From Acidobacteriota bacterium (lineage in GTDB: Bacteria; Acidobacteriota; Vicinamibacteria; Vicinamibacterales; CAVVIG01): a stretch of 64,000 nucleotides of DNA. A program made the position numbers and the translations under genes. The DNA is taken from assembly GCA_003222395.1 (NCBI GenBank), contig QHWB01000035.1, forward strand, positions 186,001 to 250,000, in the 5' to 3' direction. A model generated the notes under the pieces. The model did no database searches. It was given only the letters and a program-made list of their open reading frames with translations, and was not told the origin of the DNA. Within the stretch, counting starts at the first letter, position 1, and the number at the start of each line of letters is the position of its first letter. This document shows, piece after piece, positions 1 to 64,000 of the stretch.

Positions 1-73
1 CGACGACCACTGCCGATCCGCAGAAGGCGACGAAGAGCGACGACAGCAGCTTGCGGCGACGCGTGCGCGTCAC
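1..73 (-). CDS. pstA: Phosphate ABC transporter permease PstA (N-terminal fragment)
   Basis: Only the first 24 or so codons lie in the window. Reading begins at a GTG (71-73) that overlaps the pstC stop as GTGA, and gives MTRTRRRKLL followed by a hydrophobic stretch (SSLFVAFCGSAVVV), as expected for the cytoplasmic N-terminus and first membrane segment of a permease. In known Pst systems PstA pairs with PstC to form the inner-membrane phosphate channel. The identification rests mainly on position directly after pstS-pstC and on the overlap; the diagnostic part of the protein is outside the window. Confidence 0.7.
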   Translation of the reverse strand, partial: MTRTRRRKLLSSLFVAFCGSAVVV

Positions 74-1020
74 GCCGCCGCCCCGCCCGCCGGTGCCGCC
101 GCCGCCTCCTGCAACGGCGCCAGGCTCCGCGTCATGCTCCAGATGAGGAGCCGCGACAGCGAATTGACCATCAACGTGATGACGAACAGGACGAGACCCG
201 TCTCGACGAGCGCGGCCAGGTACAGCTGATCGGCCGCTTCCGTGAACTCGTTCGCGATGACCGCAGCCATCGTGTATTGCGGCGCGAACAGCGACGTCGA
301 GATCCGCGGGTTGTTGCCGATGACCATCGTGACCGCCATCGTCTCGCCGAGCGCGCGCCCGAAGCCGAGCATGATGGCGCCGATGATGCCGGTGCGGGCG
401 TAGTAGAGCGCGGCGCGGATCGCCTCGAACCGCGTCGCGCCGAGCGCGTAGGCGCCCTCACGCTGCGCGATCGGCACCGATCGGAGCACCTCGCGCGACA
501 CCGACGAGGTGAATGGAATGACCATCACCGACAGAATCAGCGCGGCCGACAGCATGCCGAGGCCCAGCGGCGGACCCGTGAAGAGCGGCAGCTGCCGCAG
601 CGAGTCTGGCATCGACGTCTCGATTGCCCGGACGGCTGGAACGAGGACGAAGATCCCCCATAACCCGTACACGATCGACGGAATGGCGGCGAGCAGCTCG
701 GTCAGGAAGACGAGCGGCTGCCGCAGCACGGCGGGACAGAGCTCGGATATGAACACCGCGATGCCCAGTGCGATCGGCGTCGAGATGAGCAGCGCGAGGA
801 CCGACGAGTAGAGCGTGCCCCAGATGAACGGGAGCGCGCCGAATTCGCCCGCGACCGGATCCCAGATCTCGGTGCGCCAGAAACTGAAGCCGAACTTCTG
901 AATCGACGGCAGCGACTGGCGCGTCAGCTCGACGCCGATCGCGAACACGATCAGGACGACGACGAGCGCGACGGCGCCCGTGCCGATTCGGAAGGTCAAA
1001 TCACGCGATCGTTCGGTCAT
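70..1020 (-). CDS. pstC: Phosphate ABC transporter permease PstC
   Basis: Inner-membrane permease subunit of the high-affinity phosphate importer PstSCAB, about 316 residues. Several hydrophobic segments are visible, and the cytoplasmic coupling loop of binding-protein-dependent permeases is clear (REGAYALGATRFEAI, then GFGRALGETMAVTMVIGN, a PstC/PstA signature). I start at the ATG at 1018-1020 (MTERSRDLTF); an in-frame GTG at 1042-1044 would add eight residues that fall inside a dispersed repeat, so I reject it. The gene follows pstS after an 80-nt gap filled by that repeat and overlaps pstA by 4 nt, so the three genes probably share a transcript. Confidence 0.95.
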   Translation of the reverse strand: MTERSRDLTFRIGTGAVALVVVLIVFAIGVELTRQSLPSIQKFGFSFWRTEIWDPVAGEFGALPFIWGTLYSSVLALLISTPIALGIAVFISELCPAVLRQPLVFLTELLAAIPSIVYGLWGIFVLVPAVRAIETSMPDSLRQLPLFTGPPLGLGMLSAALILSVMVIPFTSSVSREVLRSVPIAQREGAYALGATRFEAIRAALYYARTGIIGAIMLGFGRALGETMAVTMVIGNNPRISTSLFAPQYTMAAVIANEFTEAADQLYLAALVETGLVLFVITLMVNSLSRLLIWSMTRSLAPLQEAAAAPAGGAAA

Positions 1021-1027
1021 TTTTTTG

Positions 1028-1103
1028 GTGCGCCGGGGGCCCACCCCGGCGCCAGACGCGCTCGCGGCGTAAACCGCTCGCGCGTATCAAGAACAGAACG
1101 TCA
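1028..1103 (+). repeat. Family-2 dispersed element, copy A (truncated)
   Basis: A GC-rich block between pstC and pstS. It contains the CGCTCGCGGCGTAAACCGCT core and the right end CGCGTATC..GAACAGAACGTCA, shared with copies at 29047-29198, 45751-46020 (reverse orientation) and 58148-58304. Only the right third of the element is present. Its last bases (TCA, 1101-1103) coincide with the TGA stop of pstS, so the element abuts or overlaps the 3' end of the gene. Confidence 0.8.
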
Positions 1104-2126
1104 ACTGGTTTTGACGTTAGCGAGCGCGGCCAGCTCGAGCTTCACGACGTCGGGCGGCAGCGGCGCGTATCCGAGCTCGGCGCAGTACTTCTGGCCGTCG
1201 CCGAGCGCCCACTTGAGGAAGTCCACCATGACGTGGCTCTGCGCCTTGTCCTTGGGATTCTCGTACAGCAGGAGCCACGTGAACGACGAGATGGGGTACA
1301 CACCCTTCCCCGGCGCGTTCGTGATCGACACGCGGAAGTCGGGCGGCATCTGCTTGGCCGCAGCCGCCGCGGCGACCGTCACCGATTCCACGGATGCCTT
1401 GACGAGCTCCCCCGACATGTTCTGCACCGGACCGTAGCTGATCTTGTTCTGCAGCGCGTAAATCAGTTCGACATACCCGAGAGCGCCCGGCGTCTGCTTG
1501 ACGAGCGCGGCGACCTGCTCGTTGCCCCGCCCGCCGACGCCCGTGGGCCAGTTGACCGACGAATTGACGCCGACCCTCTTCTTGAATTCCTCGGACGTCT
1601 TCGACAAGTAGTCGACCCAAATGTACGTCGTACCGGATCCGTCCGCGCGATGGACGACGGTGATGTCGGTGCCGGGCAACGATACGCCGGGATTCAACTT
1701 CGCGATCGCACCGTCATTCCATTTCGTGATCTTGCCGAGGAAGATGTCGGCGAGCATCGGGCCGCTGAACTTGAGCTCGGTGTTCACGTTTGGAATGTTG
1801 TACACGGGAACCACGGCGCCGAGCACCGTCGGAAAGTGCATGATCTTGCCGGGCGCCGACTGCAATTGCTCCGCCGTCATCGGCATATCGCTGGCGCCGA
1901 AGAACACCGTCTGCTTCGTGATTTGCTGGACGCCGCCGCCCGATCCAATCGACTGGTAATTGATCGCCACGTCGGAGTGGAGCTTGTTGTACTCGGCGAA
2001 CCACTTCGAGTAGATCGGATACGGGAACGTCGCGCCGGCGCCGTTGATCTGAACGGCGGTCGACGCGCCGGCGACCAGTGCCGAGGCGCAGGCGACTGCA
2101 AGCCCGACTCTCTTGATCGTGGTCAT
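1101..2126 (-). CDS. pstS: Phosphate-binding protein PstS
   Basis: Periplasmic phosphate-binding protein of the Pst importer, 341 residues, the usual length. Residues 1-23 form a signal peptide (MTTIKRVGLAVACASALVAG..). The family pattern INGAGATFPYPIYSKWF follows directly, then the phosphate-binding loops SIGSGGGVQQI and RADGSGTTYIWVDYL. The ATG at 2124-2126 is preceded by AGGAG (TAGGAGAGCAAC). The gene lies 9 nt downstream of a phosphate-selective porin gene and upstream of pstC, giving the order porin-pstS-pstC-pstA; phosphate-starvation control is expected from the family but no clear Pho box was found. Confidence 0.96.
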   Translation of the reverse strand: MTTIKRVGLAVACASALVAGASTAVQINGAGATFPYPIYSKWFAEYNKLHSDVAINYQSIGSGGGVQQITKQTVFFGASDMPMTAEQLQSAPGKIMHFPTVLGAVVPVYNIPNVNTELKFSGPMLADIFLGKITKWNDGAIAKLNPGVSLPGTDITVVHRADGSGTTYIWVDYLSKTSEEFKKRVGVNSSVNWPTGVGGRGNEQVAALVKQTPGALGYVELIYALQNKISYGPVQNMSGELVKASVESVTVAAAAAAKQMPPDFRVSITNAPGKGVYPISSFTWLLLYENPKDKAQSHVMVDFLKWALGDGQKYCAELGYAPLPPDVVKLELAALANVKTS

Positions 2127-2135
2127 GTTGCTCTC

Positions 2136-3248
2136 CTAGAAATTGATCAACCCGTGCACGGCGATTCGTTTCTGCGCCGCCGTGGGAGGCGTGAAGTTGT
2201 CGAACGTCTGTCGGTCGTAATCGAGCAGGATCGCGGACGACACCGCCCCCTGGTGCGGGAACCAGTACGCGACACCGACGATCGTGCGTTTGCGTACCTG
2301 GCCGTCGACGCGCGAGTCGGGCTGCAGTTGGTCGTACCGCAGCAGCGCTTCCCACCCGTGCGGCGTTTTCGGCGTCGCCCAGAACGACCATCCGCTCGCC
2401 TCCACGTCCGGCCTCGTCACCGACGTCTGGTCGTGCGCCTTGATGCCATCGAAGCCGGCGTTGAGATAGGTTGATTCGAACGTCAGCTGACCGACGGCGC
2501 GGGTGCGCTCGGCGTCCTTGATGTAGTTGTCGCCGAAGTAGAACCCCGTGACGCGGAGGCCGCGCAGAATCGGTGCGCCCGAGGCGAACGGCCGCACCGT
2601 GCCGCGGATCTCGATTGCCTTCTGATCGTTCGGATCGGTCTTCGCGTAGCCTTCGCCGTTGAACACGCCGACGTGAGCCTCTCCGTAGTTCGAGGGGAAG
2701 TTGTAGTGAAACGACGCGCCGGCGTCGGCGGAGTTGTAGAAGCCCTCGCGCTCGGTGAACGTCGTCCCCTGGAACCGGTAACGGTAGATGCCCTCCTCGT
2801 AATCGAGGAGCGGCGTCTGCTGAATGCCGAATCGCAGCCACGAGCCTTTGGCCATCCAATCGTCGAGGTTGAACTGCGCGAAGGCGTACTTGATGCGGAA
2901 CACGAGGCTGTCGCTGGAGATGCTGCTGCCGGGGACGTTCAACAGGGCGCTTTGGCGGACGACGTCCGGCGTGATGCGAAACGCGACGATGTGCGAGACG
3001 TTGCCGGTGATGTTGATGTAGCTGCGGGTGACGTTGAAGCTGCTCGGATTGACGGTGTTGCCGTCGGCGTCGGTCGTCTCAGGACTCTGCTGGTAGGTGT
3101 AGTCCATATAGATGACCGCCCCGACCCTGATCGAGGGCGTGTCGTCGGGCGGGGTATAACCAGCTGCGGGAGTGATTTGAGCTGAAGCCAACCGAACCGA
3201 ACACATCATCACGAGAGCGAGGGACCCAGCCAGGCGCGTCGGTCTCAT
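2136..3248 (-). CDS. Phosphate-selective outer-membrane porin (OprP/OprO type)
   Basis: Predicted 370-residue outer-membrane beta-barrel that would admit phosphate to the periplasm for PstS. The N-terminus is a signal peptide (MRPTRLAGSLALVMMCSVRLASAQ). The rest alternates short polar and aromatic stretches typical of barrel strands and ends in an aromatic residue (HGLINF), the usual outer-membrane insertion signal. Phrases such as RYRFQGTTFTEREGF and LRGLRVTGFYFGD resemble OprO/OprP porins. It is first in the operon with pstS 9 nt downstream, which supports phosphate as substrate. The exact anion preference cannot be read from the sequence. Confidence 0.85.
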   Translation of the reverse strand: MRPTRLAGSLALVMMCSVRLASAQITPAAGYTPPDDTPSIRVGAVIYMDYTYQQSPETTDADGNTVNPSSFNVTRSYINITGNVSHIVAFRITPDVVRQSALLNVPGSSISSDSLVFRIKYAFAQFNLDDWMAKGSWLRFGIQQTPLLDYEEGIYRYRFQGTTFTEREGFYNSADAGASFHYNFPSNYGEAHVGVFNGEGYAKTDPNDQKAIEIRGTVRPFASGAPILRGLRVTGFYFGDNYIKDAERTRAVGQLTFESTYLNAGFDGIKAHDQTSVTRPDVEASGWSFWATPKTPHGWEALLRYDQLQPDSRVDGQVRKRTIVGVAYWFPHQGAVSSAILLDYDRQTFDNFTPPTAAQKRIAVHGLINF

Positions 3249-3421
3249 GCGGCCACGATACCGTGACGCTACGTGGCACGCGCGTCACGCCCGTTACGCC
3301 GATGTAAATTGCGTGTTACTTCAGAGGTAGAATGCGACGACCTGTCCGGCGCGAATCGACGGCATCAACCGAATTTACATCCCGACTGTAACGTACGTTC
3401 TCCTTCGTTCGAGGTGAACCG
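3249..3421. promoter_or_regulatory. Divergent control region with a split inverted repeat
   Basis: This 173-nt gap separates the minus-strand porin-pst operon from the plus-strand TonB receptor gene, so it must hold at least two promoters. GATGTAAATT at 3301-3310 recurs as its exact reverse complement AATTTACATC at 3372-3381. The two arms stand out as AT-rich in a GC-rich gap and could be sites for one dimeric regulator serving both genes. A CTGTAAC at 3386-3392 faintly resembles half a Pho box but has no proper direct repeat beside it. Confidence 0.45.
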
Positions 3422-6400
3422 ATGAGAAGGCTGCGACTCTTTCTGGTCGTGCTCGTTGTGCTCGCATTCGCCGCTGCGGCGGGTGCGCAATTTGACACCG
3501 CCACCGTCGTCGGCGTCGTCCGCGACGCATCCGGCGGCGTCGTTCCCGACGCCAAAGTCACGCTGACCAACACCGCCACCGGTGTGTCGGTGACGCGCAC
3601 GACGAACAGCGAAGGACTGTACGAGTTCGTCACGGTACGGCCGGGCGTTTACATCGTGACTGCGGAGAAATCCGGATTCGCCGTCGCGCTCGCCGACAAC
3701 GTGCAGGTGCAGGTGGCGGCGCGGCAGCGCGTCGATCTGCAGATGGCGGTCGGCGCCATCTCCGAGCAGATTCTCGTCACCGGCATTTCGCCGCTCATCG
3801 AAACCGACACGAGCCAGCGCGGGCAGGTCATCACGGGCGCGCAGACGCAGGCGCTGCCGCTCAACGGGCGCGAGTACTCGGCGCTCGCGCTGCTGACCAC
3901 CGGCGTCCGCCAGTCAGCGCTGAACCGCAGCACGAACGGCACGCCGCGCGAGGGCGCGTTCAACGTGAACGGCCTCCGCAGCGTCTTCAACAACTTCCTG
4001 ATCGACGGCGTCGACAACAACGCGTACGGCACCAGCAATCAGGGCTTCTCGAACCAGGTGATGCAGCCGCCGCCGGACGCGGTCGGCGAGTTCCGCGTCG
4101 TCACCAACAATCAGAGCGCCGAATACGGGCGCGCGGCCGGCGCGACGGTGAACGTGTCGTACAAGAGCGGCACGAACCAGCTGCACGGCGACGCGTGGGA
4201 GTTCAACCGGAACACCACCTTGAACGCGAGCGGCTACTTCACGCCGCCGTCGGGTGAGAAGCCGCCGCTCCAGCGCAATCAGTTCGGCGGCGTCGTCGGC
4301 GGACCCCTCGTGCGCAACAAGGCGTTCTTCTTCGGCGACTACGAAGGGTTCCGCCAGGATCGCAAGGTCACGTCCTTTGGAACGATTCCAGCCGCTGCGC
4401 AGAAATCGGGCGTGCTGCCCCTCGACATTCGCGATCCGCGGACCGGCGTGGTGTTCGCCGCCGGCACCTCGATTCCGATGACCGGCTTGGCGCGCAAGGT
4501 GCTCAGCGGCCTGCCCGATCCGAATCTTCCCGGCGCAGCCAACAACTACTCGATCCTTCAGGACTTCACGAACCACTCGAACAAGGCGGGGGGCAAGATC
4601 GATCTGCAGATCAGCCCGACGACGTCGATGTTCGGGCGCTACGGCTGGCGCGATCTCGAAACGATCGATCAGGCGCTGCTGCCGCTGCCGTCGGGCGGCG
4701 CGGGCAACGGCACGATCTACGCGCGGAACAAGCAGCTGGTCGCCGGCGCGACCTATACCCCGTCCGATCGGTCACTGCTCGAGGTCCGCTTCGGCTGGTC
4801 GAACACGCAGGCAGGAAAAAATCCGCCGGCGCTTGGATCGACGAGCGCGCTCGACGCCTTCGGGATCTCGGGGCTGCCGACCGATGCGCGCATCAGCGGC
4901 GGCCTGCCCACCCAACTCATTACGGGTTACTCGGATCTCGGTCGCCAGGCGACGAACCCGCAGTGGCAGTACCCGACGGTGTGGAACCCGAAGCTGAACT
5001 ACACCTGGACGATGGGACGGCAGTCGCTGAAGGCGGGATACGAGTTCCAGAAGATCGACGTCGAAGTGATGGACGTCAACCCGCTGTACGGCCGCGACAG
5101 CTACACCGGTCAGTTCACGCGTCCCGCAGGCGCGGCGGCGAACAACATCTACAACCTCGCCGACTTCATGCTCGGCCTGCGCGCGCAGTACGCGTTGAGC
5201 AATGCGCTGGTCGCGCAGATGCGCCGCCAGATGCATTTCACCTACCTGCAGGACGATGTGCGGCTGAACGACAAGCTGACGGTGAACCTCGGCTTGCGGT
5301 ACGAATACGCGACGCCGATGTGGGAAGCGGACAACGTGCTCTCGAACTTCGATCCGGCGTCGCGCACGATGCTGCTCGCCAAGGACGGATCGATCAGCGA
5401 TCGCGCGCTCGTCAATCCCGATCGCAACAACTTCGGACCGCGGCTTGGACTGGCGTACTCGCTGATGCCGAAGACCGTGCTCCGCGGCGGATGGGGCATC
5501 GGCTACGTTCACAATCAGCGCACCGGCGCCGCCGACCTGCTGCCGATCAACGGTCCGCAGGTGATCAACGCCGTCGTGAATCAGACGAACCCGGCGGACG
5601 CCAGCTTCCGCACGACCGAGCAGGGATATCCGGCTGGCCTGACTGATCCATCGACGTTCAACCCGCTGACCGCGAACATCTCGTTCATCCCGCGCGACTA
5701 CCACTCGGGGCGCGTGCAGAGCTGGTTTGCATCGGTGCAGCGCGAGTTCGGACCGAGCATGTTGTTCGACGCCGCCTACGTCGGCAACGCCGCCGACGAC
5801 CTCGTGCTCATCGGCAACTACAACCAGGCGAGTCCGAACAACGCGGCCGGCACAATCCCGCTGCAGGCGCGGAGGCCGATTCCAACGTTCTCGGACATCA
5901 CCTACGTATTCAACGGCGGCAAATCGCGCTACAACGCGCTGCAGCTGAAATACGAGTGGAGGCTCCGCAGCAGCGTCACGATGCTCAGCTCGCTGACGCT
6001 GTCGAGGGCCAGGGACAACGGCGCGCAGTCGCTCGAGAATCAGAACGGCAATTTCCCGGGGCCGCAGGATTTCAACAACCTCGGCGCGGAATACGGCATC
6101 GGCGCGTACAACCAGCCGTACAACAGCACGACGAGCTTCGTCTGGTCGCTGCCGATCGGACGCGGGCGCGCGTGGGGCGCCAACATGTCGCCGGCGCTCG
6201 ATGCGATCGTCGGCGGCTGGGAGCTCGCCGGCATCAACACCGTGACGCCCGGCGAACCGGTGACGCTCGTCTACTCGCCCGCGGCGGCATTTCAGGTGTC
6301 GGGCATCCAGCAGGATTTCCGCGGCGCGAACAACTACCGGCCGAACGTCACATGCGATCCGTACGCCGCATCCGGATCGCAGTCGATCACCAACTGGTTC

Positions 6401-6685
6401 AACAAGGACTGCGTCGTCATTCCGACCAATCCGAGCCAGCCGTTCGGGAACGCCGGGCGCAACACGGTCCGCGGGCCGAACTTCTGGTCGATCGATCTCG
6501 CCGCGGTCAAGCGCGTGCGGATTGCCGGCGAGTCGCGTGTCGAGCTGCGCGTCGAAGCGTTCAATCTGTTCGATCGCGTCAACTTCACGCCGCCCAATGG
6601 CAATCGGAGCGCCGGCGGATTCGGCACGATCACGTCGACCTACGATCCGCGTCAGGTGCAGATTGGGGTGAAAGTTCAGTGGTAA
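3422..6685 (+). CDS. TonB-dependent receptor, Oar-like, with carboxypeptidase-regulatory domain
   Basis: Outer-membrane receptor of 1087 residues. A signal peptide (residues 1-23, ending AAAAGAQ) leads into a carboxypeptidase-regulatory-like beta-sandwich (about 25-115: VVGVVRDASGGVVPDAKVTL). A plug domain (about 120-260) follows, with ALPLNGREYSALALLTTGV and FLIDGVDNNAYG, then a long beta-barrel ending in QIGVKVQW with the terminal aromatic. GAGGTGA lies 5-6 nt before the ATG. Such receptors import large or scarce substrates using TonB energy, but the ligand cannot be told from sequence. Divergence from the phosphate porin-pst operon suggests a phosphate-linked substrate, as an inference only. 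Confidence 0.93.
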   Translation: MRRLRLFLVVLVVLAFAAAAGAQFDTATVVGVVRDASGGVVPDAKVTLTNTATGVSVTRTTNSEGLYEFVTVRPGVYIVTAEKSGFAVALADNVQVQVAARQRVDLQMAVGAISEQILVTGISPLIETDTSQRGQVITGAQTQALPLNGREYSALALLTTGVRQSALNRSTNGTPREGAFNVNGLRSVFNNFLIDGVDNNAYGTSNQGFSNQVMQPPPDAVGEFRVVTNNQSAEYGRAAGATVNVSYKSGTNQLHGDAWEFNRNTTLNASGYFTPPSGEKPPLQRNQFGGVVGGPLVRNKAFFFGDYEGFRQDRKVTSFGTIPAAAQKSGVLPLDIRDPRTGVVFAAGTSIPMTGLARKVLSGLPDPNLPGAANNYSILQDFTNHSNKAGGKIDLQISPTTSMFGRYGWRDLETIDQALLPLPSGGAGNGTIYARNKQLVAGATYTPSDRSLLEVRFGWSNTQAGKNPPALGSTSALDAFGISGLPTDARISGGLPTQLITGYSDLGRQATNPQWQYPTVWNPKLNYTWTMGRQSLKAGYEFQKIDVEVMDVNPLYGRDSYTGQFTRPAGAAANNIYNLADFMLGLRAQYALSNALVAQMRRQMHFTYLQDDVRLNDKLTVNLGLRYEYATPMWEADNVLSNFDPASRTMLLAKDGSISDRALVNPDRNNFGPRLGLAYSLMPKTVLRGGWGIGYVHNQRTGAADLLPINGPQVINAVVNQTNPADASFRTTEQGYPAGLTDPSTFNPLTANISFIPRDYHSGRVQSWFASVQREFGPSMLFDAAYVGNAADDLVLIGNYNQASPNNAAGTIPLQARRPIPTFSDITYVFNGGKSRYNALQLKYEWRLRSSVTMLSSLTLSRARDNGAQSLENQNGNFPGPQDFNNLGAEYGIGAYNQPYNSTTSFVWSLPIGRGRAWGANMSPALDAIVGGWELAGINTVTPGEPVTLVYSPAAAFQVSGIQQDFRGANNYRPNVTCDPYAASGSQSITNWFNKDCVVIPTNPSQPFGNAGRNTVRGPNFWSIDLAAVKRVRIAGESRVELRVEAFNLFDRVNFTPPNGNRSAGGFGTITSTYDPRQVQIGVKVQW

Positions 6686-6692
6686 CCACAGC

Positions 6693-6810
6693 GTAGCGCG
6701 AGCCTTTTAGGCGAGCGTCGCGGCTCGGCTGACCGTGTCGCTCGGCGACGGTCTGGCGGCTGACGGAATGGCTCGGCTGAAAGCTCGCTCGGCTAAAAGC
6801 CTCGCGCTAC
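6693..6810. repeat. Family-1 mini-hairpin repeats, inverted pair between convergent genes
   Basis: A forward copy at 6693-6717 (GCGCGAGCCTTTTAGGCGAGCG) and an inverted copy at 6786-6810 flank about 68 nt. The forward copy has stem GCCT/AGGC and the inverted copy, read on its own strand, has GGCT/AGCC, so the stem is kept by paired changes. The two copies can also pair with each other to form a large hairpin, which could act as a terminator between the convergent TonB receptor and phosphoesterase genes. The inverted copy supplies the TAG stop codon (6807-6809) of the minus-strand gene. Confidence 0.85.
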
Positions 6811-9341
6811 CTGTCGTCGTCGTCCGCGTCGGCACGGTGGACGAATCCACTCCGAACCGGCGGCGGAACTTCCGCCGCCGGTCCTCTCACCGATCGCCAG
6901 ATGATCTCGGTCAGCTCGCGCTCGGGCGCCCGATCGGGCTCGCTGAAATCCATGCGCAGCGATGCGTCTGCGCCCCAGGCCGTCGGCAGATTCTTCTCAT
7001 CGATCGGCGCGCGGGGCGCGATCTGGACGAACGGCGTCGCGACCGGCGTCGCCTGAAACGCGTTGTACATCGGCGTCGCTGCCGCGTCGTACTGGCTCAT
7101 CGGCGGCAGACCGAGAATCAGCTCGATCGTCCTCAGGACGCCCGACGTCGTGTACATCGTGCCGTCGACGACGCGCCGGTGCGAGAACGGGCTGATGACG
7201 ATGGCAATCGATCGATGCGCGTCGACGTGATCCGGTCCGTTCTGCGCGTCGTCTTCCACGACGAAGATCGCCGAGTCGTTCCAGACGCGGCTCTTTGAAA
7301 TCGCCTCGACGACGCGGCCGACCGCGAGATCGTTTTCCGCGACCATCGCGCGCGGCGTCGGCCGGCCGGCGCGCGTGCCGAGCGTGTGATCGCCGCCGAG
7401 CCTGAGAATCGAGAGCGCCGGCACCGCGCCGCGGGCGTCGTGAGCGGTGAACTCCTTCAGCCACACGTCGACGCGCCGGTTGTCCGGAATCTCGAGCTCC
7501 CACGGCGCGTAATCGGCGTTGATGCGCCCCTCGAGCCCGGGGACGGAGGCGACCGCTTTCAATTTGCCGCGGAGGCGATCCTCTCGTTTGCCGTCGGCCC
7601 ACTGCGCGAACTCGCCGTAGCTGCGCACGCTCACGTTCTGCCGGATGCAGGCATCCCAGAGATAACCGTTGGCCGGCGCGGCGAGATCGCCGTACCTGTT
7701 GCGCTTCCCGCCCTGACCTTCGCCGAGAAACGGCGTCCCGCGCCGCGCGTAGTTGGCGGGCCAGAACTTCTGGACGACGTCGGTCGTGTACGCCGCCATC
7801 GAGAACTCGTGGCCGTCGTAGCTGACCTCGGCGTCGACGTAGAAGTTGTCGATGACGCCGAACTCGCGCGCGAGCGCGTGCGCGTTCGGCGTGATCGACT
7901 CGCCGAACAGCGTCAACGTCGGATCGCCGTTGCCGCGATCGAGATCGCCGAGCACCTGGTCGTAGGTGCGGTTCTCGCGGACGACGTAGAACACGTGCTT
8001 GATCGGCGACGGGTCGCCGACGCGCTTCGGGATCGGCGATGCGGCGGGCGCGCCGGCGGGCGCGAGCCGGTGCTCGTCGGAATACGCCGTGACGGTGTAC
8101 GCCATCTTCGTCAGCGTCTCGAGTGCCCCGCGATCCGGAGTCGGCAGCGCCGACAACGTGCCGGTGAGCATCGCGCCGACGTACTGAGATTCGCCGCCCG
8201 GCACGGTGCTGTGCGCATCGACGAAGCGAGGATTGGGAGACGAAGTCAGTCCCTTCCCGCTCAGCACGAACAGCTGACGGCCGTCGCGCGAGTACATGGC
8301 CGCCGTCGGATACCAGCCGGTTGGAACGAACCCATTCACGGTGCTCGCCCCCGGCTTCGAGACGTCGACGACCGCGACGACGTTGTTGTCGGCATTCGCG
8401 ACGAGCAGACGCTGATCGCCGGGCGACAGGCTCACATGGTTCGGCGTCGACCCGGGCGGCGCGTTCGGAAACATCGCGACCGAGATCTGCTCGGACGCGC
8501 GGCGTGAGGCGACGTCGATCGCCCAGACGGCGTTCGTGTTCGCGCACGCGACGAACAGCCGCTTGCCGTCCCGGGTGATCGCCATCGCGTTTGGATGTTC
8601 GCCGGTCGCGATTTCACCGATCGGATCGAGCGACCAGGTGTCGAACAGCATCACGCCGGCGGCCCCCCAGACCGACACGAACAATGTCGATCCGTCGGGC
8701 GACACCACGCAGGTATACGGCTCGGCGGGCAATTGAACCGTCCGCACCACGCGGCCGCTGGCGAGATCGACCGTGCTGAATGTCTGGCCGACGACGTCGA
8801 CGGCGAAGAGCCGGCTGCCATCCGGGCTGACGGCGAGGCCGCCGATCAGATTTCGCGACGTCGGGTTCATCATGTCGTCCCACTGGATCGCCGGCTCGAA
8901 CGGACGGCCGATCACGAGATCGACCGACCGCGTCAGCTGACCTTCGTTCCAGCGCAGCTCGTGGATCGTGCCGTTAGCGGCGCCCGAGACGTACAGCCGC
9001 TTGCCGTCCGGGTGCCACGCCAGCCCGAGCCAGGCGTGATCGAGCAGCAGCGACGCGCGGACGTACAGCTGATCCGGATCGACAACGGAGATGGCGGGCC
9101 TGTCATACCCGTTGGTGGCCACCATCAACGATCGGCCGTCGGGCGATTCGGCCATCGCGAGCGGGAGATGACCGACGGTGACGTGGCGCCCGGCCGGCGC
9201 GATCTTCCATCCGTTCGGCAGCAGCGTGACGCCGCCGCCCACGGCGCCCGGTCGAGACGAAGGCGTGCCGTCGCCGTACGACGACGCGATCACGGTGAAG
9301 ATCGTCAGCGCCGCGCACGCGGCGAGTGCGGGAGTGCGCAT
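6807..9341 (-). CDS. Secreted YncE-like beta-propeller / phosphoesterase fusion
   Basis: Two-domain secreted protein of about 844 residues. I start at the ATG at 9339-9341 (MRTPALAACAALTIFTVIAS, a signal peptide), preceded by TAAGGTA. The N-terminal half is a repeat propeller with motifs such as SPDGRSLMVATNG, SPDGSRLFAVDV, SPDGSTLFVSVWG and SRDGRQLFVLSGKG. The C-terminal half matches the phosphoesterase family, with HVFYVVRENRTYDQVLGDLD, FYVDAEVSYDGHEFSMAAYT and FVVEDDAQNGPDHVDAHRS carrying probable metal-binding residues. This fusion architecture is common in Acidobacteria. A role in releasing phosphate fits the neighbouring porin-pst genes but the substrate is unknown. Confidence 0.88.
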   Translation of the reverse strand: MRTPALAACAALTIFTVIASSYGDGTPSSRPGAVGGGVTLLPNGWKIAPAGRHVTVGHLPLAMAESPDGRSLMVATNGYDRPAISVVDPDQLYVRASLLLDHAWLGLAWHPDGKRLYVSGAANGTIHELRWNEGQLTRSVDLVIGRPFEPAIQWDDMMNPTSRNLIGGLAVSPDGSRLFAVDVVGQTFSTVDLASGRVVRTVQLPAEPYTCVVSPDGSTLFVSVWGAAGVMLFDTWSLDPIGEIATGEHPNAMAITRDGKRLFVACANTNAVWAIDVASRRASEQISVAMFPNAPPGSTPNHVSLSPGDQRLLVANADNNVVAVVDVSKPGASTVNGFVPTGWYPTAAMYSRDGRQLFVLSGKGLTSSPNPRFVDAHSTVPGGESQYVGAMLTGTLSALPTPDRGALETLTKMAYTVTAYSDEHRLAPAGAPAASPIPKRVGDPSPIKHVFYVVRENRTYDQVLGDLDRGNGDPTLTLFGESITPNAHALAREFGVIDNFYVDAEVSYDGHEFSMAAYTTDVVQKFWPANYARRGTPFLGEGQGGKRNRYGDLAAPANGYLWDACIRQNVSVRSYGEFAQWADGKREDRLRGKLKAVASVPGLEGRINADYAPWELEIPDNRRVDVWLKEFTAHDARGAVPALSILRLGGDHTLGTRAGRPTPRAMVAENDLAVGRVVEAISKSRVWNDSAIFVVEDDAQNGPDHVDAHRSIAIVISPFSHRRVVDGTMYTTSGVLRTIELILGLPPMSQYDAAATPMYNAFQATPVATPFVQIAPRAPIDEKNLPTAWGADASLRMDFSEPDRAPERELTEIIWRSVRGPAAEVPPPVRSGFVHRADADDDDR

Positions 9342-9504
9342 GTCACGCGATACCTTACAACAACGCGATTGATGTCCACGCCATTTCGGGGATTCACAGC
9401 ACACCACGAAAATGTTTCGTGGTTTTCGCGTTTTAGGTGTGTTTTGCGGGTGGCTTCGGTGGCAATGATTGAGCGAGAAGTCGAAGCGCTCGATGAGAAT
9501 GCCG

Positions 9505-9966
9505 CTAGTGCGACGTCTTCTCCATCGGGCTCAGAATGACGAACCAGCTCTCGCAGTCCGTACGCGATCCGCCCGCCAGCGTCGCCGTGAACACCACGTT
9601 GAGCGACGGAATCTCCCAGCGCTGTTTCGCCCGACCCGAGTCGAGCGCCACCCGGTACGGCTTCAACAGGTTTTCCGGCGAATCGTGGTCGCGGTGCGCG
9701 TCCTGCACGCCCTTGAAGAGCGCGAACTCGCGGCGCGGTCCCATGTGCAGCTCGAACCGGTTTCCGTTGACGACGTGGTCGTAGATGCGCTCGGAGTACT
9801 GTCCGTCGCCCTCACGGCACGACTGCCAGTTTCCCTCGAGGATGCTGCGCGGATTATTCGAGAACGGGGTGAACTGCGACAGGCCCGGCGCCGGCGCCGC
9901 GGCGGCCGCGACGACGATCAACGGACCGGCAAGAACCCACGCGACTGTTCCGAGCTTCCGGCGCAC
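9505..9966 (-). CDS. Small secreted protein of unknown function
   Basis: A 153-residue protein starting at GTG (9964-9966) with AAAGGA upstream. Residues 1-30 look like a signal peptide (VAWVLAGPLIVVAAAAAPAPG). The mature part contains GNWQSCREGDGQYSERIYDH, FELHMGPRREFALF and SWFVILSPMEKTSH, with two cysteines that could form a disulfide. I do not recognise a family. It is followed, 97-160 nt on, by the phosphoesterase gene in the same direction, so it may be co-transcribed. Confidence 0.7.
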   Translation of the reverse strand: MRRKLGTVAWVLAGPLIVVAAAAAPAPGLSQFTPFSNNPRSILEGNWQSCREGDGQYSERIYDHVVNGNRFELHMGPRREFALFKGVQDAHRDHDSPENLLKPYRVALDSGRAKQRWEIPSLNVVFTATLAGGSRTDCESWFVILSPMEKTSH

Positions 9967-10061
9967 GGCGATCCTTTCATGAAGAGCCGTGAGAACATTC
10001 GCAGAATATCATCTTTTCGGCCGGCGTCGGCTGTACAGTTACCGCTCAAGGAGGAAAATCC

Positions 10062-10499
10062 ATGGCCGACCGCGTTCAGAATTACAAAAACCATGCGCGA
10101 CTGCTGCCGCCGTTTCACTTCTTCGTCATTCCGGTGCTTTTAGTCAACTCCCTGAATGAACTTCGGCACGTCGTACTCATGCCGTCGCGGCATTTCGCGT
10201 GGACGTTCATCGTCGCAGTCGCGCTGCTCGCGCTCGGCTTCCTTTCGCGCATCCAGACGCTGACGGTGCAGGATCGCGTCATCCGCCTCGAGATGCGGCA
10301 GCGCCTCGCGCAGTGTCTGCCGCCTGAGCTGCGCGACCGCATCACCGAGCTCAGTCACCGTCAACTCGTCGCGCTGCGCTTCGCGAGCGACGCCGAGCTC
10401 GCCGCGCTCGTGCGCGACGTGCTCGAGGGAAAGCTCGCAACGCAAAAAGAGATCAAGATGCGCGTCAAGGAGTGGCAACCGGACTGGCTGCGAGCGTAG
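10062..10499 (+). CDS. Small membrane protein, DUF6526-like
   Basis: A 145-residue protein with a very strong ribosome binding site (AAGGAGGAAAATCC before the ATG). Two membrane segments are visible: LPPFHFFVIPVLLVNSLNEL (about residues 15-34) and FAWTFIVAVALLALGFLSRI (about 45-64). A charged cytoplasmic helical tail follows (VIRLEMRQRLAQCLPPELRD .. EIKMRVKEWQPDWLRA). The pattern QNYKNHARLLPPFHF and the tail resemble the DUF6526 family, common in Acidobacteria and Bacteroidetes; the function is not known. It stands alone between minus-strand genes. Confidence 0.8.
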   Translation: MADRVQNYKNHARLLPPFHFFVIPVLLVNSLNELRHVVLMPSRHFAWTFIVAVALLALGFLSRIQTLTVQDRVIRLEMRQRLAQCLPPELRDRITELSHRQLVALRFASDAELAALVRDVLEGKLATQKEIKMRVKEWQPDWLRA

Positions 10500-10531
10500 A
10501 TCTTTTCTGGTTGCTGGGGGCTGGGGGCTGG

Positions 10532-11044
10532 TTATTTTTTAATCAGCCGCAGAATTTTGGGTGTGAGCATCCAGCGGAGATCGCCGGGGCCCGCCGGCGG
10601 AATCGAATCGAGATCGATTCGGCATACCGCGCCTTTCTTGAACTCGATCGGATGGCGCGATCCGATCAGGCGCGCGGCGAGCTCGCCCATCAGCGGCTCG
10701 TGGCCGACAAGCGCGATGCGTACCGCCTTGCGCGCGTGCTTCTCGAGGTCGGCGACGATCGCGGCGTAGCCGCCGTCGGGTGTCAGCGACTCGACGTTGA
10801 CAAGCGGCGGTTTCGAATCGCTGGCCGCCGCGACGATCTCCGCGGTCTGACGTGCGCGCACGAGCGGGCTCGTCAGCACGGCATCGAGCGTCACGCCGAC
10901 CCGCGCGAGCCCGTGCGCCGCTTTGCGCATCCGCGCGATGCCCTCTTCGGTGAGCGGCCGCTTGTTGTCGTCCGGCCACTTCTCGCCGCGCTCTTCGGCG
11001 ATCGCGTGTCGAATCAGGTACAGCTCGAAGGAACCACCCGCCAT
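10532..11044 (-). CDS. sixA: SixA-like phosphohistidine phosphatase (histidine phosphatase superfamily)
   Basis: A 170-residue phosphatase of the short SixA type. The catalytic RHG-type motif is LIRHAIAEERGE (residues 9-20), whose His would carry the phosphoryl group. The second-half catalytic signature is ALVGHEPLMGELAARLIG, supplying the other conserved His. DAVLTSPLVRARQTAEIV, with the phosphate-binding Arg, lies between. SixA proteins remove phosphate from histidines of phosphorelay proteins, but in many phyla they sit beside CHAD genes, as here (10 nt downstream of a CHAD gene), which points to a polyphosphate-related role instead. Substrate not resolvable from sequence. Confidence 0.88.
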   Translation of the reverse strand: MAGGSFELYLIRHAIAEERGEKWPDDNKRPLTEEGIARMRKAAHGLARVGVTLDAVLTSPLVRARQTAEIVAAASDSKPPLVNVESLTPDGGYAAIVADLEKHARKAVRIALVGHEPLMGELAARLIGSRHPIEFKKGAVCRIDLDSIPPAGPGDLRWMLTPKILRLIKK

Positions 11045-11054
11045 CGTCTGGTGT

Positions 11055-11996
11055 CTAGCCTGCGCGGCGCTCGCGTGGCACCGCGGCGCCGCGCTTCGCG
11101 CGCGTCTTCGGACCGGCGACAGCCGCGCTCGCCCGATCGTTCGCGCTCAGACGGTCCGCGAGCGCCTCGAGTCTCGGCCGCGCGCGCATGTACCGCGCGT
11201 GCAGGCGCCGGCAGTCGTCGTCGAGCGACCGCAGGAGCGCGTCGAGCGCGCGCCAGACGTTGACGCTCGGCGGCGCGAGCGTCGCCTGAACCTGGCGGAC
11301 GCGGTCGATCAGCGTTTGGATGTCGTGCATGCGGCCCAGCACGTTCTGCGCCGCACGGAGGACGCGCACGTCCGCCGCTCGATCGCTTGCCGTGATCTCC
11401 GCGGCGAGCTCGACGCTGTATCGCAGCTTTTTCGCCGCGATCCGCACGACGTGCAGCCGTTCGGGAAGATACACGGCGCCCGCCCTGCGCAGCGCCGACG
11501 CCGATCGCTCGGCGCGCCGGGCGACGCGCGCCTCGATCGCCCACCGCAGCGCCTTCCCTGGCTGTTCGTCTTCGCGGGCCAGCTCGGCGACCACGTCGTC
11601 GAGCTTCCGAGCCGTGCGCCGCAGGTCGCGCATCGATGCGTGCCCGAGCAATTGCTTCCGCGCGTCGTCGCGCATCTTGGCGACCGCCACCGCGACGCGG
11701 CCCAGCGCGGCTGCGTGCTCGCGGCGAGAATCATGCAGCTCGTCTATCAGGAGCAGCAGCACGTCGAGCTCGCGCACGGTTCCGAGACGCAACGTCGTTT
11801 TCTTGAGACGGCGGATGAGTTTGCGAGCTGTTAGACCCTCGATACACAGAATCGGCAGAATCTCACGGAGCCGCCGGGTTGCGACGCGCGCCCGATGCAG
11901 CGCCCGCACGTCGCCCTGTTCGAGGCCGCGAAGCGCTCGCGAGAAGCGGTCGGCGCGGGTGCGGAGAAGCTCGCAGCGGACGGTTCCAGCGGACAT
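11055..11996 (-). CDS. CHAD domain protein (polyphosphate-binding helical domain)
   Basis: A roughly 313-residue all-helical protein rich in Arg and His, typical of CHAD domains, which bind polyphosphate through conserved histidines and basic residues. The diagnostic opening VRALHRARVATRRLREILPI is present near the N-terminus (about residues 30-50). A second His/basic segment follows (PERLHVVRIAAKKLRYSVEL, about 195-215), and the tail is basic. I start at the ATG at 11994-11996; a GTG at 12006-12008 is also possible. It is transcribed with the SixA-like gene and diverges from the Ppx gene with under 40 nt between, so co-regulation is likely. Confidence 0.9.
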   Translation of the reverse strand: MSAGTVRCELLRTRADRFSRALRGLEQGDVRALHRARVATRRLREILPILCIEGLTARKLIRRLKKTTLRLGTVRELDVLLLLIDELHDSRREHAAALGRVAVAVAKMRDDARKQLLGHASMRDLRRTARKLDDVVAELAREDEQPGKALRWAIEARVARRAERSASALRRAGAVYLPERLHVVRIAAKKLRYSVELAAEITASDRAADVRVLRAAQNVLGRMHDIQTLIDRVRQVQATLAPPSVNVWRALDALLRSLDDDCRRLHARYMRARPRLEALADRLSANDRASAAVAGPKTRAKRGAAVPRERRAG

Positions 11997-12034
11997 CGTT
12001 AGGCGCACGCCGAAACCGTGATTATAGTGGACAC

Positions 12035-13822
12035 ATGCGGATAGCGGCCATCGACATCGGCACCAACTCTATCCACATGATAGTGGTGCAAATACGGCCG
12101 GACCTTTCCTTCGAGATCATCGATCGCGAAAAGGAAATGGTGCGCCTCGGCGCCGGCGGTCTCGACGGTCGCGCGCTCACGCCTGAGGCAATGCATGCCG
12201 CGCTCCAGGTGCTGTCCAAATTCAGGCGTCTGGCCGAATCGCACCGCGTTGAAGATGTGGTAGCCGTCGCGACGAGCGCCGTGCGCGAAGCGGAGAACGG
12301 CGGCGAATTCCTGCAGACAGTCCATCGAGAAACCGGCGTTCGGCCTCGCGTGATCTCCGGCACGGAGGAAGCACGGCTCATCCATTCCGCCGCCGTGTAC
12401 AGCGTCGGCGTCCCTCGTGATATCGCCGTCGTCGTCGACATCGGCGGCGGCAGCGTCGAAGTCACGCGCGGCAGCGGCACCGCCATCGACCTCGGACGCA
12501 GCTTCAAGCTCGGCGTCATCCGACTGACCGAACGCTTCGTCAAGAGCGATCCCATCGAGGCGCGCGACGAACGCAAGCTCGTGCGCCACATCAACGCGGA
12601 AATCGGGAAATACCTCGATCAGATCGCGCGCGCCGGCTCCGACCGGGTCATCGGCACATCCGGCACCATTCTCAGCGTTGGCGCCGTCGTCTCGGCTTCG
12701 GAACGGCGAGGCGAGGCCGCGGCGCTGCGCAATCGCCGCATCGCCGCGAAGCAGGTACGCCGCCTCCGCAAGGAACTCGCCGCGATGACGCTCGAGCAGC
12801 GGCTGCGCGTGCCCGGCCTCGAACCGCGGCGTGCCGATCTCGTCGTCGCCGGCGTGGTGCTCGTCGACGAAATCCTCCGTCGGCTCGGCGCAGAGGAGCT
12901 CACGCTGTGCGACCTGTCGCTGCGTGAAGGGCTCGTGCTCGATTACATCGCGCAGCATCGGAAGCAGATCGCGCAGGCGGATCGCTATCCGGACGTGCGC
13001 CGCCGGAGTGTCTTCGAGCTAGCCGAGCGATGCAACTTCTGGCCGGACCACGCGCATCAGGTGGCGCGCCTCGCCGTCGCCCTCTTCGATCAGACGCGCG
13101 CGATTCACGGTCTGACCGATCGCGAGCGCGATTGGCTGGAGTACGCGTCGATCCTGCACGATCTCGGCGTCCATATCAGCTACGAGCGCCATCACAAACA
13201 CTCGTACTACCTGATCAAGAACGGGGACCTTCGCGGTTTCGAGCCCGAAGAAGTGGAAGCGATCGCGCTCATCGCGCGCTATCACCGTCAGGGTGCGCCG
13301 AAGCGGCGCCATGACGAGTTCGGAACACTCGGACGCCGGATGCGGCGCACGGTGCGCACGCTCGCCGCCTTGGTGCGCCTAGCCGAGAGCCTGGATCGCA
13401 GCCACACCCAGGTCATCAGCACGATCGAGCTGCACGACCGCGGCGACGACGATCTGCTGCAGATCCGCACCGCGGGCGATGCGGAACTGGAGCTCTGGAC
13501 CGCGATGCGTCACGCCGCGCCGTTCGAACGTCTCACAGGAAAGCCGCTCCGGATCGAGGTCGGCTCCGTCACCTATGCTGAACAACCTCACGCAACCGCA
13601 CGAGTATCCGGGCAAGCTGTTCGTCGTCGAGGGCATCGACGGCTCGGGCAAGACGACGCAGCTGGCGCTGCTGGCGAAGTGGTTGAGCGCAGAAGGACAC
13701 CGCGTCTTCGTCACCGAATGGAACTCGTCCGCCCTCGTCAAGGCGGCGACCAAGACCGGCAAGAAGAAAAACGCGCTCACCCCGATGACGTTCAGCCTGC
13801 TGCACGCGACGGACTTCGCTGA
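12035..13822 (+). CDS. ppx: Exopolyphosphatase / pppGpp phosphohydrolase (Ppx/GppA) with HD domain
   Basis: The ATG at 12035 opens MRIAAIDIGTNSIHMIVVQI, the first phosphate-binding loop of the Ppx/GppA (ASKHA) fold. The second is VVVDIGGGSVEVTRG (about residues 130-144), and RVIGTSGTILSVGAVV follows near 205. A C-terminal HD-type domain is present (HAHQVARLAVALFDQ, EYASILHDLGVHISYERHHK). Ppx/GppA enzymes hydrolyse polyphosphate ends or pppGpp. Recognisable homology ends near residue 513, but the frame stays open to 13822, running about 248 nt into the next gene in another frame; the extra 80 residues look like an out-of-frame reading. Either a stop was lost or there is a sequence error near 13575. 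Confidence 0.9.
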   Translation: MRIAAIDIGTNSIHMIVVQIRPDLSFEIIDREKEMVRLGAGGLDGRALTPEAMHAALQVLSKFRRLAESHRVEDVVAVATSAVREAENGGEFLQTVHRETGVRPRVISGTEEARLIHSAAVYSVGVPRDIAVVVDIGGGSVEVTRGSGTAIDLGRSFKLGVIRLTERFVKSDPIEARDERKLVRHINAEIGKYLDQIARAGSDRVIGTSGTILSVGAVVSASERRGEAAALRNRRIAAKQVRRLRKELAAMTLEQRLRVPGLEPRRADLVVAGVVLVDEILRRLGAEELTLCDLSLREGLVLDYIAQHRKQIAQADRYPDVRRRSVFELAERCNFWPDHAHQVARLAVALFDQTRAIHGLTDRERDWLEYASILHDLGVHISYERHHKHSYYLIKNGDLRGFEPEEVEAIALIARYHRQGAPKRRHDEFGTLGRRMRRTVRTLAALVRLAESLDRSHTQVISTIELHDRGDDDLLQIRTAGDAELELWTAMRHAAPFERLTGKPLRIEVGSVTYAEQPHATARVSGQAVRRRGHRRLGQDDAAGAAGEVVERRRTPRLRHRMELVRPRQGGDQDRQEEKRAHPDDVQPAARDGLR

Positions 13823-14276
13823 CCGGCTGCTGTACAAAATCATCCCGCCGCTGAAGGCCGGCATGGTCGTCCTGGCGGATCGCTACGCCTACACCGCGTT
13901 CGCGCGCGATGCCACGCGGGGCGTCGATCGGCAATGGGTCCGCGAGCTGTACAGCTTCGCGGTGCGTCCCGACCTCTCGCTTTACTTTCGCGTCCCCATC
14001 GACGTGTCTGTCGACCGGCTCCTGGCGCGTCGCATGAAGCTCAAGTTTTACGAGGCAGGCATGGACTTGGGATGGAGCACCAGCCCGGTCGAGAGCTTCA
14101 AGCTGTTTCAGGGCAAGGTGCTGGAGGAGTACGATCATCTGGTGCAGGAATTCGGCCTGCAGGTGATCGAGGCCGCCGGCAGCATTACGGATCAGCAGCG
14201 GCTGGTCCGTATGCTGGTTTCGCAGCAGGTCCAGATGACCCGCAGCGTCGAAATGAGCGATGACGAATCCATCTGA
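13575..14276 (+). CDS. Thymidylate-kinase-like P-loop kinase, copy 1
   Basis: A 233-residue P-loop protein of the thymidylate kinase fold. I start at ATG 13575 (MLNNLTQPHEYPGKLFVVEG), just after the recognisable end of Ppx. The Walker A motif is intact (GIDGSGKTTQ, about residues 19-28) and the DR motif is ADRYAYTAFARDATRG. The REPGGT-type motif expected after the P-loop in true dTMP kinases is missing; VTEWNSSALVK occupies the place. It may therefore act on something other than dTMP. Position behind ppx, and the structural kinship of PPK2 polyphosphate kinases with thymidylate kinase, make a polyphosphate or nucleotide role plausible. Confidence 0.8.
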   Translation: MLNNLTQPHEYPGKLFVVEGIDGSGKTTQLALLAKWLSAEGHRVFVTEWNSSALVKAATKTGKKKNALTPMTFSLLHATDFADRLLYKIIPPLKAGMVVLADRYAYTAFARDATRGVDRQWVRELYSFAVRPDLSLYFRVPIDVSVDRLLARRMKLKFYEAGMDLGWSTSPVESFKLFQGKVLEEYDHLVQEFGLQVIEAAGSITDQQRLVRMLVSQQVQMTRSVEMSDDESI

Positions 14277-15033
14277 CGCATCCGCGTCGGAGCAGCCCGG
14301 CGCCAACGGCCAGAGCCTGGCCGGGCGGTATTACGGCCGGTCCATACCCTACCTTCCGATCGACGGCTATCCGGGGAAGCTCTTCGTGGTGGAAGGGACA
14401 GACGGCGTCGGCCGGTCCACGCAGATCCAGCTGCTTCGTGAATGGCTCGAGGTGAAAGGCTACGGCGTCGTCGAAACCGGCTGGACGCGTTCGCCTCTGA
14501 TGCAGCCGACGATTGAGATCGCCAAATCGAGCAACACGCTGAACAAGCTGACGTTCGTACTGCTGTACGCGACCGACTTCGCCGATCGGCTGGAGAAGGA
14601 GATCATCCCGGCGCTGAAAGCCGGTTTCGTGGTGCTGTCGGATCGCTACATCTTTACCGCGCTCGCGCGCGCCGGCGTCCGCGGCGTCGATCGCCAGTGG
14701 CTACGGAACCTTTATGGCTTTGCGATCGCGCCGCACATCGTGTTCTACCTGAACATCGACGTGAAGACGCTGAGCCGGCGCGTCCTCGAATCGCGCGGGA
14801 TGGACTTCTGGGAATCGGGGATGGATCTGAAGACCGGCGACGACATCTACGACAGCTTCCGCGCGTATCAACGAAGCCTGCTGCGCGAATACAGCTCGAT
14901 GGCCGACGAGTTCCACTTCCGTGTCGTCGACGCCCGACGCTCCATCGATCGGATCCAGGACGAACTGCGCCGCCAGGTGGCCGCGTACCTCGAACCCGCA
15001 GAGAAGCCCACGGAACCAGCCTTAGCACGATAA
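14260..15033 (+). CDS. Thymidylate-kinase-like protein, copy 2, with altered Walker A
   Basis: A 257-residue paralogue of the preceding protein; the genes overlap by 17 nt. It adds about 35 residues at the N-terminus (MTNPSDASASEQPGANGQSL..) before the shared YPGKLFVVEG. The Walker A loop reads GTDGVGRSTQ, so the lysine that normally binds the nucleotide phosphates is arginine. The DR motif (SDRYIFTALARAGVRGVDRQ) and the C-terminal half are well conserved with copy 1. Copy 1 as the active subunit and copy 2 as a regulatory or substrate-binding partner is one reading; Arg-tolerant activity is another. No REPG motif here either. Confidence 0.8.
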   Translation: MTNPSDASASEQPGANGQSLAGRYYGRSIPYLPIDGYPGKLFVVEGTDGVGRSTQIQLLREWLEVKGYGVVETGWTRSPLMQPTIEIAKSSNTLNKLTFVLLYATDFADRLEKEIIPALKAGFVVLSDRYIFTALARAGVRGVDRQWLRNLYGFAIAPHIVFYLNIDVKTLSRRVLESRGMDFWESGMDLKTGDDIYDSFRAYQRSLLREYSSMADEFHFRVVDARRSIDRIQDELRRQVAAYLEPAEKPTEPALAR

Positions 15034-15034
15034 C

Positions 15035-15312
15035 CGCTCGCCTGAAAGGCTCGCGCTACACGAACGTGAGGCCATCGTGGTCGCTCTTTCCAGGCGGTCG
15101 GTAGCGTGAGCCTTTCAGGCGTCAGTACCGCGAACCTTTCAGGCAGTCAGTAGCGCGAGCCTTTCAGGCGAGCGAGTCAGTAGCGCGAGCCTTTCAGGCG
15201 TCAGTAGCGCGAGCCTTTCAGGCGAGCGAGTCAGTAGCGCGAGCCTTTCAGGCAGTCAGTAGCGCGAGCCTTTCAAGCAGTCAGTAGCGCGAGCCTTTCA
15301 GGCGAGCGAGTC
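15035..15312. repeat. Family-1 mini-hairpin array (one inverted, eight direct copies)
   Basis: An inverted copy at 15035-15059 stands 2 nt after the stop of the second kinase-like gene. From 15101 to 15312 come eight direct copies of GCGCGAGCCTTTCAGGC, with short spacers alternating between GAGCGAGTCA, GTCA and AGTCA. One copy is GTACCGCGAACCTTTCAGGC and one has TCAAGC. The array fills the space between two convergent genes and may serve as a terminator. Spacers are near-identical and short, so it is not a CRISPR. Confidence 0.9.
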
Positions 15313-15334
15313 TGCGCGTCGGACGAACCGGGCG

Positions 15335-17890
15335 TCAGAACCGATACCGGAGCGACACCTGCGCCGTGCGCGGCGCACGCGCGATGTTCGCGCGGCCGAA
15401 CAGCGGCGATGTGATCACTCCGACGTACGTCGTCGGGTTGACGCGATCGAACGCGTTGAACAGATCGATTGTCAGCTCCAGATTGTCGGTCTGCTCACGT
15501 TTCGCTGACTGGGGATCTTCGGACGGCGGTCGCGGCGCGCGGAAGACTGTGGTAAACCGCAAATCGAGTTGCGCGAACGCCGGCCCGCTCCCGGTATTTC
15601 GTCCGACACCTTCGGGGCGATCGTTGACGACGAGATCGTGATTGGTATCGCTGCCGAGCGTGATGTTGAACGGCGCGCCGCTGTACGCCGTCAGGACGGC
15701 GCCGAGCCGAAGTCGATCCTTCTTCCATCCATACGTCCCTGCGACGTTCAGCCTGTGACGGCGGTCGAAATCTGCCCGGCCGCGCTCGCCGGCCATGGTG
15801 ACGCTGTCGGCCGGCAGAGCGAACACGCCCGACGCATCGTCAATGCTCTTCGAGAGCGTGTACTGCGCCGTGCCGCGGAACGCCGCGAATCGGCCTCTGA
15901 ACGTGACCGTCACCGCGTCGGTGCGGCTCTCGCCGGTCGACTGGATTTCGAAGACGTTCAGCCGCGACGGATCGGGACGCTGGAGCGATCCGGGCAACGG
16001 GGCGTTCACGTCGCGCGCGCGAAACACGTGCGCGGTCCGCAGAAGGAGGTATTCCGCGGTCACGGTGCTCCGCCCGCCGATCGGCCGCTCCACGCTCGCG
16101 CTCGCCTGCGCCGTTCGTGGCAATTCCAGCGAATTGGCGAGCGTCCACTGCGCTGCCGGACCGCCTGCCATCGCGCCGGCTGGCGGCGGCACCGGGTACG
16201 ACGGATTGGTCATCGCCATCTCGCGCAGACCCGTTGGACCGAAGAGCAGCGATCGCCCGAGCGCTTCCTGCGGGAGCGACTGGTAGAACAGCCCGACGCC
16301 GCTCCGGATTACGGTTCGGCCGCCGCCCGGCGCGAACGCCACGGTGATTCGCGGCGCGACATTGTTCCGGTCCGCGACGTGCCGCTCGATGTCGTACCGA
16401 ACGCCGGCCGTCACGCCCACCGAGCCCGTCGGCCTGAAGTTCGTCTCGGCGAAGACGTCGGCCTCGACATCGCTGAAGGCGACCTCGCTCGGACCACTGC
16501 GGCGCGAGAAAAGGAACGGCCTGCCGAGCGACACGTCGGCGAGCGACTGAAACCGATAGATGCCACCGAAGTTGCTCGCATCGCCCGCGTCGCCCCAGCG
16601 CGACTTGACGCGTCCGCCGATGCGGACCGGGTGAGCCGCAACGGTCAACGCCAACGTATCCTGCGCCTGGAACGTCGTCGATCGGTTGCTCGACGCTTCC
16701 TGCGCAGGACCGCCGACGAACGCGCCGGCGACGATCAGCGCCGGCGACTGTGCCGGTCGGCCATCGTCGCGCCGCGTATTCGCGCCCTCGACGCGGAAAT
16801 CGTTCAGCCCGCCGCCGACAACGCGGTGGTCGTTGACCTGGATGCGGTGCCGCCGCTCGATCGTCTGGTACGCCTGCTCGGCGAGGCGAAACCCGCCGAC
16901 GCCGCGATTTCGCTCGGTGTCGTCGAACAGGTCGTAGCGCAGCGTCACCGCGTCGGTCTGGTTGTGGCGGAAATCGACGCGTCCGAGAACGGTGCTGCGG
17001 CGCTCCGGCGTCGCGACGTTCTGCGACACGGGGCCGGCCGGCGTGCGCGCGTTGACGATGGCGCTGTCGTCGTCGATGAGGTGCTGGGCGCTGACGAAGA
17101 ACGACCACGCCTTCGCGAGAAGCGGACCGCCGAGCGTCCCTTCGTTCAACGCGCGCGTAAGATCGGGCTTCGAAGCGGCGAAGGCGTTGGTCGCCTGCAG
17201 CGCGGAGTCGTGGAAGAACACCGCTCCGCTGCCGTGATAGAAACGGCGCGATCCACGCTCCGTTTCGACCTCGACGCGCGCCTTTCCCGGGCTCTTGAAC
17301 TCGACGGAGTACGGATTCCGATTGATCACGAGGCGGTGGATCGCGGAGGCGGGCACTGCGGCGCTGTCGGTCTCCACGCCGTCGACGACAAGGGAGACGC
17401 CGCCGGTCGGCGACGCGGCGGTGAAATTGTCCACGATCGCCTTGAGATCCTGCGCGTCGGTCGGCAGCCGGCGAATCGTCTCCGGATCGAGCTCGAACGC
17501 GTCGGCATTCTTCGTCGGCGCGAGCACGCTGCCCGACGCCTCCGCCGACACAGTGACCTCCTCGTCGAAGCCGATCTTCAACCGAATCGTGAGCGGTTCG
17601 CGCGCGTCGCCAACGGTGACGCGCATGTCCGCCGGCAGGAATCCGGCCAGCTCGACGTGAATCGTCGCGGCGCCGGGAAGCACATTCGGAAACATGAAGG
17701 TGCCGGTCGGACCGGTCGTCGCCTCGCGCGGCGCGCCGCCCGGCGCCGATGCGAGGACCACCATTGCGCCCGGCAGCGCGCCTCCCGAGTCGTCGACGAC
17801 GATTCCTTGCATCGTGACGGCCTGCGCGCGCGCGATCGCCGGAACGGCGAGGATCGACGCCGCGAGAAGACTTGCTTCGAGCCGTTTCAC
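15335..17890 (-). CDS. TonB-dependent receptor with carboxypeptidase-regulatory domain
   Basis: Predicted 851-residue outer-membrane receptor, last gene of the glycan operon. I start at GTG 17888-17890 (VKRLEASLLAASILAVPAIA), preceded by GAGGTG and overlapping the deacetylase stop as GTGA. After the signal peptide comes a carboxypeptidase-regulatory sandwich (about 24-110: MQGIVVDDSGGALPGAMVVL). A plug-like region follows (KAIVDNFTAASPTGGVSLVV), then a barrel ending in RTAQVSLRYRF with a terminal aromatic. It is shorter than the first receptor in this window. Translational coupling to the deacetylase suggests it handles the same polymer or a fragment of it, possibly retrieval or surface docking. 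Confidence 0.88.
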   Translation of the reverse strand: MKRLEASLLAASILAVPAIARAQAVTMQGIVVDDSGGALPGAMVVLASAPGGAPREATTGPTGTFMFPNVLPGAATIHVELAGFLPADMRVTVGDAREPLTIRLKIGFDEEVTVSAEASGSVLAPTKNADAFELDPETIRRLPTDAQDLKAIVDNFTAASPTGGVSLVVDGVETDSAAVPASAIHRLVINRNPYSVEFKSPGKARVEVETERGSRRFYHGSGAVFFHDSALQATNAFAASKPDLTRALNEGTLGGPLLAKAWSFFVSAQHLIDDDSAIVNARTPAGPVSQNVATPERRSTVLGRVDFRHNQTDAVTLRYDLFDDTERNRGVGGFRLAEQAYQTIERRHRIQVNDHRVVGGGLNDFRVEGANTRRDDGRPAQSPALIVAGAFVGGPAQEASSNRSTTFQAQDTLALTVAAHPVRIGGRVKSRWGDAGDASNFGGIYRFQSLADVSLGRPFLFSRRSGPSEVAFSDVEADVFAETNFRPTGSVGVTAGVRYDIERHVADRNNVAPRITVAFAPGGGRTVIRSGVGLFYQSLPQEALGRSLLFGPTGLREMAMTNPSYPVPPPAGAMAGGPAAQWTLANSLELPRTAQASASVERPIGGRSTVTAEYLLLRTAHVFRARDVNAPLPGSLQRPDPSRLNVFEIQSTGESRTDAVTVTFRGRFAAFRGTAQYTLSKSIDDASGVFALPADSVTMAGERGRADFDRRHRLNVAGTYGWKKDRLRLGAVLTAYSGAPFNITLGSDTNHDLVVNDRPEGVGRNTGSGPAFAQLDLRFTTVFRAPRPPSEDPQSAKREQTDNLELTIDLFNAFDRVNPTTYVGVITSPLFGRANIARAPRTAQVSLRYRF

Positions 17891-18642
17891 ACCACACCTC
17901 GAGCGGATGTACAACTTCCCATCGCAGCCATCGAGCTGAATTTCACCGCGCCGTGACCGGTAAGCAGTCGAAGAAGCTCGTCGAGCAACGTCCGATCCTC
18001 GCGCGTCATCACCGCGTGATGGAGCATCAATCCGACCGGCGCGGAGGCAGCGCGAAGGCGGGCGGCGATCGCGTCGCCCCACGCATCGGGGCCAGCCGCC
18101 ACGCCGCGTCGTCCGGTCCAGTCGAGATGAATGGGGAGCTCGCGGATCCCGTCGAAGCCAAACGTCTCCGCGTCCGCGTCGCGAGAGAGCATCTCGAATC
18201 CGAGCGCAGCCAGGCACGCGGCCGTCACGGCGGTGCAGCGATTCCACGGCGGCGTGAAAATCGGATCGACGGCCGCTCCCAATAGAGCGTGCAGGCGTCG
18301 CTGTCCGGCATGGATGTCGTCCCATTGTTCGGCGACCGACCGCGACCGACCGAACTCGCTCTTCCGGCCCGCGGCCTCGTGGTTGACGTGGGTTCGGCCG
18401 TGCTGATGGACGGCGACGAGCTCGCCGCACATGGTGAGTTGCCACAGCTCGCGCGCCAGCGCCGCGTCGACGGCGTCCGGAATGACGGCGAGATCGACCG
18501 GCACGCCGTGGCGCCGCGTCACGTCGAGCAGACGATACAGACGCTCGTTGTTCCAGCCGCCGTCGTCGTCGCGGATGAACATCGCGATCGGCGATGTGCG
18601 CTGATCGAGGGCCGCGCGGACCGGATCAAGCCAGGCCGTCAT
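17887..18642 (-). CDS. Polysaccharide deacetylase-like protein
   Basis: A 251-residue NodB-fold protein. The first motif is AMFIRDDDGGWNNERLYRLL with clustered aspartates. The metal-site region is VAVHQHGRTHVNHE, and PIFTPPWNRCT resembles the third motif of the family. LPIHLDW and VGLMLHHAVM supply the late histidines. No signal peptide is seen, so a cytoplasmic or inner-leaflet action on a glycan precursor is likelier than cell-wall work. It overlaps the upstream glycosyltransferase by 4 nt (ATGA) and the receptor gene by 4 nt (GTGA). De-N-acetylation of a sugar in the product is the expected chemistry. Confidence 0.83.
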   Translation of the reverse strand: MTAWLDPVRAALDQRTSPIAMFIRDDDGGWNNERLYRLLDVTRRHGVPVDLAVIPDAVDAALARELWQLTMCGELVAVHQHGRTHVNHEAAGRKSEFGRSRSVAEQWDDIHAGQRRLHALLGAAVDPIFTPPWNRCTAVTAACLAALGFEMLSRDADAETFGFDGIRELPIHLDWTGRRGVAAGPDAWGDAIAARLRAASAPVGLMLHHAVMTREDRTLLDELLRLLTGHGAVKFSSMAAMGSCTSARGVV

Positions 18643-19841
18643 ACGTGGGGCGGCCCTTCCAGGGACGCCGACGCGGGCCTGAAAGGCCCGCGCCACTTTT
18701 CCTCGAGCGCGACGCGCAGCATGGTGCTGGTGCGTTCGGCGCCGTTCATATCGAGCTCCGTCGGGGCCGGCGAGAAGCGCATGACGTCGCGAATCGCCTC
18801 CGCGAGCGCACCGCTCTCGAGCGACCCGCGGAACATACGGACCGCATTGAGCCGCTCGAGCCGCTGCGCGCGGTCGGTTTGCTCGCTGTCGCCGTTGTCG
18901 TTGAACGGCACGACCAGCGCCGGCACGGCCGCGCGAACGATGTCGAGCGCGGTGTTGTAGCCGCACTGGCTGACGGACACAGCGGCGCGGCGCATCGCTT
19001 CGCACAGATCCGCAACGGTGCGCCACACGTCGATCGATTGGCGGCGTCCGGCCGCTTCCCGCACGCGCGCGTACGCGTCGTCGGGACACAAGGGGCCGGC
19101 GACGATCGTCATCGGCGGCGCGGTCGATCCGAGGCGATCGTGCGCGTCGATCGCACACAGATACAGGCGCTCGGCGAAGCGGCCGCCACCGCCCGACACG
19201 AGGATGCCGTCTCCGTGCGCGATCGACACGCCGGCCGGCGCCCCGGGAACGACGAAGCCGGTGTGGCAGACCGGCTTCGTCAAACGGTGCGTCGGCCGAA
19301 ACGTCTCGTCGAGGGTCGCGAATCGAGGGTCCGTGTGGACGAGCACGAGGTCGAAGTACGCATCGACGAGCTCGCGCGCCCGGTCGTCGTGCTTCTGCTG
19401 GTCCGCGCCTCGGCCGACGAGCAGATCGCGCACGCTGGTCGCGACGATCGGCCGCGGCGATCGCCGCGTCTCGTCGAGCAGGGCAATCAACTCCTCCTTG
19501 AATTTGCGGCGGCCGAACGGAAACAACTCGATGACGACGACCGCCGGTCGAACCTGCAGGTACGTTTGAACGAGAAGACGCGTGCGTTCACGGCGGACGT
19601 CTTCGAGCGAGTCGGCGCCGTTCAACACGACGATCTCTCCGTCGGCATCCTGCGCGAGCGGCGGAAGCTCGATGACGTCGATGCCCTTCGGCGGTGCGAG
19701 GCCGCCGGGCGGCGCGCCGCCGCTGACGAGGATGACCCAGAATTCCGACGACAGCCGTTCGGCGAGCGCCCAGCAGCGCTTCAGATGTCCGAGCCCGAGA
19801 GAATGCTGACAGTAGAGCAACAGCGTGGGCCGCGGCTTCAT
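18639..19841 (-). CDS. Glycosyltransferase, COG4671/MurG-like fold, copy 2
   Basis: A 400-residue GT-B type glycosyltransferase. The N-terminal Rossmann half starts PTLLLYCQHSLGLGHLKRCW, nearly the same opening as the first gene of this operon (VLLYSHDTFGLGNIRRTLLL). The C-terminal half has ILVSGGGGRFAERLY and the sugar-nucleotide site VSVSQCGYNTALDIVRAAVP. I start at ATG 19839-19841 because it overlaps the upstream stop by 4 nt. The last residues (KWRGPFRPASASLEG) are encoded by a family-1-like hairpin at 18671-18693, so the tail was probably rewritten by a repeat. Donor and acceptor unknown. Confidence 0.85.
   Translation of the reverse strand: MKPRPTLLLYCQHSLGLGHLKRCWALAERLSSEFWVILVSGGAPPGGLAPPKGIDVIELPPLAQDADGEIVVLNGADSLEDVRRERTRLLVQTYLQVRPAVVVIELFPFGRRKFKEELIALLDETRRSPRPIVATSVRDLLVGRGADQQKHDDRARELVDAYFDLVLVHTDPRFATLDETFRPTHRLTKPVCHTGFVVPGAPAGVSIAHGDGILVSGGGGRFAERLYLCAIDAHDRLGSTAPPMTIVAGPLCPDDAYARVREAAGRRQSIDVWRTVADLCEAMRRAAVSVSQCGYNTALDIVRAAVPALVVPFNDNGDSEQTDRAQRLERLNAVRMFRGSLESGALAEAIRDVMRFSPAPTELDMNGAERTSTMLRVALEEKWRGPFRPASASLEGPPHV
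18671..18693 (-). repeat. Family-1-like hairpin inside the end of a glycosyltransferase gene
   Basis: On the minus strand the stretch reads GCGGGCCT-TTC-AGGCCCGC, a perfect 8-bp stem with the TTC loop of family 1. The GA/GA internal mismatch seen in ordinary family-1 copies is here GG/CC, that is, fully paired. It lies in frame and encodes part of the C-terminal tail of the glycosyltransferase. Confidence 0.7.
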
Positions 19842-21133
19842 TGGATTTCCACCGGAAAATCGAGCAGCCGTTCGGAGGTCGAGAGGAGCGCCGGCAAGTG
19901 CTCGAGGCCGAGCGGCCGGATGCGCGTCACGGCGCGCGTGGCGCGCTCGACGAGCAGCGCCGCAGCCGTGTGCCACTGGATTGAGGAGGTCGCCGGCAAA
20001 CGGCGAACCGCCTCGTAGCCCCCGAAGAATGCCTGGACGCGGACGCGGTATGCCTCACGCGAGAGCCGGCCTGTTTCGCGGCGGTACACGAGGCTCGCGA
20101 GCAGACTGCCGATGTCGGCCGCCGCCGCGCCGAGAGCGACGTCCTCGACGTCGATCAAGGTCACACGATCCCCGCACACGATCGCGTTCTTCGGATGCAG
20201 ATCGCCGTGCAGGCACACGGCCCCGGCGTCAGGCACGGCGGCGGCGATGAGCCGGGCGGCCAGATGCTCCACTGCATTCGACACGTCGGGACGGATCGTG
20301 CGGATGATCGCGGCGTCGTCTCGAAGATGCGCCGGCGAAAAGCGATCGAGCGGCGGCGCGTGCGGCACCGAAAGACGGTGAAACGCCGCGACGGCGGCGC
20401 CGAACCGTTCGAGATCGGCAATCTCGACAATCTCGTCGTCGGCCGCCGTTTCGGCCATTCGTCTGCCGTGGACCGCTTCGAGCCAGAGGGTTCTGTGCGC
20501 CGCCGAATATTCGAGCGCGCAGGGCAGCCGCAGCCGCGGATCGCGCGGATCCAACCGCGCGTGCAGGCTCGCGTACGTGTCGTAGTCGCGCGAGGCCTGC
20601 TGCGCCGCCGCGACCTTCGCGTACGCGAGGGGGATCCCGTCGACGCCTTCGCAGACGAGCGTCGCCGATTTCTCAGGTGCGTACGCGACGAGCCGTCGGC
20701 GAATCTCGCGTCCGGTCTCGACGCCCGGCACCGGCGTTGCCGGATCGAGCACCGCGGCGAGCGTATGGATCTTGCGATCGTTCGGCACGACCCAAAATAC
20801 GGACCCGAGGTCGTCGGCCAGTGCGACACCGCTGAGCGGTCCCACGTTGCGCGCGCTGCCGAGCGAGCGCTGATACGCATCGAGGCTTTTCGCCCCGCGG
20901 AACATCCGCGCGGCGACGGTGTAGAACGCGCCATCCGTCTCGATACGAAACTGCGCGCGCAGGCTTCGCCCGACCTGGTAGTTCACGCGGATCAGCGAGC
21001 ACGAGTCGATCCGCACGAGCGCTGCCGCGCCGAGCCGCGACAGAACCGGTCGCATCGATGCGGCGTCGAGCAGGATGTCGCGGTGCGGCAGCGCCTGATC
21101 GGGCGCGAGAGCGGTTGATGTCGGCGCGATCAT
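19838..21133 (-). CDS. APH-fold phosphotransferase (aminoglycoside phosphotransferase family)
   Basis: A 431-residue kinase-like protein. The Brenner catalytic motif is VCLHGDLHPKNAIV (about residues 320-333) and the metal-binding acidic motif is LIDVEDVALGAAAADIG, both classical for APH/choline kinase folds. The N-terminal lobe is about 150 residues longer than in drug-modifying enzymes. It starts at ATG 21131-21133, overlapping the heparinase stop by 4 nt, and its stop overlaps the next glycosyltransferase by 4 nt. In this setting it more likely phosphorylates a sugar or glycan precursor than an antibiotic, although self-protection against a glycosylated product cannot be excluded. Confidence 0.83.
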   Translation of the reverse strand: MIAPTSTALAPDQALPHRDILLDAASMRPVLSRLGAAALVRIDSCSLIRVNYQVGRSLRAQFRIETDGAFYTVAARMFRGAKSLDAYQRSLGSARNVGPLSGVALADDLGSVFWVVPNDRKIHTLAAVLDPATPVPGVETGREIRRRLVAYAPEKSATLVCEGVDGIPLAYAKVAAAQQASRDYDTYASLHARLDPRDPRLRLPCALEYSAAHRTLWLEAVHGRRMAETAADDEIVEIADLERFGAAVAAFHRLSVPHAPPLDRFSPAHLRDDAAIIRTIRPDVSNAVEHLAARLIAAAVPDAGAVCLHGDLHPKNAIVCGDRVTLIDVEDVALGAAAADIGSLLASLVYRRETGRLSREAYRVRVQAFFGGYEAVRRLPATSSIQWHTAAALLVERATRAVTRIRPLGLEHLPALLSTSERLLDFPVEIQ

Positions 21134-23052
21134 CGATCCGCTCCCTCGCTCGCGGTCGGGCCGCCGAGCACAACGTCCACGACGTCGGCCGACGTCAGCA
21201 TGACTTCCTGCGGTGAGCTCGCGCTGGAACATCGAGTCCAGGACGCAATCGCGACGCCCGCGCCGCCACCAATCGGCCGCGCCGTGCCGTCGAGCGTCCA
21301 CGCAATCCGATCGTGAATGCCGCGATTCGACCCGCACGTGACGTCGGCGACCGCAAGCGGCGCATCGAACCGAACGTGGAGATCGGGCGGCGGCTCGCTG
21401 TCCGGGCCCACCGGCGCGACCAGCGTGACGAACCGTGTGCGGCCGGCGCCGTCGCGCCTGAACGAGACGACCGGCGCGGCGCGCTTGACGCCGTACTCCG
21501 CCGATACCCACCCGGATTCGACGCGCGCGTTTGCGTCGCCGGCGAAGATCAGCGAGACCCGCGGCGTGAGCGCCCGCCAGCCAGTCGGTGTGATGTCCAG
21601 CGCGATGATCCGCTGGTCCGACGTGAGATGAAATCGAAGGTCATAGCGATGAACGCCGTCGGCGTCGAGCTCGTCTTCGATCAACCAGTATTCGTTGGCA
21701 ACGAACAGAATCCGACGCCGGTGGATCACGCCGTACAGCGGTGACTCGACCTCGCCCCACAGCAGATCCAGCGCGGCTCCGGTCGCCCGTTGACGCAGCC
21801 GCGCGCGCGCCACGTCGCCCTTTGGTTTTCCACGGCGATACGGCGTCTGGTCGAGACCGTCGACTGTGACCGTGTTGTGCGCCGCGGTCGTTTTGAACCA
21901 CCGTCGCCAATGCGGCGGATCGTCGCAGTACGTGTAGCGCCCCGGATCGATCACCAACGGCGCATCTTGCGCCGCAATCTCGACGTTGAGCGCGTCGTAG
22001 TGTCCATGTCCGCCGTCGCCAATCGCACCGCAGTCGAAGATCAGGTACCGCTCGTCCGTGATCGCGCGCGTATCGCCACCCCATCCGCTTCGCTGGATGA
22101 AGTACCCGCCGTCGGGAAAGCTCGCCGAGGTCGATCGAGGCCGCTCGCCGCGGCGGCCGCGCGTCGCGACGTACGTGAAGTCCGTCCGTTGGAACAGCTC
22201 GCCCGCGGCTTCGAGCAAGTCCAGATAGCTCCCGCTGTCGCTGTCCGACAATGCGGGGATCGAGCCGTCCGGCCTGTGGCAGTGAAGAGAGAACGCGCAG
22301 GCGCGCTCGACGCGGGCGTCAAAGCCGCCCGGCAGCGACATGCCAAATCGCCGTGCGTTCACCAGCAGGCCGACGAACGATCGCAGCACGACGTGGTGGT
22401 AATGCGTCGATCGCTCTCGCTGAACGCCGTCGGGCAGCACGTCGGCGACGAGATTCTCGTAAAGAGCGTCGACCGCGAATCGCAGAAGGCCCCGGTCGAC
22501 GTCGATGTCGGGCAGCGCGAGCGCCGCGATGAACAACGCATACAGCTCGAGCGTGCGGTGGTTGCGTTCGCGCGTGAGATGTTGCCGGAGATATGCGACC
22601 TGCGCCTGAAGGCTGGCAGCGACGCGCGCCTCGAAACCCGCCCCGCTCGATTCGAGATCGACGCAGTCGGCGAAGCGGCTCCATGCGTACACCCAGTTCT
22701 GGATGCGACGGCCGATCACGTCGCTCGGATCGTGGTCGATCGGGACCTGCGCAATCCACGAATCGACGAGCCGCTGCCATGCGACCGCGTACTTGCCGTG
22801 ACCTGTCTCTTCGGTGGCTGTCGCGAGATCGAGGCCGTAATAGAACTTGCTCCATTCGAGCCGCCACTCACGATCGGCGGGAAGCATCGCCCCGATCCAG
22901 TCCGGCTCGGCGCCGAGCTCGATCGTCCTGCCCTGAATTGGAAAGCGTCCGGAGACGATCTCGTCGGCCACCGCGCGGCTGCGGTATTTGTGCTCGAACA
23001 CGCAGAACACGCGGCGCGGCGCGGCCGTGGCCACCGACGATTCACGCACCAT
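21130..23052 (-). CDS. Heparinase II/III-family protein
   Basis: A 640-residue protein with the two-domain plan of heparinase II/III lyases: an N-terminal alpha/alpha toroid (to about 340, with RNHRTLELYALFIAALALPD and RSTHYHHVVLRSFVGLLVN) and a C-terminal beta-sheet domain (GAIGDGGHGHYDALNVEIAA, AAHNTVTVDGLDQTPY). The HGHYD segment and THYHH match the conserved His/Tyr positions of the family. No signal peptide is evident, unusual for a lyase that acts on extracellular polymers. Relatives inside biosynthetic operons may process polymer before export. It overlaps the ABC gene by 11 nt and the kinase gene by 4 nt. Confidence 0.87.
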   Translation of the reverse strand: MVRESSVATAAPRRVFCVFEHKYRSRAVADEIVSGRFPIQGRTIELGAEPDWIGAMLPADREWRLEWSKFYYGLDLATATEETGHGKYAVAWQRLVDSWIAQVPIDHDPSDVIGRRIQNWVYAWSRFADCVDLESSGAGFEARVAASLQAQVAYLRQHLTRERNHRTLELYALFIAALALPDIDVDRGLLRFAVDALYENLVADVLPDGVQRERSTHYHHVVLRSFVGLLVNARRFGMSLPGGFDARVERACAFSLHCHRPDGSIPALSDSDSGSYLDLLEAAGELFQRTDFTYVATRGRRGERPRSTSASFPDGGYFIQRSGWGGDTRAITDERYLIFDCGAIGDGGHGHYDALNVEIAAQDAPLVIDPGRYTYCDDPPHWRRWFKTTAAHNTVTVDGLDQTPYRRGKPKGDVARARLRQRATGAALDLLWGEVESPLYGVIHRRRILFVANEYWLIEDELDADGVHRYDLRFHLTSDQRIIALDITPTGWRALTPRVSLIFAGDANARVESGWVSAEYGVKRAAPVVSFRRDGAGRTRFVTLVAPVGPDSEPPPDLHVRFDAPLAVADVTCGSNRGIHDRIAWTLDGTARPIGGGAGVAIASWTRCSSASSPQEVMLTSADVVDVVLGGPTASEGADR

Positions 23053-24817
23053 GCGCCCCCTGTCCAGCGACCAGGCGAAGACCGGCGCCGCAGGCGACGA
23101 GCCGGCCGTCTTCGAGCCGGTAGACGACGTCCGCGTGGTCGAACAGCGACAACCGGTGCGTGATCGCGAGGCACGTGCGACCCTCGCGCATCCGCCCGAG
23201 CGCTGACGCGATCACCGCCTCCGAGTCGGCGTCGACATTCGACGTCGGCTCGTCGAGCAGCAGGATCGGCCGATCGAGCAGCAGCGCGCGGGCGAGCGAC
23301 AGCCGCTGGCGTTGGCCGCCCGAAAGGTTCACACCGTCTTCACCGAGCATCGCGTCGAGCGTTCCGGGAATCGCGCGGACGAAATCCTCCATCGCGACGA
23401 ACGCGAGCGCCTTCCAGACGTCCTTGTCGGCCAGCTTTTCGCCCGTCGGCGTCAACGCCTCCCGCAGAGAACCGGCGAACAGATGCGTGTCCTGCGCCAT
23501 CAACGCGATCTGCTGCCGAAGCGATCGGACGGTGATGGATGGCAGCGGGCGCCCGTCGAGGAGGATTTGGCCCGACGTCGGATCGAACAACCGCACGAGG
23601 AGGCTGAGCAGCGTGCTCTTGCCGGCGCCGCTCGCGCCGACGAGCACCGCCAGCTCTCCGGGCACGAGCTTCAGATTCACTCCACGCAGGACCGGCGCAT
23701 GCCGCCGCCCCGCGTACTCGAAGCACACATCGCGCAGTTCGAGCAGTCCGCGCGATCGATCGATGGCGACCGCGTCCGGTCGGTCGTGAATCGCGGGACG
23801 CTGCTCGAGCAGCGCGAGCAGGCGCTCGCCGGCCGCCATGCCCTTCGATGTCGTTTCCGCGAGATCGTTGAGCCGCTCGACCGGCTTGAGCAGTTGTGTG
23901 AGATAGGACGCGAGCACCGTGAGCGCGCCGAGCGTCAACTGTCCTTTCAACACCAGCAGCGCGCCGCCCGCAATCAGGAGCGCGGTCGCGACGCCGTGCG
24001 CGAGGCGGATCGTTCGCTCCATCTGCGCGGCCACGCGCGTCTCCGCGACTCCCGCTTCGAGGCTGTTCGCGTTCAGGCGGCGGAATCGCTCCCGGGCGTG
24101 ATCGTTTCCGCCGAGCGCCTGAATCACCGGTAGACCGCGAACGATTTCCTGCGCGAGCGCGGCAACCTCGCCTTCGCGCCGCCGCCGCTCCCTCGACGCG
24201 CGGCCCAGGCGCGCACCGTACACCCGAACGATCGCCGCCAGCGCCGGGAGCAGCACGACCGCAAACACGGCGAGCGCCGGCTGCAGCCACAGCATCAGCG
24301 CGAGCGTCGCCGCCGTCGTCAGCACCGATTCCACGATCGTGGGAACCGTCCGCGCCTGGAACCTCACGAACTGATCGACGTCGCCGACGAGGCGAAGTGC
24401 CAGCTCGCCGCTGCGGTGGGTGGTCCGGATCGTCGGCGGGAGCAGCTGCAGGTGCACGAGCATCCGATCGCGCACCTCGACGTTCAGCCGCTCCCGGAAC
24501 CGCGCGCTGCGGCTCGCGTGCTGCAGCTCGACGAGCGCGCGCAGCGCGGCGATGCCGACGATCGCCGCCGCCATCGCGATCACGAGCGCTTCCGGAGAGG
24601 CATTGCCAAGGCCAACGGCGCCAAGCGCGCCAGGCAGCCGTCGCCGCGACAGCACGTTGTCGATGATCACCTTCAGCGGCCACGGCGCGGCGAGGCCGAG
24701 CACGACGCCGGCAACGCGAAACGCGTACGCCGACGCGAGCAGCCGCCGGTGCTCGAGCGCAATCGGCGCCGACCAGCGCATCACGTCGCGCCACGTGCGT
24801 CCGGTGCGCCGGGTCAC
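23042..24817 (-). CDS. ABC exporter with fused membrane and ATPase domains
   Basis: A 591-residue half-transporter of the MsbA/exporter type, working as a dimer. An N-terminal membrane domain with about six segments (LKVIIDNVLS .. GVATALLIAGGALLVLKGQL) occupies residues 1-330. The ATPase has Walker A VGASGAGKSTLLSLL, the Q-loop QQIALMAQDTHLFAGSLREAL, the signature NLSGGQRQRLSLARALLLDR and Walker B ILLLDEPTSNVDADS, followed by the H-loop AITHRLS. I start at GTG 24815-24817, which overlaps the upstream stop as GTGA and has CAGGAGAG before it. Presumed to move the glycan or its lipid-linked precursor across the inner membrane. Confidence 0.92.
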   Translation of the reverse strand: MTRRTGRTWRDVMRWSAPIALEHRRLLASAYAFRVAGVVLGLAAPWPLKVIIDNVLSRRRLPGALGAVGLGNASPEALVIAMAAAIVGIAALRALVELQHASRSARFRERLNVEVRDRMLVHLQLLPPTIRTTHRSGELALRLVGDVDQFVRFQARTVPTIVESVLTTAATLALMLWLQPALAVFAVVLLPALAAIVRVYGARLGRASRERRRREGEVAALAQEIVRGLPVIQALGGNDHARERFRRLNANSLEAGVAETRVAAQMERTIRLAHGVATALLIAGGALLVLKGQLTLGALTVLASYLTQLLKPVERLNDLAETTSKGMAAGERLLALLEQRPAIHDRPDAVAIDRSRGLLELRDVCFEYAGRRHAPVLRGVNLKLVPGELAVLVGASGAGKSTLLSLLVRLFDPTSGQILLDGRPLPSITVRSLRQQIALMAQDTHLFAGSLREALTPTGEKLADKDVWKALAFVAMEDFVRAIPGTLDAMLGEDGVNLSGGQRQRLSLARALLLDRPILLLDEPTSNVDADSEAVIASALGRMREGRTCLAITHRLSLFDHADVVYRLEDGRLVACGAGLRLVAGQGAHGA

Positions 24818-26121
24818 GCGACTCTCCTGAACAGCGTGAAAAGCTCGCCGATCAGCCGATCGCCGTCGAATCGCTCCGCGACGACCGAACGCGCGTTGAC
24901 CGCGAGGCGCGCCGCAAGGCCGGCATCGCGATGGATCCGAAGCAGCGCGTCGGCCACGCCGCGTACGTCGCCGGGCGCGACCAGCAGGCCGTTGACGCCG
25001 TGCTCGACGAGCTCTGGAATTCCGCTCACGTTCGTCGTGACGACCGGCAGACCGCTGGCCATCGCTTCGACGAGCACGTTCGGAATGCCGTCGCGATCGC
25101 CGTCGTCGCTGACGCGGCACGGGAGGCAGAACGCGGTCGCGGTGCGGTACGCGCGCAGCAGGTCGTCCTGCGACATCGGACCGTGCAGGGCCACGCGACG
25201 ATCGAGCCCGCGGGAACGAATCATCGCCGCGATTTCGTCCGTCTGGTCGTCCATCTCTCCGATGATCGACGCCTCCAGCGCAACGCCGCGCCCGACCAGG
25301 TCCGCACACGCTGCGACGAGCACGTCGAAGCCTTTCTTGTTCACGTGGCGACCGACGGCGACGATGCGGAGTACCTGCGACGGCGCACGGCGATCGATCG
25401 AGGCGAGCTCGCGTTTCATCAGGTTCGCGAATTCGGCGTTCAACCCGTGGTACACGCGAAACACGGGTGTATTGCCCGCGAACTGCTGAAGGAACGTACG
25501 GTTTGCTTCCGTGCACGTGACCGCGAAGCGCGCCGCGGCGAGCTTGCGCCGGAGCAGGCCGGCAGGATTGAGAGACGGCGTGTACAGGTCCTTCGCATGA
25601 GCGGTGAACGAGAACGTCCGGGCCGACATCATCGCCGCCAGCCATGCAACGGTCGCCGCACCGTGGCAGAAGTGAGCGTGCAGATGCCGCACCTCCGGCG
25701 AGTCGCGGAGGCGATCGGCCAGGGCGACCGCTTGCAGGAATTCCTTCGCGTACACCTTGCGCGGCGCGGACCAGACGCCGTCGCGGGCGCGCACGGCCTG
25801 CGCGAACGCGGCGAGCGCCGCCCGAACGACACCGCGCGGCCACCGGATCAGCGTTCTGCGAAGCGCCGGCAGGAACAGCGGAAGATGTGTGCGCAGCCAC
25901 CGATGGAGTGGCGTTCCGGAAACCGAAGCCGTCTGCGGCAGATACTCCGGCGCCGCGTGGATGCGGTCCACGATCGGGTGACGGAGTCCATCGTCTCCGG
26001 ACTTGATCACGAACAGTCGAAGTCGGAGTCCCGCCCGCTCGAGACGGTGGATCTCGCTTGCGATGAACAGCTCGGAGAGACGTGGATAGCCTTTGACGAC
26101 GTAGGCGACGTGCTCACGCAT
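24814..26121 (-). CDS. Glycosyltransferase family 4 type, copy 1
   Basis: A 435-residue GT-B glycosyltransferase starting at ATG 26119-26121 (MREHVAYVVKGYPRLSELFI). The opening KGYPRLSELFIASEI is typical of colanic-acid/exopolysaccharide transferases such as WcaL. The catalytic half has VAVGRHVNKKGFDVLVAACA and the donor-site ExxxxxxxxxE stretch VLVEAMASGLPVVTTNVSGIPELVEHG. It overlaps the neighbour by 8 nt upstream and the ABC exporter gene by 4 nt. Sugar donor and linkage cannot be told. Confidence 0.9.
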   Translation of the reverse strand: MREHVAYVVKGYPRLSELFIASEIHRLERAGLRLRLFVIKSGDDGLRHPIVDRIHAAPEYLPQTASVSGTPLHRWLRTHLPLFLPALRRTLIRWPRGVVRAALAAFAQAVRARDGVWSAPRKVYAKEFLQAVALADRLRDSPEVRHLHAHFCHGAATVAWLAAMMSARTFSFTAHAKDLYTPSLNPAGLLRRKLAAARFAVTCTEANRTFLQQFAGNTPVFRVYHGLNAEFANLMKRELASIDRRAPSQVLRIVAVGRHVNKKGFDVLVAACADLVGRGVALEASIIGEMDDQTDEIAAMIRSRGLDRRVALHGPMSQDDLLRAYRTATAFCLPCRVSDDGDRDGIPNVLVEAMASGLPVVTTNVSGIPELVEHGVNGLLVAPGDVRGVADALLRIHRDAGLAARLAVNARSVVAERFDGDRLIGELFTLFRRVA

Positions 26122-27187
26122 ACGCGTCTCCGAGCACCGACGCGAGCCTGCGCGTGCAGCACCGGTCGTCGAACTCGCGCAGCGCGACATGGCGGCCGGC
26201 CGCGCCGAGACGCTGACGCGCGTCGGGACTGGACGCCACCTCCGTCAGCGCCGCCGCCAGCGCCGGCGCGTCGGCGGTGGGCACGAGCAAACCCGTGACG
26301 CCATGACGGACGGCCGAACCGATGGCGCCCATGTCGGCCGCCACCACCGCCACGCCGCTCGCCATCGCCTCGAGGACGACGTTGGGCAGGCCGTCGCGAT
26401 CGCCGGCGCGATCGCAGACCGAGGGGATGACGACCACGTCTGCACGCGCATATTCGTACGGAAGCGCGTCGTGGGTCGCCGCGCCGCAGAACGTGACGTT
26501 GTCGGCGACGCCGAGCGCGCGCGCCTGCGCCTCGAGGCGATCGCCCTCCGGTCCTTCGCCGATGATGCGCAGGCGCCACGGCACCCGAAGCATCGACAGC
26601 GCGTCGAGCAGCACGTGAAACCCTTTCTTCTCCACCAGCCGTCCGACGGCAAGCATGTTCAGAACGCCGGTGGGCGATCGCCGTTCGCCGGTGAACCGCC
26701 GCACGTCGACGCCGTGCGGCACCAGATCGACGCGCGCGCCGCTGCCGTCGAACTCGGCGGCGACGTCGGCATTGCACGCGACGACGCAGGCGGCGCGGCG
26801 CGCCCGATCGTGCAGCTCCGTCCGATCGACTTTCCGCGCGTCACGGGCGTGCACGCTGAAGCCGAACGGCACGCCCAGCGCGCGCGCCAGATCGGACGCG
26901 ACAACGGCCGGGGTGTGCGCGAAGTACGCGTGCACGCCCGAGATCCGCGTCGCGTCGAGCCGCCGTCTGGCGTCGGCGGCCTGTTCCGCCGGCGGGCCCA
27001 ACAACTGGCGTACGCGGTGACGGAGGCTGCGTACTGCCGGCTGCGCCGGCCCGTCTTCACCCGGCTTCGTGCTGAACACTGCGGCGAGCATGCCCCGGTC
27101 GTCGAGCGCGGCGAGCTCTGCGAGAGCAAACGTTTCCGACCGGCGCGGAAAGCCGCTCACGATGACCGCGAGCCGGGGCGGCCTCAT
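26114..27187 (-). CDS. Glycosyltransferase family 4 type, copy 2
   Basis: A 357-residue GT-B glycosyltransferase, opening RLAVIVSGFPRRSETFALAE, the same SFP..SETF pattern as copy 1 but a shorter protein. The donor-binding half shows LAVGRLVEKKGFHVLLDAL and VVLEAMASGVAVVAADMGAI with a conserved Glu pair. It begins at ATG 27185-27187, overlapping the first gene's stop by 4 nt. The two family-4 enzymes are clearly paralogous and probably add successive sugars to the same chain. Confidence 0.9.
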   Translation of the reverse strand: MRPPRLAVIVSGFPRRSETFALAELAALDDRGMLAAVFSTKPGEDGPAQPAVRSLRHRVRQLLGPPAEQAADARRRLDATRISGVHAYFAHTPAVVASDLARALGVPFGFSVHARDARKVDRTELHDRARRAACVVACNADVAAEFDGSGARVDLVPHGVDVRRFTGERRSPTGVLNMLAVGRLVEKKGFHVLLDALSMLRVPWRLRIIGEGPEGDRLEAQARALGVADNVTFCGAATHDALPYEYARADVVVIPSVCDRAGDRDGLPNVVLEAMASGVAVVAADMGAIGSAVRHGVTGLLVPTADAPALAAALTEVASSPDARQRLGAAGRHVALREFDDRCCTRRLASVLGDAYA

Positions 27188-28404
27188 GGCGTGACGGTCC
27201 CGAGCAGCGCAGCGACGCGCTGCTGAATACGCGGGAGCCCGTCGAGATCGACGGGAACGTGCGCCGGCGGCCGTGCGAGGCTGCGCCGGACCGCTTCGAT
27301 CAGACGGTCGGGCCGGAGCGCGTCGGGCTCGACAATGTCGAACAGGCCGCGCGCGGCCAGCAGCCGCGCGCGCAGCAGCTGCTCGGCCACAGGCCGGCTC
27401 CGCGGAACCAGCACGGCTCGTACGGCCGTCGACAGCAGCTCGCACACGGTGTTGTACCCGGCCATGCAGACCACGACATCGGCCCACGCGTAGCGGCTCG
27501 AGAGATCGGGATCGAAATCGAGGAACGTGACGTCGGCGATCGCGCCGAACCGCGTCAGCAATCGCTGCTGGTCGCTCGCCGCCATCTGCGGACCGAATAC
27601 GATCGTCGTGCGGAGGGCGACGCTCCGTGGTAACGCGATCAGCCCCTCGAGGTACGTTTCGATCAGCTCGGTGCCGTCTTCGCCGCCGCCGGTCGTGACG
27701 AGGACGCGCGGCGGGCCGTCGTGCGGCTCGATGCGGCGCGTCGGCCGTTTCAGGTAGCCGCAGAAGCGCGTCTTCTGCGCGACCTCCGACGGGAACCTGT
27801 ACTCCGCAACCGCGTCGAAAATCGACCGCTCCCCATAAATCCAGACCTCGTCGTAGTAGCGCGCGATCGTCCGCATGTCGCGCGCGCGCCTCAACGACAG
27901 GCGCGTCGGCGCCGGCGCGTCCAGGATGTCGCGAATGCCGAGCACAACCTTCGCCGCCGGATGCGTGCGGCGGAGCGACTTCAGCGGCTCGAGGAGCTCG
28001 CCGCCGATGCCCGCCGCGCGCTTGTCGACGATCATCAAATCCGGAGCGAAGCCCAGCACGGCGCGTTCGAGAACGCCGCGCCGCATGTCGGCGACTTCCG
28101 CGCGCTCCGTGCTCAGGTATGTCGGCTCGTACCGGTCCGCGTCGGACCTCGTCAGGCACGGCAGCTTGATGTAGTCCGTGCACGGCGGGATGCGGAAGGC
28201 GTGAATCATCGGCGATCCGGTCACGATGAGGAGCGACGCCGAGGGATACGCCTGGCCGAGCGCTTCGGCGAGCAGGAGCGTGCGGCGGATGTTGCCGAGG
28301 CCGAAGGTGTCGTGCGAGTACAGCAGGACCTTCGGCGCCGGCGACGCCGCGCGGTGCGGTTTCAGGTCGCGATCGACGATGGCAGCGTTCATCGGGTTAC
28401 GCAT
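27184..28404 (-). CDS. Glycosyltransferase, COG4671/MurG-like fold, copy 1
   Basis: A 406-residue GT-B protein and the first gene of the nine-gene operon. VLLYSHDTFGLGNIRRTLLL gives the N-terminal glycine-rich loop and VVCMAGYNTVCELLSTAVRA the sugar-nucleotide site. RVLVTTGGGEDGTELIETYL matches the equivalent place in copy 2. I use ATG 28402-28404; the in-frame ATG at 28390-28392 (MNAAIVDRDLKPH) is as likely, and neither has a good ribosome binding site. Having two such enzymes at different points in one operon suggests distinct steps of assembly. Confidence 0.87.
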   Translation of the reverse strand: MRNPMNAAIVDRDLKPHRAASPAPKVLLYSHDTFGLGNIRRTLLLAEALGQAYPSASLLIVTGSPMIHAFRIPPCTDYIKLPCLTRSDADRYEPTYLSTERAEVADMRRGVLERAVLGFAPDLMIVDKRAAGIGGELLEPLKSLRRTHPAAKVVLGIRDILDAPAPTRLSLRRARDMRTIARYYDEVWIYGERSIFDAVAEYRFPSEVAQKTRFCGYLKRPTRRIEPHDGPPRVLVTTGGGEDGTELIETYLEGLIALPRSVALRTTIVFGPQMAASDQQRLLTRFGAIADVTFLDFDPDLSSRYAWADVVVCMAGYNTVCELLSTAVRAVLVPRSRPVAEQLLRARLLAARGLFDIVEPDALRPDRLIEAVRRSLARPPAHVPVDLDGLPRIQQRVAALLGTVTP

Positions 28405-28581
28405 GTACGTGGTGCATCAGAATTCGTTGGCGTTGGGCGGCGACGACTTCACGGCGGCGAAAAAAGATCACGAGCGCGCACCGGCGGAAAACGCAGTCGC
28501 GGAATGCGCCGCGTCCGCCGGGCGAGCCACGCGCTGGCTCGCCGTCAGGCAGCGGCGATTGCAGGCGTCGAAAGCAGACGA

Positions 28582-28610
28582 GTTACGAAAACTGTCGAAG
28601 TTTTCGTAAC
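28582..28610. promoter_or_regulatory. Perfect inverted repeat upstream of the glycan operon
   Basis: GTTACGAAAAC at 28582-28592 and its exact reverse complement GTTTTCGTAAC at 28600-28610 are separated by TGTCGAA. The arms are AT-rich in GC-rich surroundings and lie about 180 nt upstream of the first glycosyltransferase. This is the size and symmetry expected of an operator for a dimeric repressor; without a run of T it is a poor terminator. Confidence 0.5.
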
Positions 28611-29046
28611 GTGCCCGCTTCGCGACGTGCGCGGCTCGAAAACATCCGCGGTCGGGTACCGTTGATGTCTAGGACGGCCGCGACGACGGGGCGGAACAAC
28701 GAGCTCGATCTCCGGCTAAAAGCGTGCAGGTTCTGATCATCGCGGAACCGCAGAGCACGAGACGCCAGCGCGATGCGCGTTCAAACGAATTCGAAAGAAA
28801 CCGTTTTGGTTGCTGCGGTGGCACGCCCACGCAAATCCCAGACCGATCAAGCATCTACGAACGCGGAAGCTCAAGATTTCGTGCAAGGCAGACTTGAATG
28901 GATCCGACGAAAGGACGGCGCGCGACGAATGCCGAGCACTCAAGTGCCGCGGGCCTGGCCATGCAATGGCGGTCCGGTTGGTCGCGCTGGGCCCGGCAGT
29001 TTATTACGATAAGGTATTATCCGAAACCGGACAACACCTTAGCACT

Positions 29047-29198
29047 GTTTTAATCGCGGGGCCCACTTGTCTTATCGCGGCGGGGCCCCACCCCCGCCGC
29101 CAGTTGCTCAGTGCATTCGCGATTCGCAACGGCTCACGGCTGTCACGCGCTGACGCGCGCGGGCCGTAGCCCGCGCGGTTATTTAGAACAGAACGTCA
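29047..29198 (+). repeat. Family-2 dispersed element, copy B
   Basis: A roughly 150-bp copy with the shared order of blocks: CGCGGGGCCCA, then CGGCGGGGCCCCACCCCCGC, then a GTTGCTC..TCGCAACGGCTCA hairpin-like block, then CGCTGACGCGCGCGGGCCG, and the right end TTAGAACAGAACGTCA. It lies 178 nt upstream of pstB. Confidence 0.8.
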
Positions 29199-29375
29199 CA
29201 GATCTGAATCTTCAAAGCCGTGGCGACGTTGGAGCGCCGTGAGCAACGGCGCCATTCGGATCGCTGCCGGCCGACCATCGGCGCCATCACTCCTCGCAAA
29301 TACGAACCGGAGTCAAATTTTACACGGCTGAAAAACAGCGACTACGCGCAACCGGTATCGTGGGACGTGATCCAG

Positions 29376-30190
<815 letters not shown>

Positions 30191-30191
<1 letters not shown>

Positions 30192-30886
30192 TGGCGTCCA
30201 CCGAACACGTCCGTCATTTTCAGGAGGAACTCGAGCATCTGAAGGGACGGCTGCTCGAGATGGGCGGCCTCGCCGAAGAGCAGGTGCGGCTGGCAGTCAA
30301 AGGGCTGGTCGACCGCGATCGCGATTTGATCGATCGCGTGATCGGCGGCGACGAGCCATTGAACAGGCTCCACATCGAGCTCGACGGCCGCTGCTTCACG
30401 CTGCTGGCGCTCTACCAGCCGATGGCCGTCGATCTGCGGGCGATCGTCGCGGCCGTCAAGATCAACACCGACCTCGAGCGCGTCGGCGATCTCGCGATCA
30501 ACATCGCCGAGGCCTCGCGCCAGTACGTCGCGCACGCACCGGTCAAGAAGCTGATCGACATCCCGCGAATGGCCTCGTTCGCCCAACGCATGCTGCGCGA
30601 CGCGCTCGATGCGTTCGTGCGGCGCGACACCATCCTCGCGCAGCGCGTGCTCGACGAGGACGATGTGCTCGATGACCTGAAGACGCAGATTTTCCGCGAG
30701 CTCATTACCTACATGCTCCAGGACCCAGGCACGATCGAGCCGGCACTCGACCTGATCCTGATTTCCCGTCATCTGGAGCGAATCGGCGACCATGCCACGA
30801 ACATCGCCGAGGACGTCATTTTTATGGTGTCCGCCAAGGATGTCCGCCATCACGCCGGCGAAGGGACCGAGCCAGGCCGGAGGTAG
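30191..30886 (+). CDS. phoU: Phosphate signalling protein PhoU
   Basis: A 231-residue all-helical protein with the two PhoU repeats. Each carries the metal-binding DxERIGD-type motif: VKINTDLERVGDLAINIAEA in the first and LILISRHLERIGDHATNIAED in the second. PhoU links the Pst transporter to the PhoR-PhoB two-component system and restrains phosphate uptake and polyphosphate build-up. The start codon overlaps the pstB stop, so the two are translationally coupled. The last residues (HHAGEGTEPGRR) are a short unconserved tail. Confidence 0.96.
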
Positions 30887-30977
30887 CTCGCCCCGGCCGT
30901 TTTGCGGGTCGCATCAAATCCCGCTTGGCAGTCACACGGCTCGCGGCCATAATTGGCGATACACCAGCAATTTGCCC

Positions 30978-33900
30978 ATGTTTTGTCCCCACTGCGGAGA
31001 GTCGACGTCTGTCTCCGTCGGCCGATGTCCGGCCTGCGGGGCCGCGCTCGTGCAGAACACGATCGCGACGGGTGTTGTCCCGTTCGATACGACCGGGTTG
31101 CCGCCCGGGGCGATCTTCGGGGCAATGACCGGCCTTGGCACCGTCGCGGCGCCGGGTGCCACCATCGAAGTGGCAGTGACCGTTGACGCCACCGGGATCG
31201 AGAGCCCGAAGGCAGCCGGTCCGCTGAAGGTCGGGCAGGCGTTTGGTCCGCGGCATCACATCATCAAGCTGCTCGGCATCGGCGGCATGGGCGCCGTCTA
31301 CCAGGCGTGGGATGCCGAGCTCAGCGTCGCGGTCGCGTTGAAGGTGATCCGCACCGATGCGCAGAAAGGCGCGTCGTCCGAGGCCGAGAACCGGCTGAAG
31401 CAGGAACTGCTCCTCGCCCGCCAGGTGACGCACAAGCACGTCGTCCGCATCCACGACATCGGGGAGCTCGACGGCATCAAGTACATCACGATGCCGTACA
31501 TCCAGGGCCACGACCTCGCGACAGCGCTGCGGTGCGACGGCAAGTTGCCAGTCGCGCACGCGTTACGCTTCGCGCGTCAGATTGCCGCCGGCCTACAGGC
31601 GGCGCACGAAGCCGGCGTCGTTCACCGCGATCTGAAGCCCGCCAACATCATGATCAGCGGCAGCGGCGACGATCGGCAGGCGCTGATCACGGACTTCGGC
31701 ATCTCGGCGTCGACCGATCAGGCGACGTCCGGCAGCGTGCTCGGCACGCTCGAGTACATGGCGCCCGAGCAGGCGACCGGCGGCGCCGTCGACGGTCGCG
31801 CCGACATCTACGCGTTCGGGCTGATTCTCTACGAGATGCTCACCGGTCCGCGGCTCGTTGCGGCGGCGACGCCGCAAGCGCGCGTCGACGCGATGAAGCA
31901 GCGATTCGACGAAGGTCTCGTTCCGATCCGGTCGCTGGACGGCTCGATCCCGGCGCCGCTCGAAGCGCTCGTCATGCGCTGCGTGGAGAAGGACGCCGCG
32001 TCGCGGTATCGGACCATCAACGAGCTCGACGCAGCGCTCGCGCGGCTCGACGACGAGGGCGGGCTGATTCCGATCGCCAGACGGCTGACCAAACCGATGG
32101 TCGCGGCGTCCGTTGCGGTTGTGCTGATGCTGCTCGGCGGAACCTATTTCACGACGCGCCGTCTGGTGACTCCTGCAAAGGCGCACGAAACGGTTCCCGT
32201 TCTCGTCACCGATTTCGATAACCGAACCGGCGAGACAGCTTTCGACGGAGCGGCCGAGCAGACGTTGGCGATCGCGCTCGAAGACGCGTCCTACGTCACC
32301 GTGTTCAAGACGACCGATGCGCGAGCGATTGCGTCGGAGCTCGCGCCGGGAAAAGGCGGTCGAATCACCCGCGACATCGGCCAACTGATCGCGCGGCGCG
32401 AAGGAATCAAGGTGTTGGTCGCCGGCGCGATCGAAAAACGCGGCAGCGGGTATCGCGTCGAAGTGAGCGCCACCGATCCGGCGAGCGGCAACCCGATCGC
32501 GACGACGACCAAGAACGTCGGAGCCAAGGCGGAGGTGCTCGGCGCGTTCGTGTCGATGGCGGGAAGCATTCGAGAAGCGCTCGGCGAATCGAAGACCGAG
32601 ATGGCGAAGCTCGCGGATGCCGAGACGGTCACCGCAGCGTCGCTCGACGCGATGAGCGCGTATGTGCGCGCACAGGCGCTGCAGATCGCCGGCAAGTACA
32701 CGGAAGCGCTTCCGGAGTACCAGCGCGCCGTCGACCTCGATCCGCGGTTCGGCCGGGCGTACGCGGGCATCGCCGGCGTGTACGCAAATTACTTCAAGCA
32801 GCGCGACAAGGCGGAAGCCAGCTTCCAGATGGCGATGCAGCATCTGGACCGCATGACCGAGCGGGAGAAGTATCGAACGCTCGGCAAATACTATCTGGAC
32901 GTCGCTGGAAATTACGAGAAGGCGATCGAGACCTACGAGACGCTCGTGAAGCTGTATCCGGCCGACGACAGCGGGCACGGCGGCCTCGCGCTGGCGTACG
33001 TCCTCTCGGGTGATTTACCGCGCGCACTTCCCCAGGTGCGTCAAGCGCTGGAGATTTACCCTCGCAATTCGCTGCAGCGCTACAACTACGCCATGTACTC
33101 GATGTATGCCGGCGAGTTTGCGACCGCGATCGAGCAAGCCTCGCGCGTGCGACAGGAGAATCCGACGCTCGAATACGCCTGGCTCCCGATCGCCGTCTCC
33201 AGGCTTGCGCAAGGCGATGTCGTCGGCGCCCGAGAGGCGTATGCCGGCGTCGCGGCGATGGGTGCGTTCGGCTGGTCGTTCGCGCAGCTCGGCCTCGCCG
33301 ACCTGGAGATGTATTTGGGCCGGCATCGCGATGCGATTCGTGTGCTTCGCGACGGCCTCGCCGCCGATGTGAAGCGCAATGATTCGAATGCGACGGCGCG
33401 CAAGTACGTGGCCCTCGCCGAAGCGTATCTCGCCATCGGCGATCGTAACCGGGCGATCGAGGCAAGCGAGCAGGCGGCGAAGCTCAGTCCGCGTGAGAGC
33501 ACTCTGTACCCCGCCGCCCGGGTGCTGGTACATGCCCGCAAGTACGACGAGGCTGCGCGGATTGCCAACGACCTCGACAAGAAGCTGCAACGTCATACGA
33601 CCGCGTACGCGCGACAAATCCAAGGCGAAATTGCGCTCGAACAGGGGCGGCTGGGCGATGCGATCGAGGCGTTCAGCGATGCGCAGAAACGTCGCGACTC
33701 GTGGTTCAGCCGCTATTTGCTCGGAAGGGCGTATCTCGCGGCCGGGACGAGCCATGCTGCCGAAGCGCTGGCGGAGTTCGAGCGGTGTCTGAAGCGGCGC
33801 GGCGAGGCGAGCGACGCGTTCATCGACGACATGCCGACGCTGCGTTACCTGCCACCGGCGTACTACTGGCTCGCACGCGCTCAGGAAAGCGTCGGATCAG

Positions 33901-34007
33901 CCGTCGAAGCCAGGAAAAACTACGAGCAGTTCCTCACGCTGCGCGCGGATGCGGATTCGCCGGATCCGCTTGTCGTTGACGCGCGGCGGCGGGTCAGCAT
34001 GCGCTGA
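30978..34007 (+). CDS. Membrane Ser/Thr protein kinase with zinc ribbon and TPR region
   Basis: A 1009-residue Hanks-type kinase. ATG 30978 opens a zinc ribbon (CPHC at residues 3-6, CPAC at 17-20). The kinase domain (about 93-360) has the glycine loop LGIGGMGAVYQAWD, the lysine of VALKVI, the catalytic loop VVHRDLKPANIMI (about 214), the DFG motif ITDFGISAST and GTLEYMAPEQATGG. A single membrane segment follows (about 374-391: MVAASVAVVLMLLGGTYF). The outer part has a FlgO/TolB-N-like domain (PVLVTDFDNRTGETAFDGAA) and then a long TPR array (about 555-1000). The plan fits a sensor whose outer TPRs recruit protein partners; targets unknown. Confidence 0.92.
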   Translation: MFCPHCGESTSVSVGRCPACGAALVQNTIATGVVPFDTTGLPPGAIFGAMTGLGTVAAPGATIEVAVTVDATGIESPKAAGPLKVGQAFGPRHHIIKLLGIGGMGAVYQAWDAELSVAVALKVIRTDAQKGASSEAENRLKQELLLARQVTHKHVVRIHDIGELDGIKYITMPYIQGHDLATALRCDGKLPVAHALRFARQIAAGLQAAHEAGVVHRDLKPANIMISGSGDDRQALITDFGISASTDQATSGSVLGTLEYMAPEQATGGAVDGRADIYAFGLILYEMLTGPRLVAAATPQARVDAMKQRFDEGLVPIRSLDGSIPAPLEALVMRCVEKDAASRYRTINELDAALARLDDEGGLIPIARRLTKPMVAASVAVVLMLLGGTYFTTRRLVTPAKAHETVPVLVTDFDNRTGETAFDGAAEQTLAIALEDASYVTVFKTTDARAIASELAPGKGGRITRDIGQLIARREGIKVLVAGAIEKRGSGYRVEVSATDPASGNPIATTTKNVGAKAEVLGAFVSMAGSIREALGESKTEMAKLADAETVTAASLDAMSAYVRAQALQIAGKYTEALPEYQRAVDLDPRFGRAYAGIAGVYANYFKQRDKAEASFQMAMQHLDRMTEREKYRTLGKYYLDVAGNYEKAIETYETLVKLYPADDSGHGGLALAYVLSGDLPRALPQVRQALEIYPRNSLQRYNYAMYSMYAGEFATAIEQASRVRQENPTLEYAWLPIAVSRLAQGDVVGAREAYAGVAAMGAFGWSFAQLGLADLEMYLGRHRDAIRVLRDGLAADVKRNDSNATARKYVALAEAYLAIGDRNRAIEASEQAAKLSPRESTLYPAARVLVHARKYDEAARIANDLDKKLQRHTTAYARQIQGEIALEQGRLGDAIEAFSDAQKRRDSWFSRYLLGRAYLAAGTSHAAEALAEFERCLKRRGEASDAFIDDMPTLRYLPPAYYWLARAQESVGSAVEARKNYEQFLTLRADADSPDPLVVDARRRVSMR

Positions 34008-34031
34008 TTTCGATCCGCGCAAGCATGACGG

Positions 34032-34069
34032 CACTGGCCGTCCCGGCGTGTCGCCGGGAACGGCCAGTG
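34032..34069. terminator. Strong stem-loop between convergent genes
   Basis: CACTGGCCGT-CCCGGCG, loop TGT, CGCCGGG-A-ACGGCCAGTG: a 17-bp stem with one bulged A. It lies 25 nt after the kinase stop and 23 nt before the stop of the convergent secreted-protein gene, so it could end transcripts from both sides. There is no marked T-run on either strand. Confidence 0.7.
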
Positions 34070-34091
34070 GGCCCTTCAACGCGACTCAATC

Positions 34092-37000
34092 CTACTGCAC
34101 GACGATCGGGCAGATGTGCGTCACTTTGAAGCTTCCGCTCTTGATGAAGACCATCGAATCGTAGATGCCATCGGTGACATCGGCGATTCCGATCTTGATA
34201 TGGTACGGATGCCCCGAGATCACCGGCGCATTGAACTGAAGGGGAACTGTCAAACCATCGGCTTGTAAGTTCAAGGGGCCGGGCTGATCGCTTGCCGTCC
34301 GGTTCGATCGGAAGAACTCCGGGTGTTTCGCGTCGAACCCGAGCGGGTTGCCGCCGTTGACTGTGTTGATTGAAACGGGCGTCTCGGGCACGACGTTTGG
34401 CAGAAGCGCGTAATTCTTAGTCGTGCCGGCCATCGTGTCCGTCAGGAAGAATGCGAAGACATCATTGTACGCGCTGTTCGCGTACTCGTGGTACTCGTCG
34501 GACCCGAACACGTACTCGAACGTGACGTTGCAGCTTGGGACATCGTGGCAGGTCGGCGTGAAGTTGAATTCGAGGATCGCGGCGTCGTGCGTCAAATTGC
34601 TGACTCCGGACAGCGCCTGCAGATCCGCGTCACCGGGCAAATTGAAATTCGTCTGGATTGACGAGGTGCTGTTGGGCCCTTTCGCCGACGCGATCGTTCC
34701 GGTGCTCAAGACGAGTCCCTCATGGAATCCAAGTCCCGTGATTGCATTTCCTCCGCCGGTGAACGTGCCTAAGGCCAGTGGCGACCCAGTAAATTTCGCG
34801 TTCGTTACAACCACGCCTGCGTCGTCCGGATCGAGCAGACTCGCCGCCAGCGTTCCGGCATTCCCCGATTGAGATAGATCGGTCGTGAGAAGAGCTGCGG
34901 CCTGATTCGGGTCGACGTGGATGCAGAAGTTCGCAGCCGCCGTATGGCCGCCGGCGTCGGTCACGATAATGCGAAACGCGTAATTGCCTACCGTTGTTGG
35001 CGTTCCAGAGAACACGCCACCAGTACTGAGCGAGATGCCGAGCGGCAGCGTTGCAGGAACCAGGACTACGCCTTCGGCGACCTTCGCTGTTGGGTCGATT
35101 GTGAAAGTGTATGGTGCTTGCCCTCCCAGCACCTGGAACGATTGAGGCGCGGGCGGATACGGGCTCCCGACGATCGCATCGAGCAATTGCGTGTTGACGA
35201 GCGTGAGCGTAGTGACGTCGAACGGATCCGACGTCGCCTGTTTGAGCGTTCCTGACGATGCGACGAGCCTCACGCCACTACAGCCGGCAGAACTGGTAAT
35301 GACAACACTACTGAACGTCGCCACGCCAGCACTCGACAATGTGGTAGTGGTTCCCGATAACGTCCCGCCAGGACAGGTCAGCGGCGCGATCGCGAGCGAC
35401 ACCTGCCGCTGCTGGGCGGAAGCCGTGACTATGTCGTCGAACGTATCCCGGATCTCGACCTTGATCGGGGGCGTAATCGTTCCACCAGAAGTCGTGTTCG
35501 TAGGTTGCACGGTAAAGGCAAGATGATGCGCGATCTGCGTGCCTGTAGTCGCTGGCCCTGCAGGATCGAACTGCCCGTTCGCGTCGACGTTCGGAACTTC
35601 GGCTTTGACCCTAACGGTGACGTTCGCCGGACTAATCGGTCGTCCGCATGGCAGAGTCGGATTTGACGTGCACGGCGGCGTCAGCAGGAAGTCGCGAAGG
35701 GTCAGCACCATCACGTCGTTGACCGGTTCGCCGATGTACTCGCCTGGCGTCGCGGGCGTCAGGCTGGCGTTGCGGATGCGCGCGTCGCTACTGCGCCGGG
35801 CGAGCTGCTGCGGACCACGCCCCGAAATCGTCCCGCCATCGTCAAGCCGGGCCACCGCACCGGACGTCGAGCCCTTCGGCGCGACGTAGAACGTCGAGTT
35901 GCTGAAAATAGGCGGGTAATTCGGGGAAAACGGATTGGGCGAAAACGGGTTCGGCGAGAAGTTCGGCGAGAATGGATTGGGCGAGAATGGGTTCGGCGAA
36001 AACGGATTTGGGGAAAACGGAACCGCAATCGTCGAGATGGGCACGGCAAGCGCCGAGTCGACAGCCTGGCAGTTCAGCATCGCGGTGCTGTCATAGTTCA
36101 CTGTCGATACTGGAACCGCACGATTAAGCAAAACCTGGAATACGTGATTCCCGGGCGTATTCTGCACCTGCTCGATCACGCTATTAAACGCCGCCGTCTG
36201 CTGACCGTCATTCGTGATGACGTACGAGATGTCGGTCACATCGTAAACCATTGCACCACCGGGAAACGCATTCGGCGAGAACGGGTTCGGCGAGAACGGA
36301 TTCGGCGAGAATGGATTCGGCGAGAACGGGTTCGGTGAAAACGGATTCGGTGAAAACGGATTCGGCGAAAACGGATTCGGCGAAAACGGTGTCGGGTTGC
36401 CCAATGTCGTGTTGGCCACGCCGCTCGATGGGATTGCGCCAAACGGTTTCGTGGTCTTTGGTTCGGCACCGATCGCCGGCACAGCCGTCTCCGTCGACGA
36501 GTCGTCTGCACCGGCTGTGTTGAGCGTAACCGTTGTCTTAGCGCCCGCCGGCGGCGAAATCACCGCACCGTTGCTGTCGGTCTCTTCAACGGTAATGGCG
36601 ACGGGCGTATTGACCCTAGGACCAACCACGACAGCACCAGTCACAGACGAAATCGAATCGATCACGACGCTCGTCGCGCGTGCGAACGGCTCGCCAAAGC
36701 CAGTGGATTTACCTGCCACCTGAGCGACGTTCGGATCGAAGTCGGTGTAATCAAACGACGCCTGCGCCAACGGATCGATCGTCAGTTTGTAATACTTTTT
36801 GAAGGCCGTACGATTCTCGACGTACAACGGGTATGACCGCGGAATCGTTGAAGCCCTAAACGTCACCGGTGCAGACGCGAACAGCCCGCCGGGCGTGTAC
36901 TCCGAAGAGTAGACGCTCTGATGCCGCGTTCCGAGATTCGAACACGCCGCGAATCTCGTCGGATCCGCCACGTTGTAGAAATCCCACGGCAGCACGTCGA

Positions 37001-38993
37001 TCGTCTGCGAGGCGCCGGGCGCCAGGACGACGCGGGGCGAACCGACCGTCGGCAGCACCGCATCCCGCGTGTCGGTCCACACGCCCTGCACGACCGCCGC
37101 TGGCAGCTTGTCGCGATCGGCGTCCGACATGACCGCGGTCGTCGGCTTCCATGCACCGCTCGCCGTCTTCACGTACGGCACCCGCGGAACAAGGTGGATG
37201 TAGTCGCCCGAAAACGAGCAATTACCCTTACAGGACATCGTGTAGCCGCGGTTCACGGCACTGTATTGCGGGGTAAACGCCGGCTGTACGGGAATCGGGA
37301 CGATCGGATACGGCGTCGTTGAACTCCGTTGGTACTGCGAGACCCCTTCGGACGGAGTGAAACTGAGGCCGGACACCGAGTTCGCCGAACACGCGCTGGC
37401 CTGCGCGATGCGGACGTCGAACTGCTTGTCGCCGCCCGTCACGATGCCCTGGTTCACGCTCGCAGCGACACCGATCCCGCTGGGGCGGGCATCGTAAAAC
37501 ATCGCAATGACCTTCGAGCGCGGACCCACCTTTCCCGAACATGTAGGACCGGGTTCGCCCACCGCCGCAATCGTCGGCATGAACTGCGTCCCGGCGCCGT
37601 TTCCGAGGTCGATCGCCTTGCGAGTCGTCCACGTCGAGCCCTGGTTGAACGACGTCGTCACCGTGATCCGCGGGACGCCGATGGCGGGCGACGCGCTCGG
37701 GGCGAGCGGAAGGCCCCGCAGATTCGTCGACGGATAGTTTGCCGGATATACGTATTCCTGCATCAGTACGTGTATCGCGCCGTTGCCATCCATGGCCGCC
37801 GACGGGTACGCGGCAGATCGGGGAGTCGGGGCCGTGTTGGGGAGAACGCCCTGCCGCTGGTCGAACGCTTTGAGCAGCAGCGCGACTGGATACGGCACGG
37901 ACGGAGCGAACGTCAGGCCTCCGTCGACCGATCTCCTGCCCACGACTGCGTTTGTCAGATTCGGATAGAGCGGGTTGGAAAAAACGCGCCATCCGATGTA
38001 GACGATCCGGTCGTCGTTGTTGTCGACGAGAATCCAGGGCGCCTGATTGCGCGTCAGCGGCTGACTGATGACGTTGGGGGCCGCCCAGGTATCGCCGTAG
38101 TTGGCCGATGAAAAGAACAGGATCTTGCTGCTCAACTTGTTGGGGTCGTTTTGATCGAACACGACGAAAGCAGCATACACATGACCGTTCGGGCCAGCCG
38201 CGATGCTCGGTTTGTCGACGAAAAAGTTCATCGCGGTCGGCGTCGCGAAGTCGCTTGACTTGAGAAGCACCTTCGTGCCGTCGTAGTGCAGACTCTGGGC
38301 GTTCTCCGAATTGTTCCGGTCGGTGAATCGCGAGATGAAACCGACCCCTTGGCCCGGAGCGGTCGCCGTGGGCAGGTTGAATGCGATCCCGGCGAGGAAG
38401 AATTGATCGCCGACCGGCCCCTGCAACGATGACACGTGCGGCGGAGTCGTGGCCAGCACCGGGTCGTTCGCCGCGTCGAAGGCGTTCAACTGGACGGCAT
38501 CAACCCATCCGGGATCGACATCCGTCGGAATAGACACGTACCGGCCGGGATGGAGACCCGAAAACCAGTTCTTCCCGCCGTTGTTCGTCAACGAGAGGCC
38601 AACCCACGCCTGATTCGCAGCGGCGGGTCCTTCCACTTCCCACTCACCCTTTGAATCTCGATCCCGCCGCCACGGCGCTCTGAAGAAATCGAGCACCTTC
38701 GCAAACAAGCCCTGACCTGGCGACTGCGGCCCGGTTCCGGCGTCGTCGATCGCATCAACCGTCCGCGCGTCGTTGTACGCGACCAGCATGTGCGAGGGAT
38801 TGGCGCTCGAGATCCCGACGACCGGCTCGTTCTTACGGTACAGATCAAGGTCGTTGGTGAACGTCCCGGTCCCTGTGACGACGTTGATGTTCTGGCCGGC
38901 GCCTCCTGTCTGCGCGCGCATGACGCCACGCGTCGATGTGAGAATGGCGACTGACATGAGAAGGGCGAGGAAGTGTCTCGAATTCGAGCGCAT
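34092..38993 (-). CDS. Giant secreted repeat protein with (NPFSP)n blocks and choice-of-anchor-L-like domain
   Basis: A 1633-residue secreted protein. The ATG at 38991-38993 has GGAGG 6-7 nt upstream and opens a signal peptide (MRSNSRHFLALLMSVAILTS). Residues about 50-850 resemble a sialidase/BNR-type repeat region (EPVVGISSANPSHMLVAYND, LTNNGGKNWFSG). Two low-complexity NPFSP blocks follow at about 868-907 and 991-1024. A putative Ig domain (about 1270-1360, GVFSGTPTTVGNYAFRIIVT) precedes a C-terminal domain (about 1365-1633) with VTFEYVFGSDEYHEYANSAY, which I match to choice-of-anchor L. Surface display or cell-cell contact is likely; no catalytic role can be claimed. Confidence 0.85.
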   Translation of the reverse strand: MRSNSRHFLALLMSVAILTSTRGVMRAQTGGAGQNINVVTGTGTFTNDLDLYRKNEPVVGISSANPSHMLVAYNDARTVDAIDDAGTGPQSPGQGLFAKVLDFFRAPWRRDRDSKGEWEVEGPAAANQAWVGLSLTNNGGKNWFSGLHPGRYVSIPTDVDPGWVDAVQLNAFDAANDPVLATTPPHVSSLQGPVGDQFFLAGIAFNLPTATAPGQGVGFISRFTDRNNSENAQSLHYDGTKVLLKSSDFATPTAMNFFVDKPSIAAGPNGHVYAAFVVFDQNDPNKLSSKILFFSSANYGDTWAAPNVISQPLTRNQAPWILVDNNDDRIVYIGWRVFSNPLYPNLTNAVVGRRSVDGGLTFAPSVPYPVALLLKAFDQRQGVLPNTAPTPRSAAYPSAAMDGNGAIHVLMQEYVYPANYPSTNLRGLPLAPSASPAIGVPRITVTTSFNQGSTWTTRKAIDLGNGAGTQFMPTIAAVGEPGPTCSGKVGPRSKVIAMFYDARPSGIGVAASVNQGIVTGGDKQFDVRIAQASACSANSVSGLSFTPSEGVSQYQRSSTTPYPIVPIPVQPAFTPQYSAVNRGYTMSCKGNCSFSGDYIHLVPRVPYVKTASGAWKPTTAVMSDADRDKLPAAVVQGVWTDTRDAVLPTVGSPRVVLAPGASQTIDVLPWDFYNVADPTRFAACSNLGTRHQSVYSSEYTPGGLFASAPVTFRASTIPRSYPLYVENRTAFKKYYKLTIDPLAQASFDYTDFDPNVAQVAGKSTGFGEPFARATSVVIDSISSVTGAVVVGPRVNTPVAITVEETDSNGAVISPPAGAKTTVTLNTAGADDSSTETAVPAIGAEPKTTKPFGAIPSSGVANTTLGNPTPFSPNPFSPNPFSPNPFSPNPFSPNPFSPNPFSPNPFSPNAFPGGAMVYDVTDISYVITNDGQQTAAFNSVIEQVQNTPGNHVFQVLLNRAVPVSTVNYDSTAMLNCQAVDSALAVPISTIAVPFSPNPFSPNPFSPNPFSPNFSPNPFSPNPFSPNYPPIFSNSTFYVAPKGSTSGAVARLDDGGTISGRGPQQLARRSSDARIRNASLTPATPGEYIGEPVNDVMVLTLRDFLLTPPCTSNPTLPCGRPISPANVTVRVKAEVPNVDANGQFDPAGPATTGTQIAHHLAFTVQPTNTTSGGTITPPIKVEIRDTFDDIVTASAQQRQVSLAIAPLTCPGGTLSGTTTTLSSAGVATFSSVVITSSAGCSGVRLVASSGTLKQATSDPFDVTTLTLVNTQLLDAIVGSPYPPAPQSFQVLGGQAPYTFTIDPTAKVAEGVVLVPATLPLGISLSTGGVFSGTPTTVGNYAFRIIVTDAGGHTAAANFCIHVDPNQAAALLTTDLSQSGNAGTLAASLLDPDDAGVVVTNAKFTGSPLALGTFTGGGNAITGLGFHEGLVLSTGTIASAKGPNSTSSIQTNFNLPGDADLQALSGVSNLTHDAAILEFNFTPTCHDVPSCNVTFEYVFGSDEYHEYANSAYNDVFAFFLTDTMAGTTKNYALLPNVVPETPVSINTVNGGNPLGFDAKHPEFFRSNRTASDQPGPLNLQADGLTVPLQFNAPVISGHPYHIKIGIADVTDGIYDSMVFIKSGSFKVTHICPIVVQ
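35922..36023 (-). repeat. 15-bp tandem repeat encoding (NPFSP)n, block 2
   Basis: Seven units of 15 bp (plus-strand form CGGCGAGAACGG plus ATT or GTT) inside the giant secreted-protein gene. Changes between units are mostly at third codon positions. One unit has lost a codon, giving NFSPN in place of NPFSPN. Confidence 0.9.
36273..36392 (-). repeat. 15-bp tandem repeat encoding (NPFSP)n, block 1
   Basis: Eight uninterrupted 15-bp units (CGGCGAGAACGGATT and near variants) encoding PFSPN eight times. GAG/GAA and AAC/AAT alternation between units is synonymous on the coding strand, which implies selection on the peptide rather than a recent copy burst. Confidence 0.92.
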
Positions 38994-39008
38994 AAGTGCC
39001 TCCGGCAA

Positions 39009-39361
39009 ATGATGGCGGTTGCCGCGATTGGCTCACCCTCCTACTCACGCGTCGGACCGGACCAAGACGGCGCGGCGCACTGGCAGTCAAGCCGCCACGA
39101 GCGAACGCAACACTCCTCGGTTGAAAAGCTGGACTGAAGGGTGGAAGCGCGGATTATGGCGGATGCCCATCCGTACTTCAAGCGTTTCTTTCGATCCTCG
39201 CCACGCGCGCTGCACGCGCGCTGATCGAATCCTCGAACGAGTCGTAACGATTTCCAGGGCGCGATCAAACGTCCGGCAAAGGTGCCGTTCTCGCATTTGT
39301 TCGTCGTTATTCCGCCCGAACCAAATCGGCGCCTTCACGATGAGCGACGTACAATCGTCTG
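39009..39361. other. Intergenic region without a supported gene
   Basis: About 350 nt separate the divergently read secreted-protein gene and the peroxidase-like gene. It should hold both promoters. I see only a short GCGCGC-rich direct repeat near 39203-39220 and no convincing reading frame, RNA gene or terminator. Confidence 0.5.
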
Positions 39362-39697
39362 ATGGCGCACCACTACTACGACCCCGCGGATCTGGCCCGT
39401 TTTGGTGAAATCGGCCGTAATGCCCCGGATCTCGCCAAGAAGTTCTTCGACTGGTATGGCGCTGTCTTTGCCGATGGAGCGCTGTCGGCCCGGGAGAAAT
39501 CGCTGATCGCGCTTGCGGTGGCGCACGCGGTGCAGTGTCCGTACTGCATCGACGCGTACAGCAAGGACGCCCTCGAAAAGGGCGCAGACCTCGATCAGAT
39601 GACGGAGGCGGTGCACGTCGCGGCCGCGATCCGCGGCGGGGCGTCGCTCGTCCACGGCGTGCAGATGCGCAATCAGGCGGACGCGATCGGCATGTGA
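39362..39697 (+). CDS. AhpD-like peroxidase (arsenosugar-associated type)
   Basis: A 111-residue carboxymuconolactone-decarboxylase/AhpD-fold protein. The redox CxxC is in HAVQCPYCIDAYSKDALEKG, with the downstream family His (VHGVQ). The opening HHYYDPADLARFGEIGRNAP resembles the small peroxidase-like proteins found next to ArsS. The stop overlaps the ArsS start (TGATG), so the two are translationally coupled and likely act together. Its own activity has not been shown as far as I know; a thiol-peroxidase or redox-partner role is inferred. Confidence 0.87.
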   Translation: MAHHYYDPADLARFGEIGRNAPDLAKKFFDWYGAVFADGALSAREKSLIALAVAHAVQCPYCIDAYSKDALEKGADLDQMTEAVHVAAAIRGGASLVHGVQMRNQADAIGM

Positions 39698-40728
39698 TGA
39701 TGCTTTCGCTCGCCAGCCGCCGGGCGCCGCTCGCCTCGACCGCCCATCAGCGTGCCGTGCTGGCGCGCCTGCCGCTCGCACGCGAGTTCCCCGACGCCGC
39801 CGGCGCCGCGGGCTGCTGGCCGCTGCGTCCGCAGGCGATCACGACGCTTCAAATCAACGTTGGCAAGCTCTGTAATCAAACGTGCCGGCATTGCCATGTC
39901 GACGCGGGACCCGATCGGCGCGAGGTGATGTCGCGCGAGACGATGACGTGGTGCCTGCGCGCGCTCGACACCGGCGCGATTCCCACCGTCGACATCACCG
40001 GCGGCGCGCCGGAGCTGAATCCCGATTTCCGCTGGCTCGTCGAGGAGGTGCGCGCGCGCGGCCGGCACGTCATGGATCGCTGCAATCTGACGGTGCTGCT
40101 GACGCCCAGCCACGCCGACCTCCCCGAGTTTTTTGCGGGACATCGCGTCGAGGTGGTCGCATCGCTTCCCCATTACCGCGCGCTCAATACCGACGCGCAG
40201 CGCGGCGAAGGCGTGTACGAAAAATCGATCGCGGCGCTGAAACGGCTGAACGACGTTGGATATGGAAACGGCCGGTCGGGCCTGCGCCTCGTGCTCGTGA
40301 CCAATCCGGTCGGCGCGTTCCTCCCGGCGTCGCAGGGATCGCTGGAAGCGGAATGGAAACGCGAGCTGCGCCGCCTCCACGGCATCGTCTTCGACGCGCT
40401 GTACTGCCTGACGAACATGCCGATCAGCCGCTACCTCGAGTGGCTGATCGACACCGGGAATCTGGAGCGCTACATGGAGCGTCTCGTCACGTCGTTCAAT
40501 CCAGCGACGGTGAGCGGCCTGATGTGCAGGACCATCCTGTCGGTCGGATGGGACGGACGGCTCTACGACTGCGATTTCAACCAGATGCTCGACATCGAGC
40601 TCGACGGCGCGGCGCACATTCGAGACTTCGATCGCGAGACGCTCGAGCGGCGCGCCATCTCGGTCGGCCGTCACTGTTTCGGCTGCACGGCGGGCGCCGG
40701 ATCGAGCTGCGGCGGGAGTATAGAATAG
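39697..40728 (+). CDS. arsS: Arsenosugar biosynthesis radical SAM protein ArsS
   Basis: A 343-residue radical SAM enzyme. The 4Fe-4S motif is [15 protein letters not shown] (CxxxCxxC, about residues 64-71), and [15 protein letters not shown] supplies the SAM-binding GG motif. The C-terminal cysteine-rich signature [14 protein letters not shown] is diagnostic of the ArsS family, which in studied bacteria forms 5'-deoxyadenosyl-dimethylarsinate, a step toward arsenosugars. ATG 39697 overlaps the upstream stop; ATG 39700 is an alternative. No ArsM methyltransferase or arsenical transporter is in the window, so arsenic is inferred from the family only. Confidence 0.9.
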
Positions 40729-40732
40729 CGCG

Positions 40733-40909
40733 ATGCCCGCGGCCCTGCTGTGCGCGTTCTGTCGCACGCATCCGGTGGACCCCGTCTGGCGGCCGTTCTG
40801 CAGCGAACGGTGCAAGCTTCAGGATCTCGCGCGCTGGGCCGACGGCAGCTATCACGTTCCGGGGGAACGCGTGGATGAACCAGATGAAAGTGACAAATCA
40901 GAACGCTGA
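40733..40909 (+). CDS. yacG: DNA gyrase inhibitor YacG-like zinc protein
   Basis: A 58-residue zinc protein found by reading between arsS and gltA. It carries CAFC (residues 7-10) and CSERC (23-27), the four zinc ligands, then the YacG pattern [20 protein letters not shown] and YHVPGE. In E. coli YacG binds GyrB and inhibits gyrase. The length is typical of the family. It begins 4 nt after the arsS stop, and its last 35 nt overlap the likely start of gltA. The tail ([14 protein letters not shown]) is acidic and variable, as in other members. Confidence 0.88.
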
Positions 40910-42248
40910 CGCCCCAACGACTGTTCCGACTCCAGCCTTCCAGCCTCAAACGTCGATGAGCGAGACGCTGACGATCGTCGATAACCGCACCGGAAAGAAG
41001 TACGACCTCCCGATTCACGACGGCACCATCCGGGCGATGGATCTGCGCCAAATCAAAACGGGACCTGACGACTTCGGCATGATGACCTACGACCCGGCGT
41101 TGATGAACACCGCGAACTGCCGGAGCGGCATCACGTACATCGACGGCGACAAGGGCGTGCTCCTCTATCGCGGATACCCGATTGAACAGCTCGCCGAACA
41201 CAGCGACTATCTCGAGACGGCCTATCTGATCCTCTTCGGCGAGCTGCCGACCACCGATCAGCTCCACGCCTGGACGCGCGAGATCACGCTTCACACGATG
41301 CTTCACGAGAACGTGAAGAAGTTCATGGAGGGGTTCCAGTACGACGCGCATCCGATGGCCATTTTCATCAGCACGGTCGGCGCGATGTCGGGTTTCTATC
41401 CCGATGCGAAGCAGATCTTCGATCGCGAGTCCCGTCTCCGGCAGACACACCGCGCGATTGCGAAGGTGCCCAGTATTGCCGCGTACGCGTTCCGCCACAG
41501 CATCGGACGGCCGTACATCTATCCGGACAACGACCTCAGCTTCACCGGCAACTTCCTGAACATGCTGTTCAAGATGACCGAGGTCAAGTACCAGCCGAAC
41601 CCGGTGCTCGCGCGCGCGCTCGACGTCCTGTTCATCCTGCACGCCGATCACGAACAGAACTGCTCGACGACGACGATGCGGACGATTGGGAGCTCGCAGG
41701 CCGATCCATATTCGTCGCTCGCCGGCGCAGCGGCGGCGCTGTACGGACCGCTGCATGGAGGCGCGAACGAAGCCGTCCTGCGGATGCTGAACGACATCGG
41801 ATCGGTCGCCAAAGTGCCCGACTTCATCAGGAAGGTGAAGTCCGGCGAAGGCAACAACCGTCTGATGGGATTCGGGCATCGCGTCTACAAGTCGTACGAC
41901 CCGCGCGCGAAGGTCATCAAGAAGATCGCAGATCTCGTGTTCACGGTGACGGGCAAGAACCCGCTGCTCGAAATCGCGCTCGAGCTCGAACGCATCGCGC
42001 TGCAGGACGAATACTTCGTCAGCCGTAAGCTCTACCCGAACGTCGACTTCTACTCCGGGTTGATCTATCAGGCGATGGGCTTCCCGGTCGAAATGTTCCC
42101 TGTGTTGTTCGCCATTCCGCGCACGGCCGGCTGGATTGCCCAGTGGGAGGAAATGCTGCTCGATCCGGAGCAGAAGATTGCGCGGCCGCGGCAGATTTAC
42201 AAAGGACCGAAACAGCGCGACTATATCTCCCGCGAGAAACGCAGTTGA
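40875..42248 (+). CDS. gltA: Citrate synthase
   Basis: Type II citrate synthase of up to 457 residues; it condenses oxaloacetate and acetyl-CoA in the TCA cycle. Active-site regions are complete: [20 protein letters not shown] and [11 protein letters not shown] with the first catalytic His, [14 protein letters not shown] with the second, and [17 protein letters not shown] with the Asp. ATG 40875 has GGGGGAA upstream but overlaps yacG; ATG 40956 ([20 protein letters not shown]) fits the usual N-terminus better and has no visible ribosome site, so the start is uncertain. The stop overlaps the next gene's TTG. Confidence 0.95.
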
Positions 42249-43264
42249 TCGTCCTCCCGCTCCTCGCCGCGGCGCTGACGTTTCAGACGGCAGCGCCCCC
42301 GACGCCGCCCAGGTTCGAGTCGGGCCGCGCGTGGGAACACCTGCGGCAACTGGTGGCGATCGGCCCGCGCCCCTCGGGATCGCCGGCCATCGAGCAGACG
42401 CGCAAGTACATCAAGGATCAACTCGCGGCGATGGGCCTCACCGCGCTCGAGCAGGCCTGGGACGACGAAACGCCGATCGACAAGGTTCACATGGTCAACC
42501 TGTCGATCGTCATTCCCGGCGCGCGCAAAGAGCGCATCGTCTTCGCCGGACACTACGATACGAAGCTGTTCCGCCAGTTCCGGTTCGTCGGCGCGAGCGA
42601 CGGCGCGTCGAGCGCCGCGTTCCTCCTCGAGCTCGCGCGGATCCTCAAGGCGCGCAAGAGCCCCTTCACCATCGAGCTGCTGTTTCTGGACGGCGAGGAG
42701 GCGCGGCTGCCCGACTGGCAGGGTACCGACAACACGTACGGCAGCCGGCATTACGTCGAAATGGCGAAGCGCGACGGCTCGCTCGCGGCCATCAAGGCGC
42801 TCATCCTCGTCGACATGATCGGCGACCGCGATCTCGATATCCGGCGCGACGAGAACTCGACGCCGTGGCTCACCGACGCCATCTGGGCGGCGGCCAAACA
42901 CCAGGATCTCGACGATTCATTCCTCGCCGAGTCGACGCGCATCGAAGACGATCACCTGCCGTTCCTCGCCGCCGGCGTGCCGTCGGTCGACGTCATCGAC
43001 CTCGATTACGATGCGTGGCACACGGCGAAGGACAACCTCGATGCCGTGAGCGCGCGCAGCCTGCAGATCGTCGGCGACGCAATCGTCGGCGCGCTGCCGG
43101 CGATCGAAGCGCGCCTGATCAAGCAGTCGCAGATCGCCCTCGTCCACAAGACGACCGTTCGCCGCAAGGCGCCGCGCAAGGACTATGCGATTCGCCTTGC
43201 GCAGCACCGTCACCATCGCCGCGGGCTTCGCCGCAAAGCCGACGTCGTGACGATGGGTCATTGA
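42245..43264 (+). CDS. M28-family metallopeptidase, glutaminyl-cyclase-like
   Basis: A 339-residue zinc enzyme. The start is a TTG overlapping the gltA stop (TTGA). A short hydrophobic stretch ([19 protein letters not shown]) may be a signal peptide. Metal-ligand and catalytic positions resemble glutaminyl-peptide cyclotransferases of family M28: FAGHYDTK, FVGASDGASSAAFLLELARI, LFLDGEEARLPDW with the Glu, TYGSRHYVE, and DLDYDAWHTAKDNLDAV with the late His. It either cyclises N-terminal Gln or acts as an aminopeptidase. The last 45 residues are strikingly basic (RRKAPRKD .. RHHRRGLRRK) and unlike the family. Confidence 0.85.
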   Translation: MIVLPLLAAALTFQTAAPPTPPRFESGRAWEHLRQLVAIGPRPSGSPAIEQTRKYIKDQLAAMGLTALEQAWDDETPIDKVHMVNLSIVIPGARKERIVFAGHYDTKLFRQFRFVGASDGASSAAFLLELARILKARKSPFTIELLFLDGEEARLPDWQGTDNTYGSRHYVEMAKRDGSLAAIKALILVDMIGDRDLDIRRDENSTPWLTDAIWAAAKHQDLDDSFLAESTRIEDDHLPFLAAGVPSVDVIDLDYDAWHTAKDNLDAVSARSLQIVGDAIVGALPAIEARLIKQSQIALVHKTTVRRKAPRKDYAIRLAQHRHHRRGLRRKADVVTMGH

Positions 43265-43274
43265 ACGCCGCCTG

Positions 43275-43847
43275 CTACGCGGCCGGCGGGTAGCTCACTC
43301 GCAGCTCGCCATGCGTCTCGTCCGCCACCTCGAACAAGTCGTCCGGCATGAAGTTGAACGCGTGGGCGAAGAAGGCTTCGGGATAGGTTTCGATGCGTGT
43401 GTTGTAGTCGAGAACGTTGCGGTTGTAGCGCTCTCGTGCGAAGGCGAGCTTTTCTTCGATGGCGTGGAGGTCGTTCCCCAGACTCATGAAACTGTGCGAC
43501 GCGCGCAGCTGAGGATGATCCTCGGCGACCGCCAGCACGCGTCCGAGCGCTGCCGTGATCAGGTCGTTGGCCGGCCCGGCGTCCGCCGCGCGGCTCGCCT
43601 GCTGGAGCGCGGTACGCGCCCGCGCGATCCGATCGAAGACTCGGCGCTCGTGCGCCGCATACCCCCTGACCGCCTCGACGACGTTGGCAATCAGGCGCGA
43701 CCGGCACCGCAGCTGGACGTCGACGGCCGACCACGCCTCGTGCACACGACTGCGCGATCTGAGCAGCGCGTTGTACCGCACCAGGACGAACAGCGCGAGC
43801 ACGCATGCGGTCCCGATGATGACGGACGGCAGCCAGAGCACGGACAT
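43275..43847 (-). CDS. lemA: LemA family protein
   Basis: A 190-residue LemA-type protein: one N-terminal membrane segment (SVIIGTACVLALFVLVRYNAL), then a coiled helical bundle. The family pattern is visible in RVHEAWSAVDVQLRCRSRLI (usually VDVQLKRRYDLIPNLV), NDLHAIEEKLAFARERYNRNVLDYNTRIETYP and FEVADE. The start at ATG 43845-43847 is chosen because it directly precedes the membrane segment. It converges on the M28 gene with 10 nt between. The role of LemA proteins is not settled. Confidence 0.87.
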   Translation of the reverse strand: MSVLWLPSVIIGTACVLALFVLVRYNALLRSRSRVHEAWSAVDVQLRCRSRLIANVVEAVRGYAAHERRVFDRIARARTALQQASRAADAGPANDLITAALGRVLAVAEDHPQLRASHSFMSLGNDLHAIEEKLAFARERYNRNVLDYNTRIETYPEAFFAHAFNFMPDDLFEVADETHGELRVSYPPAA

Positions 43848-43959
43848 GCGAAGTACCGGCGGCGGCAACAACGATGCCGCCGGCAACACGCTGCAGCGGC
43901 AATCCGAGAGGTCCGGGCCGATCACGAACCAGTAATCGAGTTAACGATTCAGGAGCCTA

Positions 43960-44230
43960 CGCTCGGCTGAAAGCCTCGCGCTACACCGCGAGACACGAGC
44001 CCGATGCGTGGCGCGAGCCTTTCAGGCGAACGTCAGCCCAGACCCGGTGTAGCGAGCCTTTCAGGCGAACGTCAGGCGACCCGGTGTAGTGCGAGCCTTT
44101 CAGGCGAACGTCAGCCCAGACCCGGTGTAGCGAGCCTTTCAGGCGAACGTCAGGCGATCCGGTGTAGTGCGAGCCTTTCAGGCGAACGTCAGCCCAGACC
44201 CGGTGTAGCGCGAGCCTTTCAGGCGAGCGT
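43960..44230. repeat. Family-1 mini-hairpin array (one inverted, six direct copies)
   Basis: An inverted copy (43960-43984) with stem GGCT/AGCC is followed by six direct copies between 44008 and 44230 with stem GCCT/AGGC. Spacers alternate between GTCAGGCGA[C/T]CCGGTGTAG and GTCAGCCCAGACCCGGTGTAG, so the array grew as a two-copy higher-order unit. In most of these copies the right flank is GAACG rather than GAGCG. It fills the gap between lemA and the sigma factor gene, so sigma promoter sequences must lie inside or beside it. Confidence 0.9.
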
Positions 44231-44275
44231 AAATCCAGCTAACCAACGGTCTTAGGCCCCGTCTAAGCTGTTCAG

Positions 44276-44890
44276 ATGGACGCGACCGAGGCAGCAGCCG
44301 TCCTGGCTCGTGCCCGCCAGGGCGACAGCGAGGCGTTTCGCGCGCTCGTCGAGCGGCACAGCCGGAGTGTCTTCCGGCTGGCGTTCCGGATGACCGGAAA
44401 CGAGCAGGATGCCGAAGACGTGGTGCAGGAGAGTTTCCTTCGCGCCTACAAGCAGCTCGGACGCTTCGAGTCGCGCGCCAATTTCGGCACCTGGCTCTAT
44501 CGCATCGTCGCGAACTGTTCGGTGGACATGATGAGAATGAAACAGGCGCGCCACGATCAATCGCGCGGCGACAGCCTCGACGCGGCGGTGCAGATGCCGG
44601 CCGCCGGGACGCCGGGCCCGGAGCGGCTCGCGGAGAGCGCGCAGATTCAGCGGCGCGTGCAGGAAGCGCTCGGCGGCCTGAGCCCGCTCGAGCGCGCCGC
44701 ATTCACGCTGCGGCATTACGAGGGACGCTCGATCGACGAAATCAGCCGGACGCTCGGGCTCGGCACGAGCGCGGCGAAGCACAGCGTGTTTCGCGCGGTG
44801 AAGAAGCTGCGCATCTCACTCGCGCCATTGAGAAGTTCGCCGGGTAGCGCGAGGCTTTCAGCCGAGCGATCTGCGGGCAGCCAGCCATGA
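44276..44890 (+). CDS. ECF-type RNA polymerase sigma factor
   Basis: A 204-residue sigma-70 family factor of the ECF group. Region 2 spans about residues 20-90 (FRALVERHSRSVFRLAFRMT, DAEDVVQESFLRAYKQLGRF, FGTWLYRIVANCSVDMM). Region 4 spans about 125-180 (LSPLERAAFTLRHYEGRSID, SRTLGLGTSAAKHSVFRAVK). The final residues (GSARLSAERS) are encoded by an in-frame family-1 repeat at 44844-44868. The gene overlaps the anti-sigma gene by 4 nt (ATGA). It probably controls its own operon, including the two HEAT proteins, but no promoter motif could be set. Confidence 0.94.
   Translation: MDATEAAAVLARARQGDSEAFRALVERHSRSVFRLAFRMTGNEQDAEDVVQESFLRAYKQLGRFESRANFGTWLYRIVANCSVDMMRMKQARHDQSRGDSLDAAVQMPAAGTPGPERLAESAQIQRRVQEALGGLSPLERAAFTLRHYEGRSIDEISRTLGLGTSAAKHSVFRAVKKLRISLAPLRSSPGSARLSAERSAGSQP
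44844..44868 (+). repeat. Family-1 mini-hairpin inside the sigma factor gene
   Basis: GTAGCGCGAGGCTTTCAGCC plus GAGCG, the GGCT/AGCC stem variant, lies near the 3' end of the sigma gene and is read through in frame as GSARLSAER. In this frame TAG is split between codons, so the copy adds a tail instead of ending the protein. Confidence 0.85.
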
Positions 44891-45654
44891 ACCGCCATTT
44901 CACCGAAGAAGAACTGACGCTCTACTACTACGGCGAGGCGCGGCGCCGCGAGGACATCGATGCCCACCTCGGAACGTGCGCGGCGTGCGCCACGACGTAT
45001 AAGGAGATCGCGGCGACGCTCGCCATGATCGCGACGCCCGACGCGCCGGCGCGCGGCGAGCAGTACGGCCTCGAAGTATGGCAGCGCATCCGCCACAAGC
45101 TGCCGGAGCAGAACGCACCGTGGTGGACGCCGTGGATTCGCAGCGATCGCCTGGCGTGGGCCGCCGTCGCGGCAACGATCGTCGTCGCCGCGTTCGTGGC
45201 GGGGCGCGTATGGGAACGGCAGCCGGCATCGCCGGCGGTACCGACAGCGGCGGAGGCGACGCGAAGCGCGCCGTCGGCCGAAGTCACGCGCCGCATCCTG
45301 CTGACGTCGGTCGCGGACCATCTCGATCGATCGGAACGGCTGCTCATCGACATCATGAACACACCCGATCGGAGCGATATCGCGACCGAGCAGGCGTGGG
45401 CGGACGATCTGCTGACGACGAGCCGGCTCTACCGGCAGGATGCGATCGATGCGGGCGAGCAATCGGTGGCCACCGTGCTCGACGATCTCGAGCGAAGCCT
45501 CATCGAGATCGTGCACAGCCCGTCGCGCATCAGCGCGGCCGATCTGGAACAGATTCGGCGACGCATCGATGCGGCGGCGCTGCTCTTCAAGGTCCGGGTG
45601 CTCGGCGACGAACTGCGTCAGCGCGACGCGGCGCCGACACGACAAATCAGTTAA
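44887..45654 (+). CDS. Anti-sigma factor with zinc-finger N-terminus
   Basis: A 255-residue membrane anti-sigma factor. The N-terminal HxxxCxxC is in DAHLGTCAACATTYKEIAAT (residues 26-33), as in ZAS-type anti-sigma factors. One membrane segment is visible at about residues 92-107 (WAAVAATIVVAAFVAG). The periplasmic part is helical and charged (VADHLDRSERLLIDIMNTPD, LDDLERSLIEIVHSPSRISA) and may sense a partner. It overlaps the sigma gene by 4 nt and is followed after 5 nt by a HEAT protein, so all are one operon. Confidence 0.88.
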   Translation: MNRHFTEEELTLYYYGEARRREDIDAHLGTCAACATTYKEIAATLAMIATPDAPARGEQYGLEVWQRIRHKLPEQNAPWWTPWIRSDRLAWAAVAATIVVAAFVAGRVWERQPASPAVPTAAEATRSAPSAEVTRRILLTSVADHLDRSERLLIDIMNTPDRSDIATEQAWADDLLTTSRLYRQDAIDAGEQSVATVLDDLERSLIEIVHSPSRISAADLEQIRRRIDAAALLFKVRVLGDELRQRDAAPTRQIS

Positions 45655-45659
45655 CCACC

Positions 45660-47144
45660 ATGGATATCAAACATATGTTTGCAACGACATTGCTTCTCTC
45701 CGGCGTCTTCGCCGTCAATGCGACCGCCGCCATCGATGCGGGCGTTCTGCGACGTTCTGTTCTAGATACGCGCGAGCGCAGCGCCTGCGGCCCGAGCGAG
45801 CGCGAATGCGCGAGCGAGGCGGCGGGGCCCCCAGCGCGCGGTTTGTGCGCGCTGGGGTGCCCGAGCGGGGGTGGGGCCCCGCGAGCAATTGAATATGTTC
45901 CGAGCGCGTCAGCGCGTGGCAGCCTTGAGCCGTTGCGAGGCGCGCATGCGCCGAGCAACAGCGGTGGGGGTGGGGCCCCCACCGCAATGGAGAAAGATGG
46001 GGCTCCACGCGAATTAGAAAACGACGATCAGGCTGACGATCTCCTCGAACGAGCCCGCGATCTCATGGAGGAGGGGCGCTTCGAACGCGCTATCGAAAGC
46101 TTGAACCGCGTCATCGAGATGAAGGCGAGCACGCGGACCGACGCCGCGCTCTACTGGAAGGCGTACAGCCTCGCCAAGCTCGGACAGCAGGCTGACGCGC
46201 TGAAGACGGTCACCGACCTCTACGAGAAGTTCGGGAACAGCCGGTGGCTGAAGGAAGCCAAGGCGCTGGAGGTGGAGATTCGGCAGGCGTCGGGTCAACC
46301 GGTGCGACCCGAATCGCAGAACGACGACGACCTCAAGCTGTACGCGCTTCGCGGGCTGATGAACAGCGACCCCGATCAGGCGCTGCCGATCATCGAGAAG
46401 ATCCTGTCCGGCACCGATTCGCCGAAAGTGAAGGAACGCGCGCTGTTCGTCCTGAGCCAGAGCCACTCGCCGCGCGCGCGCGACATCATCGCCAACGCAG
46501 CCAAGGGAAGCGTGAATCCCGATCTGCAGCTGAAGGCGATCCATTACCTCGGCATCATGGGCGGACCGGAAAATCGTCAGGTGCTGGTCGAGGCTTACGG
46601 CTCGTCGAAAGACCCGGCCGTGAAGCGGTCCATTCTGCGAAGCTACGGAATCGCCGGCGACCGCGAGCGGCTGCTCTCGATCGCGAAAGGGGAAACCGAT
46701 CCCGCTCTGCGGGGCGAAGCGGTACATCAGCTCGGCATCGTGCACGCGGGCGCCGAATTGTCGCAGCTGTATCAGACCGAATCGTCCGCCGAGGTGAAGA
46801 AGCGGATCCTCCAGGCGATGTTCATCGGCGGCGACGCCGACAAGTTGATCGAGCTCGCGAAGGGCGAGCGCGATCCGGAACTTCGCAAGACGGCGATCCA
46901 CAACCTCGGGCTGATGAAGCGCGCGGGAACGACGGAAGCGCTGACGTCGATCTACGCGTCGGATACGTCGCCCGACGTGAAGAAGGCGGTCATCAACGCG
47001 CTGTTCCTGCAGCAGAACGCAACCGCGCTCGTCACCCTGGCGCGTGCCGAGAAAAACACCGAATTGAAGAAGGAGATCGTCCAGAAGCTCTCGGTGATGA
47101 AATCGAAGGAAGCGACTGACTATCTGCTGGAGCTGCTCAAATGA
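45660..47144 (+). CDS. Secreted TPR/HEAT-repeat protein with a repeat-derived insert
   Basis: A 494-residue exported protein. ATG 45660 opens a signal peptide (MDIKHMFATTLLLSGVFAVN). Residues about 31-120 are encoded by a 270-bp family-2 element (45751-46020) in reverse orientation, giving a Gly/Pro/Cys/Arg-rich stretch (SACGPSERECASEAAGPP..). A TPR-like region (about 125-210: LMEEGRFERAIESLNRVIEM) and an armadillo/HEAT array (about 225-494: LKAIHYLGIMGGPENRQVLV, LRKTAIHNLGLMKRAGTTEA) follow. Repeat proteins behind sigma/anti-sigma pairs are common in Acidobacteria; function unknown. The stop overlaps the next gene by 4 nt. Confidence 0.85.
   Translation: MDIKHMFATTLLLSGVFAVNATAAIDAGVLRRSVLDTRERSACGPSERECASEAAGPPARGLCALGCPSGGGAPRAIEYVPSASARGSLEPLRGAHAPSNSGGGGAPTAMEKDGAPRELENDDQADDLLERARDLMEEGRFERAIESLNRVIEMKASTRTDAALYWKAYSLAKLGQQADALKTVTDLYEKFGNSRWLKEAKALEVEIRQASGQPVRPESQNDDDLKLYALRGLMNSDPDQALPIIEKILSGTDSPKVKERALFVLSQSHSPRARDIIANAAKGSVNPDLQLKAIHYLGIMGGPENRQVLVEAYGSSKDPAVKRSILRSYGIAGDRERLLSIAKGETDPALRGEAVHQLGIVHAGAELSQLYQTESSAEVKKRILQAMFIGGDADKLIELAKGERDPELRKTAIHNLGLMKRAGTTEALTSIYASDTSPDVKKAVINALFLQQNATALVTLARAEKNTELKKEIVQKLSVMKSKEATDYLLELLK
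45751..46020 (-). repeat. Family-2 dispersed element, copy C (in frame inside a gene)
   Basis: The longest copy, 270 bp, in reverse orientation relative to copies A, B and D. It begins GACGTTCTGTTCTAGATACG, the reverse complement of the shared right end. It contains GCCTTGAGCCGTTGCGAGGC and GTGGGGGTGGGGCCCCCACC and ends with GAATTAGAAA, which matches the left end of copy D (TTTCTTACTCGCG). The length is a multiple of three and no stop falls in the host frame. It also carries about 100 bp not in copies B and D. Confidence 0.85.
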
Positions 47145-48010
47145 ATCGCCGCCTGCTGGTTGCTGGTTGCTGGTTGCTGACGTTCGCGCCGGCATCGCCG
47201 GCGGCCGCGCAGGACCTCGATGCCCAGATGCGCGCAGCCGCCGCGCCCGGCGCCGTCACGTGGGTCGGCTATCGACTGCCGATGGTGGCCGGGCCGCGTC
47301 ACATGTGCTGCTACGACTCGATTGCCGACGCGGGCGCCTGCTGCGGCATGTGCCGGCTCGAGGGCGGCAGCGGCGTGATATTGAGCACCGGGACGACCGG
47401 CAGCGCGCCGTCGCGCGGCTCGCGCATCGTGCTCGAGCCGCCGACCGAGTTCCTCGTCCTCGCGCGGATCGAGAACGGATCGGTCACGCGGGTGCGGACG
47501 TTCACGCCCGACTGCGATCTCGATAGCAGCGGCGCCACGCTCGTCTGGTTGAAGGACGTGAGGCCGGACGACAGCGTGACGTGGCTCGCGTCGCTGGTCG
47601 CCCGAACCGCCCAGGACAACGAGTGGACCAGGCGCGTCGCGGATCCGGCGCTCACAGGTCTGTCGCTGCAGCCGGGCGACCGCGCGGTCGACACGTTGAT
47701 CGGGTTCGCGCGCGCGCACGCGATCGCCCACCTTCGAGGCCAGGCGCTCTTCTGGCTGGCGCAGCGCGCCGGTCAGCAGGCCGTCGCCACGATCGCCAAC
47801 GCGATCGACGCCGATCCCGAGACGGAAGTCAAGAAGCGGGCGGTGTTCGCCCTGAGCCAGCTGCCGAAGGACGAAGGTGTGCCGAGGCTGATCGACGTCG
47901 CGCGCAACAACCGCAACCCGGAGGTTCGGAAGCAGGCGTTCTTCTGGCTCGGTCAGTCGAAGGACCCGCGCGCGGTGCAGTTTTTCGAGGAAATTCTGCT
48001 CAGGAAATAG
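47141..48010 (+). CDS. Secreted HEAT-repeat protein
   Basis: A 289-residue exported protein in the sigma/anti-sigma operon, overlapping the previous gene by 4 nt (ATGA). The signal peptide is MNRRLLVAGCWLLTFAPASPA, coded partly by a TGGTTGC tandem repeat at 47153-47178. A cysteine cluster follows (RHMCCYDS, GACCGMCRLEGG), and the C-terminal 120 residues are HEAT-like (RGQALFWLAQRAGQQAVATI, VRKQAFFWLGQSKDPRAVQF). The six cysteines may form disulfides or bind metal. The 3' end overlaps the convergent LeuA-family gene by 11 nt. Confidence 0.85.
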   Translation: MNRRLLVAGCWLLTFAPASPAAAQDLDAQMRAAAAPGAVTWVGYRLPMVAGPRHMCCYDSIADAGACCGMCRLEGGSGVILSTGTTGSAPSRGSRIVLEPPTEFLVLARIENGSVTRVRTFTPDCDLDSSGATLVWLKDVRPDDSVTWLASLVARTAQDNEWTRRVADPALTGLSLQPGDRAVDTLIGFARAHAIAHLRGQALFWLAQRAGQQAVATIANAIDADPETEVKKRAVFALSQLPKDEGVPRLIDVARNNRNPEVRKQAFFWLGQSKDPRAVQFFEEILLRK

Positions 48011-49238
48011 CTCGTAGTTTCGTGTCGTCGATAATCGTCTGAATCTGATCGTGCGTGAGCGTGCGGTTCGATGCCTTTGCGGCAGCGAACACGCGATCGA
48101 CGATTTCATCGGTCGCCGGCAGGCCGCGCTTCTCCAGCCAGAACACGACGTTCGATCGCCCCGACATCGGGCCGACTTCGATCTCCTGCTCGCGGCCGAC
48201 CATGCTGGCGGGAACGGCGGCGTAGACCGCGTCCATCAGCCCGCGATCGCCTTTGTGGAACGCCTTCACGACCGCGGCCGCGTGCACGCCGGTCGCGGTG
48301 CGGAACGCATCGGCGCCGATCACCGGATAGTTCGGGGCAATGCGCACGTCGCAGGCGCGGGCGACCGCGCGGCAATACGCCGGCAGCTTCGTGAGATCGC
48401 GATCGATGTACCCCATCATCGCGAGGTTCACCATCAGCAGATCGATTGGCGTGTTGCCGCATCGCTCGCCGATGCCGAGCGCGGCGCCGTGCAGCCGCGT
48501 CGCGCCCGCCTCGAGCGCCGCGATGCTCGACGCAACGCCGAAGCCGCGGTCGCGGTGGCCGTGCCAGTCGATTCCGACGGCGACGCCGAGCTCGTCGATG
48601 ATCGATTTCACGTAGCGGACGACAGCCGTCGCGCCGTGCGCGGTCGCGTGGCCAACCGTGTCGGCGACACACACGCGCTTGACGCCGGCGCGAATTGCGG
48701 TGGTGTACAGCACCTTCAGCGAATTCGGATCGGCGCGTGTCGTGTCCTCCGTCACGTACATCGTCGTGAGCCCCTCTTTCGCCGCGAACGTCAGCGCGTC
48801 GTCGGTGCACTTCTGCAGGAACTCGATCGACCACCCTTCCGCGTACTGGCGAATCGGGCTGGAGCCGATGAACGCGCAGCATTCGATGGCGACGCCGGTC
48901 CTCTGCTGGATTTCGGCGATCGGTTTGATGTCGCCGATCATCGTGCGGGCGGCGCAGTTCGCCGAGATCTTCAGACGCGCCTCGCCGATCGCGCGCGCGA
49001 GCCGCTCGACGTCCTTGGCGACTTTCGGTCCCGCGCCGGGCAGCCCGATGTCGGCCGTGTCGATGCCCAGCGCCGCCATGTGGTGCAGGATCCCGATCTT
49101 CTCGTCGATGCTCGGATGGCGGACCGACGGCGACTGCAGTCCGTCACGCAGCGTCTCGTCGTCGAGCATCGCGACACGGTTCGCGCCGGCGGCGTCGTCG
49201 TTCCAGTCGAAGATCAGCGGATGGGGCGCAATGCGCAA
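48000..49238 (-). CDS. LeuA-family (2-isopropylmalate/homocitrate/citramalate synthase-like) enzyme
   Basis: A 412-residue HMGL/LeuA-superfamily enzyme. The catalytic N-terminal motif is MLDDETLRDGLQSPSV and the metal HxH motif is GIDWHGHRDRGFGVASSIA; GERCGNTPIDLLMVNLAM matches the GNxxxE-type region. It has only the catalytic barrel and lid, without the leucine-binding regulatory domain of classical LeuA. The TTG start (49236-49238) has AAAGGTGAT upstream. It could make 2-isopropylmalate, citramalate or homocitrate; a second, closer LeuA relative lies at 59.4 kb, so this one may serve another pathway. Confidence 0.82.
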   Translation of the reverse strand: MRIAPHPLIFDWNDDAAGANRVAMLDDETLRDGLQSPSVRHPSIDEKIGILHHMAALGIDTADIGLPGAGPKVAKDVERLARAIGEARLKISANCAARTMIGDIKPIAEIQQRTGVAIECCAFIGSSPIRQYAEGWSIEFLQKCTDDALTFAAKEGLTTMYVTEDTTRADPNSLKVLYTTAIRAGVKRVCVADTVGHATAHGATAVVRYVKSIIDELGVAVGIDWHGHRDRGFGVASSIAALEAGATRLHGAALGIGERCGNTPIDLLMVNLAMMGYIDRDLTKLPAYCRAVARACDVRIAPNYPVIGADAFRTATGVHAAAVVKAFHKGDRGLMDAVYAAVPASMVGREQEIEVGPMSGRSNVVFWLEKRGLPATDEIVDRVFAAAKASNRTLTHDQIQTIIDDTKLRAIS

Positions 49239-49242
49239 CGGA

Positions 49243-49539
49243 TCACCTTTCGCTGAAGGACGGTTGGGACGTCCGCGACGCGAACGCGACGGCGACGAGA
49301 CCTGTTAACACGATCGCGGCCGCCGAGGCGGATGCGATCCAGAGCCCGCGTGCGACCGCCGGACGCATCCACTCGTCCATGCCGAGGTAGCCGGCGCCGC
49401 TGCGTGCCGCCTGAACGGCGGCGGAGAGATACGCGCGTCCGGCGACGACGATCACGTGGTCAAAGACCACGTTCCAGACGATCACCGCCCAGGCAATCCA
49501 GAGCGCCCGGGCGAGGCGCGTCGCACGCGCAGACTCCAT
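49243..49539 (-). CDS. Small membrane protein of unknown function
   Basis: A 98-residue protein with two hydrophobic segments: ALWIAWAVIVWNVVFDHVIV (about 12-31) and GLWIASASAAAIVLTGLVAV (about 65-84). It ends 4 nt before the LeuA-family gene starts, so the two are likely co-transcribed. I do not recognise a family. Similar small membrane proteins are often annotated only as hypothetical in Acidobacteria. Confidence 0.65.
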   Translation of the reverse strand: MESARATRLARALWIAWAVIVWNVVFDHVIVVAGRAYLSAAVQAARSGAGYLGMDEWMRPAVARGLWIASASAAAIVLTGLVAVAFASRTSQPSFSER

Positions 49540-49566
49540 ATATTTCCGATTATCTCATGCGAATCA

Positions 49567-49866
49567 CGCTCGGCTGAAAGCCTCGCGCTACCCGACCGAG
49601 CGAGGTGTCGCCGACCGAACGAGGTGTAGCGCGAGCCTTCAGGCGAGCGCGGCTACCGAGCGAGATGTAGCGCGAGCCTTTCAGGCGAGCGCGGCTACCG
49701 AGCGAGATGTAGCGCGAGCCTTTCAGGCGAGCGCGGCTACCCAGCGAGATGTAGCGCGAGCCTTTCAGGCGAGCGCGGCTACCCAGCGAGATGTAGCGCG
49801 AGCCTTTCAGGCGAGCGCGGCTACCGAGCGAGATGTAGCGCGAGCCTTTCAGGCGAGCGCGGCTAC
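49567..49866. repeat. Family-1 mini-hairpin array, 42-bp period
   Basis: An inverted copy (49567-49591) is followed by six direct copies between 49625 and 49866 at a regular 42-bp spacing. The unit is GCGCGAGCCTTTCAGGCGAG, then CGCGGCTAC[C/C]GAGCGAGATGTA. The first unit lacks one T of the loop. The last unit's GGCTAC gives the TAG stop of the minus-strand zinc-ribbon gene. The outer stem here is four base pairs (GCGC/GCGC) around the GA/GA mismatch. Confidence 0.9.
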
Positions 49867-50144
49867 CGCCGTCTCGCGTATGCCCGCAGCGCGACAATGA
49901 CGACGGCGACGGCGACCGCGGCCGCTGTCACGTAGCGCGGCGTGTCGCCGGCCGGCAGACGACCCATGAACAACGCAAGCGCGACCAGCAGTGCGAGCGC
50001 GAGGACCGTCGCGACCAGGCCCGATCGGGAGCGGCTGCGCGTCAGCGGCGCCGGCTGATATTTCGCCTCGGTAGTCGCGGTACCGCAGCGATAGCAGATG
50101 AGCGCCTTGTCGGCGATCTGTGCACCGCAGTTTCGGCATTGCAT
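49863..50144 (-). CDS. Zinc-ribbon membrane protein
   Basis: A 93-residue protein with an N-terminal zinc ribbon (MQCRNCGAQIADKALICYRC, CxxC..CxxC) and two C-terminal membrane segments (LVATVLALALLVALALFMG and YVTAAAVAVAVVIVALRAY). The start overlaps the permease stop (TGATG), so it is translated with the metal transporter genes. Its stop falls at the edge of the family-1 array. A regulatory or assembly role beside a metal transporter is an inference from position. Confidence 0.75.
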   Translation of the reverse strand: MQCRNCGAQIADKALICYRCGTATTEAKYQPAPLTRSRSRSGLVATVLALALLVALALFMGRLPAGDTPRYVTAAAVAVAVVIVALRAYARRR

Positions 50145-51028
50145 CAGCGGCCGTGCGCGCGGTCGCGGTAGTTCATCTGATGCATATCGGCCGGCGCGTG
50201 GCGCTGAATCATCGGGCGCACGGCAGCCATGATAATCAGAACGAGACCGAAGGTGCATACGATCGTCGCGCCGGTCGGCAGATCGAGGCGCAGCGACAAG
50301 TACACACCGAGCGCGGAGACGACCGTGCCCATCGTCCAGCCGATCGCCAGGCGGCGGCCGATCGAGTCGGCATACAGCATCGCCGCGACCGACGGCACGA
50401 TGAGATAGCAGAACACGAGCAGCACGCCCGCAATCGCCACCGACGAGGTCACGACGAAGCCGAACGACGCGTAGAACAGGAAGTCCCAGAACTTGATCGA
50501 GATCCCCTCGGCCTCCGCGCGATGCGGCGCCATGGAGATGGCGAGGAACTTCTGCCGGAAGACGTAGTGGAACAGCCCGATCGCGCCGTAGAGAGCGGCG
50601 GTCTTGCCGACCTCCTGCCACGAGACCGCGAGGATGTTGCCGACCAGCATGTCCTTCAGGTGCTCGCTCTCGGAGGTCGCCTTGCTCATCGCGAGAATCG
50701 CCGCCGCCGACGCGACGGCGTAGCAGATGCCGATAATCGCTTCCTGCGGAATCCGCGCGTGCTTCGCGCGGATCGTCGAGAAGATCAAGGCGCCGAGGAA
50801 CGTGAACGCAAGGCTGATCCAGTAGACGACCGGCGCGTGCGGATCGCCGCCGGTGATCGGCATCAGGAGCGCGATCGTCGCGCCGAGCGCGGCGATCTGG
50901 GCCAGCGAGAGGTCGACGAAGATCACGCCGCGCTCGACGACGTGGACGCCGAGGTACGCGTGAATGCCGGTGAGAATGAGGCTGGCGACGAACGGCGCCG
51001 CCAGGAAGTGCAGCATCGCTGTATCCAT
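50144..51028 (-). CDS. Metal ABC transporter permease (ZnuB/MntB type)
   Basis: A 294-residue inner-membrane permease of the ABC-3 family, with seven to nine hydrophobic segments. Family features include GVHVVERGVIFVDLSLAQIA (N-terminal helix pair), FYASFGFVVTSSVAIAGVLL and YLIVPSVAAMLYADSIGRRL, the last being the coupling segment. It follows the binding-protein gene after 5 nt. The partner ATPase is not in this operon or elsewhere in the window. Zinc or manganese is the expected substrate. Confidence 0.92.
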   Translation of the reverse strand: MDTAMLHFLAAPFVASLILTGIHAYLGVHVVERGVIFVDLSLAQIAALGATIALLMPITGGDPHAPVVYWISLAFTFLGALIFSTIRAKHARIPQEAIIGICYAVASAAAILAMSKATSESEHLKDMLVGNILAVSWQEVGKTAALYGAIGLFHYVFRQKFLAISMAPHRAEAEGISIKFWDFLFYASFGFVVTSSVAIAGVLLVFCYLIVPSVAAMLYADSIGRRLAIGWTMGTVVSALGVYLSLRLDLPTGATIVCTFGLVLIIMAAVRPMIQRHAPADMHQMNYRDRAHGR

Positions 51029-51033
51029 CGGCG

Positions 51034-51969
51034 CTACTTCCCGGCCCCGGTTTTCCTGATTGCGTCGACGAGGAGGTTGATGTCGTAGTCGAACAGCTTG
51101 AAGTAGTCGATCACTTCCTTCACGCCGCCGACCGACGGCGGCATCACGAGCACGATCGCGCCCGTGTCGCGTCCAATCGCGTTCGGTGTCTTCAGGTCGA
51201 AGTACGGCTCGACCAGAACGATCTTCACGTTCTGCCGCTTCATCTCGTTGATCAGATCCAGCGTGTGCTGCGGCGACGGCGGGATGCCCGGCCGCGGCTC
51301 GACGTATCCCATGATGTCGAGGCCGAACCGCTCGGCGAAGTTCGGGAACGAACGGTGATACGTCGCGACCTTGGTTCCCTTGTAGGGCGCCATCTTCGCG
51401 AGCCAGCCTTTCTCCGCCGCGTCGAGCCGCGTGGTGAAGTCGGCCAGCCGCTGCTCGAAATACGCGCGGTCGTTCGGCCGGAACTGCGAGAACTTGTCGG
51501 CGATGTCCTTGGCGATCCGCTTTCCGTTCTCGGGATCGAGCCAGTAGTGCGGATTGCCGAGCGGATGGACGTCGCCCATCGCGCGCGTAATCTGTCCCGT
51601 CGGTATCTCGAGAATCCGCGCGCTCAGCGACGCGTCGAGGTACCCGTCGGCGCCCACCTGGATTTTCGAGTTGCGACTCTGCTGGATGAGCGGCGGCAGC
51701 CAGCCGATCTCCAGCTCCTTGCCGACGACAATCAGGACCTCCGCTTTCATCAGCTTCAGGATGAAGCTCGGTTTCGCCTCGACGAAGTGCGGATCCTGAT
51801 AACCGCGGGCGATCGCCTCGATTGAAATGCGATCGCCGCCGACTTCACGCCCGATCGAGGCGAGATCTTCGGTCGTGGCGACGACGTTGAGCTTGCCCTG
51901 CGCGAACGCCGCTGTGGCCGCGAACACGATGGCGGGCGCGAGCGCCGCGAGGCGGATGGCGATCTTCAT
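51034..51969 (-). CDS. Metal ABC transporter substrate-binding protein (ZnuA-like)
   Basis: A 311-residue periplasmic metal-binding protein of cluster A-I. The signal peptide is residues 1-23 (MKIAIRLAALAPAIVFAATA). Probable metal ligands are His61 in GYQDPHFVEAKPS, the histidine in HPLGNPHYWLDPENG, the histidine of VATYHRSFPNFAERFGLDIM, and the acidic residue in VLVEPYFDLK. There is no long His-rich loop of the kind found in many ZnuA proteins. AGGTG precedes the ATG at 51967-51969. It lies 8 nt after the porin-like gene and 5 nt before the permease gene. Confidence 0.92.
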   Translation of the reverse strand: MKIAIRLAALAPAIVFAATAAFAQGKLNVVATTEDLASIGREVGGDRISIEAIARGYQDPHFVEAKPSFILKLMKAEVLIVVGKELEIGWLPPLIQQSRNSKIQVGADGYLDASLSARILEIPTGQITRAMGDVHPLGNPHYWLDPENGKRIAKDIADKFSQFRPNDRAYFEQRLADFTTRLDAAEKGWLAKMAPYKGTKVATYHRSFPNFAERFGLDIMGYVEPRPGIPPSPQHTLDLINEMKRQNVKIVLVEPYFDLKTPNAIGRDTGAIVLVMPPSVGGVKEVIDYFKLFDYDINLLVDAIRKTGAGK

Positions 51970-51977
51970 AAGCACAC

Positions 51978-53333
51978 CTAGAACGGATGCGCGCCGTGCG
52001 CGCCGATGGAGAACTGGAACTGAAACAGGAATTCGTCCGCAGCGGAGCCGAGCGCGTAGTTGGTGCGCCGGTATTGCCCGCGAATCTGGCTGAACTCGCT
52101 CGGCCAGTACGTGAGGATCAACGACCCGCCCGTATCGAGCAGCGACGCGTCGGTCGCGCGGTCGCTGCGGTCGTACCGCGCGCCCACGAACCAGCGCCGC
52201 CCGAACTGATAATCGCCGGAGATGTACATGCCCACGCCGCTCTGCAGGCCGTCCTCCTGATCGCGGCGGCTCCATATCCATTCCGTCCGGCCCACGAAGG
52301 AGTGATAGATCGATCGCTGCAGCGGCCGCCAGCGGAACGTCGCGTCGACGCCGTATAACTGAGTAACCCGCGACCCGAGGTCCGGCGACGCGCTGTCGAA
52401 CAGCAATCCATTATGACCGCGCGAATACGACGCGCCGAGATCGATGTTGCTGTTCTCGGTGATGTCCTGGTACGCGCGCAGATGTCCGACGTAACTCAGC
52501 TCGCTGCGCCGCGTCGTCTGGAACAGCGGGCTTCCCTCAGCGCCGGAATCGCCGCGGAAGACCTGTCCCGTCGCTTCGAGGAACAGCCACGGATTCGGAA
52601 TCAGACGCGCGACCGAAAACCCCGCGTCGCTGATGCCGTCTTCACCGCCGACGAGGTTGTAATTGACGATCGGTCGATCGGTCCACGGCAGCACGTGGTT
52701 GTGCAGCGAGTTGACCTTGCCGAAGGCCGCCCGCATCCTGCCGACCCTCGTGAGCAGTCCGCCCGGCAGCGACGTGAACGTGACGTAACCCTCCTCGACG
52801 CTCACGCCTTCTTCGCCGAACGACAGGAAGAAATCGGCGCGCGCGTACGGATCGACGACGGCCTGAAAGCTCGCTTCCGATTCGTGCATCTGCAGCGGGA
52901 ACGGATGATTGCTGCCGAGCGCGAACGGATCGGGCTGGACCGAATTCGTCCCGGCTGCGCCGAGGAAGTCGCCAATCACCGCCATGTCTGGGTTGAAGAT
53001 TTTCGATGCCGCGGCTGCGCCGCCGTAGACGGGCAGCGCGCCTGCCGGCCCGCCCGCGCCTTCCGCCCCAGGCGGCACCTGCGCCGTCGGCTGCGCCGGC
53101 GCCGCTGCTACCGGAGGCGGGGTCTCCGCGGCGGGCGGCGGACCGCCGCCGAGCTTCGCTTCGAGCGCCGTCAGCCGCTGGTCGTACTGTTGCTTCAGCG
53201 CGTCGAACTCTCGACGCAGCTGGTCGATCTGCTGCTGAATCGATTGCGCGTTGTCCTGCGCATGCGCCGCCGATGGTTCCAGAACAAGACCACCCGCCAC
53301 CACCGATGCGCAGACGAGACGCATGGGTCGCAT
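51978..53333 (-). CDS. Outer-membrane porin-like protein with N-terminal coiled coil
   Basis: A 451-residue outer-membrane protein. A signal peptide (to about residue 25) is followed by a heptad-rich coiled coil (SIQQQIDQLRREFDALKQQY, about 30-62) and a Pro/Ala-rich linker, then a barrel-like region (about 110-451) with GYVTFTSLPGGLLTRVGRMR and WFVGARYDRSDRATDASLLD. It ends in HPF. The coiled coil resembles those that trimerise or contact peptidoglycan in other porins. It heads the metal-transport operon, so it may let metal or a metal chelate through the outer membrane. Confidence 0.83.
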   Translation of the reverse strand: MRPMRLVCASVVAGGLVLEPSAAHAQDNAQSIQQQIDQLRREFDALKQQYDQRLTALEAKLGGGPPPAAETPPPVAAAPAQPTAQVPPGAEGAGGPAGALPVYGGAAAASKIFNPDMAVIGDFLGAAGTNSVQPDPFALGSNHPFPLQMHESEASFQAVVDPYARADFFLSFGEEGVSVEEGYVTFTSLPGGLLTRVGRMRAAFGKVNSLHNHVLPWTDRPIVNYNLVGGEDGISDAGFSVARLIPNPWLFLEATGQVFRGDSGAEGSPLFQTTRRSELSYVGHLRAYQDITENSNIDLGASYSRGHNGLLFDSASPDLGSRVTQLYGVDATFRWRPLQRSIYHSFVGRTEWIWSRRDQEDGLQSGVGMYISGDYQFGRRWFVGARYDRSDRATDASLLDTGGSLILTYWPSEFSQIRGQYRRTNYALGSAADEFLFQFQFSIGAHGAHPF

Positions 53334-53381
53334 CGTTTTCCTCCCGTGTCGAGCCGCGTGTTGTCTTCGGGAAAGCTGCGG

Positions 53382-53678
53382 TTACAGCGCGGCGGGAGGC
53401 GATCGACCGGTCGTCCGGACGCCGAGGAGCATTTCGCGGAAGACGATCTCGTCGGGCACCGCGGAGCCGGCGTCGGCCAGCGCCCACACGTCGAGGCTCA
53501 TCGTCGGATTCGGATCCGATCCGACGACGCTCGACGTGCACGCCGTGCAGTGCTGCGGCGTCTTGAGCTCGCACGAGAGATCGTGGTGCTCGAACGGCGC
53601 GGTGAGCAGGAAGATGGCGTAGAGCGCCATCCAGAAGACGTCGAGGCGCCGGCGGCGATCTTTCATTGCGCCCAGCAT
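53382..53678 (-). CDS. Small membrane-anchored cysteine/histidine protein
   Basis: A 98-residue protein of unknown family. One hydrophobic segment (LDVFWMALYAIFLLTAPF) is followed by a potential metal site, FEHHDLSCELKTPQHCTACT, with three His and three Cys in 20 residues. It lies 48 nt upstream of the porin of the metal-transport operon and in the same direction, which makes a metal-linked role reasonable. Start is ATG 53676-53678 or 53664-53666. Confidence 0.65.
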   Translation of the reverse strand: MLGAMKDRRRRLDVFWMALYAIFLLTAPFEHHDLSCELKTPQHCTACTSSVVGSDPNPTMSLDVWALADAGSAVPDEIVFREMLLGVRTTGRSPPAAL

Positions 53679-53699
53679 GTCATTCGATGATATGCGCGA

Positions 53700-54443
53700 T
53701 CAGCGGCCGACCACAAACTTCACGCGCGCCGCGAAACCGCCCAGGTCGTCCTCGCCCACGTCCTGAGAGATGCCGCCCCGGCCGAAGATGCCAGGAACGC
53801 GCGTGAACTGGACGTCGGTTCCGACCCCGACCCATGGGCTCAACCGGAATTCACCGCCGCCGTGCACGATGAACCCCGCGTGACGGGTGTCGAGATCCTC
53901 GCCGTCGGCCGCGAACTGCGAGGTCTCGCGATAGGCGTACCGCCCGACCCCGGCGCCGACGTACGGCACGAGCCACGGACGCTTCGTCAGGTGGAATCGA
54001 TATCCGCCGACGATTTCGAACGGCGTCAGCGTCGCCGTCAACGGGATGCCGAGGTGAAACGTCTGGCCGGCGTTGCGGAACACGCGGTCGCCGTTCTTGC
54101 GGAAGCGCGAGGCAGTCAGCTCGGCGTAGTAGCGATCGCCGAGGGTGACCTGCAGGCCGCCGCCCCAGAACGGCTGATACGTGCGGCCGAAGACCGAGGT
54201 GAACGTGTCGATCGCGTTGAACGATTCCTCGGTGACTTCGGCGAACGGTCGCAGCGAGATCTGGGACAACGACTGCGCAGACGCAGGGACGGCCATCGCA
54301 AGCACGGCAATCGCCTGGAGCGTGAGCCTTCTCGACCGCTGTAGCCTTGGCGCAAGCACTTTTGGCGAGCGCAGCGCGAGGCCAGGTAGCGCGAGCCTTT
54401 TAGGCGAGCGGACCGGCAGCGTTCTTCGCGAGCGGGTGCTCAT
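53700..54443 (-). CDS. Outer-membrane beta-barrel protein with repeat-derived N-terminus
   Basis: A 247-residue barrel protein of the OmpW/OmpA-like size class. The signal peptide core (LTLQAIAVLAMAVPASAQS) starts only at about residue 40. The 35 residues before it (RSPKRLALPGLALRSPKVLA..) are coded by family-1 repeats at 54341-54410. The ATG at 54441-54443 overlaps the subtilase stop by 4 nt, which supports this start in spite of the odd N-terminus. The barrel shows PFWGGGLQVTLGDRYYAELT, FEIVGGYRFHLTKRPWLVPY and a C-terminal FAARVKFVVGR. Function unknown. Confidence 0.78.
   Translation of the reverse strand: MSTRSRRTLPVRSPKRLALPGLALRSPKVLAPRLQRSRRLTLQAIAVLAMAVPASAQSLSQISLRPFAEVTEESFNAIDTFTSVFGRTYQPFWGGGLQVTLGDRYYAELTASRFRKNGDRVFRNAGQTFHLGIPLTATLTPFEIVGGYRFHLTKRPWLVPYVGAGVGRYAYRETSQFAADGEDLDTRHAGFIVHGGGEFRLSPWVGVGTDVQFTRVPGIFGRGGISQDVGEDDLGGFAARVKFVVGR
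54341..54410 (-). repeat. Family-1 repeats at the 5' end of a barrel gene
   Basis: A clear copy at 54386-54410 (GCGCGAGCCTTTTAGGCGAG) with a TTT loop, and a degenerate copy at 54341-54371 that keeps the ACTTTTGGCGAGCG part. Both lie in the first 35 codons of the barrel-protein gene and are read in frame as RSPKRLALPG and RSPKVLAP. Confidence 0.75.
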
Positions 54444-56116
54444 CGCGCGAGCCCCAGTCCGCGCAGCGCGTTCCGCGCATCGATCATCCCGAAGCCGAAC
54501 AGATCGTCGCGCCCGGGTTTCCCCATGTCGATCGCGAATTTCTCAATCGCCGCTTCGACGGCCGCCGGATCCGTGATCCCCTGCTGCATCAGCATCGCGG
54601 CGATTCCGGTGACATGCGGCGTCGCCATCGACGTGCCGATGTAGCCGACGTACTGGATGATGTCGAAGCGGGGCGCGCGGAACTGGTTCGGCGGCAGTAG
54701 AAAAGTGTCGGTTTGTCTGAAGTCAAAGGTCTGCTGCCACACGAATCCGTCGCGGTCGAACCCTCTCTCCGATCCACCGGGCGCCGCGATCTCGACCCAC
54801 GTGCCGCTGCTCGAATAGTACGCATGGCAGTCGGGCGATGAAGGCGTGCCCTGGCAACGCAGCGCGCCGGTCTGGCCGACCGCATGGCGATCGATCGCCG
54901 CCACGGACACCGCGCCCTGCACGCGCGACGCGATCTCGGCGACGATCTCCTTCGGGTTACCGTCCTCGAAATCGTTGCCGGCCGCGATCGCGATGAAGAC
55001 GCCCTTACCGACGGCGTACCTGATGGCATCCTCGATGGCCGGCGCCGTGTCGGGCGGTCCGGTGCGCCCGATGCTCATGTTGATCACTTTGGCGCCGTTG
55101 TCCGCCGCGTACCGGATGCCTCGCGCCACCGTCGCGTCGTCTCCCATGTTCGGCGCGCCGAAGAGGTCGTCCCAGATGCTGTCGATGACCTTCACTGGCA
55201 TCAGCTTCACGTTGAACGCGACGCCGGCGGTGCCGATGTTGTCGTTCGTGAGCTGACCGATGGTGCCGCTGACGTGGGTGCCGTGGCCGTCGAAATCGAG
55301 CGGCGGCATCGTGTCGTTGTCCCAGATGAAATCGTGCGGCGCGACGATCCGTTCCGGATGATCCACCGCCACGACTTGTCTGGCCGCGGAATACGGAATC
55401 GTCTGCCGGCCCAGCGCCGGGTAGCGCACGCCGAACTCGTCGCGAAACGCCGGAAGATTGACCTGGAGGGTCCTGTCCAGATACGCGAGCCCGCTGTCGA
55501 GCACGGCGACGGTAATGGCCGATCCGGCGGCCGGTTGAATGTCCCACGCCGGCTCCAGATCGAGCAGCGGAAAGTTCCACTGACCGGGCGTGAAATTCGC
55601 GGTCGATTTGTACATCGGATCGTTCGGCACGAACATCGCGTGGATGCGGTACGCCGGCTGCGCGTACTCGACTTCGCGGCGGGCGCGCAGCGCCGACGCC
55701 ACGGCTTCGGCATCGGCCTGCGGATCGATGCGGACGATATCGAAATTGGCATACGACGGCCGCTCGGCAATCGCTGCAGTCGATGATGCGGACCGCACCG
55801 CGTCGAGTCGATCCGCGGCGCCGGCGCCATCGCGGAACTTCACGATCACACGGCCCGGCACGTAGCCGAGGGGCGCGTCATTCATCCGCTGCTGCTGCAC
55901 TGCGGTCCGAATCGCGATTCGCCGGATAGCCTCGGCGGCTGAGGGAGAGTGCGTCTCCTCGAACGTCACTCCTGCGTCGACGGCGGGAAGACCGTTGCCG
56001 AGCACGATGAGCCGCTGGTCGACAGATGATTGCCCGTGCACGACAAACACAGTGAGGCCGGCGAGCGCGAGCGCGATCGGCACCAGGGAGAGGAAACGCG
56101 CGCGGGAAGGACCCAT
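54440..56116 (-). CDS. Secreted subtilisin-like serine peptidase (S8)
   Basis: A 558-residue subtilase. Signal peptide at residues 1-29 (FLSLVPIALALAGLTVFVVH). A fervidolysin-like propeptide (about 85-155: VPGRVIVKFRDGAGAADRLD) precedes the catalytic domain. The triad is Asp in VAVLDSGLAY, His in DFDGHGTHVSGTIG and Ser in GTSMATPHVTGIAA, with the oxyanion Asn in FIAIAAGNDFEDG. It ends shortly after the catalytic domain. The gene is divergent from leuC (46 nt between) and overlaps the barrel gene by 4 nt, a hint that the two work together at the surface. Confidence 0.95.
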   Translation of the reverse strand: MGPSRARFLSLVPIALALAGLTVFVVHGQSSVDQRLIVLGNGLPAVDAGVTFEETHSPSAAEAIRRIAIRTAVQQQRMNDAPLGYVPGRVIVKFRDGAGAADRLDAVRSASSTAAIAERPSYANFDIVRIDPQADAEAVASALRARREVEYAQPAYRIHAMFVPNDPMYKSTANFTPGQWNFPLLDLEPAWDIQPAAGSAITVAVLDSGLAYLDRTLQVNLPAFRDEFGVRYPALGRQTIPYSAARQVVAVDHPERIVAPHDFIWDNDTMPPLDFDGHGTHVSGTIGQLTNDNIGTAGVAFNVKLMPVKVIDSIWDDLFGAPNMGDDATVARGIRYAADNGAKVINMSIGRTGPPDTAPAIEDAIRYAVGKGVFIAIAAGNDFEDGNPKEIVAEIASRVQGAVSVAAIDRHAVGQTGALRCQGTPSSPDCHAYYSSSGTWVEIAAPGGSERGFDRDGFVWQQTFDFRQTDTFLLPPNQFRAPRFDIIQYVGYIGTSMATPHVTGIAAMLMQQGITDPAAVEAAIEKFAIDMGKPGRDDLFGFGMIDARNALRGLGLAR

Positions 56117-56162
56117 CCGTGTATTCTAGCTGCTGCGGCATTCACGCTGCGGCACCTCGACC

Positions 56163-57551
56163 ATGGCCAACACACTTTTTCATAAAGTCTGGGATACGCA
56201 CACCGTTCGCCGGCTGCCGAGCGGACAGACGCAGCTCTTCGCAGGTTTACATCTCATTCACGAAGTCACGAGCCCGCAGGCGTTCGACATGCTGCGACAA
56301 CATGGCTGGCGCGTGGCGTTCCCCGAACGAACGTTCGCGACGGTCGATCACATCGTGCCGACCAGCTCGCAGCGGCGTCCGTTCCTCGACGTGATGGCGG
56401 AGGAAATGACCGTCGCGCTCGAGCGCAACTGCCGCGAGTTCGGCATCCCGTTCTGGCCGCCGGATCACGAGAACCAGGGCATCGTGCACGTGATCGGCCC
56501 CGAGCTCGGGCTCACTCAACCGGGAATGGTCATCGCGTGCGGCGACAGCCACACGTCGACGCACGGCGCATTCGGAGCGATCGCCTTCGGCATCGGCACC
56601 TCGCAGGTCCGCGACGTGCTCGCATCGCAGAGCCTCGCGCTCGATCCGCTGAAGGTGCGGCGCATCGACGTCAACGGCCGGCTGAATCCCGGCGTGTACG
56701 CGAAGGACGTGATCCTGACGATCATCCGGCGCCTCGGCGTCCGGGGCGGCGTCGGCTACGCGTACGAGTACGGCGGCGACACCATCGATCGCATGTCGCT
56801 CGAAGAGCGGATGACGATCTGCAACATGTCGATCGAGGGCGGGGCGCGCGCCGGCTACGTGAATCCGGACGACACGACGTTCGCGTTCCTGAAGGGCCGC
56901 CGGTTCGCGCCGCAGGGCGCCGCGTTCGATCGCGCGGTCGCGTGGTGGCGCAGCCTCGCGTCGGACGCGAACGCCGGCTACGACGATCGCGTCGGCCTCA
57001 CCGCCGGGTCGATCGAGCCGACGGTGACGTGGGGGATCAATCCCGGGCAGTCGGTCGGCGTCGGCGAGCGCATCGACGGCGATGCGCGCGACGAGGCGTT
57101 CGCCTTCATGGGATTTCATCCCGGCGATCGCGTCGCCGGCACGAAAATCGACGTCGCGTTCATCGGGTCGTGCACCAACAGCCGCCTCTCGGATCTCGAA
57201 GAAGCGGCGCGCATCGTCCGCGGCCACAAGGTGGCGCCGCATGTGAAGGCGCTCGTCGTGCCCGGATCGCGTACCGTCAGTCAGGCTGCCGAAGCGCGCG
57301 GGCTGCACGAGATCTTCCGGTCCGCGGGATTCGAATGGCGCGGCGCCGGCTGCTCGATGTGCCTCGCGATGAACCCGGATCGGCTGGAAGGCCGTCAGAT
57401 CTGCGCGTCTTCCTCCAACCGCAATTTCAAAGGGCGGCAGGGGAGCCCCACGGGCCGGACGCTCCTCATGAGCCCTGCGATGGTCGCGGCGGCGGCGATC
57501 GCGGGCGAAGTCGTCGACGTCCGCACGATGCTCGACGAGGTGACGGCATGA
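56163..57551 (+). CDS. leuC: 3-isopropylmalate dehydratase large subunit LeuC
   Basis: Large subunit of isopropylmalate isomerase, 462 residues, the usual bacterial length. The 4Fe-4S cysteines are in [20 protein letters not shown] and [31 protein letters not shown] and [20 protein letters not shown] complete the aconitase-family signatures. With LeuD it converts 2- to 3-isopropylmalate in leucine synthesis. Its stop overlaps the leuD start (ATGA). It starts at ATG 56163. Confidence 0.97.
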
Positions 57552-58144
57552 GCCAGGCACAGGCGATCCTGAGCGTCACCGGCCGCGGGCTGCCGGTGCG
57601 CGGCGACGACATCGACACCGACCGCATCATGCCGGCGCGCTTTCTCAAGGCGGTTTCCTTCGAAGGGCTCGAGCGTCACGTCTTCGAGGACGACCGCGCC
57701 GCCGATCCATGGCATCCCTTCAACGACGCGCGCTACAAAGGCGCGTCCATTCTCGTCGTCAACCGCAACTTCGGCTGTGGCTCGTCGCGCGAGCACGCGC
57801 CGCAGGGCCTCGCACGCTTCGGGATCGCCGCGGTCGTCGGCGAATCGTTCTCCGAAATCTTTCAGGGAAACGCGGCGGTCATGGGACTGCCCTGCTTCGC
57901 CGCCGATCGCGAATCGATCGATCGCCTGCAGTCGATTGTCGAGAAGACGCCGGAGGTGACCATCACGGCCGACGTGCAGTCCGGTGTCGTGACGGCCGGC
58001 GATGTGCGGATCCGCGCCTCGCTTCCCTCAGCGCTGCGCGACGCGTTCGTGTCGGGCCAGTGGAATCCGACGGCGATGCTGCTCGATCGCTTCGAGGAAG
58101 TTCGTGAGGTGGCGACGCGGCTGCCGTACGTGACCGGCTTCTAG
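57548..58144 (+). CDS. leuD: 3-isopropylmalate dehydratase small subunit LeuD
   Basis: Small swivelling subunit of isopropylmalate isomerase, 198 residues. The substrate loop is [20 protein letters not shown], and [20 protein letters not shown] is the family signature; [19 protein letters not shown] follows as expected. ATG 57548 overlaps the leuC stop by 4 nt, so equal amounts of both subunits are likely. A family-2 repeat starts 4 nt after the stop. Confidence 0.97.
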
Positions 58145-58147
58145 GCA

Positions 58148-58304
58148 TTTCTTACTCGCGTGGGGCCCCAGCTTGATTCGTCGCGGCGGGGCCCCACCCC
58201 CGCCGCTGTTGCTCGGCGCATGCGCGCCTCGCAACGGCTCAAGGCTGCCGCGCTGACGCGCTCGCGGCGTAAACCGCTCGCGCGTATCCAGAAACAGGAC
58301 GTCA
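58148..58304 (+). repeat. Family-2 dispersed element, copy D
   Basis: A 157-bp copy with both ends: left TTTCTTACTCGCGTGGGGCC, the symmetric CGGCGGGGCCCCACCCCCGC, the GTTGCTCGGCGCATGCGCGC / TCGCAACGGCTCAAGGCTGC block, CGCTCGCGGCGTAAACCGCT and right end GAAACAGGACGTCA. It lies between leuD and the convergent LysR gene and could fold strongly enough to stop transcription from both. Confidence 0.85.
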
Positions 58305-58322
58305 CAACTCTGCTGCACAGTC

Positions 58323-59213
58323 CTACCCCACGTCGCGGATTTTTGAATCCTGCGCCACGGTCAGAAACGCATCGGCCGCGTGTGACCGATGCGCCTTGCG
58401 GCAGACGAGCGTCACCTGACGGCGCCGCGAGACGCCCGCCACCGGGATCGCGAAGAGGCGGCGGTTGGCGATCTCGGTAATCGCACAGCGGCGCGGCAGC
58501 AGCGCGACTCCCAACTGCATCTCCACCGCCCGCTTGATCCCGTCGAGGCTCGGCAGCGAGATCACCATCCGCAGCGGCACGTGCCGCTCCTCGAACAATC
58601 GCAGGACGCGCTCGCGCGCGGGCGACGGATCGTTGTGCGCGACGACCGGCTCCTCGGCGATGTCTTCCATCGCCACCTGCTTCCGCTTGGCGAGCGCGTG
58701 CGAAGGGGGCACGAGGAGCACGAGCTCGTCGCTGCCGACCGGGACTTCGAGCAGCCCCTGCTCGGCCGGGTGAAACGTGAGCGCGCCGAAGTCGAGGCTC
58801 CCCTGCAGCACCTCGACGGCGATCTGGCGCGCGGGAACGCGGCGCACGTCAATCGCGATGTCGGGATATCGCTGACGGAAACGCGCGACGAGCGGCAGGA
58901 GCGTGTGGACCGCCGCTTCGTTCGCGCCGATGAGGACGCGGCCGCGCCGCAGATCGCGCAGCTCGCGAACGGCCGATTCCGTCTCTTCGGCGAGGCGCAC
59001 GAGGCGCTGACCGTAGTTCTGCAGCATGCGGCCGGCTTCGGTCAGCGTGCCGCTCTTCGACGACCGATCGAACAGCTGCTCGCCGAGCTCGACCTCGAGC
59101 CGGCGCACCGCCTGGCTGACGGCCGGCTGCGTGCGGTGCACCTTGGCAGCGGCGCGCGAAAAGCTGCGCTCCTGCGCAACGGCGAGAAAGATCCTGAGCG
59201 CCGCGAGGTCCAT
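58323..59213 (-). CDS. LysR-family transcriptional regulator
   Basis: A 296-residue LysR regulator. The N-terminal winged helix-turn-helix is complete ([40 protein letters not shown]). The effector domain shows [20 protein letters not shown] and [20 protein letters not shown]. It is divergent from the leuA-like gene and convergent with leuD, so regulation of leucine genes is the natural guess. A hairpin (59222-59248) sits 9 nt upstream of its ATG and no ribosome binding site is seen. Confidence 0.93.
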
Positions 59214-59221
59214 TCTTATTT

Positions 59222-59277
59222 GCGAGTGGGGAATCCACCCCCACTCGCCTGTCGTCGCTCGCCTTCGGCTCGCGACG
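59222..59277 (-). promoter_or_regulatory. Two hairpins in the LysR leader
   Basis: GCGAGTGGGG (59222-59231) and CCCCACTCGC (59239-59248) form a perfect 10-bp stem with loop AATCCAC. Just beyond, 59253-59277 reads on the minus strand CGTCGC-GA-GCC-GAA-GGC-GA-GCGACG, the family-1 plan with different stem bases and loop. Both would lie in the 5' leader of the LysR transcript and could affect its translation. Confidence 0.55.
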
Positions 59278-59344
59278 GTATTCGTAGCCTTCTACCGCCC
59301 AATCAACATCTGGCGTGTGCGGCCATGTCCGCTCTTCGAGCAGC

Positions 59345-59359
59345 ATAATACAGCGTTAT
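59345..59359. promoter_or_regulatory. Candidate LysR-type binding site (T-N11-A)
   Basis: ATAATACAGCGTTAT is an interrupted dyad (ATAA..TTAT) that contains T-N11-A, the core of LysR-family sites. It lies between the LysR gene and the leuA-like gene, about 57 nt upstream of the latter's ATG, in a locally AT-rich stretch that could also hold the promoter. Confidence 0.5.
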
Positions 59360-59415
59360 CTTTGCGTAACGATTATCACTTTGACTTCTACGGGCCAGGC
59401 GGTTACAACAAAGCC

Positions 59416-60645
59416 ATGCCTACTCCTGCACGCGTCGTCGTCTTCGACACCACCCTGCGCGACGGAGAGCAGGCGCCGGGTTTCTCGATGGACGTGCCGG
59501 CGAAGCTCGCCATGGCGCGCGCGCTCGACGCGCTCGGGGTCGACATCATCGAGGCCGGCTTCCCCATCGCCTCGCCGGCCGACGCCGAAGCCGTGCGGCA
59601 GATTGCCGCCGCCGTGCACCGCCCGGTGATCGCCGCGCTCGCGCGGACGCGGCGGCGGGACATCGAGGAGGCCGGGCAGGCGCTGACGCCCGCAAAACGA
59701 TCGCGCATTCACACGTTTCTTGCGACCTCCGACCTGCACCTGACCGCGAAGCTGCGGATGTCGTACGACGATTGCCTCGCCGCCGCCGTCGAAGCGGTGA
59801 AGCTGGCGCGATCGTTCACCGACGATGTGGAGTTCTCGGCGGAAGATGCGACGCGGAGCAATCGTGATTTTCTGTGCCGCGTGATCGAAGCGGTCATCGA
59901 CGCCGGCGCCACGACCGTCAACCTGCCCGACACGGTCGGCTACGCGACGCCGGACGAGATCCGTGAGTTCTTCGAGCAGATCATCTCCCGCGTGCCGAAC
60001 GCGTCGAAAGCGGTGTTCAGCGCGCATTGCCACAACGATCTCGGTCTGGCCGTGGCCAACAGCCTGGCCGCGATTCAGGGCGGCGTGCGGCAGGTGGAGT
60101 GCTCGATGAACGGCATCGGCGAACGCGCGGGCAACGCATCGCTCGAAGAGTTCGTGATGGCGCTGCGCGTGCGTCAGGACCGGATGCCCTACGACACGGC
60201 GATCGACGCGACCAAGCTGTTCTCGACGAGCCAGCTGCTCGCCCAGATCACCGACGAGCCGGTGCAGGCCAACAAGGCGATCGTCGGCCGCAACGCGTTC
60301 GCGCACGAGGCCGGCATCCATCAGGACGGCGTGCTGAAGGACGCGCGCACCTATGAAATCATGCGGCCCGAGGACGTCGGGCAGTCGACTTCCTCGCGCC
60401 TCGTCCTCGGTCGCCACTCGGGACGCCATGCCGTGCAGTCGCGCTGCGAGGCGCTCGGCTTCACGCTGACCGCAGCGGAAGTCGACGAGGTGTACCACGC
60501 GGTCATCTCGCTCGGCGAGCATCGAAAGGCGATCGCCGACGGCGATCTTCGCCGCATCGTCGAACGCGTCCGCACGCCGTCGACGACGCCTCCGGGGGTG
60601 TCCTCGTCGCACGTCGAAGCGAGCGGCTACGGACACGGAGTCTGA
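59416..60645 (+). CDS. leuA: 2-isopropylmalate synthase, short form without regulatory domain
   Basis: A 409-residue LeuA-type enzyme that would join acetyl-CoA and 2-oxoisovalerate, the first step of leucine synthesis. Motifs are [20 protein letters not shown] (catalytic Arg/Asp), the metal-binding [20 protein letters not shown], and [39 protein letters not shown] marks the lid domain. Classical LeuA is about 510 residues with a C-terminal leucine-binding domain; here the protein ends at about 409 with a Ser/Thr/Pro-rich tail. Loss of feedback control is expected. ATG 59416 directly precedes homology. Confidence 0.92.
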
Positions 60646-60650
60646 CGCTG

Positions 60651-60800
60651 AGATTGCTGATTTCAGATTGCTGATTTCTGATTGATTGCTGATTGTCGAT
60701 TGCTGATTGTCGATTGCTGATTGACCGCCCGATCAATCGACAATCAATCAACAATCAATCAGCAATCAATCAGCAATCTGAAATCAGCAATCAGCAATCT
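60651..60800. repeat. Long imperfect palindrome of GATTGCTGATT-type units
   Basis: From 60651 to about 60724 the plus strand repeats GATTGCTGATT and close variants (GATTTCAGATTGCTGATTTC); from about 60733 to 60800 it carries the reverse complements (AATCAATCAGCAATC). The arms pair over roughly 65-70 bp around a short CCGCCC centre. Markedly AT-rich compared with its surroundings. It fills the gap between leuA and the rhomboid gene and would form a very long hairpin. Confidence 0.85.
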
Positions 60801-60814
60801 CGTAGAATGTCCGC

Positions 60815-61486
60815 ATGATCCCCCTTCGGGACATCATCCCGTCCCGGACCGTTCCCTACATCACGATCACGATCATTGCCCTCAACGCCCTCGCGTGGCT
60901 GTTCGAGGTGTCGCTGTCGCCGGAGGTGCTGGAACAGTTCCTGAGGATCTACGGTGTCGTGCCGGCCGACTTCACCGCGCCGACGCTCATCACGTCGATG
61001 TTCCTCCACGGCAGCTGGATGCACGTCATCGGGAACATGTGGTACCTCTGGATTTTCGGCGACAACGTCGAAGATCGCCTCGGCCACGGACGCTTCATCG
61101 TCTTCTATCTGCTCTGCGGGATCGCGGCGGCGATCGGACAGATCGCGATCGATTCGTCGTCGACGCTGCCGACGATCGGCGCGAGCGGCGCAATCGCTGG
61201 CGTGATGGGCGCGTACTTCGTGCTGTATCCGCACTCGCGCGTGCTGACGCTCATCCCCTGGATCATTTTCTGGGAAGTAATCGAGCTGCCGGCCGTCATC
61301 CTGCTCGCGTTCTGGTTCCTGCTGCAGTTGATCGGCGGCGTCGGTCAAATCGCGGCCACGTCGGCCAGTCATGGGAGCGGCGGCGTCGCCTTTGCCGCGC
61401 ACGTCGCCGGCTTCGTCGTCGGCGTGATCGGCGTATTCATCTTCAGGAAGCGCGAAGTCGATCGCTGGGAGCCGCTCGACTACTGA
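60815..61486 (+). CDS. Rhomboid-family intramembrane serine protease
   Basis: A 223-residue membrane protein with six or seven hydrophobic segments. The catalytic serine is in TIGASGAIAGVMGAYFVLYP (GxSG) and the partner His in VAFAAHVAGFVVGVIGVFIF. MFLHGSWMHVIGNMWYLWIF gives the conserved HxxxN oxyanion motif. Rhomboids cut within or near membrane segments of other proteins; the substrate is unknown. ATG 60815 starts 15 nt after the long palindrome. Confidence 0.95.
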   Translation: MIPLRDIIPSRTVPYITITIIALNALAWLFEVSLSPEVLEQFLRIYGVVPADFTAPTLITSMFLHGSWMHVIGNMWYLWIFGDNVEDRLGHGRFIVFYLLCGIAAAIGQIAIDSSSTLPTIGASGAIAGVMGAYFVLYPHSRVLTLIPWIIFWEVIELPAVILLAFWFLLQLIGGVGQIAATSASHGSGGVAFAAHVAGFVVGVIGVFIFRKREVDRWEPLDY

Positions 61487-61509
61487 CGCGGAGAGCCGGA
61501 ACGACCGGA

Positions 61510-62382
61510 TCAACGACCGATCTGCACCACCAGTCCCGCTGTCGCGCTGAGATGATGCACGACGCGGAATCGAACGTCGTCGACGGGCGCGAACGGGCCG
61601 GCCGTCGAGAGCTCGCGCAGATTGATCACGAGCGGCGACGGCGCGATGTGATCCGCGATCTCCAGCCTCACGCCCAGCCCTCCCGCCCCGAGCGGCACGC
61701 GGAAATCGGTACCCAGGCCGACGTTGAACGCGAAGACGCTCTCGGTTTTCAGTTCGCCGATCGAGACGAGGAACTGACGGCCGCCGTCCACGACAACGAT
61801 CGTATTGGTGCCCGGACTGGACCGGGCTATGCCGCCTTCGAGGAAGCTCAGCGGCGGAGTGATCGTCCGTTTCAGGTTGTACGTAATCCCGCCGATGCCG
61901 ACGAATCCGTACGGCCACACCGTTCGTGAAGGCGCGTAATCGAGAAATCCGATCGCCCCCCGGATGTCGTAGAGCCAGGTCTCGACGCCGACCGAGGTCG
62001 TGTTGCTCGCCGCCGACGACGAGGCGCCAGGCAGCGGCGCCCCACCGATCGTCAGCGACGATCGTGAATAGCCGGCCTGGGCGCGAAATCCATATCGCGC
62101 AATCCAGTACGTCGCGGCTGCTTCGTACTCCTTGTCCGGCTCGACGCTCATGCCGCGGGTGAAGACCTGCTCGAGAACGCCCGCGGCCGGCGCGATCGAT
62201 CCGAGGAGCACGAGATCGGTCCATCGAGTCGGCACCAGGAAACCCGCCGAGGCGCTGATGTCGACGCGGGGCGGCCGGTCCTGCGGATCCGCCCACGGCT
62301 GCGACCAGTCCTGAGCGATACTGGACGCCGGGACGAGGGCCAGGACGACGAGTGAAATGAAGGCGAGCGGGGCGTGACGCAT
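61510..62382 (-). CDS. Outer-membrane beta-barrel protein
   Basis: A roughly 290-residue outer-membrane protein starting at ATG 62380-62382 (MRHAPLAFISLVVLALVPAS, signal peptide), with AGGGAG upstream. Strand-like segments include VDISASAGFLVPTRWTDLVL, ATYWIARYGFRAQAGYSRSS, WPYGFVGIGGITYNLKRTI and LGVRLEIADHIAP, like small outer-membrane channel or scaffold proteins (OmpW/OmpA sizes). No C-terminal peptidoglycan-binding domain. Function unknown. Upstream it is divergent from a small secreted protein gene. Confidence 0.75.
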   Translation of the reverse strand: MRHAPLAFISLVVLALVPASSIAQDWSQPWADPQDRPPRVDISASAGFLVPTRWTDLVLLGSIAPAAGVLEQVFTRGMSVEPDKEYEAAATYWIARYGFRAQAGYSRSSLTIGGAPLPGASSSAASNTTSVGVETWLYDIRGAIGFLDYAPSRTVWPYGFVGIGGITYNLKRTITPPLSFLEGGIARSSPGTNTIVVVDGGRQFLVSIGELKTESVFAFNVGLGTDFRVPLGAGGLGVRLEIADHIAPSPLVINLRELSTAGPFAPVDDVRFRVVHHLSATAGLVVQIGR

Positions 62383-62463
62383 GATTTGCAACTCCCTTCG
62401 CACTCGCAACTGATTGATGATAACGCCATCGCCGGCTGTTATTGTCTTCGGAGGAGGGTCGCC

Positions 62464-62979
62464 ATGGGGACGGCACGGGCAGCGGCGCTGATCCTGCTGG
62501 TCAGCAGTTTCGTGAGCAATCCAAGCGCTCAGCGCGCGGGGCGCGCTTCGGCGGACAGGGATTTACCGATTTCGATGCGGCCCGCCACACTCGGCGATCA
62601 GATCGACACCCTTGCGGGTCGTTCGGTTCGATTGCCGTACTCACGCGTGGTCGGCGTGCTCGATCCACGCGTCTTCGTCATCGATTCCCAGACGAAGCTG
62701 CCTCCAGTCGTCGGCAATCGCAGCCGCGTGCTCGTGTTCATCGACACGGGCAGTCTGCGCGTGGAGCCGGCGGTGCTCGTCGGATCGACCATCACGGTGT
62801 CGGGCATTGCCCGCACGCTGCTCGGGATGCAGATGGGTCGTGAGGTCTCGTGGCCTCCGGCGCTGACGCGCGAGGCGGTCGAGCACCTCGAAATCCGCGC
62901 GGCGGTGCTCGCCAAATCGGTGACGACCGTCGAGGGAATCGATCTGGTTCAGTCGCTGCGGCAGACGCCGACGCGGTGA
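62464..62979 (+). CDS. Small secreted protein of unknown function
   Basis: A 171-residue exported protein with a strong ribosome site (GGAGGAGGG). The signal peptide is MGTARAAALILLVSSFVSNP. The mature part has alternating beta-like segments (VRLPYSRVVGVLDPRVFVID, SRVLVFIDTGSLRVEPAVLV, GSTITVSGIARTLLGMQMGR) suggestive of an OB-like or BON-associated fold seen in some envelope-stress proteins. I cannot assign a family firmly. Confidence 0.7.
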   Translation: MGTARAAALILLVSSFVSNPSAQRAGRASADRDLPISMRPATLGDQIDTLAGRSVRLPYSRVVGVLDPRVFVIDSQTKLPPVVGNRSRVLVFIDTGSLRVEPAVLVGSTITVSGIARTLLGMQMGREVSWPPALTREAVEHLEIRAAVLAKSVTTVEGIDLVQSLRQTPTR

Positions 62980-62992
62980 CGCGCCACCGCGT
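62971..62992. terminator. Stem-loop between convergent genes
   Basis: ACGCGGTG (62971-62978) pairs with CACCGCGT (62985-62992) around ACGCGC, overlapping the stop codon of the small secreted protein. A second, perfect 14-bp palindrome CCGACACGTGTCGG lies at 63021-63034, just before the stop of the convergent gene. Together they look like a two-sided terminator, though without T-runs. Confidence 0.5.
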
Positions 62993-63039
62993 CAACCTCT
63001 TGACAGGGTCCGACACCGCTCCGACACGTGTCGGCCCGC

Positions 63040-64000
63040 CTATGATTTCGTGCGGATTTGAACCGACAGACGCGCGATCTCGATGAGCAGCCGTTCGAGC
63101 TCGGCGTCGTACTGATCCGGGGGGATCGTGTCCTTGCGCGCTTTCAGATCCTCGACCTGCTGCTCGAACTCGGCGCGGCGCTTCACCAGCACCGCGAGTC
63201 CGGTATCGGCCGGCAGCGCCACCGGCGCTTCCGGTTCGAGATAGGTGATCTTCGCGATCGCGCCGTCGGGCCCCGGCGCCTGCGCTTCGCGACCGACGCC
63301 CGCGCCCGTATCGTCGAGCAGCGGACGCTCGGTCGCCAACTGCCCCTTCTGCTGGAAGAACTGCGCGACGCCGCCGCTCGCGTACGTGAACGCCTCCCAG
63401 ATCGATACGCGGCCGTTCTTGTCGAAATCGGCCGAGTCGTCGTCGAACGCCTTGAGGAAGAAGTCGGGGAAGACGGTCTCGAACTGCTGCGCCGAGGAAT
63501 CGGTCGCCGTCAGCACGACGCGCCCCTTGCCGGCGATGCGTCGCAGGAACGGGAAGCTCGCGCTGCTCGTGTTGACGAACACGAGGCGGCCGGGAATCGG
63601 CCGGAGGAGATCGGCCCACTCGCTCGCGCTCAGATCGGGTCCAACCAGATTGAACTTGGCGTCTTCACTTCCGGGACCGTCGAGCGATGAGCCGTGGCCG
63701 ATCAGCAGCACGAGCAGCTGATCGTCCTTGGCAAGGCGCCTGCGCAGATCGCCGAGCACGCGGACGACGTTGTCGCGCGTCGCCTTCTGGACGCCCTCGC
63801 TCTCGACCTCGGCGAGAACGAGCAGGTGATCGCGCTGATACATGAACTTGCGCTGCAGCATCTCGACGAAGGTGACGCGCCACGTGTCGTACTTGCGCGC
63901 GTACTGATCGCCGCCCGACGCGCCGGTGATGACGAGCGCGTAACGCTCGCCGGCGGACGCTGACGTCGCCGCGAGCGACAGAAGCAGCATCAACGATGTC
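63040..64000 (-). CDS. Caspase/legumain-fold (C13-like) secreted protein, apparently lacking the catalytic Cys; 5' end may be outside
   Basis: At least 316 residues are visible. The N-terminus is a short export signal (MLLLSLAATSASA, ATG 63988-63990), but the frame stays open to the window edge, so the gene may begin upstream. The fold is that of C13-type peptidases: RYALVITGASGGDQYARKYD, then LLVLLIGHGSSLDGPG with the catalytic His. The strand that should end in the catalytic Cys reads RLVFVNTSSASFPFLRRIAG, with Ser/Ala in its place. DFDKNGRVSIWE is a complete EF-hand loop inside the fold. A coiled-coil tail follows (VKRRAEFEQQVEDLKARKDT). Possibly a calcium-responsive pseudoprotease. Confidence 0.75.
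   Translation of the reverse strand, partial: TSLMLLLSLAATSASAGERYALVITGASGGDQYARKYDTWRVTFVEMLQRKFMYQRDHLLVLAEVESEGVQKATRDNVVRVLGDLRRRLAKDDQLLVLLIGHGSSLDGPGSEDAKFNLVGPDLSASEWADLLRPIPGRLVFVNTSSASFPFLRRIAGKGRVVLTATDSSAQQFETVFPDFFLKAFDDDSADFDKNGRVSIWEAFTYASGGVAQFFQQKGQLATERPLLDDTGAGVGREAQAPGPDGAIAKITYLEPEAPVALPADTGLAVLVKRRAEFEQQVEDLKARKDTIPPDQYDAELERLLIEIARLSVQIRTKS

Follow-up and report, generated by a model that had tools for sequence, protein, structure and literature searches.

What product could be made by nine overlapping genes of an acidobacterium that encode four glycosyltransferases, an ABC exporter, a heparinase-like enzyme, a kinase, a deacetylase and an outer-membrane barrel? The window, that is, the whole 64,000-nt stretch of DNA that was analysed, carries this set on its minus strand. 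Our answer, to which we give a probability of about 0.6, is that an acidic surface oligo- or polysaccharide, probably one that contains uronic acid, is assembled and modified in the cytosol by the products of this operon and then exported by them.

Layout and recurrence of the gene set

When the reading frames were checked, all nine genes were open from 28404 down to 15335, and they are listed below with their profile matches.

27184..28404, minus strand: gene 1, GT28a, GT28/MurG-like glycosyltransferase (PF04101, E 1.7e-13)
26114..27187, minus strand: gene 2, GT4a glycosyltransferase (PF00534, E 3.1e-36); overlaps gene 1 by 4 nt
24814..26121, minus strand: gene 3, GT4b glycosyltransferase (PF13692, E 2.3e-33); overlaps gene 2 by 8 nt
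23042..24817, minus strand: gene 4, one-chain MsbA-type ABC exporter (PF00664 and PF00005)
21130..23052, minus strand: gene 5, cytosolic heparinase II/III-like enzyme, predicted lyase or uronate C5-epimerase (PF07940, E 1.3e-42; PF16889, E 3.8e-27)
19838..21133, minus strand: gene 6, APH-fold kinase (PF01636, E 8.6e-17)
18639..19841, minus strand: gene 7, GT28b, second GT28/MurG-like glycosyltransferase (PF04101, E 7.7e-8)
17887..18642, minus strand: gene 8, cytosolic NodB/CE4-like deacetylase (conserved motif residues; PF10096, DUF2334, below cut-off)
15335..17890, minus strand: gene 9, Oar-type outer-membrane barrel with a shortened plug, proposed glycan exit (PF13620, CarboxypepD_reg, and PF25183, OMP_b-brl_4); overlaps gene 8 by 4 nt

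If the best start codons are taken, the overlaps at the eight junctions from gene 1 to gene 9 are 4, 8, 4, 11, 4, 4, 4 and 4 nt, that of genes 4 and 5 being 8 nt instead of 11 if gene 5 starts at a GTG. An earlier note on this DNA had described a nine-gene operon with overlaps of 4-11 nt, and this held at all eight junctions, as did its family annotations against Pfam and NCBIfam profiles. It had also stated that standard capsule and O-antigen markers are absent, and indeed Pfam reported no Wzx, Wzy, Wza/Wzc, KpsM/KpsT or priming-transferase domain among the nine proteins; neither a lipid carrier nor a polymerase was identified among them by Pfam. ARAGORN placed a tRNA-Ser within gene 1 (27322-27397), which had no Rfam support at the gathering threshold and was taken as a false positive.

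Related clusters were found in other Acidobacteriota, in Parvularcula and on Candidatus Manganitrophus plasmids. In locus L031 the seven visible genes have the same order as in the window, with 50-74% identity, and L084 has genes 1-8 in window order, an unassigned interval of about 1.3 kb separating gene 6 from gene 7. Rearranged or partial sets are present in L033, L034, L035 and L083 (Acidobacteriota), L032 (Parvularcula) and L040 (Ca. Manganitrophus), and a heparinase-free core of GT28-GT4-GT28 in the eight alphaproteobacterial loci that were read. The search over Acidobacteriota and other phyla that the earlier note had called for showed that the set recurs; that it does so with unchanged gene order in L031 and L084 argues that it is more than a chance assembly. 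The gene order of the relatives was taken from tblastn, as the simple gene caller put starts in the wrong place and overlooked genes or set them on the wrong strand (e.g. in L034, L035 and L084); the four Manganitrophus records are represented by two that were read (L040, L041) and one that was searched (L040), and all tallies exclude L091 (G026), which has two GT28a-like, two GT4b-like, ABC and APH-like matches. In the Parvularcula class, clusters of the heparinase type are uncommon: at E 1e-80 only 1 of 385 genomes matched, this being the source of the query itself. Phage records gave one weak match. A narrow search of the open-access literature found no paper describing the gene set, which agrees with the earlier statement that no characterised pathway is known to have it; PMC5498481 describes another pSymB cluster, nodP2-smb21248.

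Proposed assembly and modification of the chain

In the order of reactions that we propose, the chain would be built by the two GT28-type and two GT4-type glycosyltransferases, with the carrier supplied from elsewhere in the genome. Gene 1 gave weak NCBIfam matches to MurG and PssE, both below cut-off. Identity to counterparts in other loci, ten for each gene, is 32-72% for gene 1 and 29-62% for gene 7. Among PDB entries the GT28b profile matched MurG best, with natural-product glycosyltransferases matching weakly behind it. In L040, GT28b and the deacetylase are fused in one chain of 660 residues.

The deacetylase would then strip N-acetyl groups in the cytosol. In nine homologues of gene 8 the residues R24, D26, D27, H81, H85, P131-R135, D174, W175 and H208 are invariant, and these columns, assigned by eye, fit the five short CE4/NodB motifs (DD, HxxxH, R/W, D, H). 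Relatives of gene 8 are annotated as 'polysaccharide deacetylase family protein'. Its sole Pfam match is PF10096 (DUF2334) at 23.5 bits, under the cut-off of 26, and there was no match to PF01522, the Pfam deacetylase family; the L050 counterpart matched no Pfam family at E 0.01 and gene 8 matched no PDB entry at E 0.01.

Gene 5 is predicted from sequence to be a lyase or an epimerase, and it may abstract the C5 proton of a uronic acid in the cytosol, which would make it either an epimerase or a lyase that edits the chain. Its closest solved relatives are heparinase III and alginate lyases, a profile of seven orthologues matching heparinase III (4mmh) at E 3.4e-54. N164, Y218 and H349 are invariant in these orthologues and, in the 4mmh alignment read by eye, fall opposite the catalytic Asn, Tyr and His of heparinase III. 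A simple hydropathy scan found no signal-like stretch in the first 60 residues of gene 5 (best 15-residue mean 0.88, compared to 2.15 for the signal-like N-terminus of gene 9). Structure predictions from three-sequence alignments reached a pLDDT of 44.7 for gene 5 and 41.4 for gene 6, too low to be of use. The earlier note had considered a heparinase-like protein without a signal peptide to be odd in glycan synthesis, which was not borne out: of 23 heparinase loci from more distant Acidobacteriota (L008-L030), 10 have a GT4-like stretch no more than about 1.5 kb away, and another heparinase-like gene of the window's own genome (L135; G000:C98, ~116.6-120.3 kb) has two GT4-like genes within 10 kb.

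This leads to the question of which sugar would be modified. The operon itself has no UDP-sugar gene, and five dehydrogenase genes over cut-off are present elsewhere in the window's genome. A nucleotide-sugar dehydrogenase gene adjoins L032, and others occur in the DNA that was read from Mesorhizobium, two Sinorhizobium, Rhizobium and Sulfitobacter; the stretches from Azospirillum and Ruegeria showed none. The SDR epimerase genes of L088 and L090 both have as top PDB match 5u4q, named dTDP-glucose 4,6-dehydratase, and as second-best 6zl6, a UDP-glucuronate 4-epimerase. The glycan probably contains a uronic acid. It may or may not be of the GlcA type, since 5u4q ranks first for the epimerases and the L032 dehydrogenase best matches UDP-ManNAc-type enzymes.

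Proposed passage through the two membranes

Passage of the inner membrane would be through gene 4, in which ABC_membrane and ABC_tran lie on one chain, so that it is not a two-component exporter of the KpsMT or Wzm/Wzt kind. Its top NCBIfam match is TIGR02203, MsbA (E 4.1e-106, 356 bits, below the cut-off of 602). As MsbA is the nearest profile, the product may instead be a fixed-size glycolipid or lipid-linked oligosaccharide rather than a polymer, the exporter moving its lipid anchor, and the presence of four transferases with no recognised polymerase points the same way, as does the match of GT28b to MurG, the GT28 family including such lipid-acting enzymes. However, a lipid has no obvious need for a barrel of the alginate-export type, which is present in two relatives, and we regard this as a possible but less probable product.

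The APH-fold kinase would add phosphate to the glycan; by analogy with WbdD, this would most likely be a capping step that permits export. H309, G310, D311, N316 and D328 of gene 6 are kept in the window, L031 and L032, and H309, G310, D311 and D328 are invariant across eight homologues. The kinase gene adjoins the exporter gene in L032, L033 and L034, and a second kinase gene is present in 4 of 9 heparinase clusters (L033, L034, L035, L040). In the window's own genome, at L129, a single frame of 920 residues carries ABC_membrane, ABC_tran and APH domains and is separated by 76 nt from the paralogue most similar to gene 9. The APH profile matched antibiotic kinases weakly, the best match being amicoumacin kinase (E 1.7e-7), followed by maltokinase (E 2.2e-6). 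This match to an antibiotic kinase, together with the weak natural-product matches of GT28b, is what could be said for the suggestion, also made earlier, of a glycosylated antibiotic-like small molecule with export and kinase-based self-protection. We consider it very improbable, as Pfam found no scaffold gene either in the operon or among 19 further proteins of the window that were scanned, relatives are flanked by UDP-sugar genes and alginate-export barrels, and both the second kinases and the L129 fusion argue against it; the suggestion gained no positive support.

Final exit would be through gene 9. It had been annotated as a TonB receptor, and the presence of CarboxypepD_reg and a barrel domain places it by Pfam among Oar-type TonB-dependent transporters, but the Pfam Plug domain (PF07715) was not matched even when E values up to 1 were allowed, a setting at which HMMER filters discard most matches above about 0.1. 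The other Oar-like protein of the window (3422-6685) matched Plug at E 3.6e-7. A shortened plug-like stretch of gene 9 does align and carries a TonB-box-like motif, from which the barrel starts after 110 residues, compared to 124-144 in 20 of 29 own-genome matches. Of these 29, L100 and L119 are N-terminally cut by the alignment, L104, L107 and L112 are unaligned, L110, one of the 20, also lacks the motif end, and four paralogues (L094-L097) have a short plug like gene 9. Such a motif is compatible with uptake and secretion alike.

The terminal gene differs among the relatives. Of the 7 heparinase clusters in which the 3' side is visible, 6 have a gene for a barrel, or for what may be one, next on that side, and four Pfam families are represented: Alginate_exp (PF13372) in L032 and L040, the Oar type in the window and L035/L089 (and in the heparinase-free L088), a weak, below-cut-off match to a small barrel in L034/L090, and CBM9-DUF5916 in L084, DUF5916 being presumably a barrel. 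L083 has neither a barrel gene nor a deacetylase match within its 9.5 kb contig, no barrel gene adjoins the heparinase-free clusters L085, L086 and L087, PF13372 was not matched in the window's genome assembly at E 0.001, and no recognised glycan genes surround the short-plug paralogues of gene 9 in L130-L132.

TonB-dependent receptors usually import, and gene 9 could be an ordinary importer that takes breakdown products of the same glycan back up, to be degraded in the cell by the heparinase-like enzyme, making this a locus of synthesis and salvage. The TonB-box-like motif, the kinship of gene 5 to heparinase III and alginate lyases and a polysaccharide lyase gene (PF14099) near the Sinorhizobium meliloti counterpart are in keeping with this. 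It is nevertheless unlikely: by Pfam none of the nine proteins has a SusD, sulfatase or glycoside hydrolase domain, alginate-export barrels occupy the position of gene 9 in two relatives, and the paralogue most like gene 9 in its own genome adjoins another ABC exporter. Because relatives end in alginate-export or other barrels and this paralogue adjoins the ABC-APH fusion, export is favoured over uptake, and gene 9 is probably an exit gate and not an uptake pore. The coupling of a TonB receptor to the deacetylase, which the earlier note had found unusual, stands as regards the 4-nt overlap, and the role is better read as outer-membrane exit. A bolder version of the export reading, which we hold to be quite unlikely, is a mobile pathway in which the exporter-tied kinase licenses a heparan-like chain, made by cytosolic N-deacetylation and C5-epimerisation, and a TonB-energised short-plug Oar-type barrel secretes it in place of the alginate-type porin of the relatives.

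If the export scheme is true, a recurrent 'unknown glycan' gene set gains a concrete, testable scheme, cytosolic heparinase-like enzymes gain a role as modifying enzymes, and TonB-dependent transporters gain a candidate case as polysaccharide exporters. Parts of the scheme could be studied in common laboratory strains, since replicons of Sinorhizobium, Rhizobium and Ruegeria carry the heparinase-free core.

Comparison with known systems

Alginate biosynthesis and export (AlgE, AlgG, AlgL) resembles the operon in the PF13372 barrels of two related clusters, in the lyase-like protein and in a glycan that is probably acidic. It differs in that Pfam found no GT2 synthase or PilZ co-polymerase domain among the nine proteins, which have GT28 and GT4 transferases and an ABC exporter instead, and in that the operon's enzymes lack signal peptides and the lyase-like one resembles heparinase III, not AlgL or AlgG. 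The chitooligosaccharide deacetylase NodB is likewise small, cytosolic and encoded beside glycosyltransferases and an ABC exporter, but the nine proteins include no NodA-like acyltransferase and gene 8 has no PF01522 or PDB match. Heparinase III (4mmh, 5jmd), of polysaccharide lyase family 12 (PL12), is like gene 5 in sequence family and in its Asn, Tyr and His residues, whereas gene 5 has no signal peptide and sits in a biosynthetic operon.

A C5-epimerase of biosynthesis, human dermatan sulfate epimerase 1, has a structure resembling that of polysaccharide lyases, heparinases among them (PMC8006597), and its analogy to gene 5 would be one of mechanism only. E. coli O9a has ABC-dependent O-antigen assembly with the WbdD kinase (PMC3482155), and it resembles the operon in cytosolic assembly by glycosyltransferases and in a kinase beside an ABC exporter; methyltransferase genes in the rhizobial relatives of the operon are a further likeness. 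O9a, however, has Wzm/Wzt, whereas the operon has a one-chain MsbA-type exporter and an APH-family kinase, to which capping is ascribed by analogy. Finally, Oar of Myxococcus xanthus is a TonB-dependent transporter without which PopC is not secreted (PMC6434023). It has a Pfam Plug, which gene 9 does not show, and its cargo is a protein whereas that proposed for gene 9 is a glycan, but the two share CarboxypepD_reg and a TonB-dependent-receptor-like barrel, Oar has a TonB box and gene 9 a TonB-box-like motif, and the role of Oar in secretion parallels the one proposed here for gene 9.

Layout of the operon

The nine genes occupy 28404 to 15335 of the minus strand, as the earlier note had placed them, and its claim that all of them overlap was borne out when the best starts were used, the eight junctions overlapping by 4, 8, 4, 11, 4, 4, 4 and 4 nt.

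Genes of the operon and their families by Pfam and NCBIfam
Gene 1, minus: GT28-type transferase (GT28a)
Genes 2 and 3, minus: two GT4 transferases (GT4a, GT4b)
Gene 4, minus: one-chain ABC exporter, nearest to MsbA
Gene 5, minus: heparinase II/III, N and C domains
Gene 6, minus: APH kinase
Gene 7, minus: second GT28-type transferase (GT28b)
Gene 8, minus: small protein (putative deacetylase), DUF2334 match below cut-off
Gene 9, minus: Oar-like outer-membrane protein

In a simple hydropathy scan, gene 9 was the only one of the nine with an evident signal peptide, and membrane helices were present in the ABC exporter. A tRNA-Ser (gct) called by ARAGORN inside gene 1 (27322-27397, minus) was rejected, being without Rfam support. 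Elsewhere in the window, two tandem thymidylate-kinase-like genes (13479-14276 and 14260-15033, plus) lie directly behind a Ppx/GppA gene; the opposite strand carries genes for CHAD and histidine phosphatase proteins, and this locus is possibly related to polyphosphate rather than to nucleotide metabolism. The 1638-codon open frame at 34092-39008, minus, had no Pfam match at E 0.001.

Recurrence of the gene set and distribution of the heparinase

When genome contigs were scanned with the heparinase, two loci were found, L032 of Parvularcula and L031 of an acidobacterial metagenome genome, the contig of which is identical to one of G792. In L031 seven of the nine genes were seen in the window's order at 50-74% identity before the contig stops. 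A further cluster, L084, keeps that order for genes 1-8, with an unassigned stretch of about 1.3 kb separating gene 6 from gene 7, and subsets in altered order were found in L034/L090, L035/L089, L033, L032, L040 and L083. A second kinase gene is present in L033, L034, L035 and L040, and in L040, from a Manganitrophus plasmid, GT28b and the NodB-like deacetylase are fused in one chain (22510-24492, plus). In L041 (CP114554.1, a Candidatus Manganitrophus plasmid) the cluster is annotated as many short pieces, as if by decay or bad assembly; the genes are whole in L040.

A heparinase match at E 1e-30 was obtained in 27 of 396 Acidobacteriota genomes, that of the window included, and only the latter, G038, G009 and G275 exceeded 430 bits, the other matching genomes reaching at most 164 bits. 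With a seven-sequence profile at E 1e-60, three of 26 further same-family genomes matched (G792, G787, G794). Eight of 72,556 plasmid records matched, four being Candidatus Manganitrophus at 38-40% identity, and among 385 genomes of the Parvularcula class no match at E 1e-80 was found beyond L032's own genome. This patchy distribution suggests transfer or loss.

Heparinase-free clusters were also seen: GT28a, GT4b, GT28b, deacetylase and ABC exporter occur together in G235 (L086), and this set is present in part in G275 contig 38 (L085), G291 (L087) and G388 (L088). The GT28b profile matched 17 of 396 Acidobacteriota at E 1e-40, seven of these above 280 bits, and at E 1e-10 it matched 262 of 72,556 plasmid records, chiefly of Rhizobium and Sinorhizobium. 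All eight alphaproteobacterial loci read (L042-L044, L049-L053) have GT28a-, GT4b- and GT28b-like matches. In Sulfitobacter, Azospirillum and Ruegeria, GT28b lies between a histidine phosphatase gene and a deacetylase gene; a deacetylase is about 5 kb away in Mesorhizobium and was not found in the Sinorhizobium and Rhizobium stretches read. Pfam confirmed an ABC exporter domain at L042, L044 and L050, three of the eight, and in Ruegeria no ABC exporter was in view within the stretch read.

Gene 9 and the proteins that end the clusters

The 3' side was readable in seven of the nine heparinase clusters, L031 and L033 being cut, and in six of the seven the gene that follows directly has the same orientation and encodes an outer-membrane or possible outer-membrane protein. 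The exception is L083, where Ig-like and PASTA domains were found in the protein that comes next.

Proteins ending the heparinase clusters
Window: Oar-type gene 9, 4 nt overlap with the deacetylase gene
L089: Oar-type, overlapping the ABC gene by 4 nt
L032 and L040: Alginate_exp
L090: 321-residue protein, barrel matches below cut-off
L084: CBM9-DUF5916 protein, which we take to be a barrel

Among the heparinase-free clusters an Oar-type gene is present in L088, and no Oar-type or other barrel gene was seen beside the clusters L085, L086 and L087. Gene 9 is read as a putative exit rather than an uptake pore chiefly because different barrels share one position, and two of these belong to the alginate-export family.

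The plug of gene 9 is short. From a TonB-box-like motif to the barrel start there are 110 residues in gene 9, 114 and 109 in its counterparts in L089 and L088, and 104-113 in four paralogues of the window's own genome (L094-L097, within stretches L129-L132), against 124-144 in 20 of the 29 hits in that genome; two hits were cut and three unaligned. In L129 (G000:C34:268001-288000) a 920-residue open frame (6345-9107, minus), 76 nt from the closest gene 9 paralogue, encodes a complete MsbA-type ABC exporter joined to an APH-fold kinase domain, with genes for a further APH protein and for a GT2 protein nearby. Around the paralogues in L130-L132 no glycan genes were recognised by nine-gene BLAST and by eye, and thus the short-plug group, taken whole, is not a glycan-export group. 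A further single frame in L129 (11777-14446, minus) matches the C-terminal domain of glycosyl hydrolase family 2, followed by a GT2 domain, possibly a fusion, its start being predicted.

Enzymes and the systems they resemble

The top match of the seven-orthologue heparinase profile was heparinase III (4mmh, E 3.4e-54), and N164, Y218 and H349 of gene 5 are invariant and, read off the printed alignment, stand opposite the Asn, Tyr and His that we take, in identity and numbering, to be the catalytic residues of heparinase III. The deacetylase keeps DD, HxxxH, PPWNR, DW and HH, a set that reads like NodB/CE4 motifs; no Pfam deacetylase match was found for it. In the kinase, HGDLHxxN and a second Asp are kept in the window, L031 and L032, and H309, G310, D311 and D328 are invariant across eight homologues. 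For the epimerases of L088 and L090 the best match was 5u4q (named dTDP-glucose 4,6-dehydratase) and the second was 6zl6, presumably a UDP-glucuronate 4-epimerase, and the dehydrogenase adjoining L032 best matched a UDP-ManNAc-type dehydrogenase. From these matches it is likely that some UDP-sugar acid is involved.

The families, residues, recurrence and terminal barrels together point to a scheme in which a surface glycan, presumably acidic, is assembled, modified and exported, and to this we give a probability of about 0.6. Its models, WbdD, dermatan sulfate epimerase 1 and Oar, are drawn by analogy. A WbdD-type cap licenses export, and the gene 6 kinase would likewise phosphorylate the chain end. 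In an O antigen exported by an ABC transporter, polymerisation is stopped and the chain end phosphorylated by WbdD (PMC3482155). The heparinase-like gene 5 may be an epimerase in the manner of dermatan sulfate epimerase 1 of humans; that enzyme is a C5-epimerase and structurally resembles lyases of bacteria (PMC8006597). For a secretion role of gene 9 the precedent would be Oar of M. xanthus, a TonB-dependent transporter which is required for the secretion of PopC (PMC6434023).
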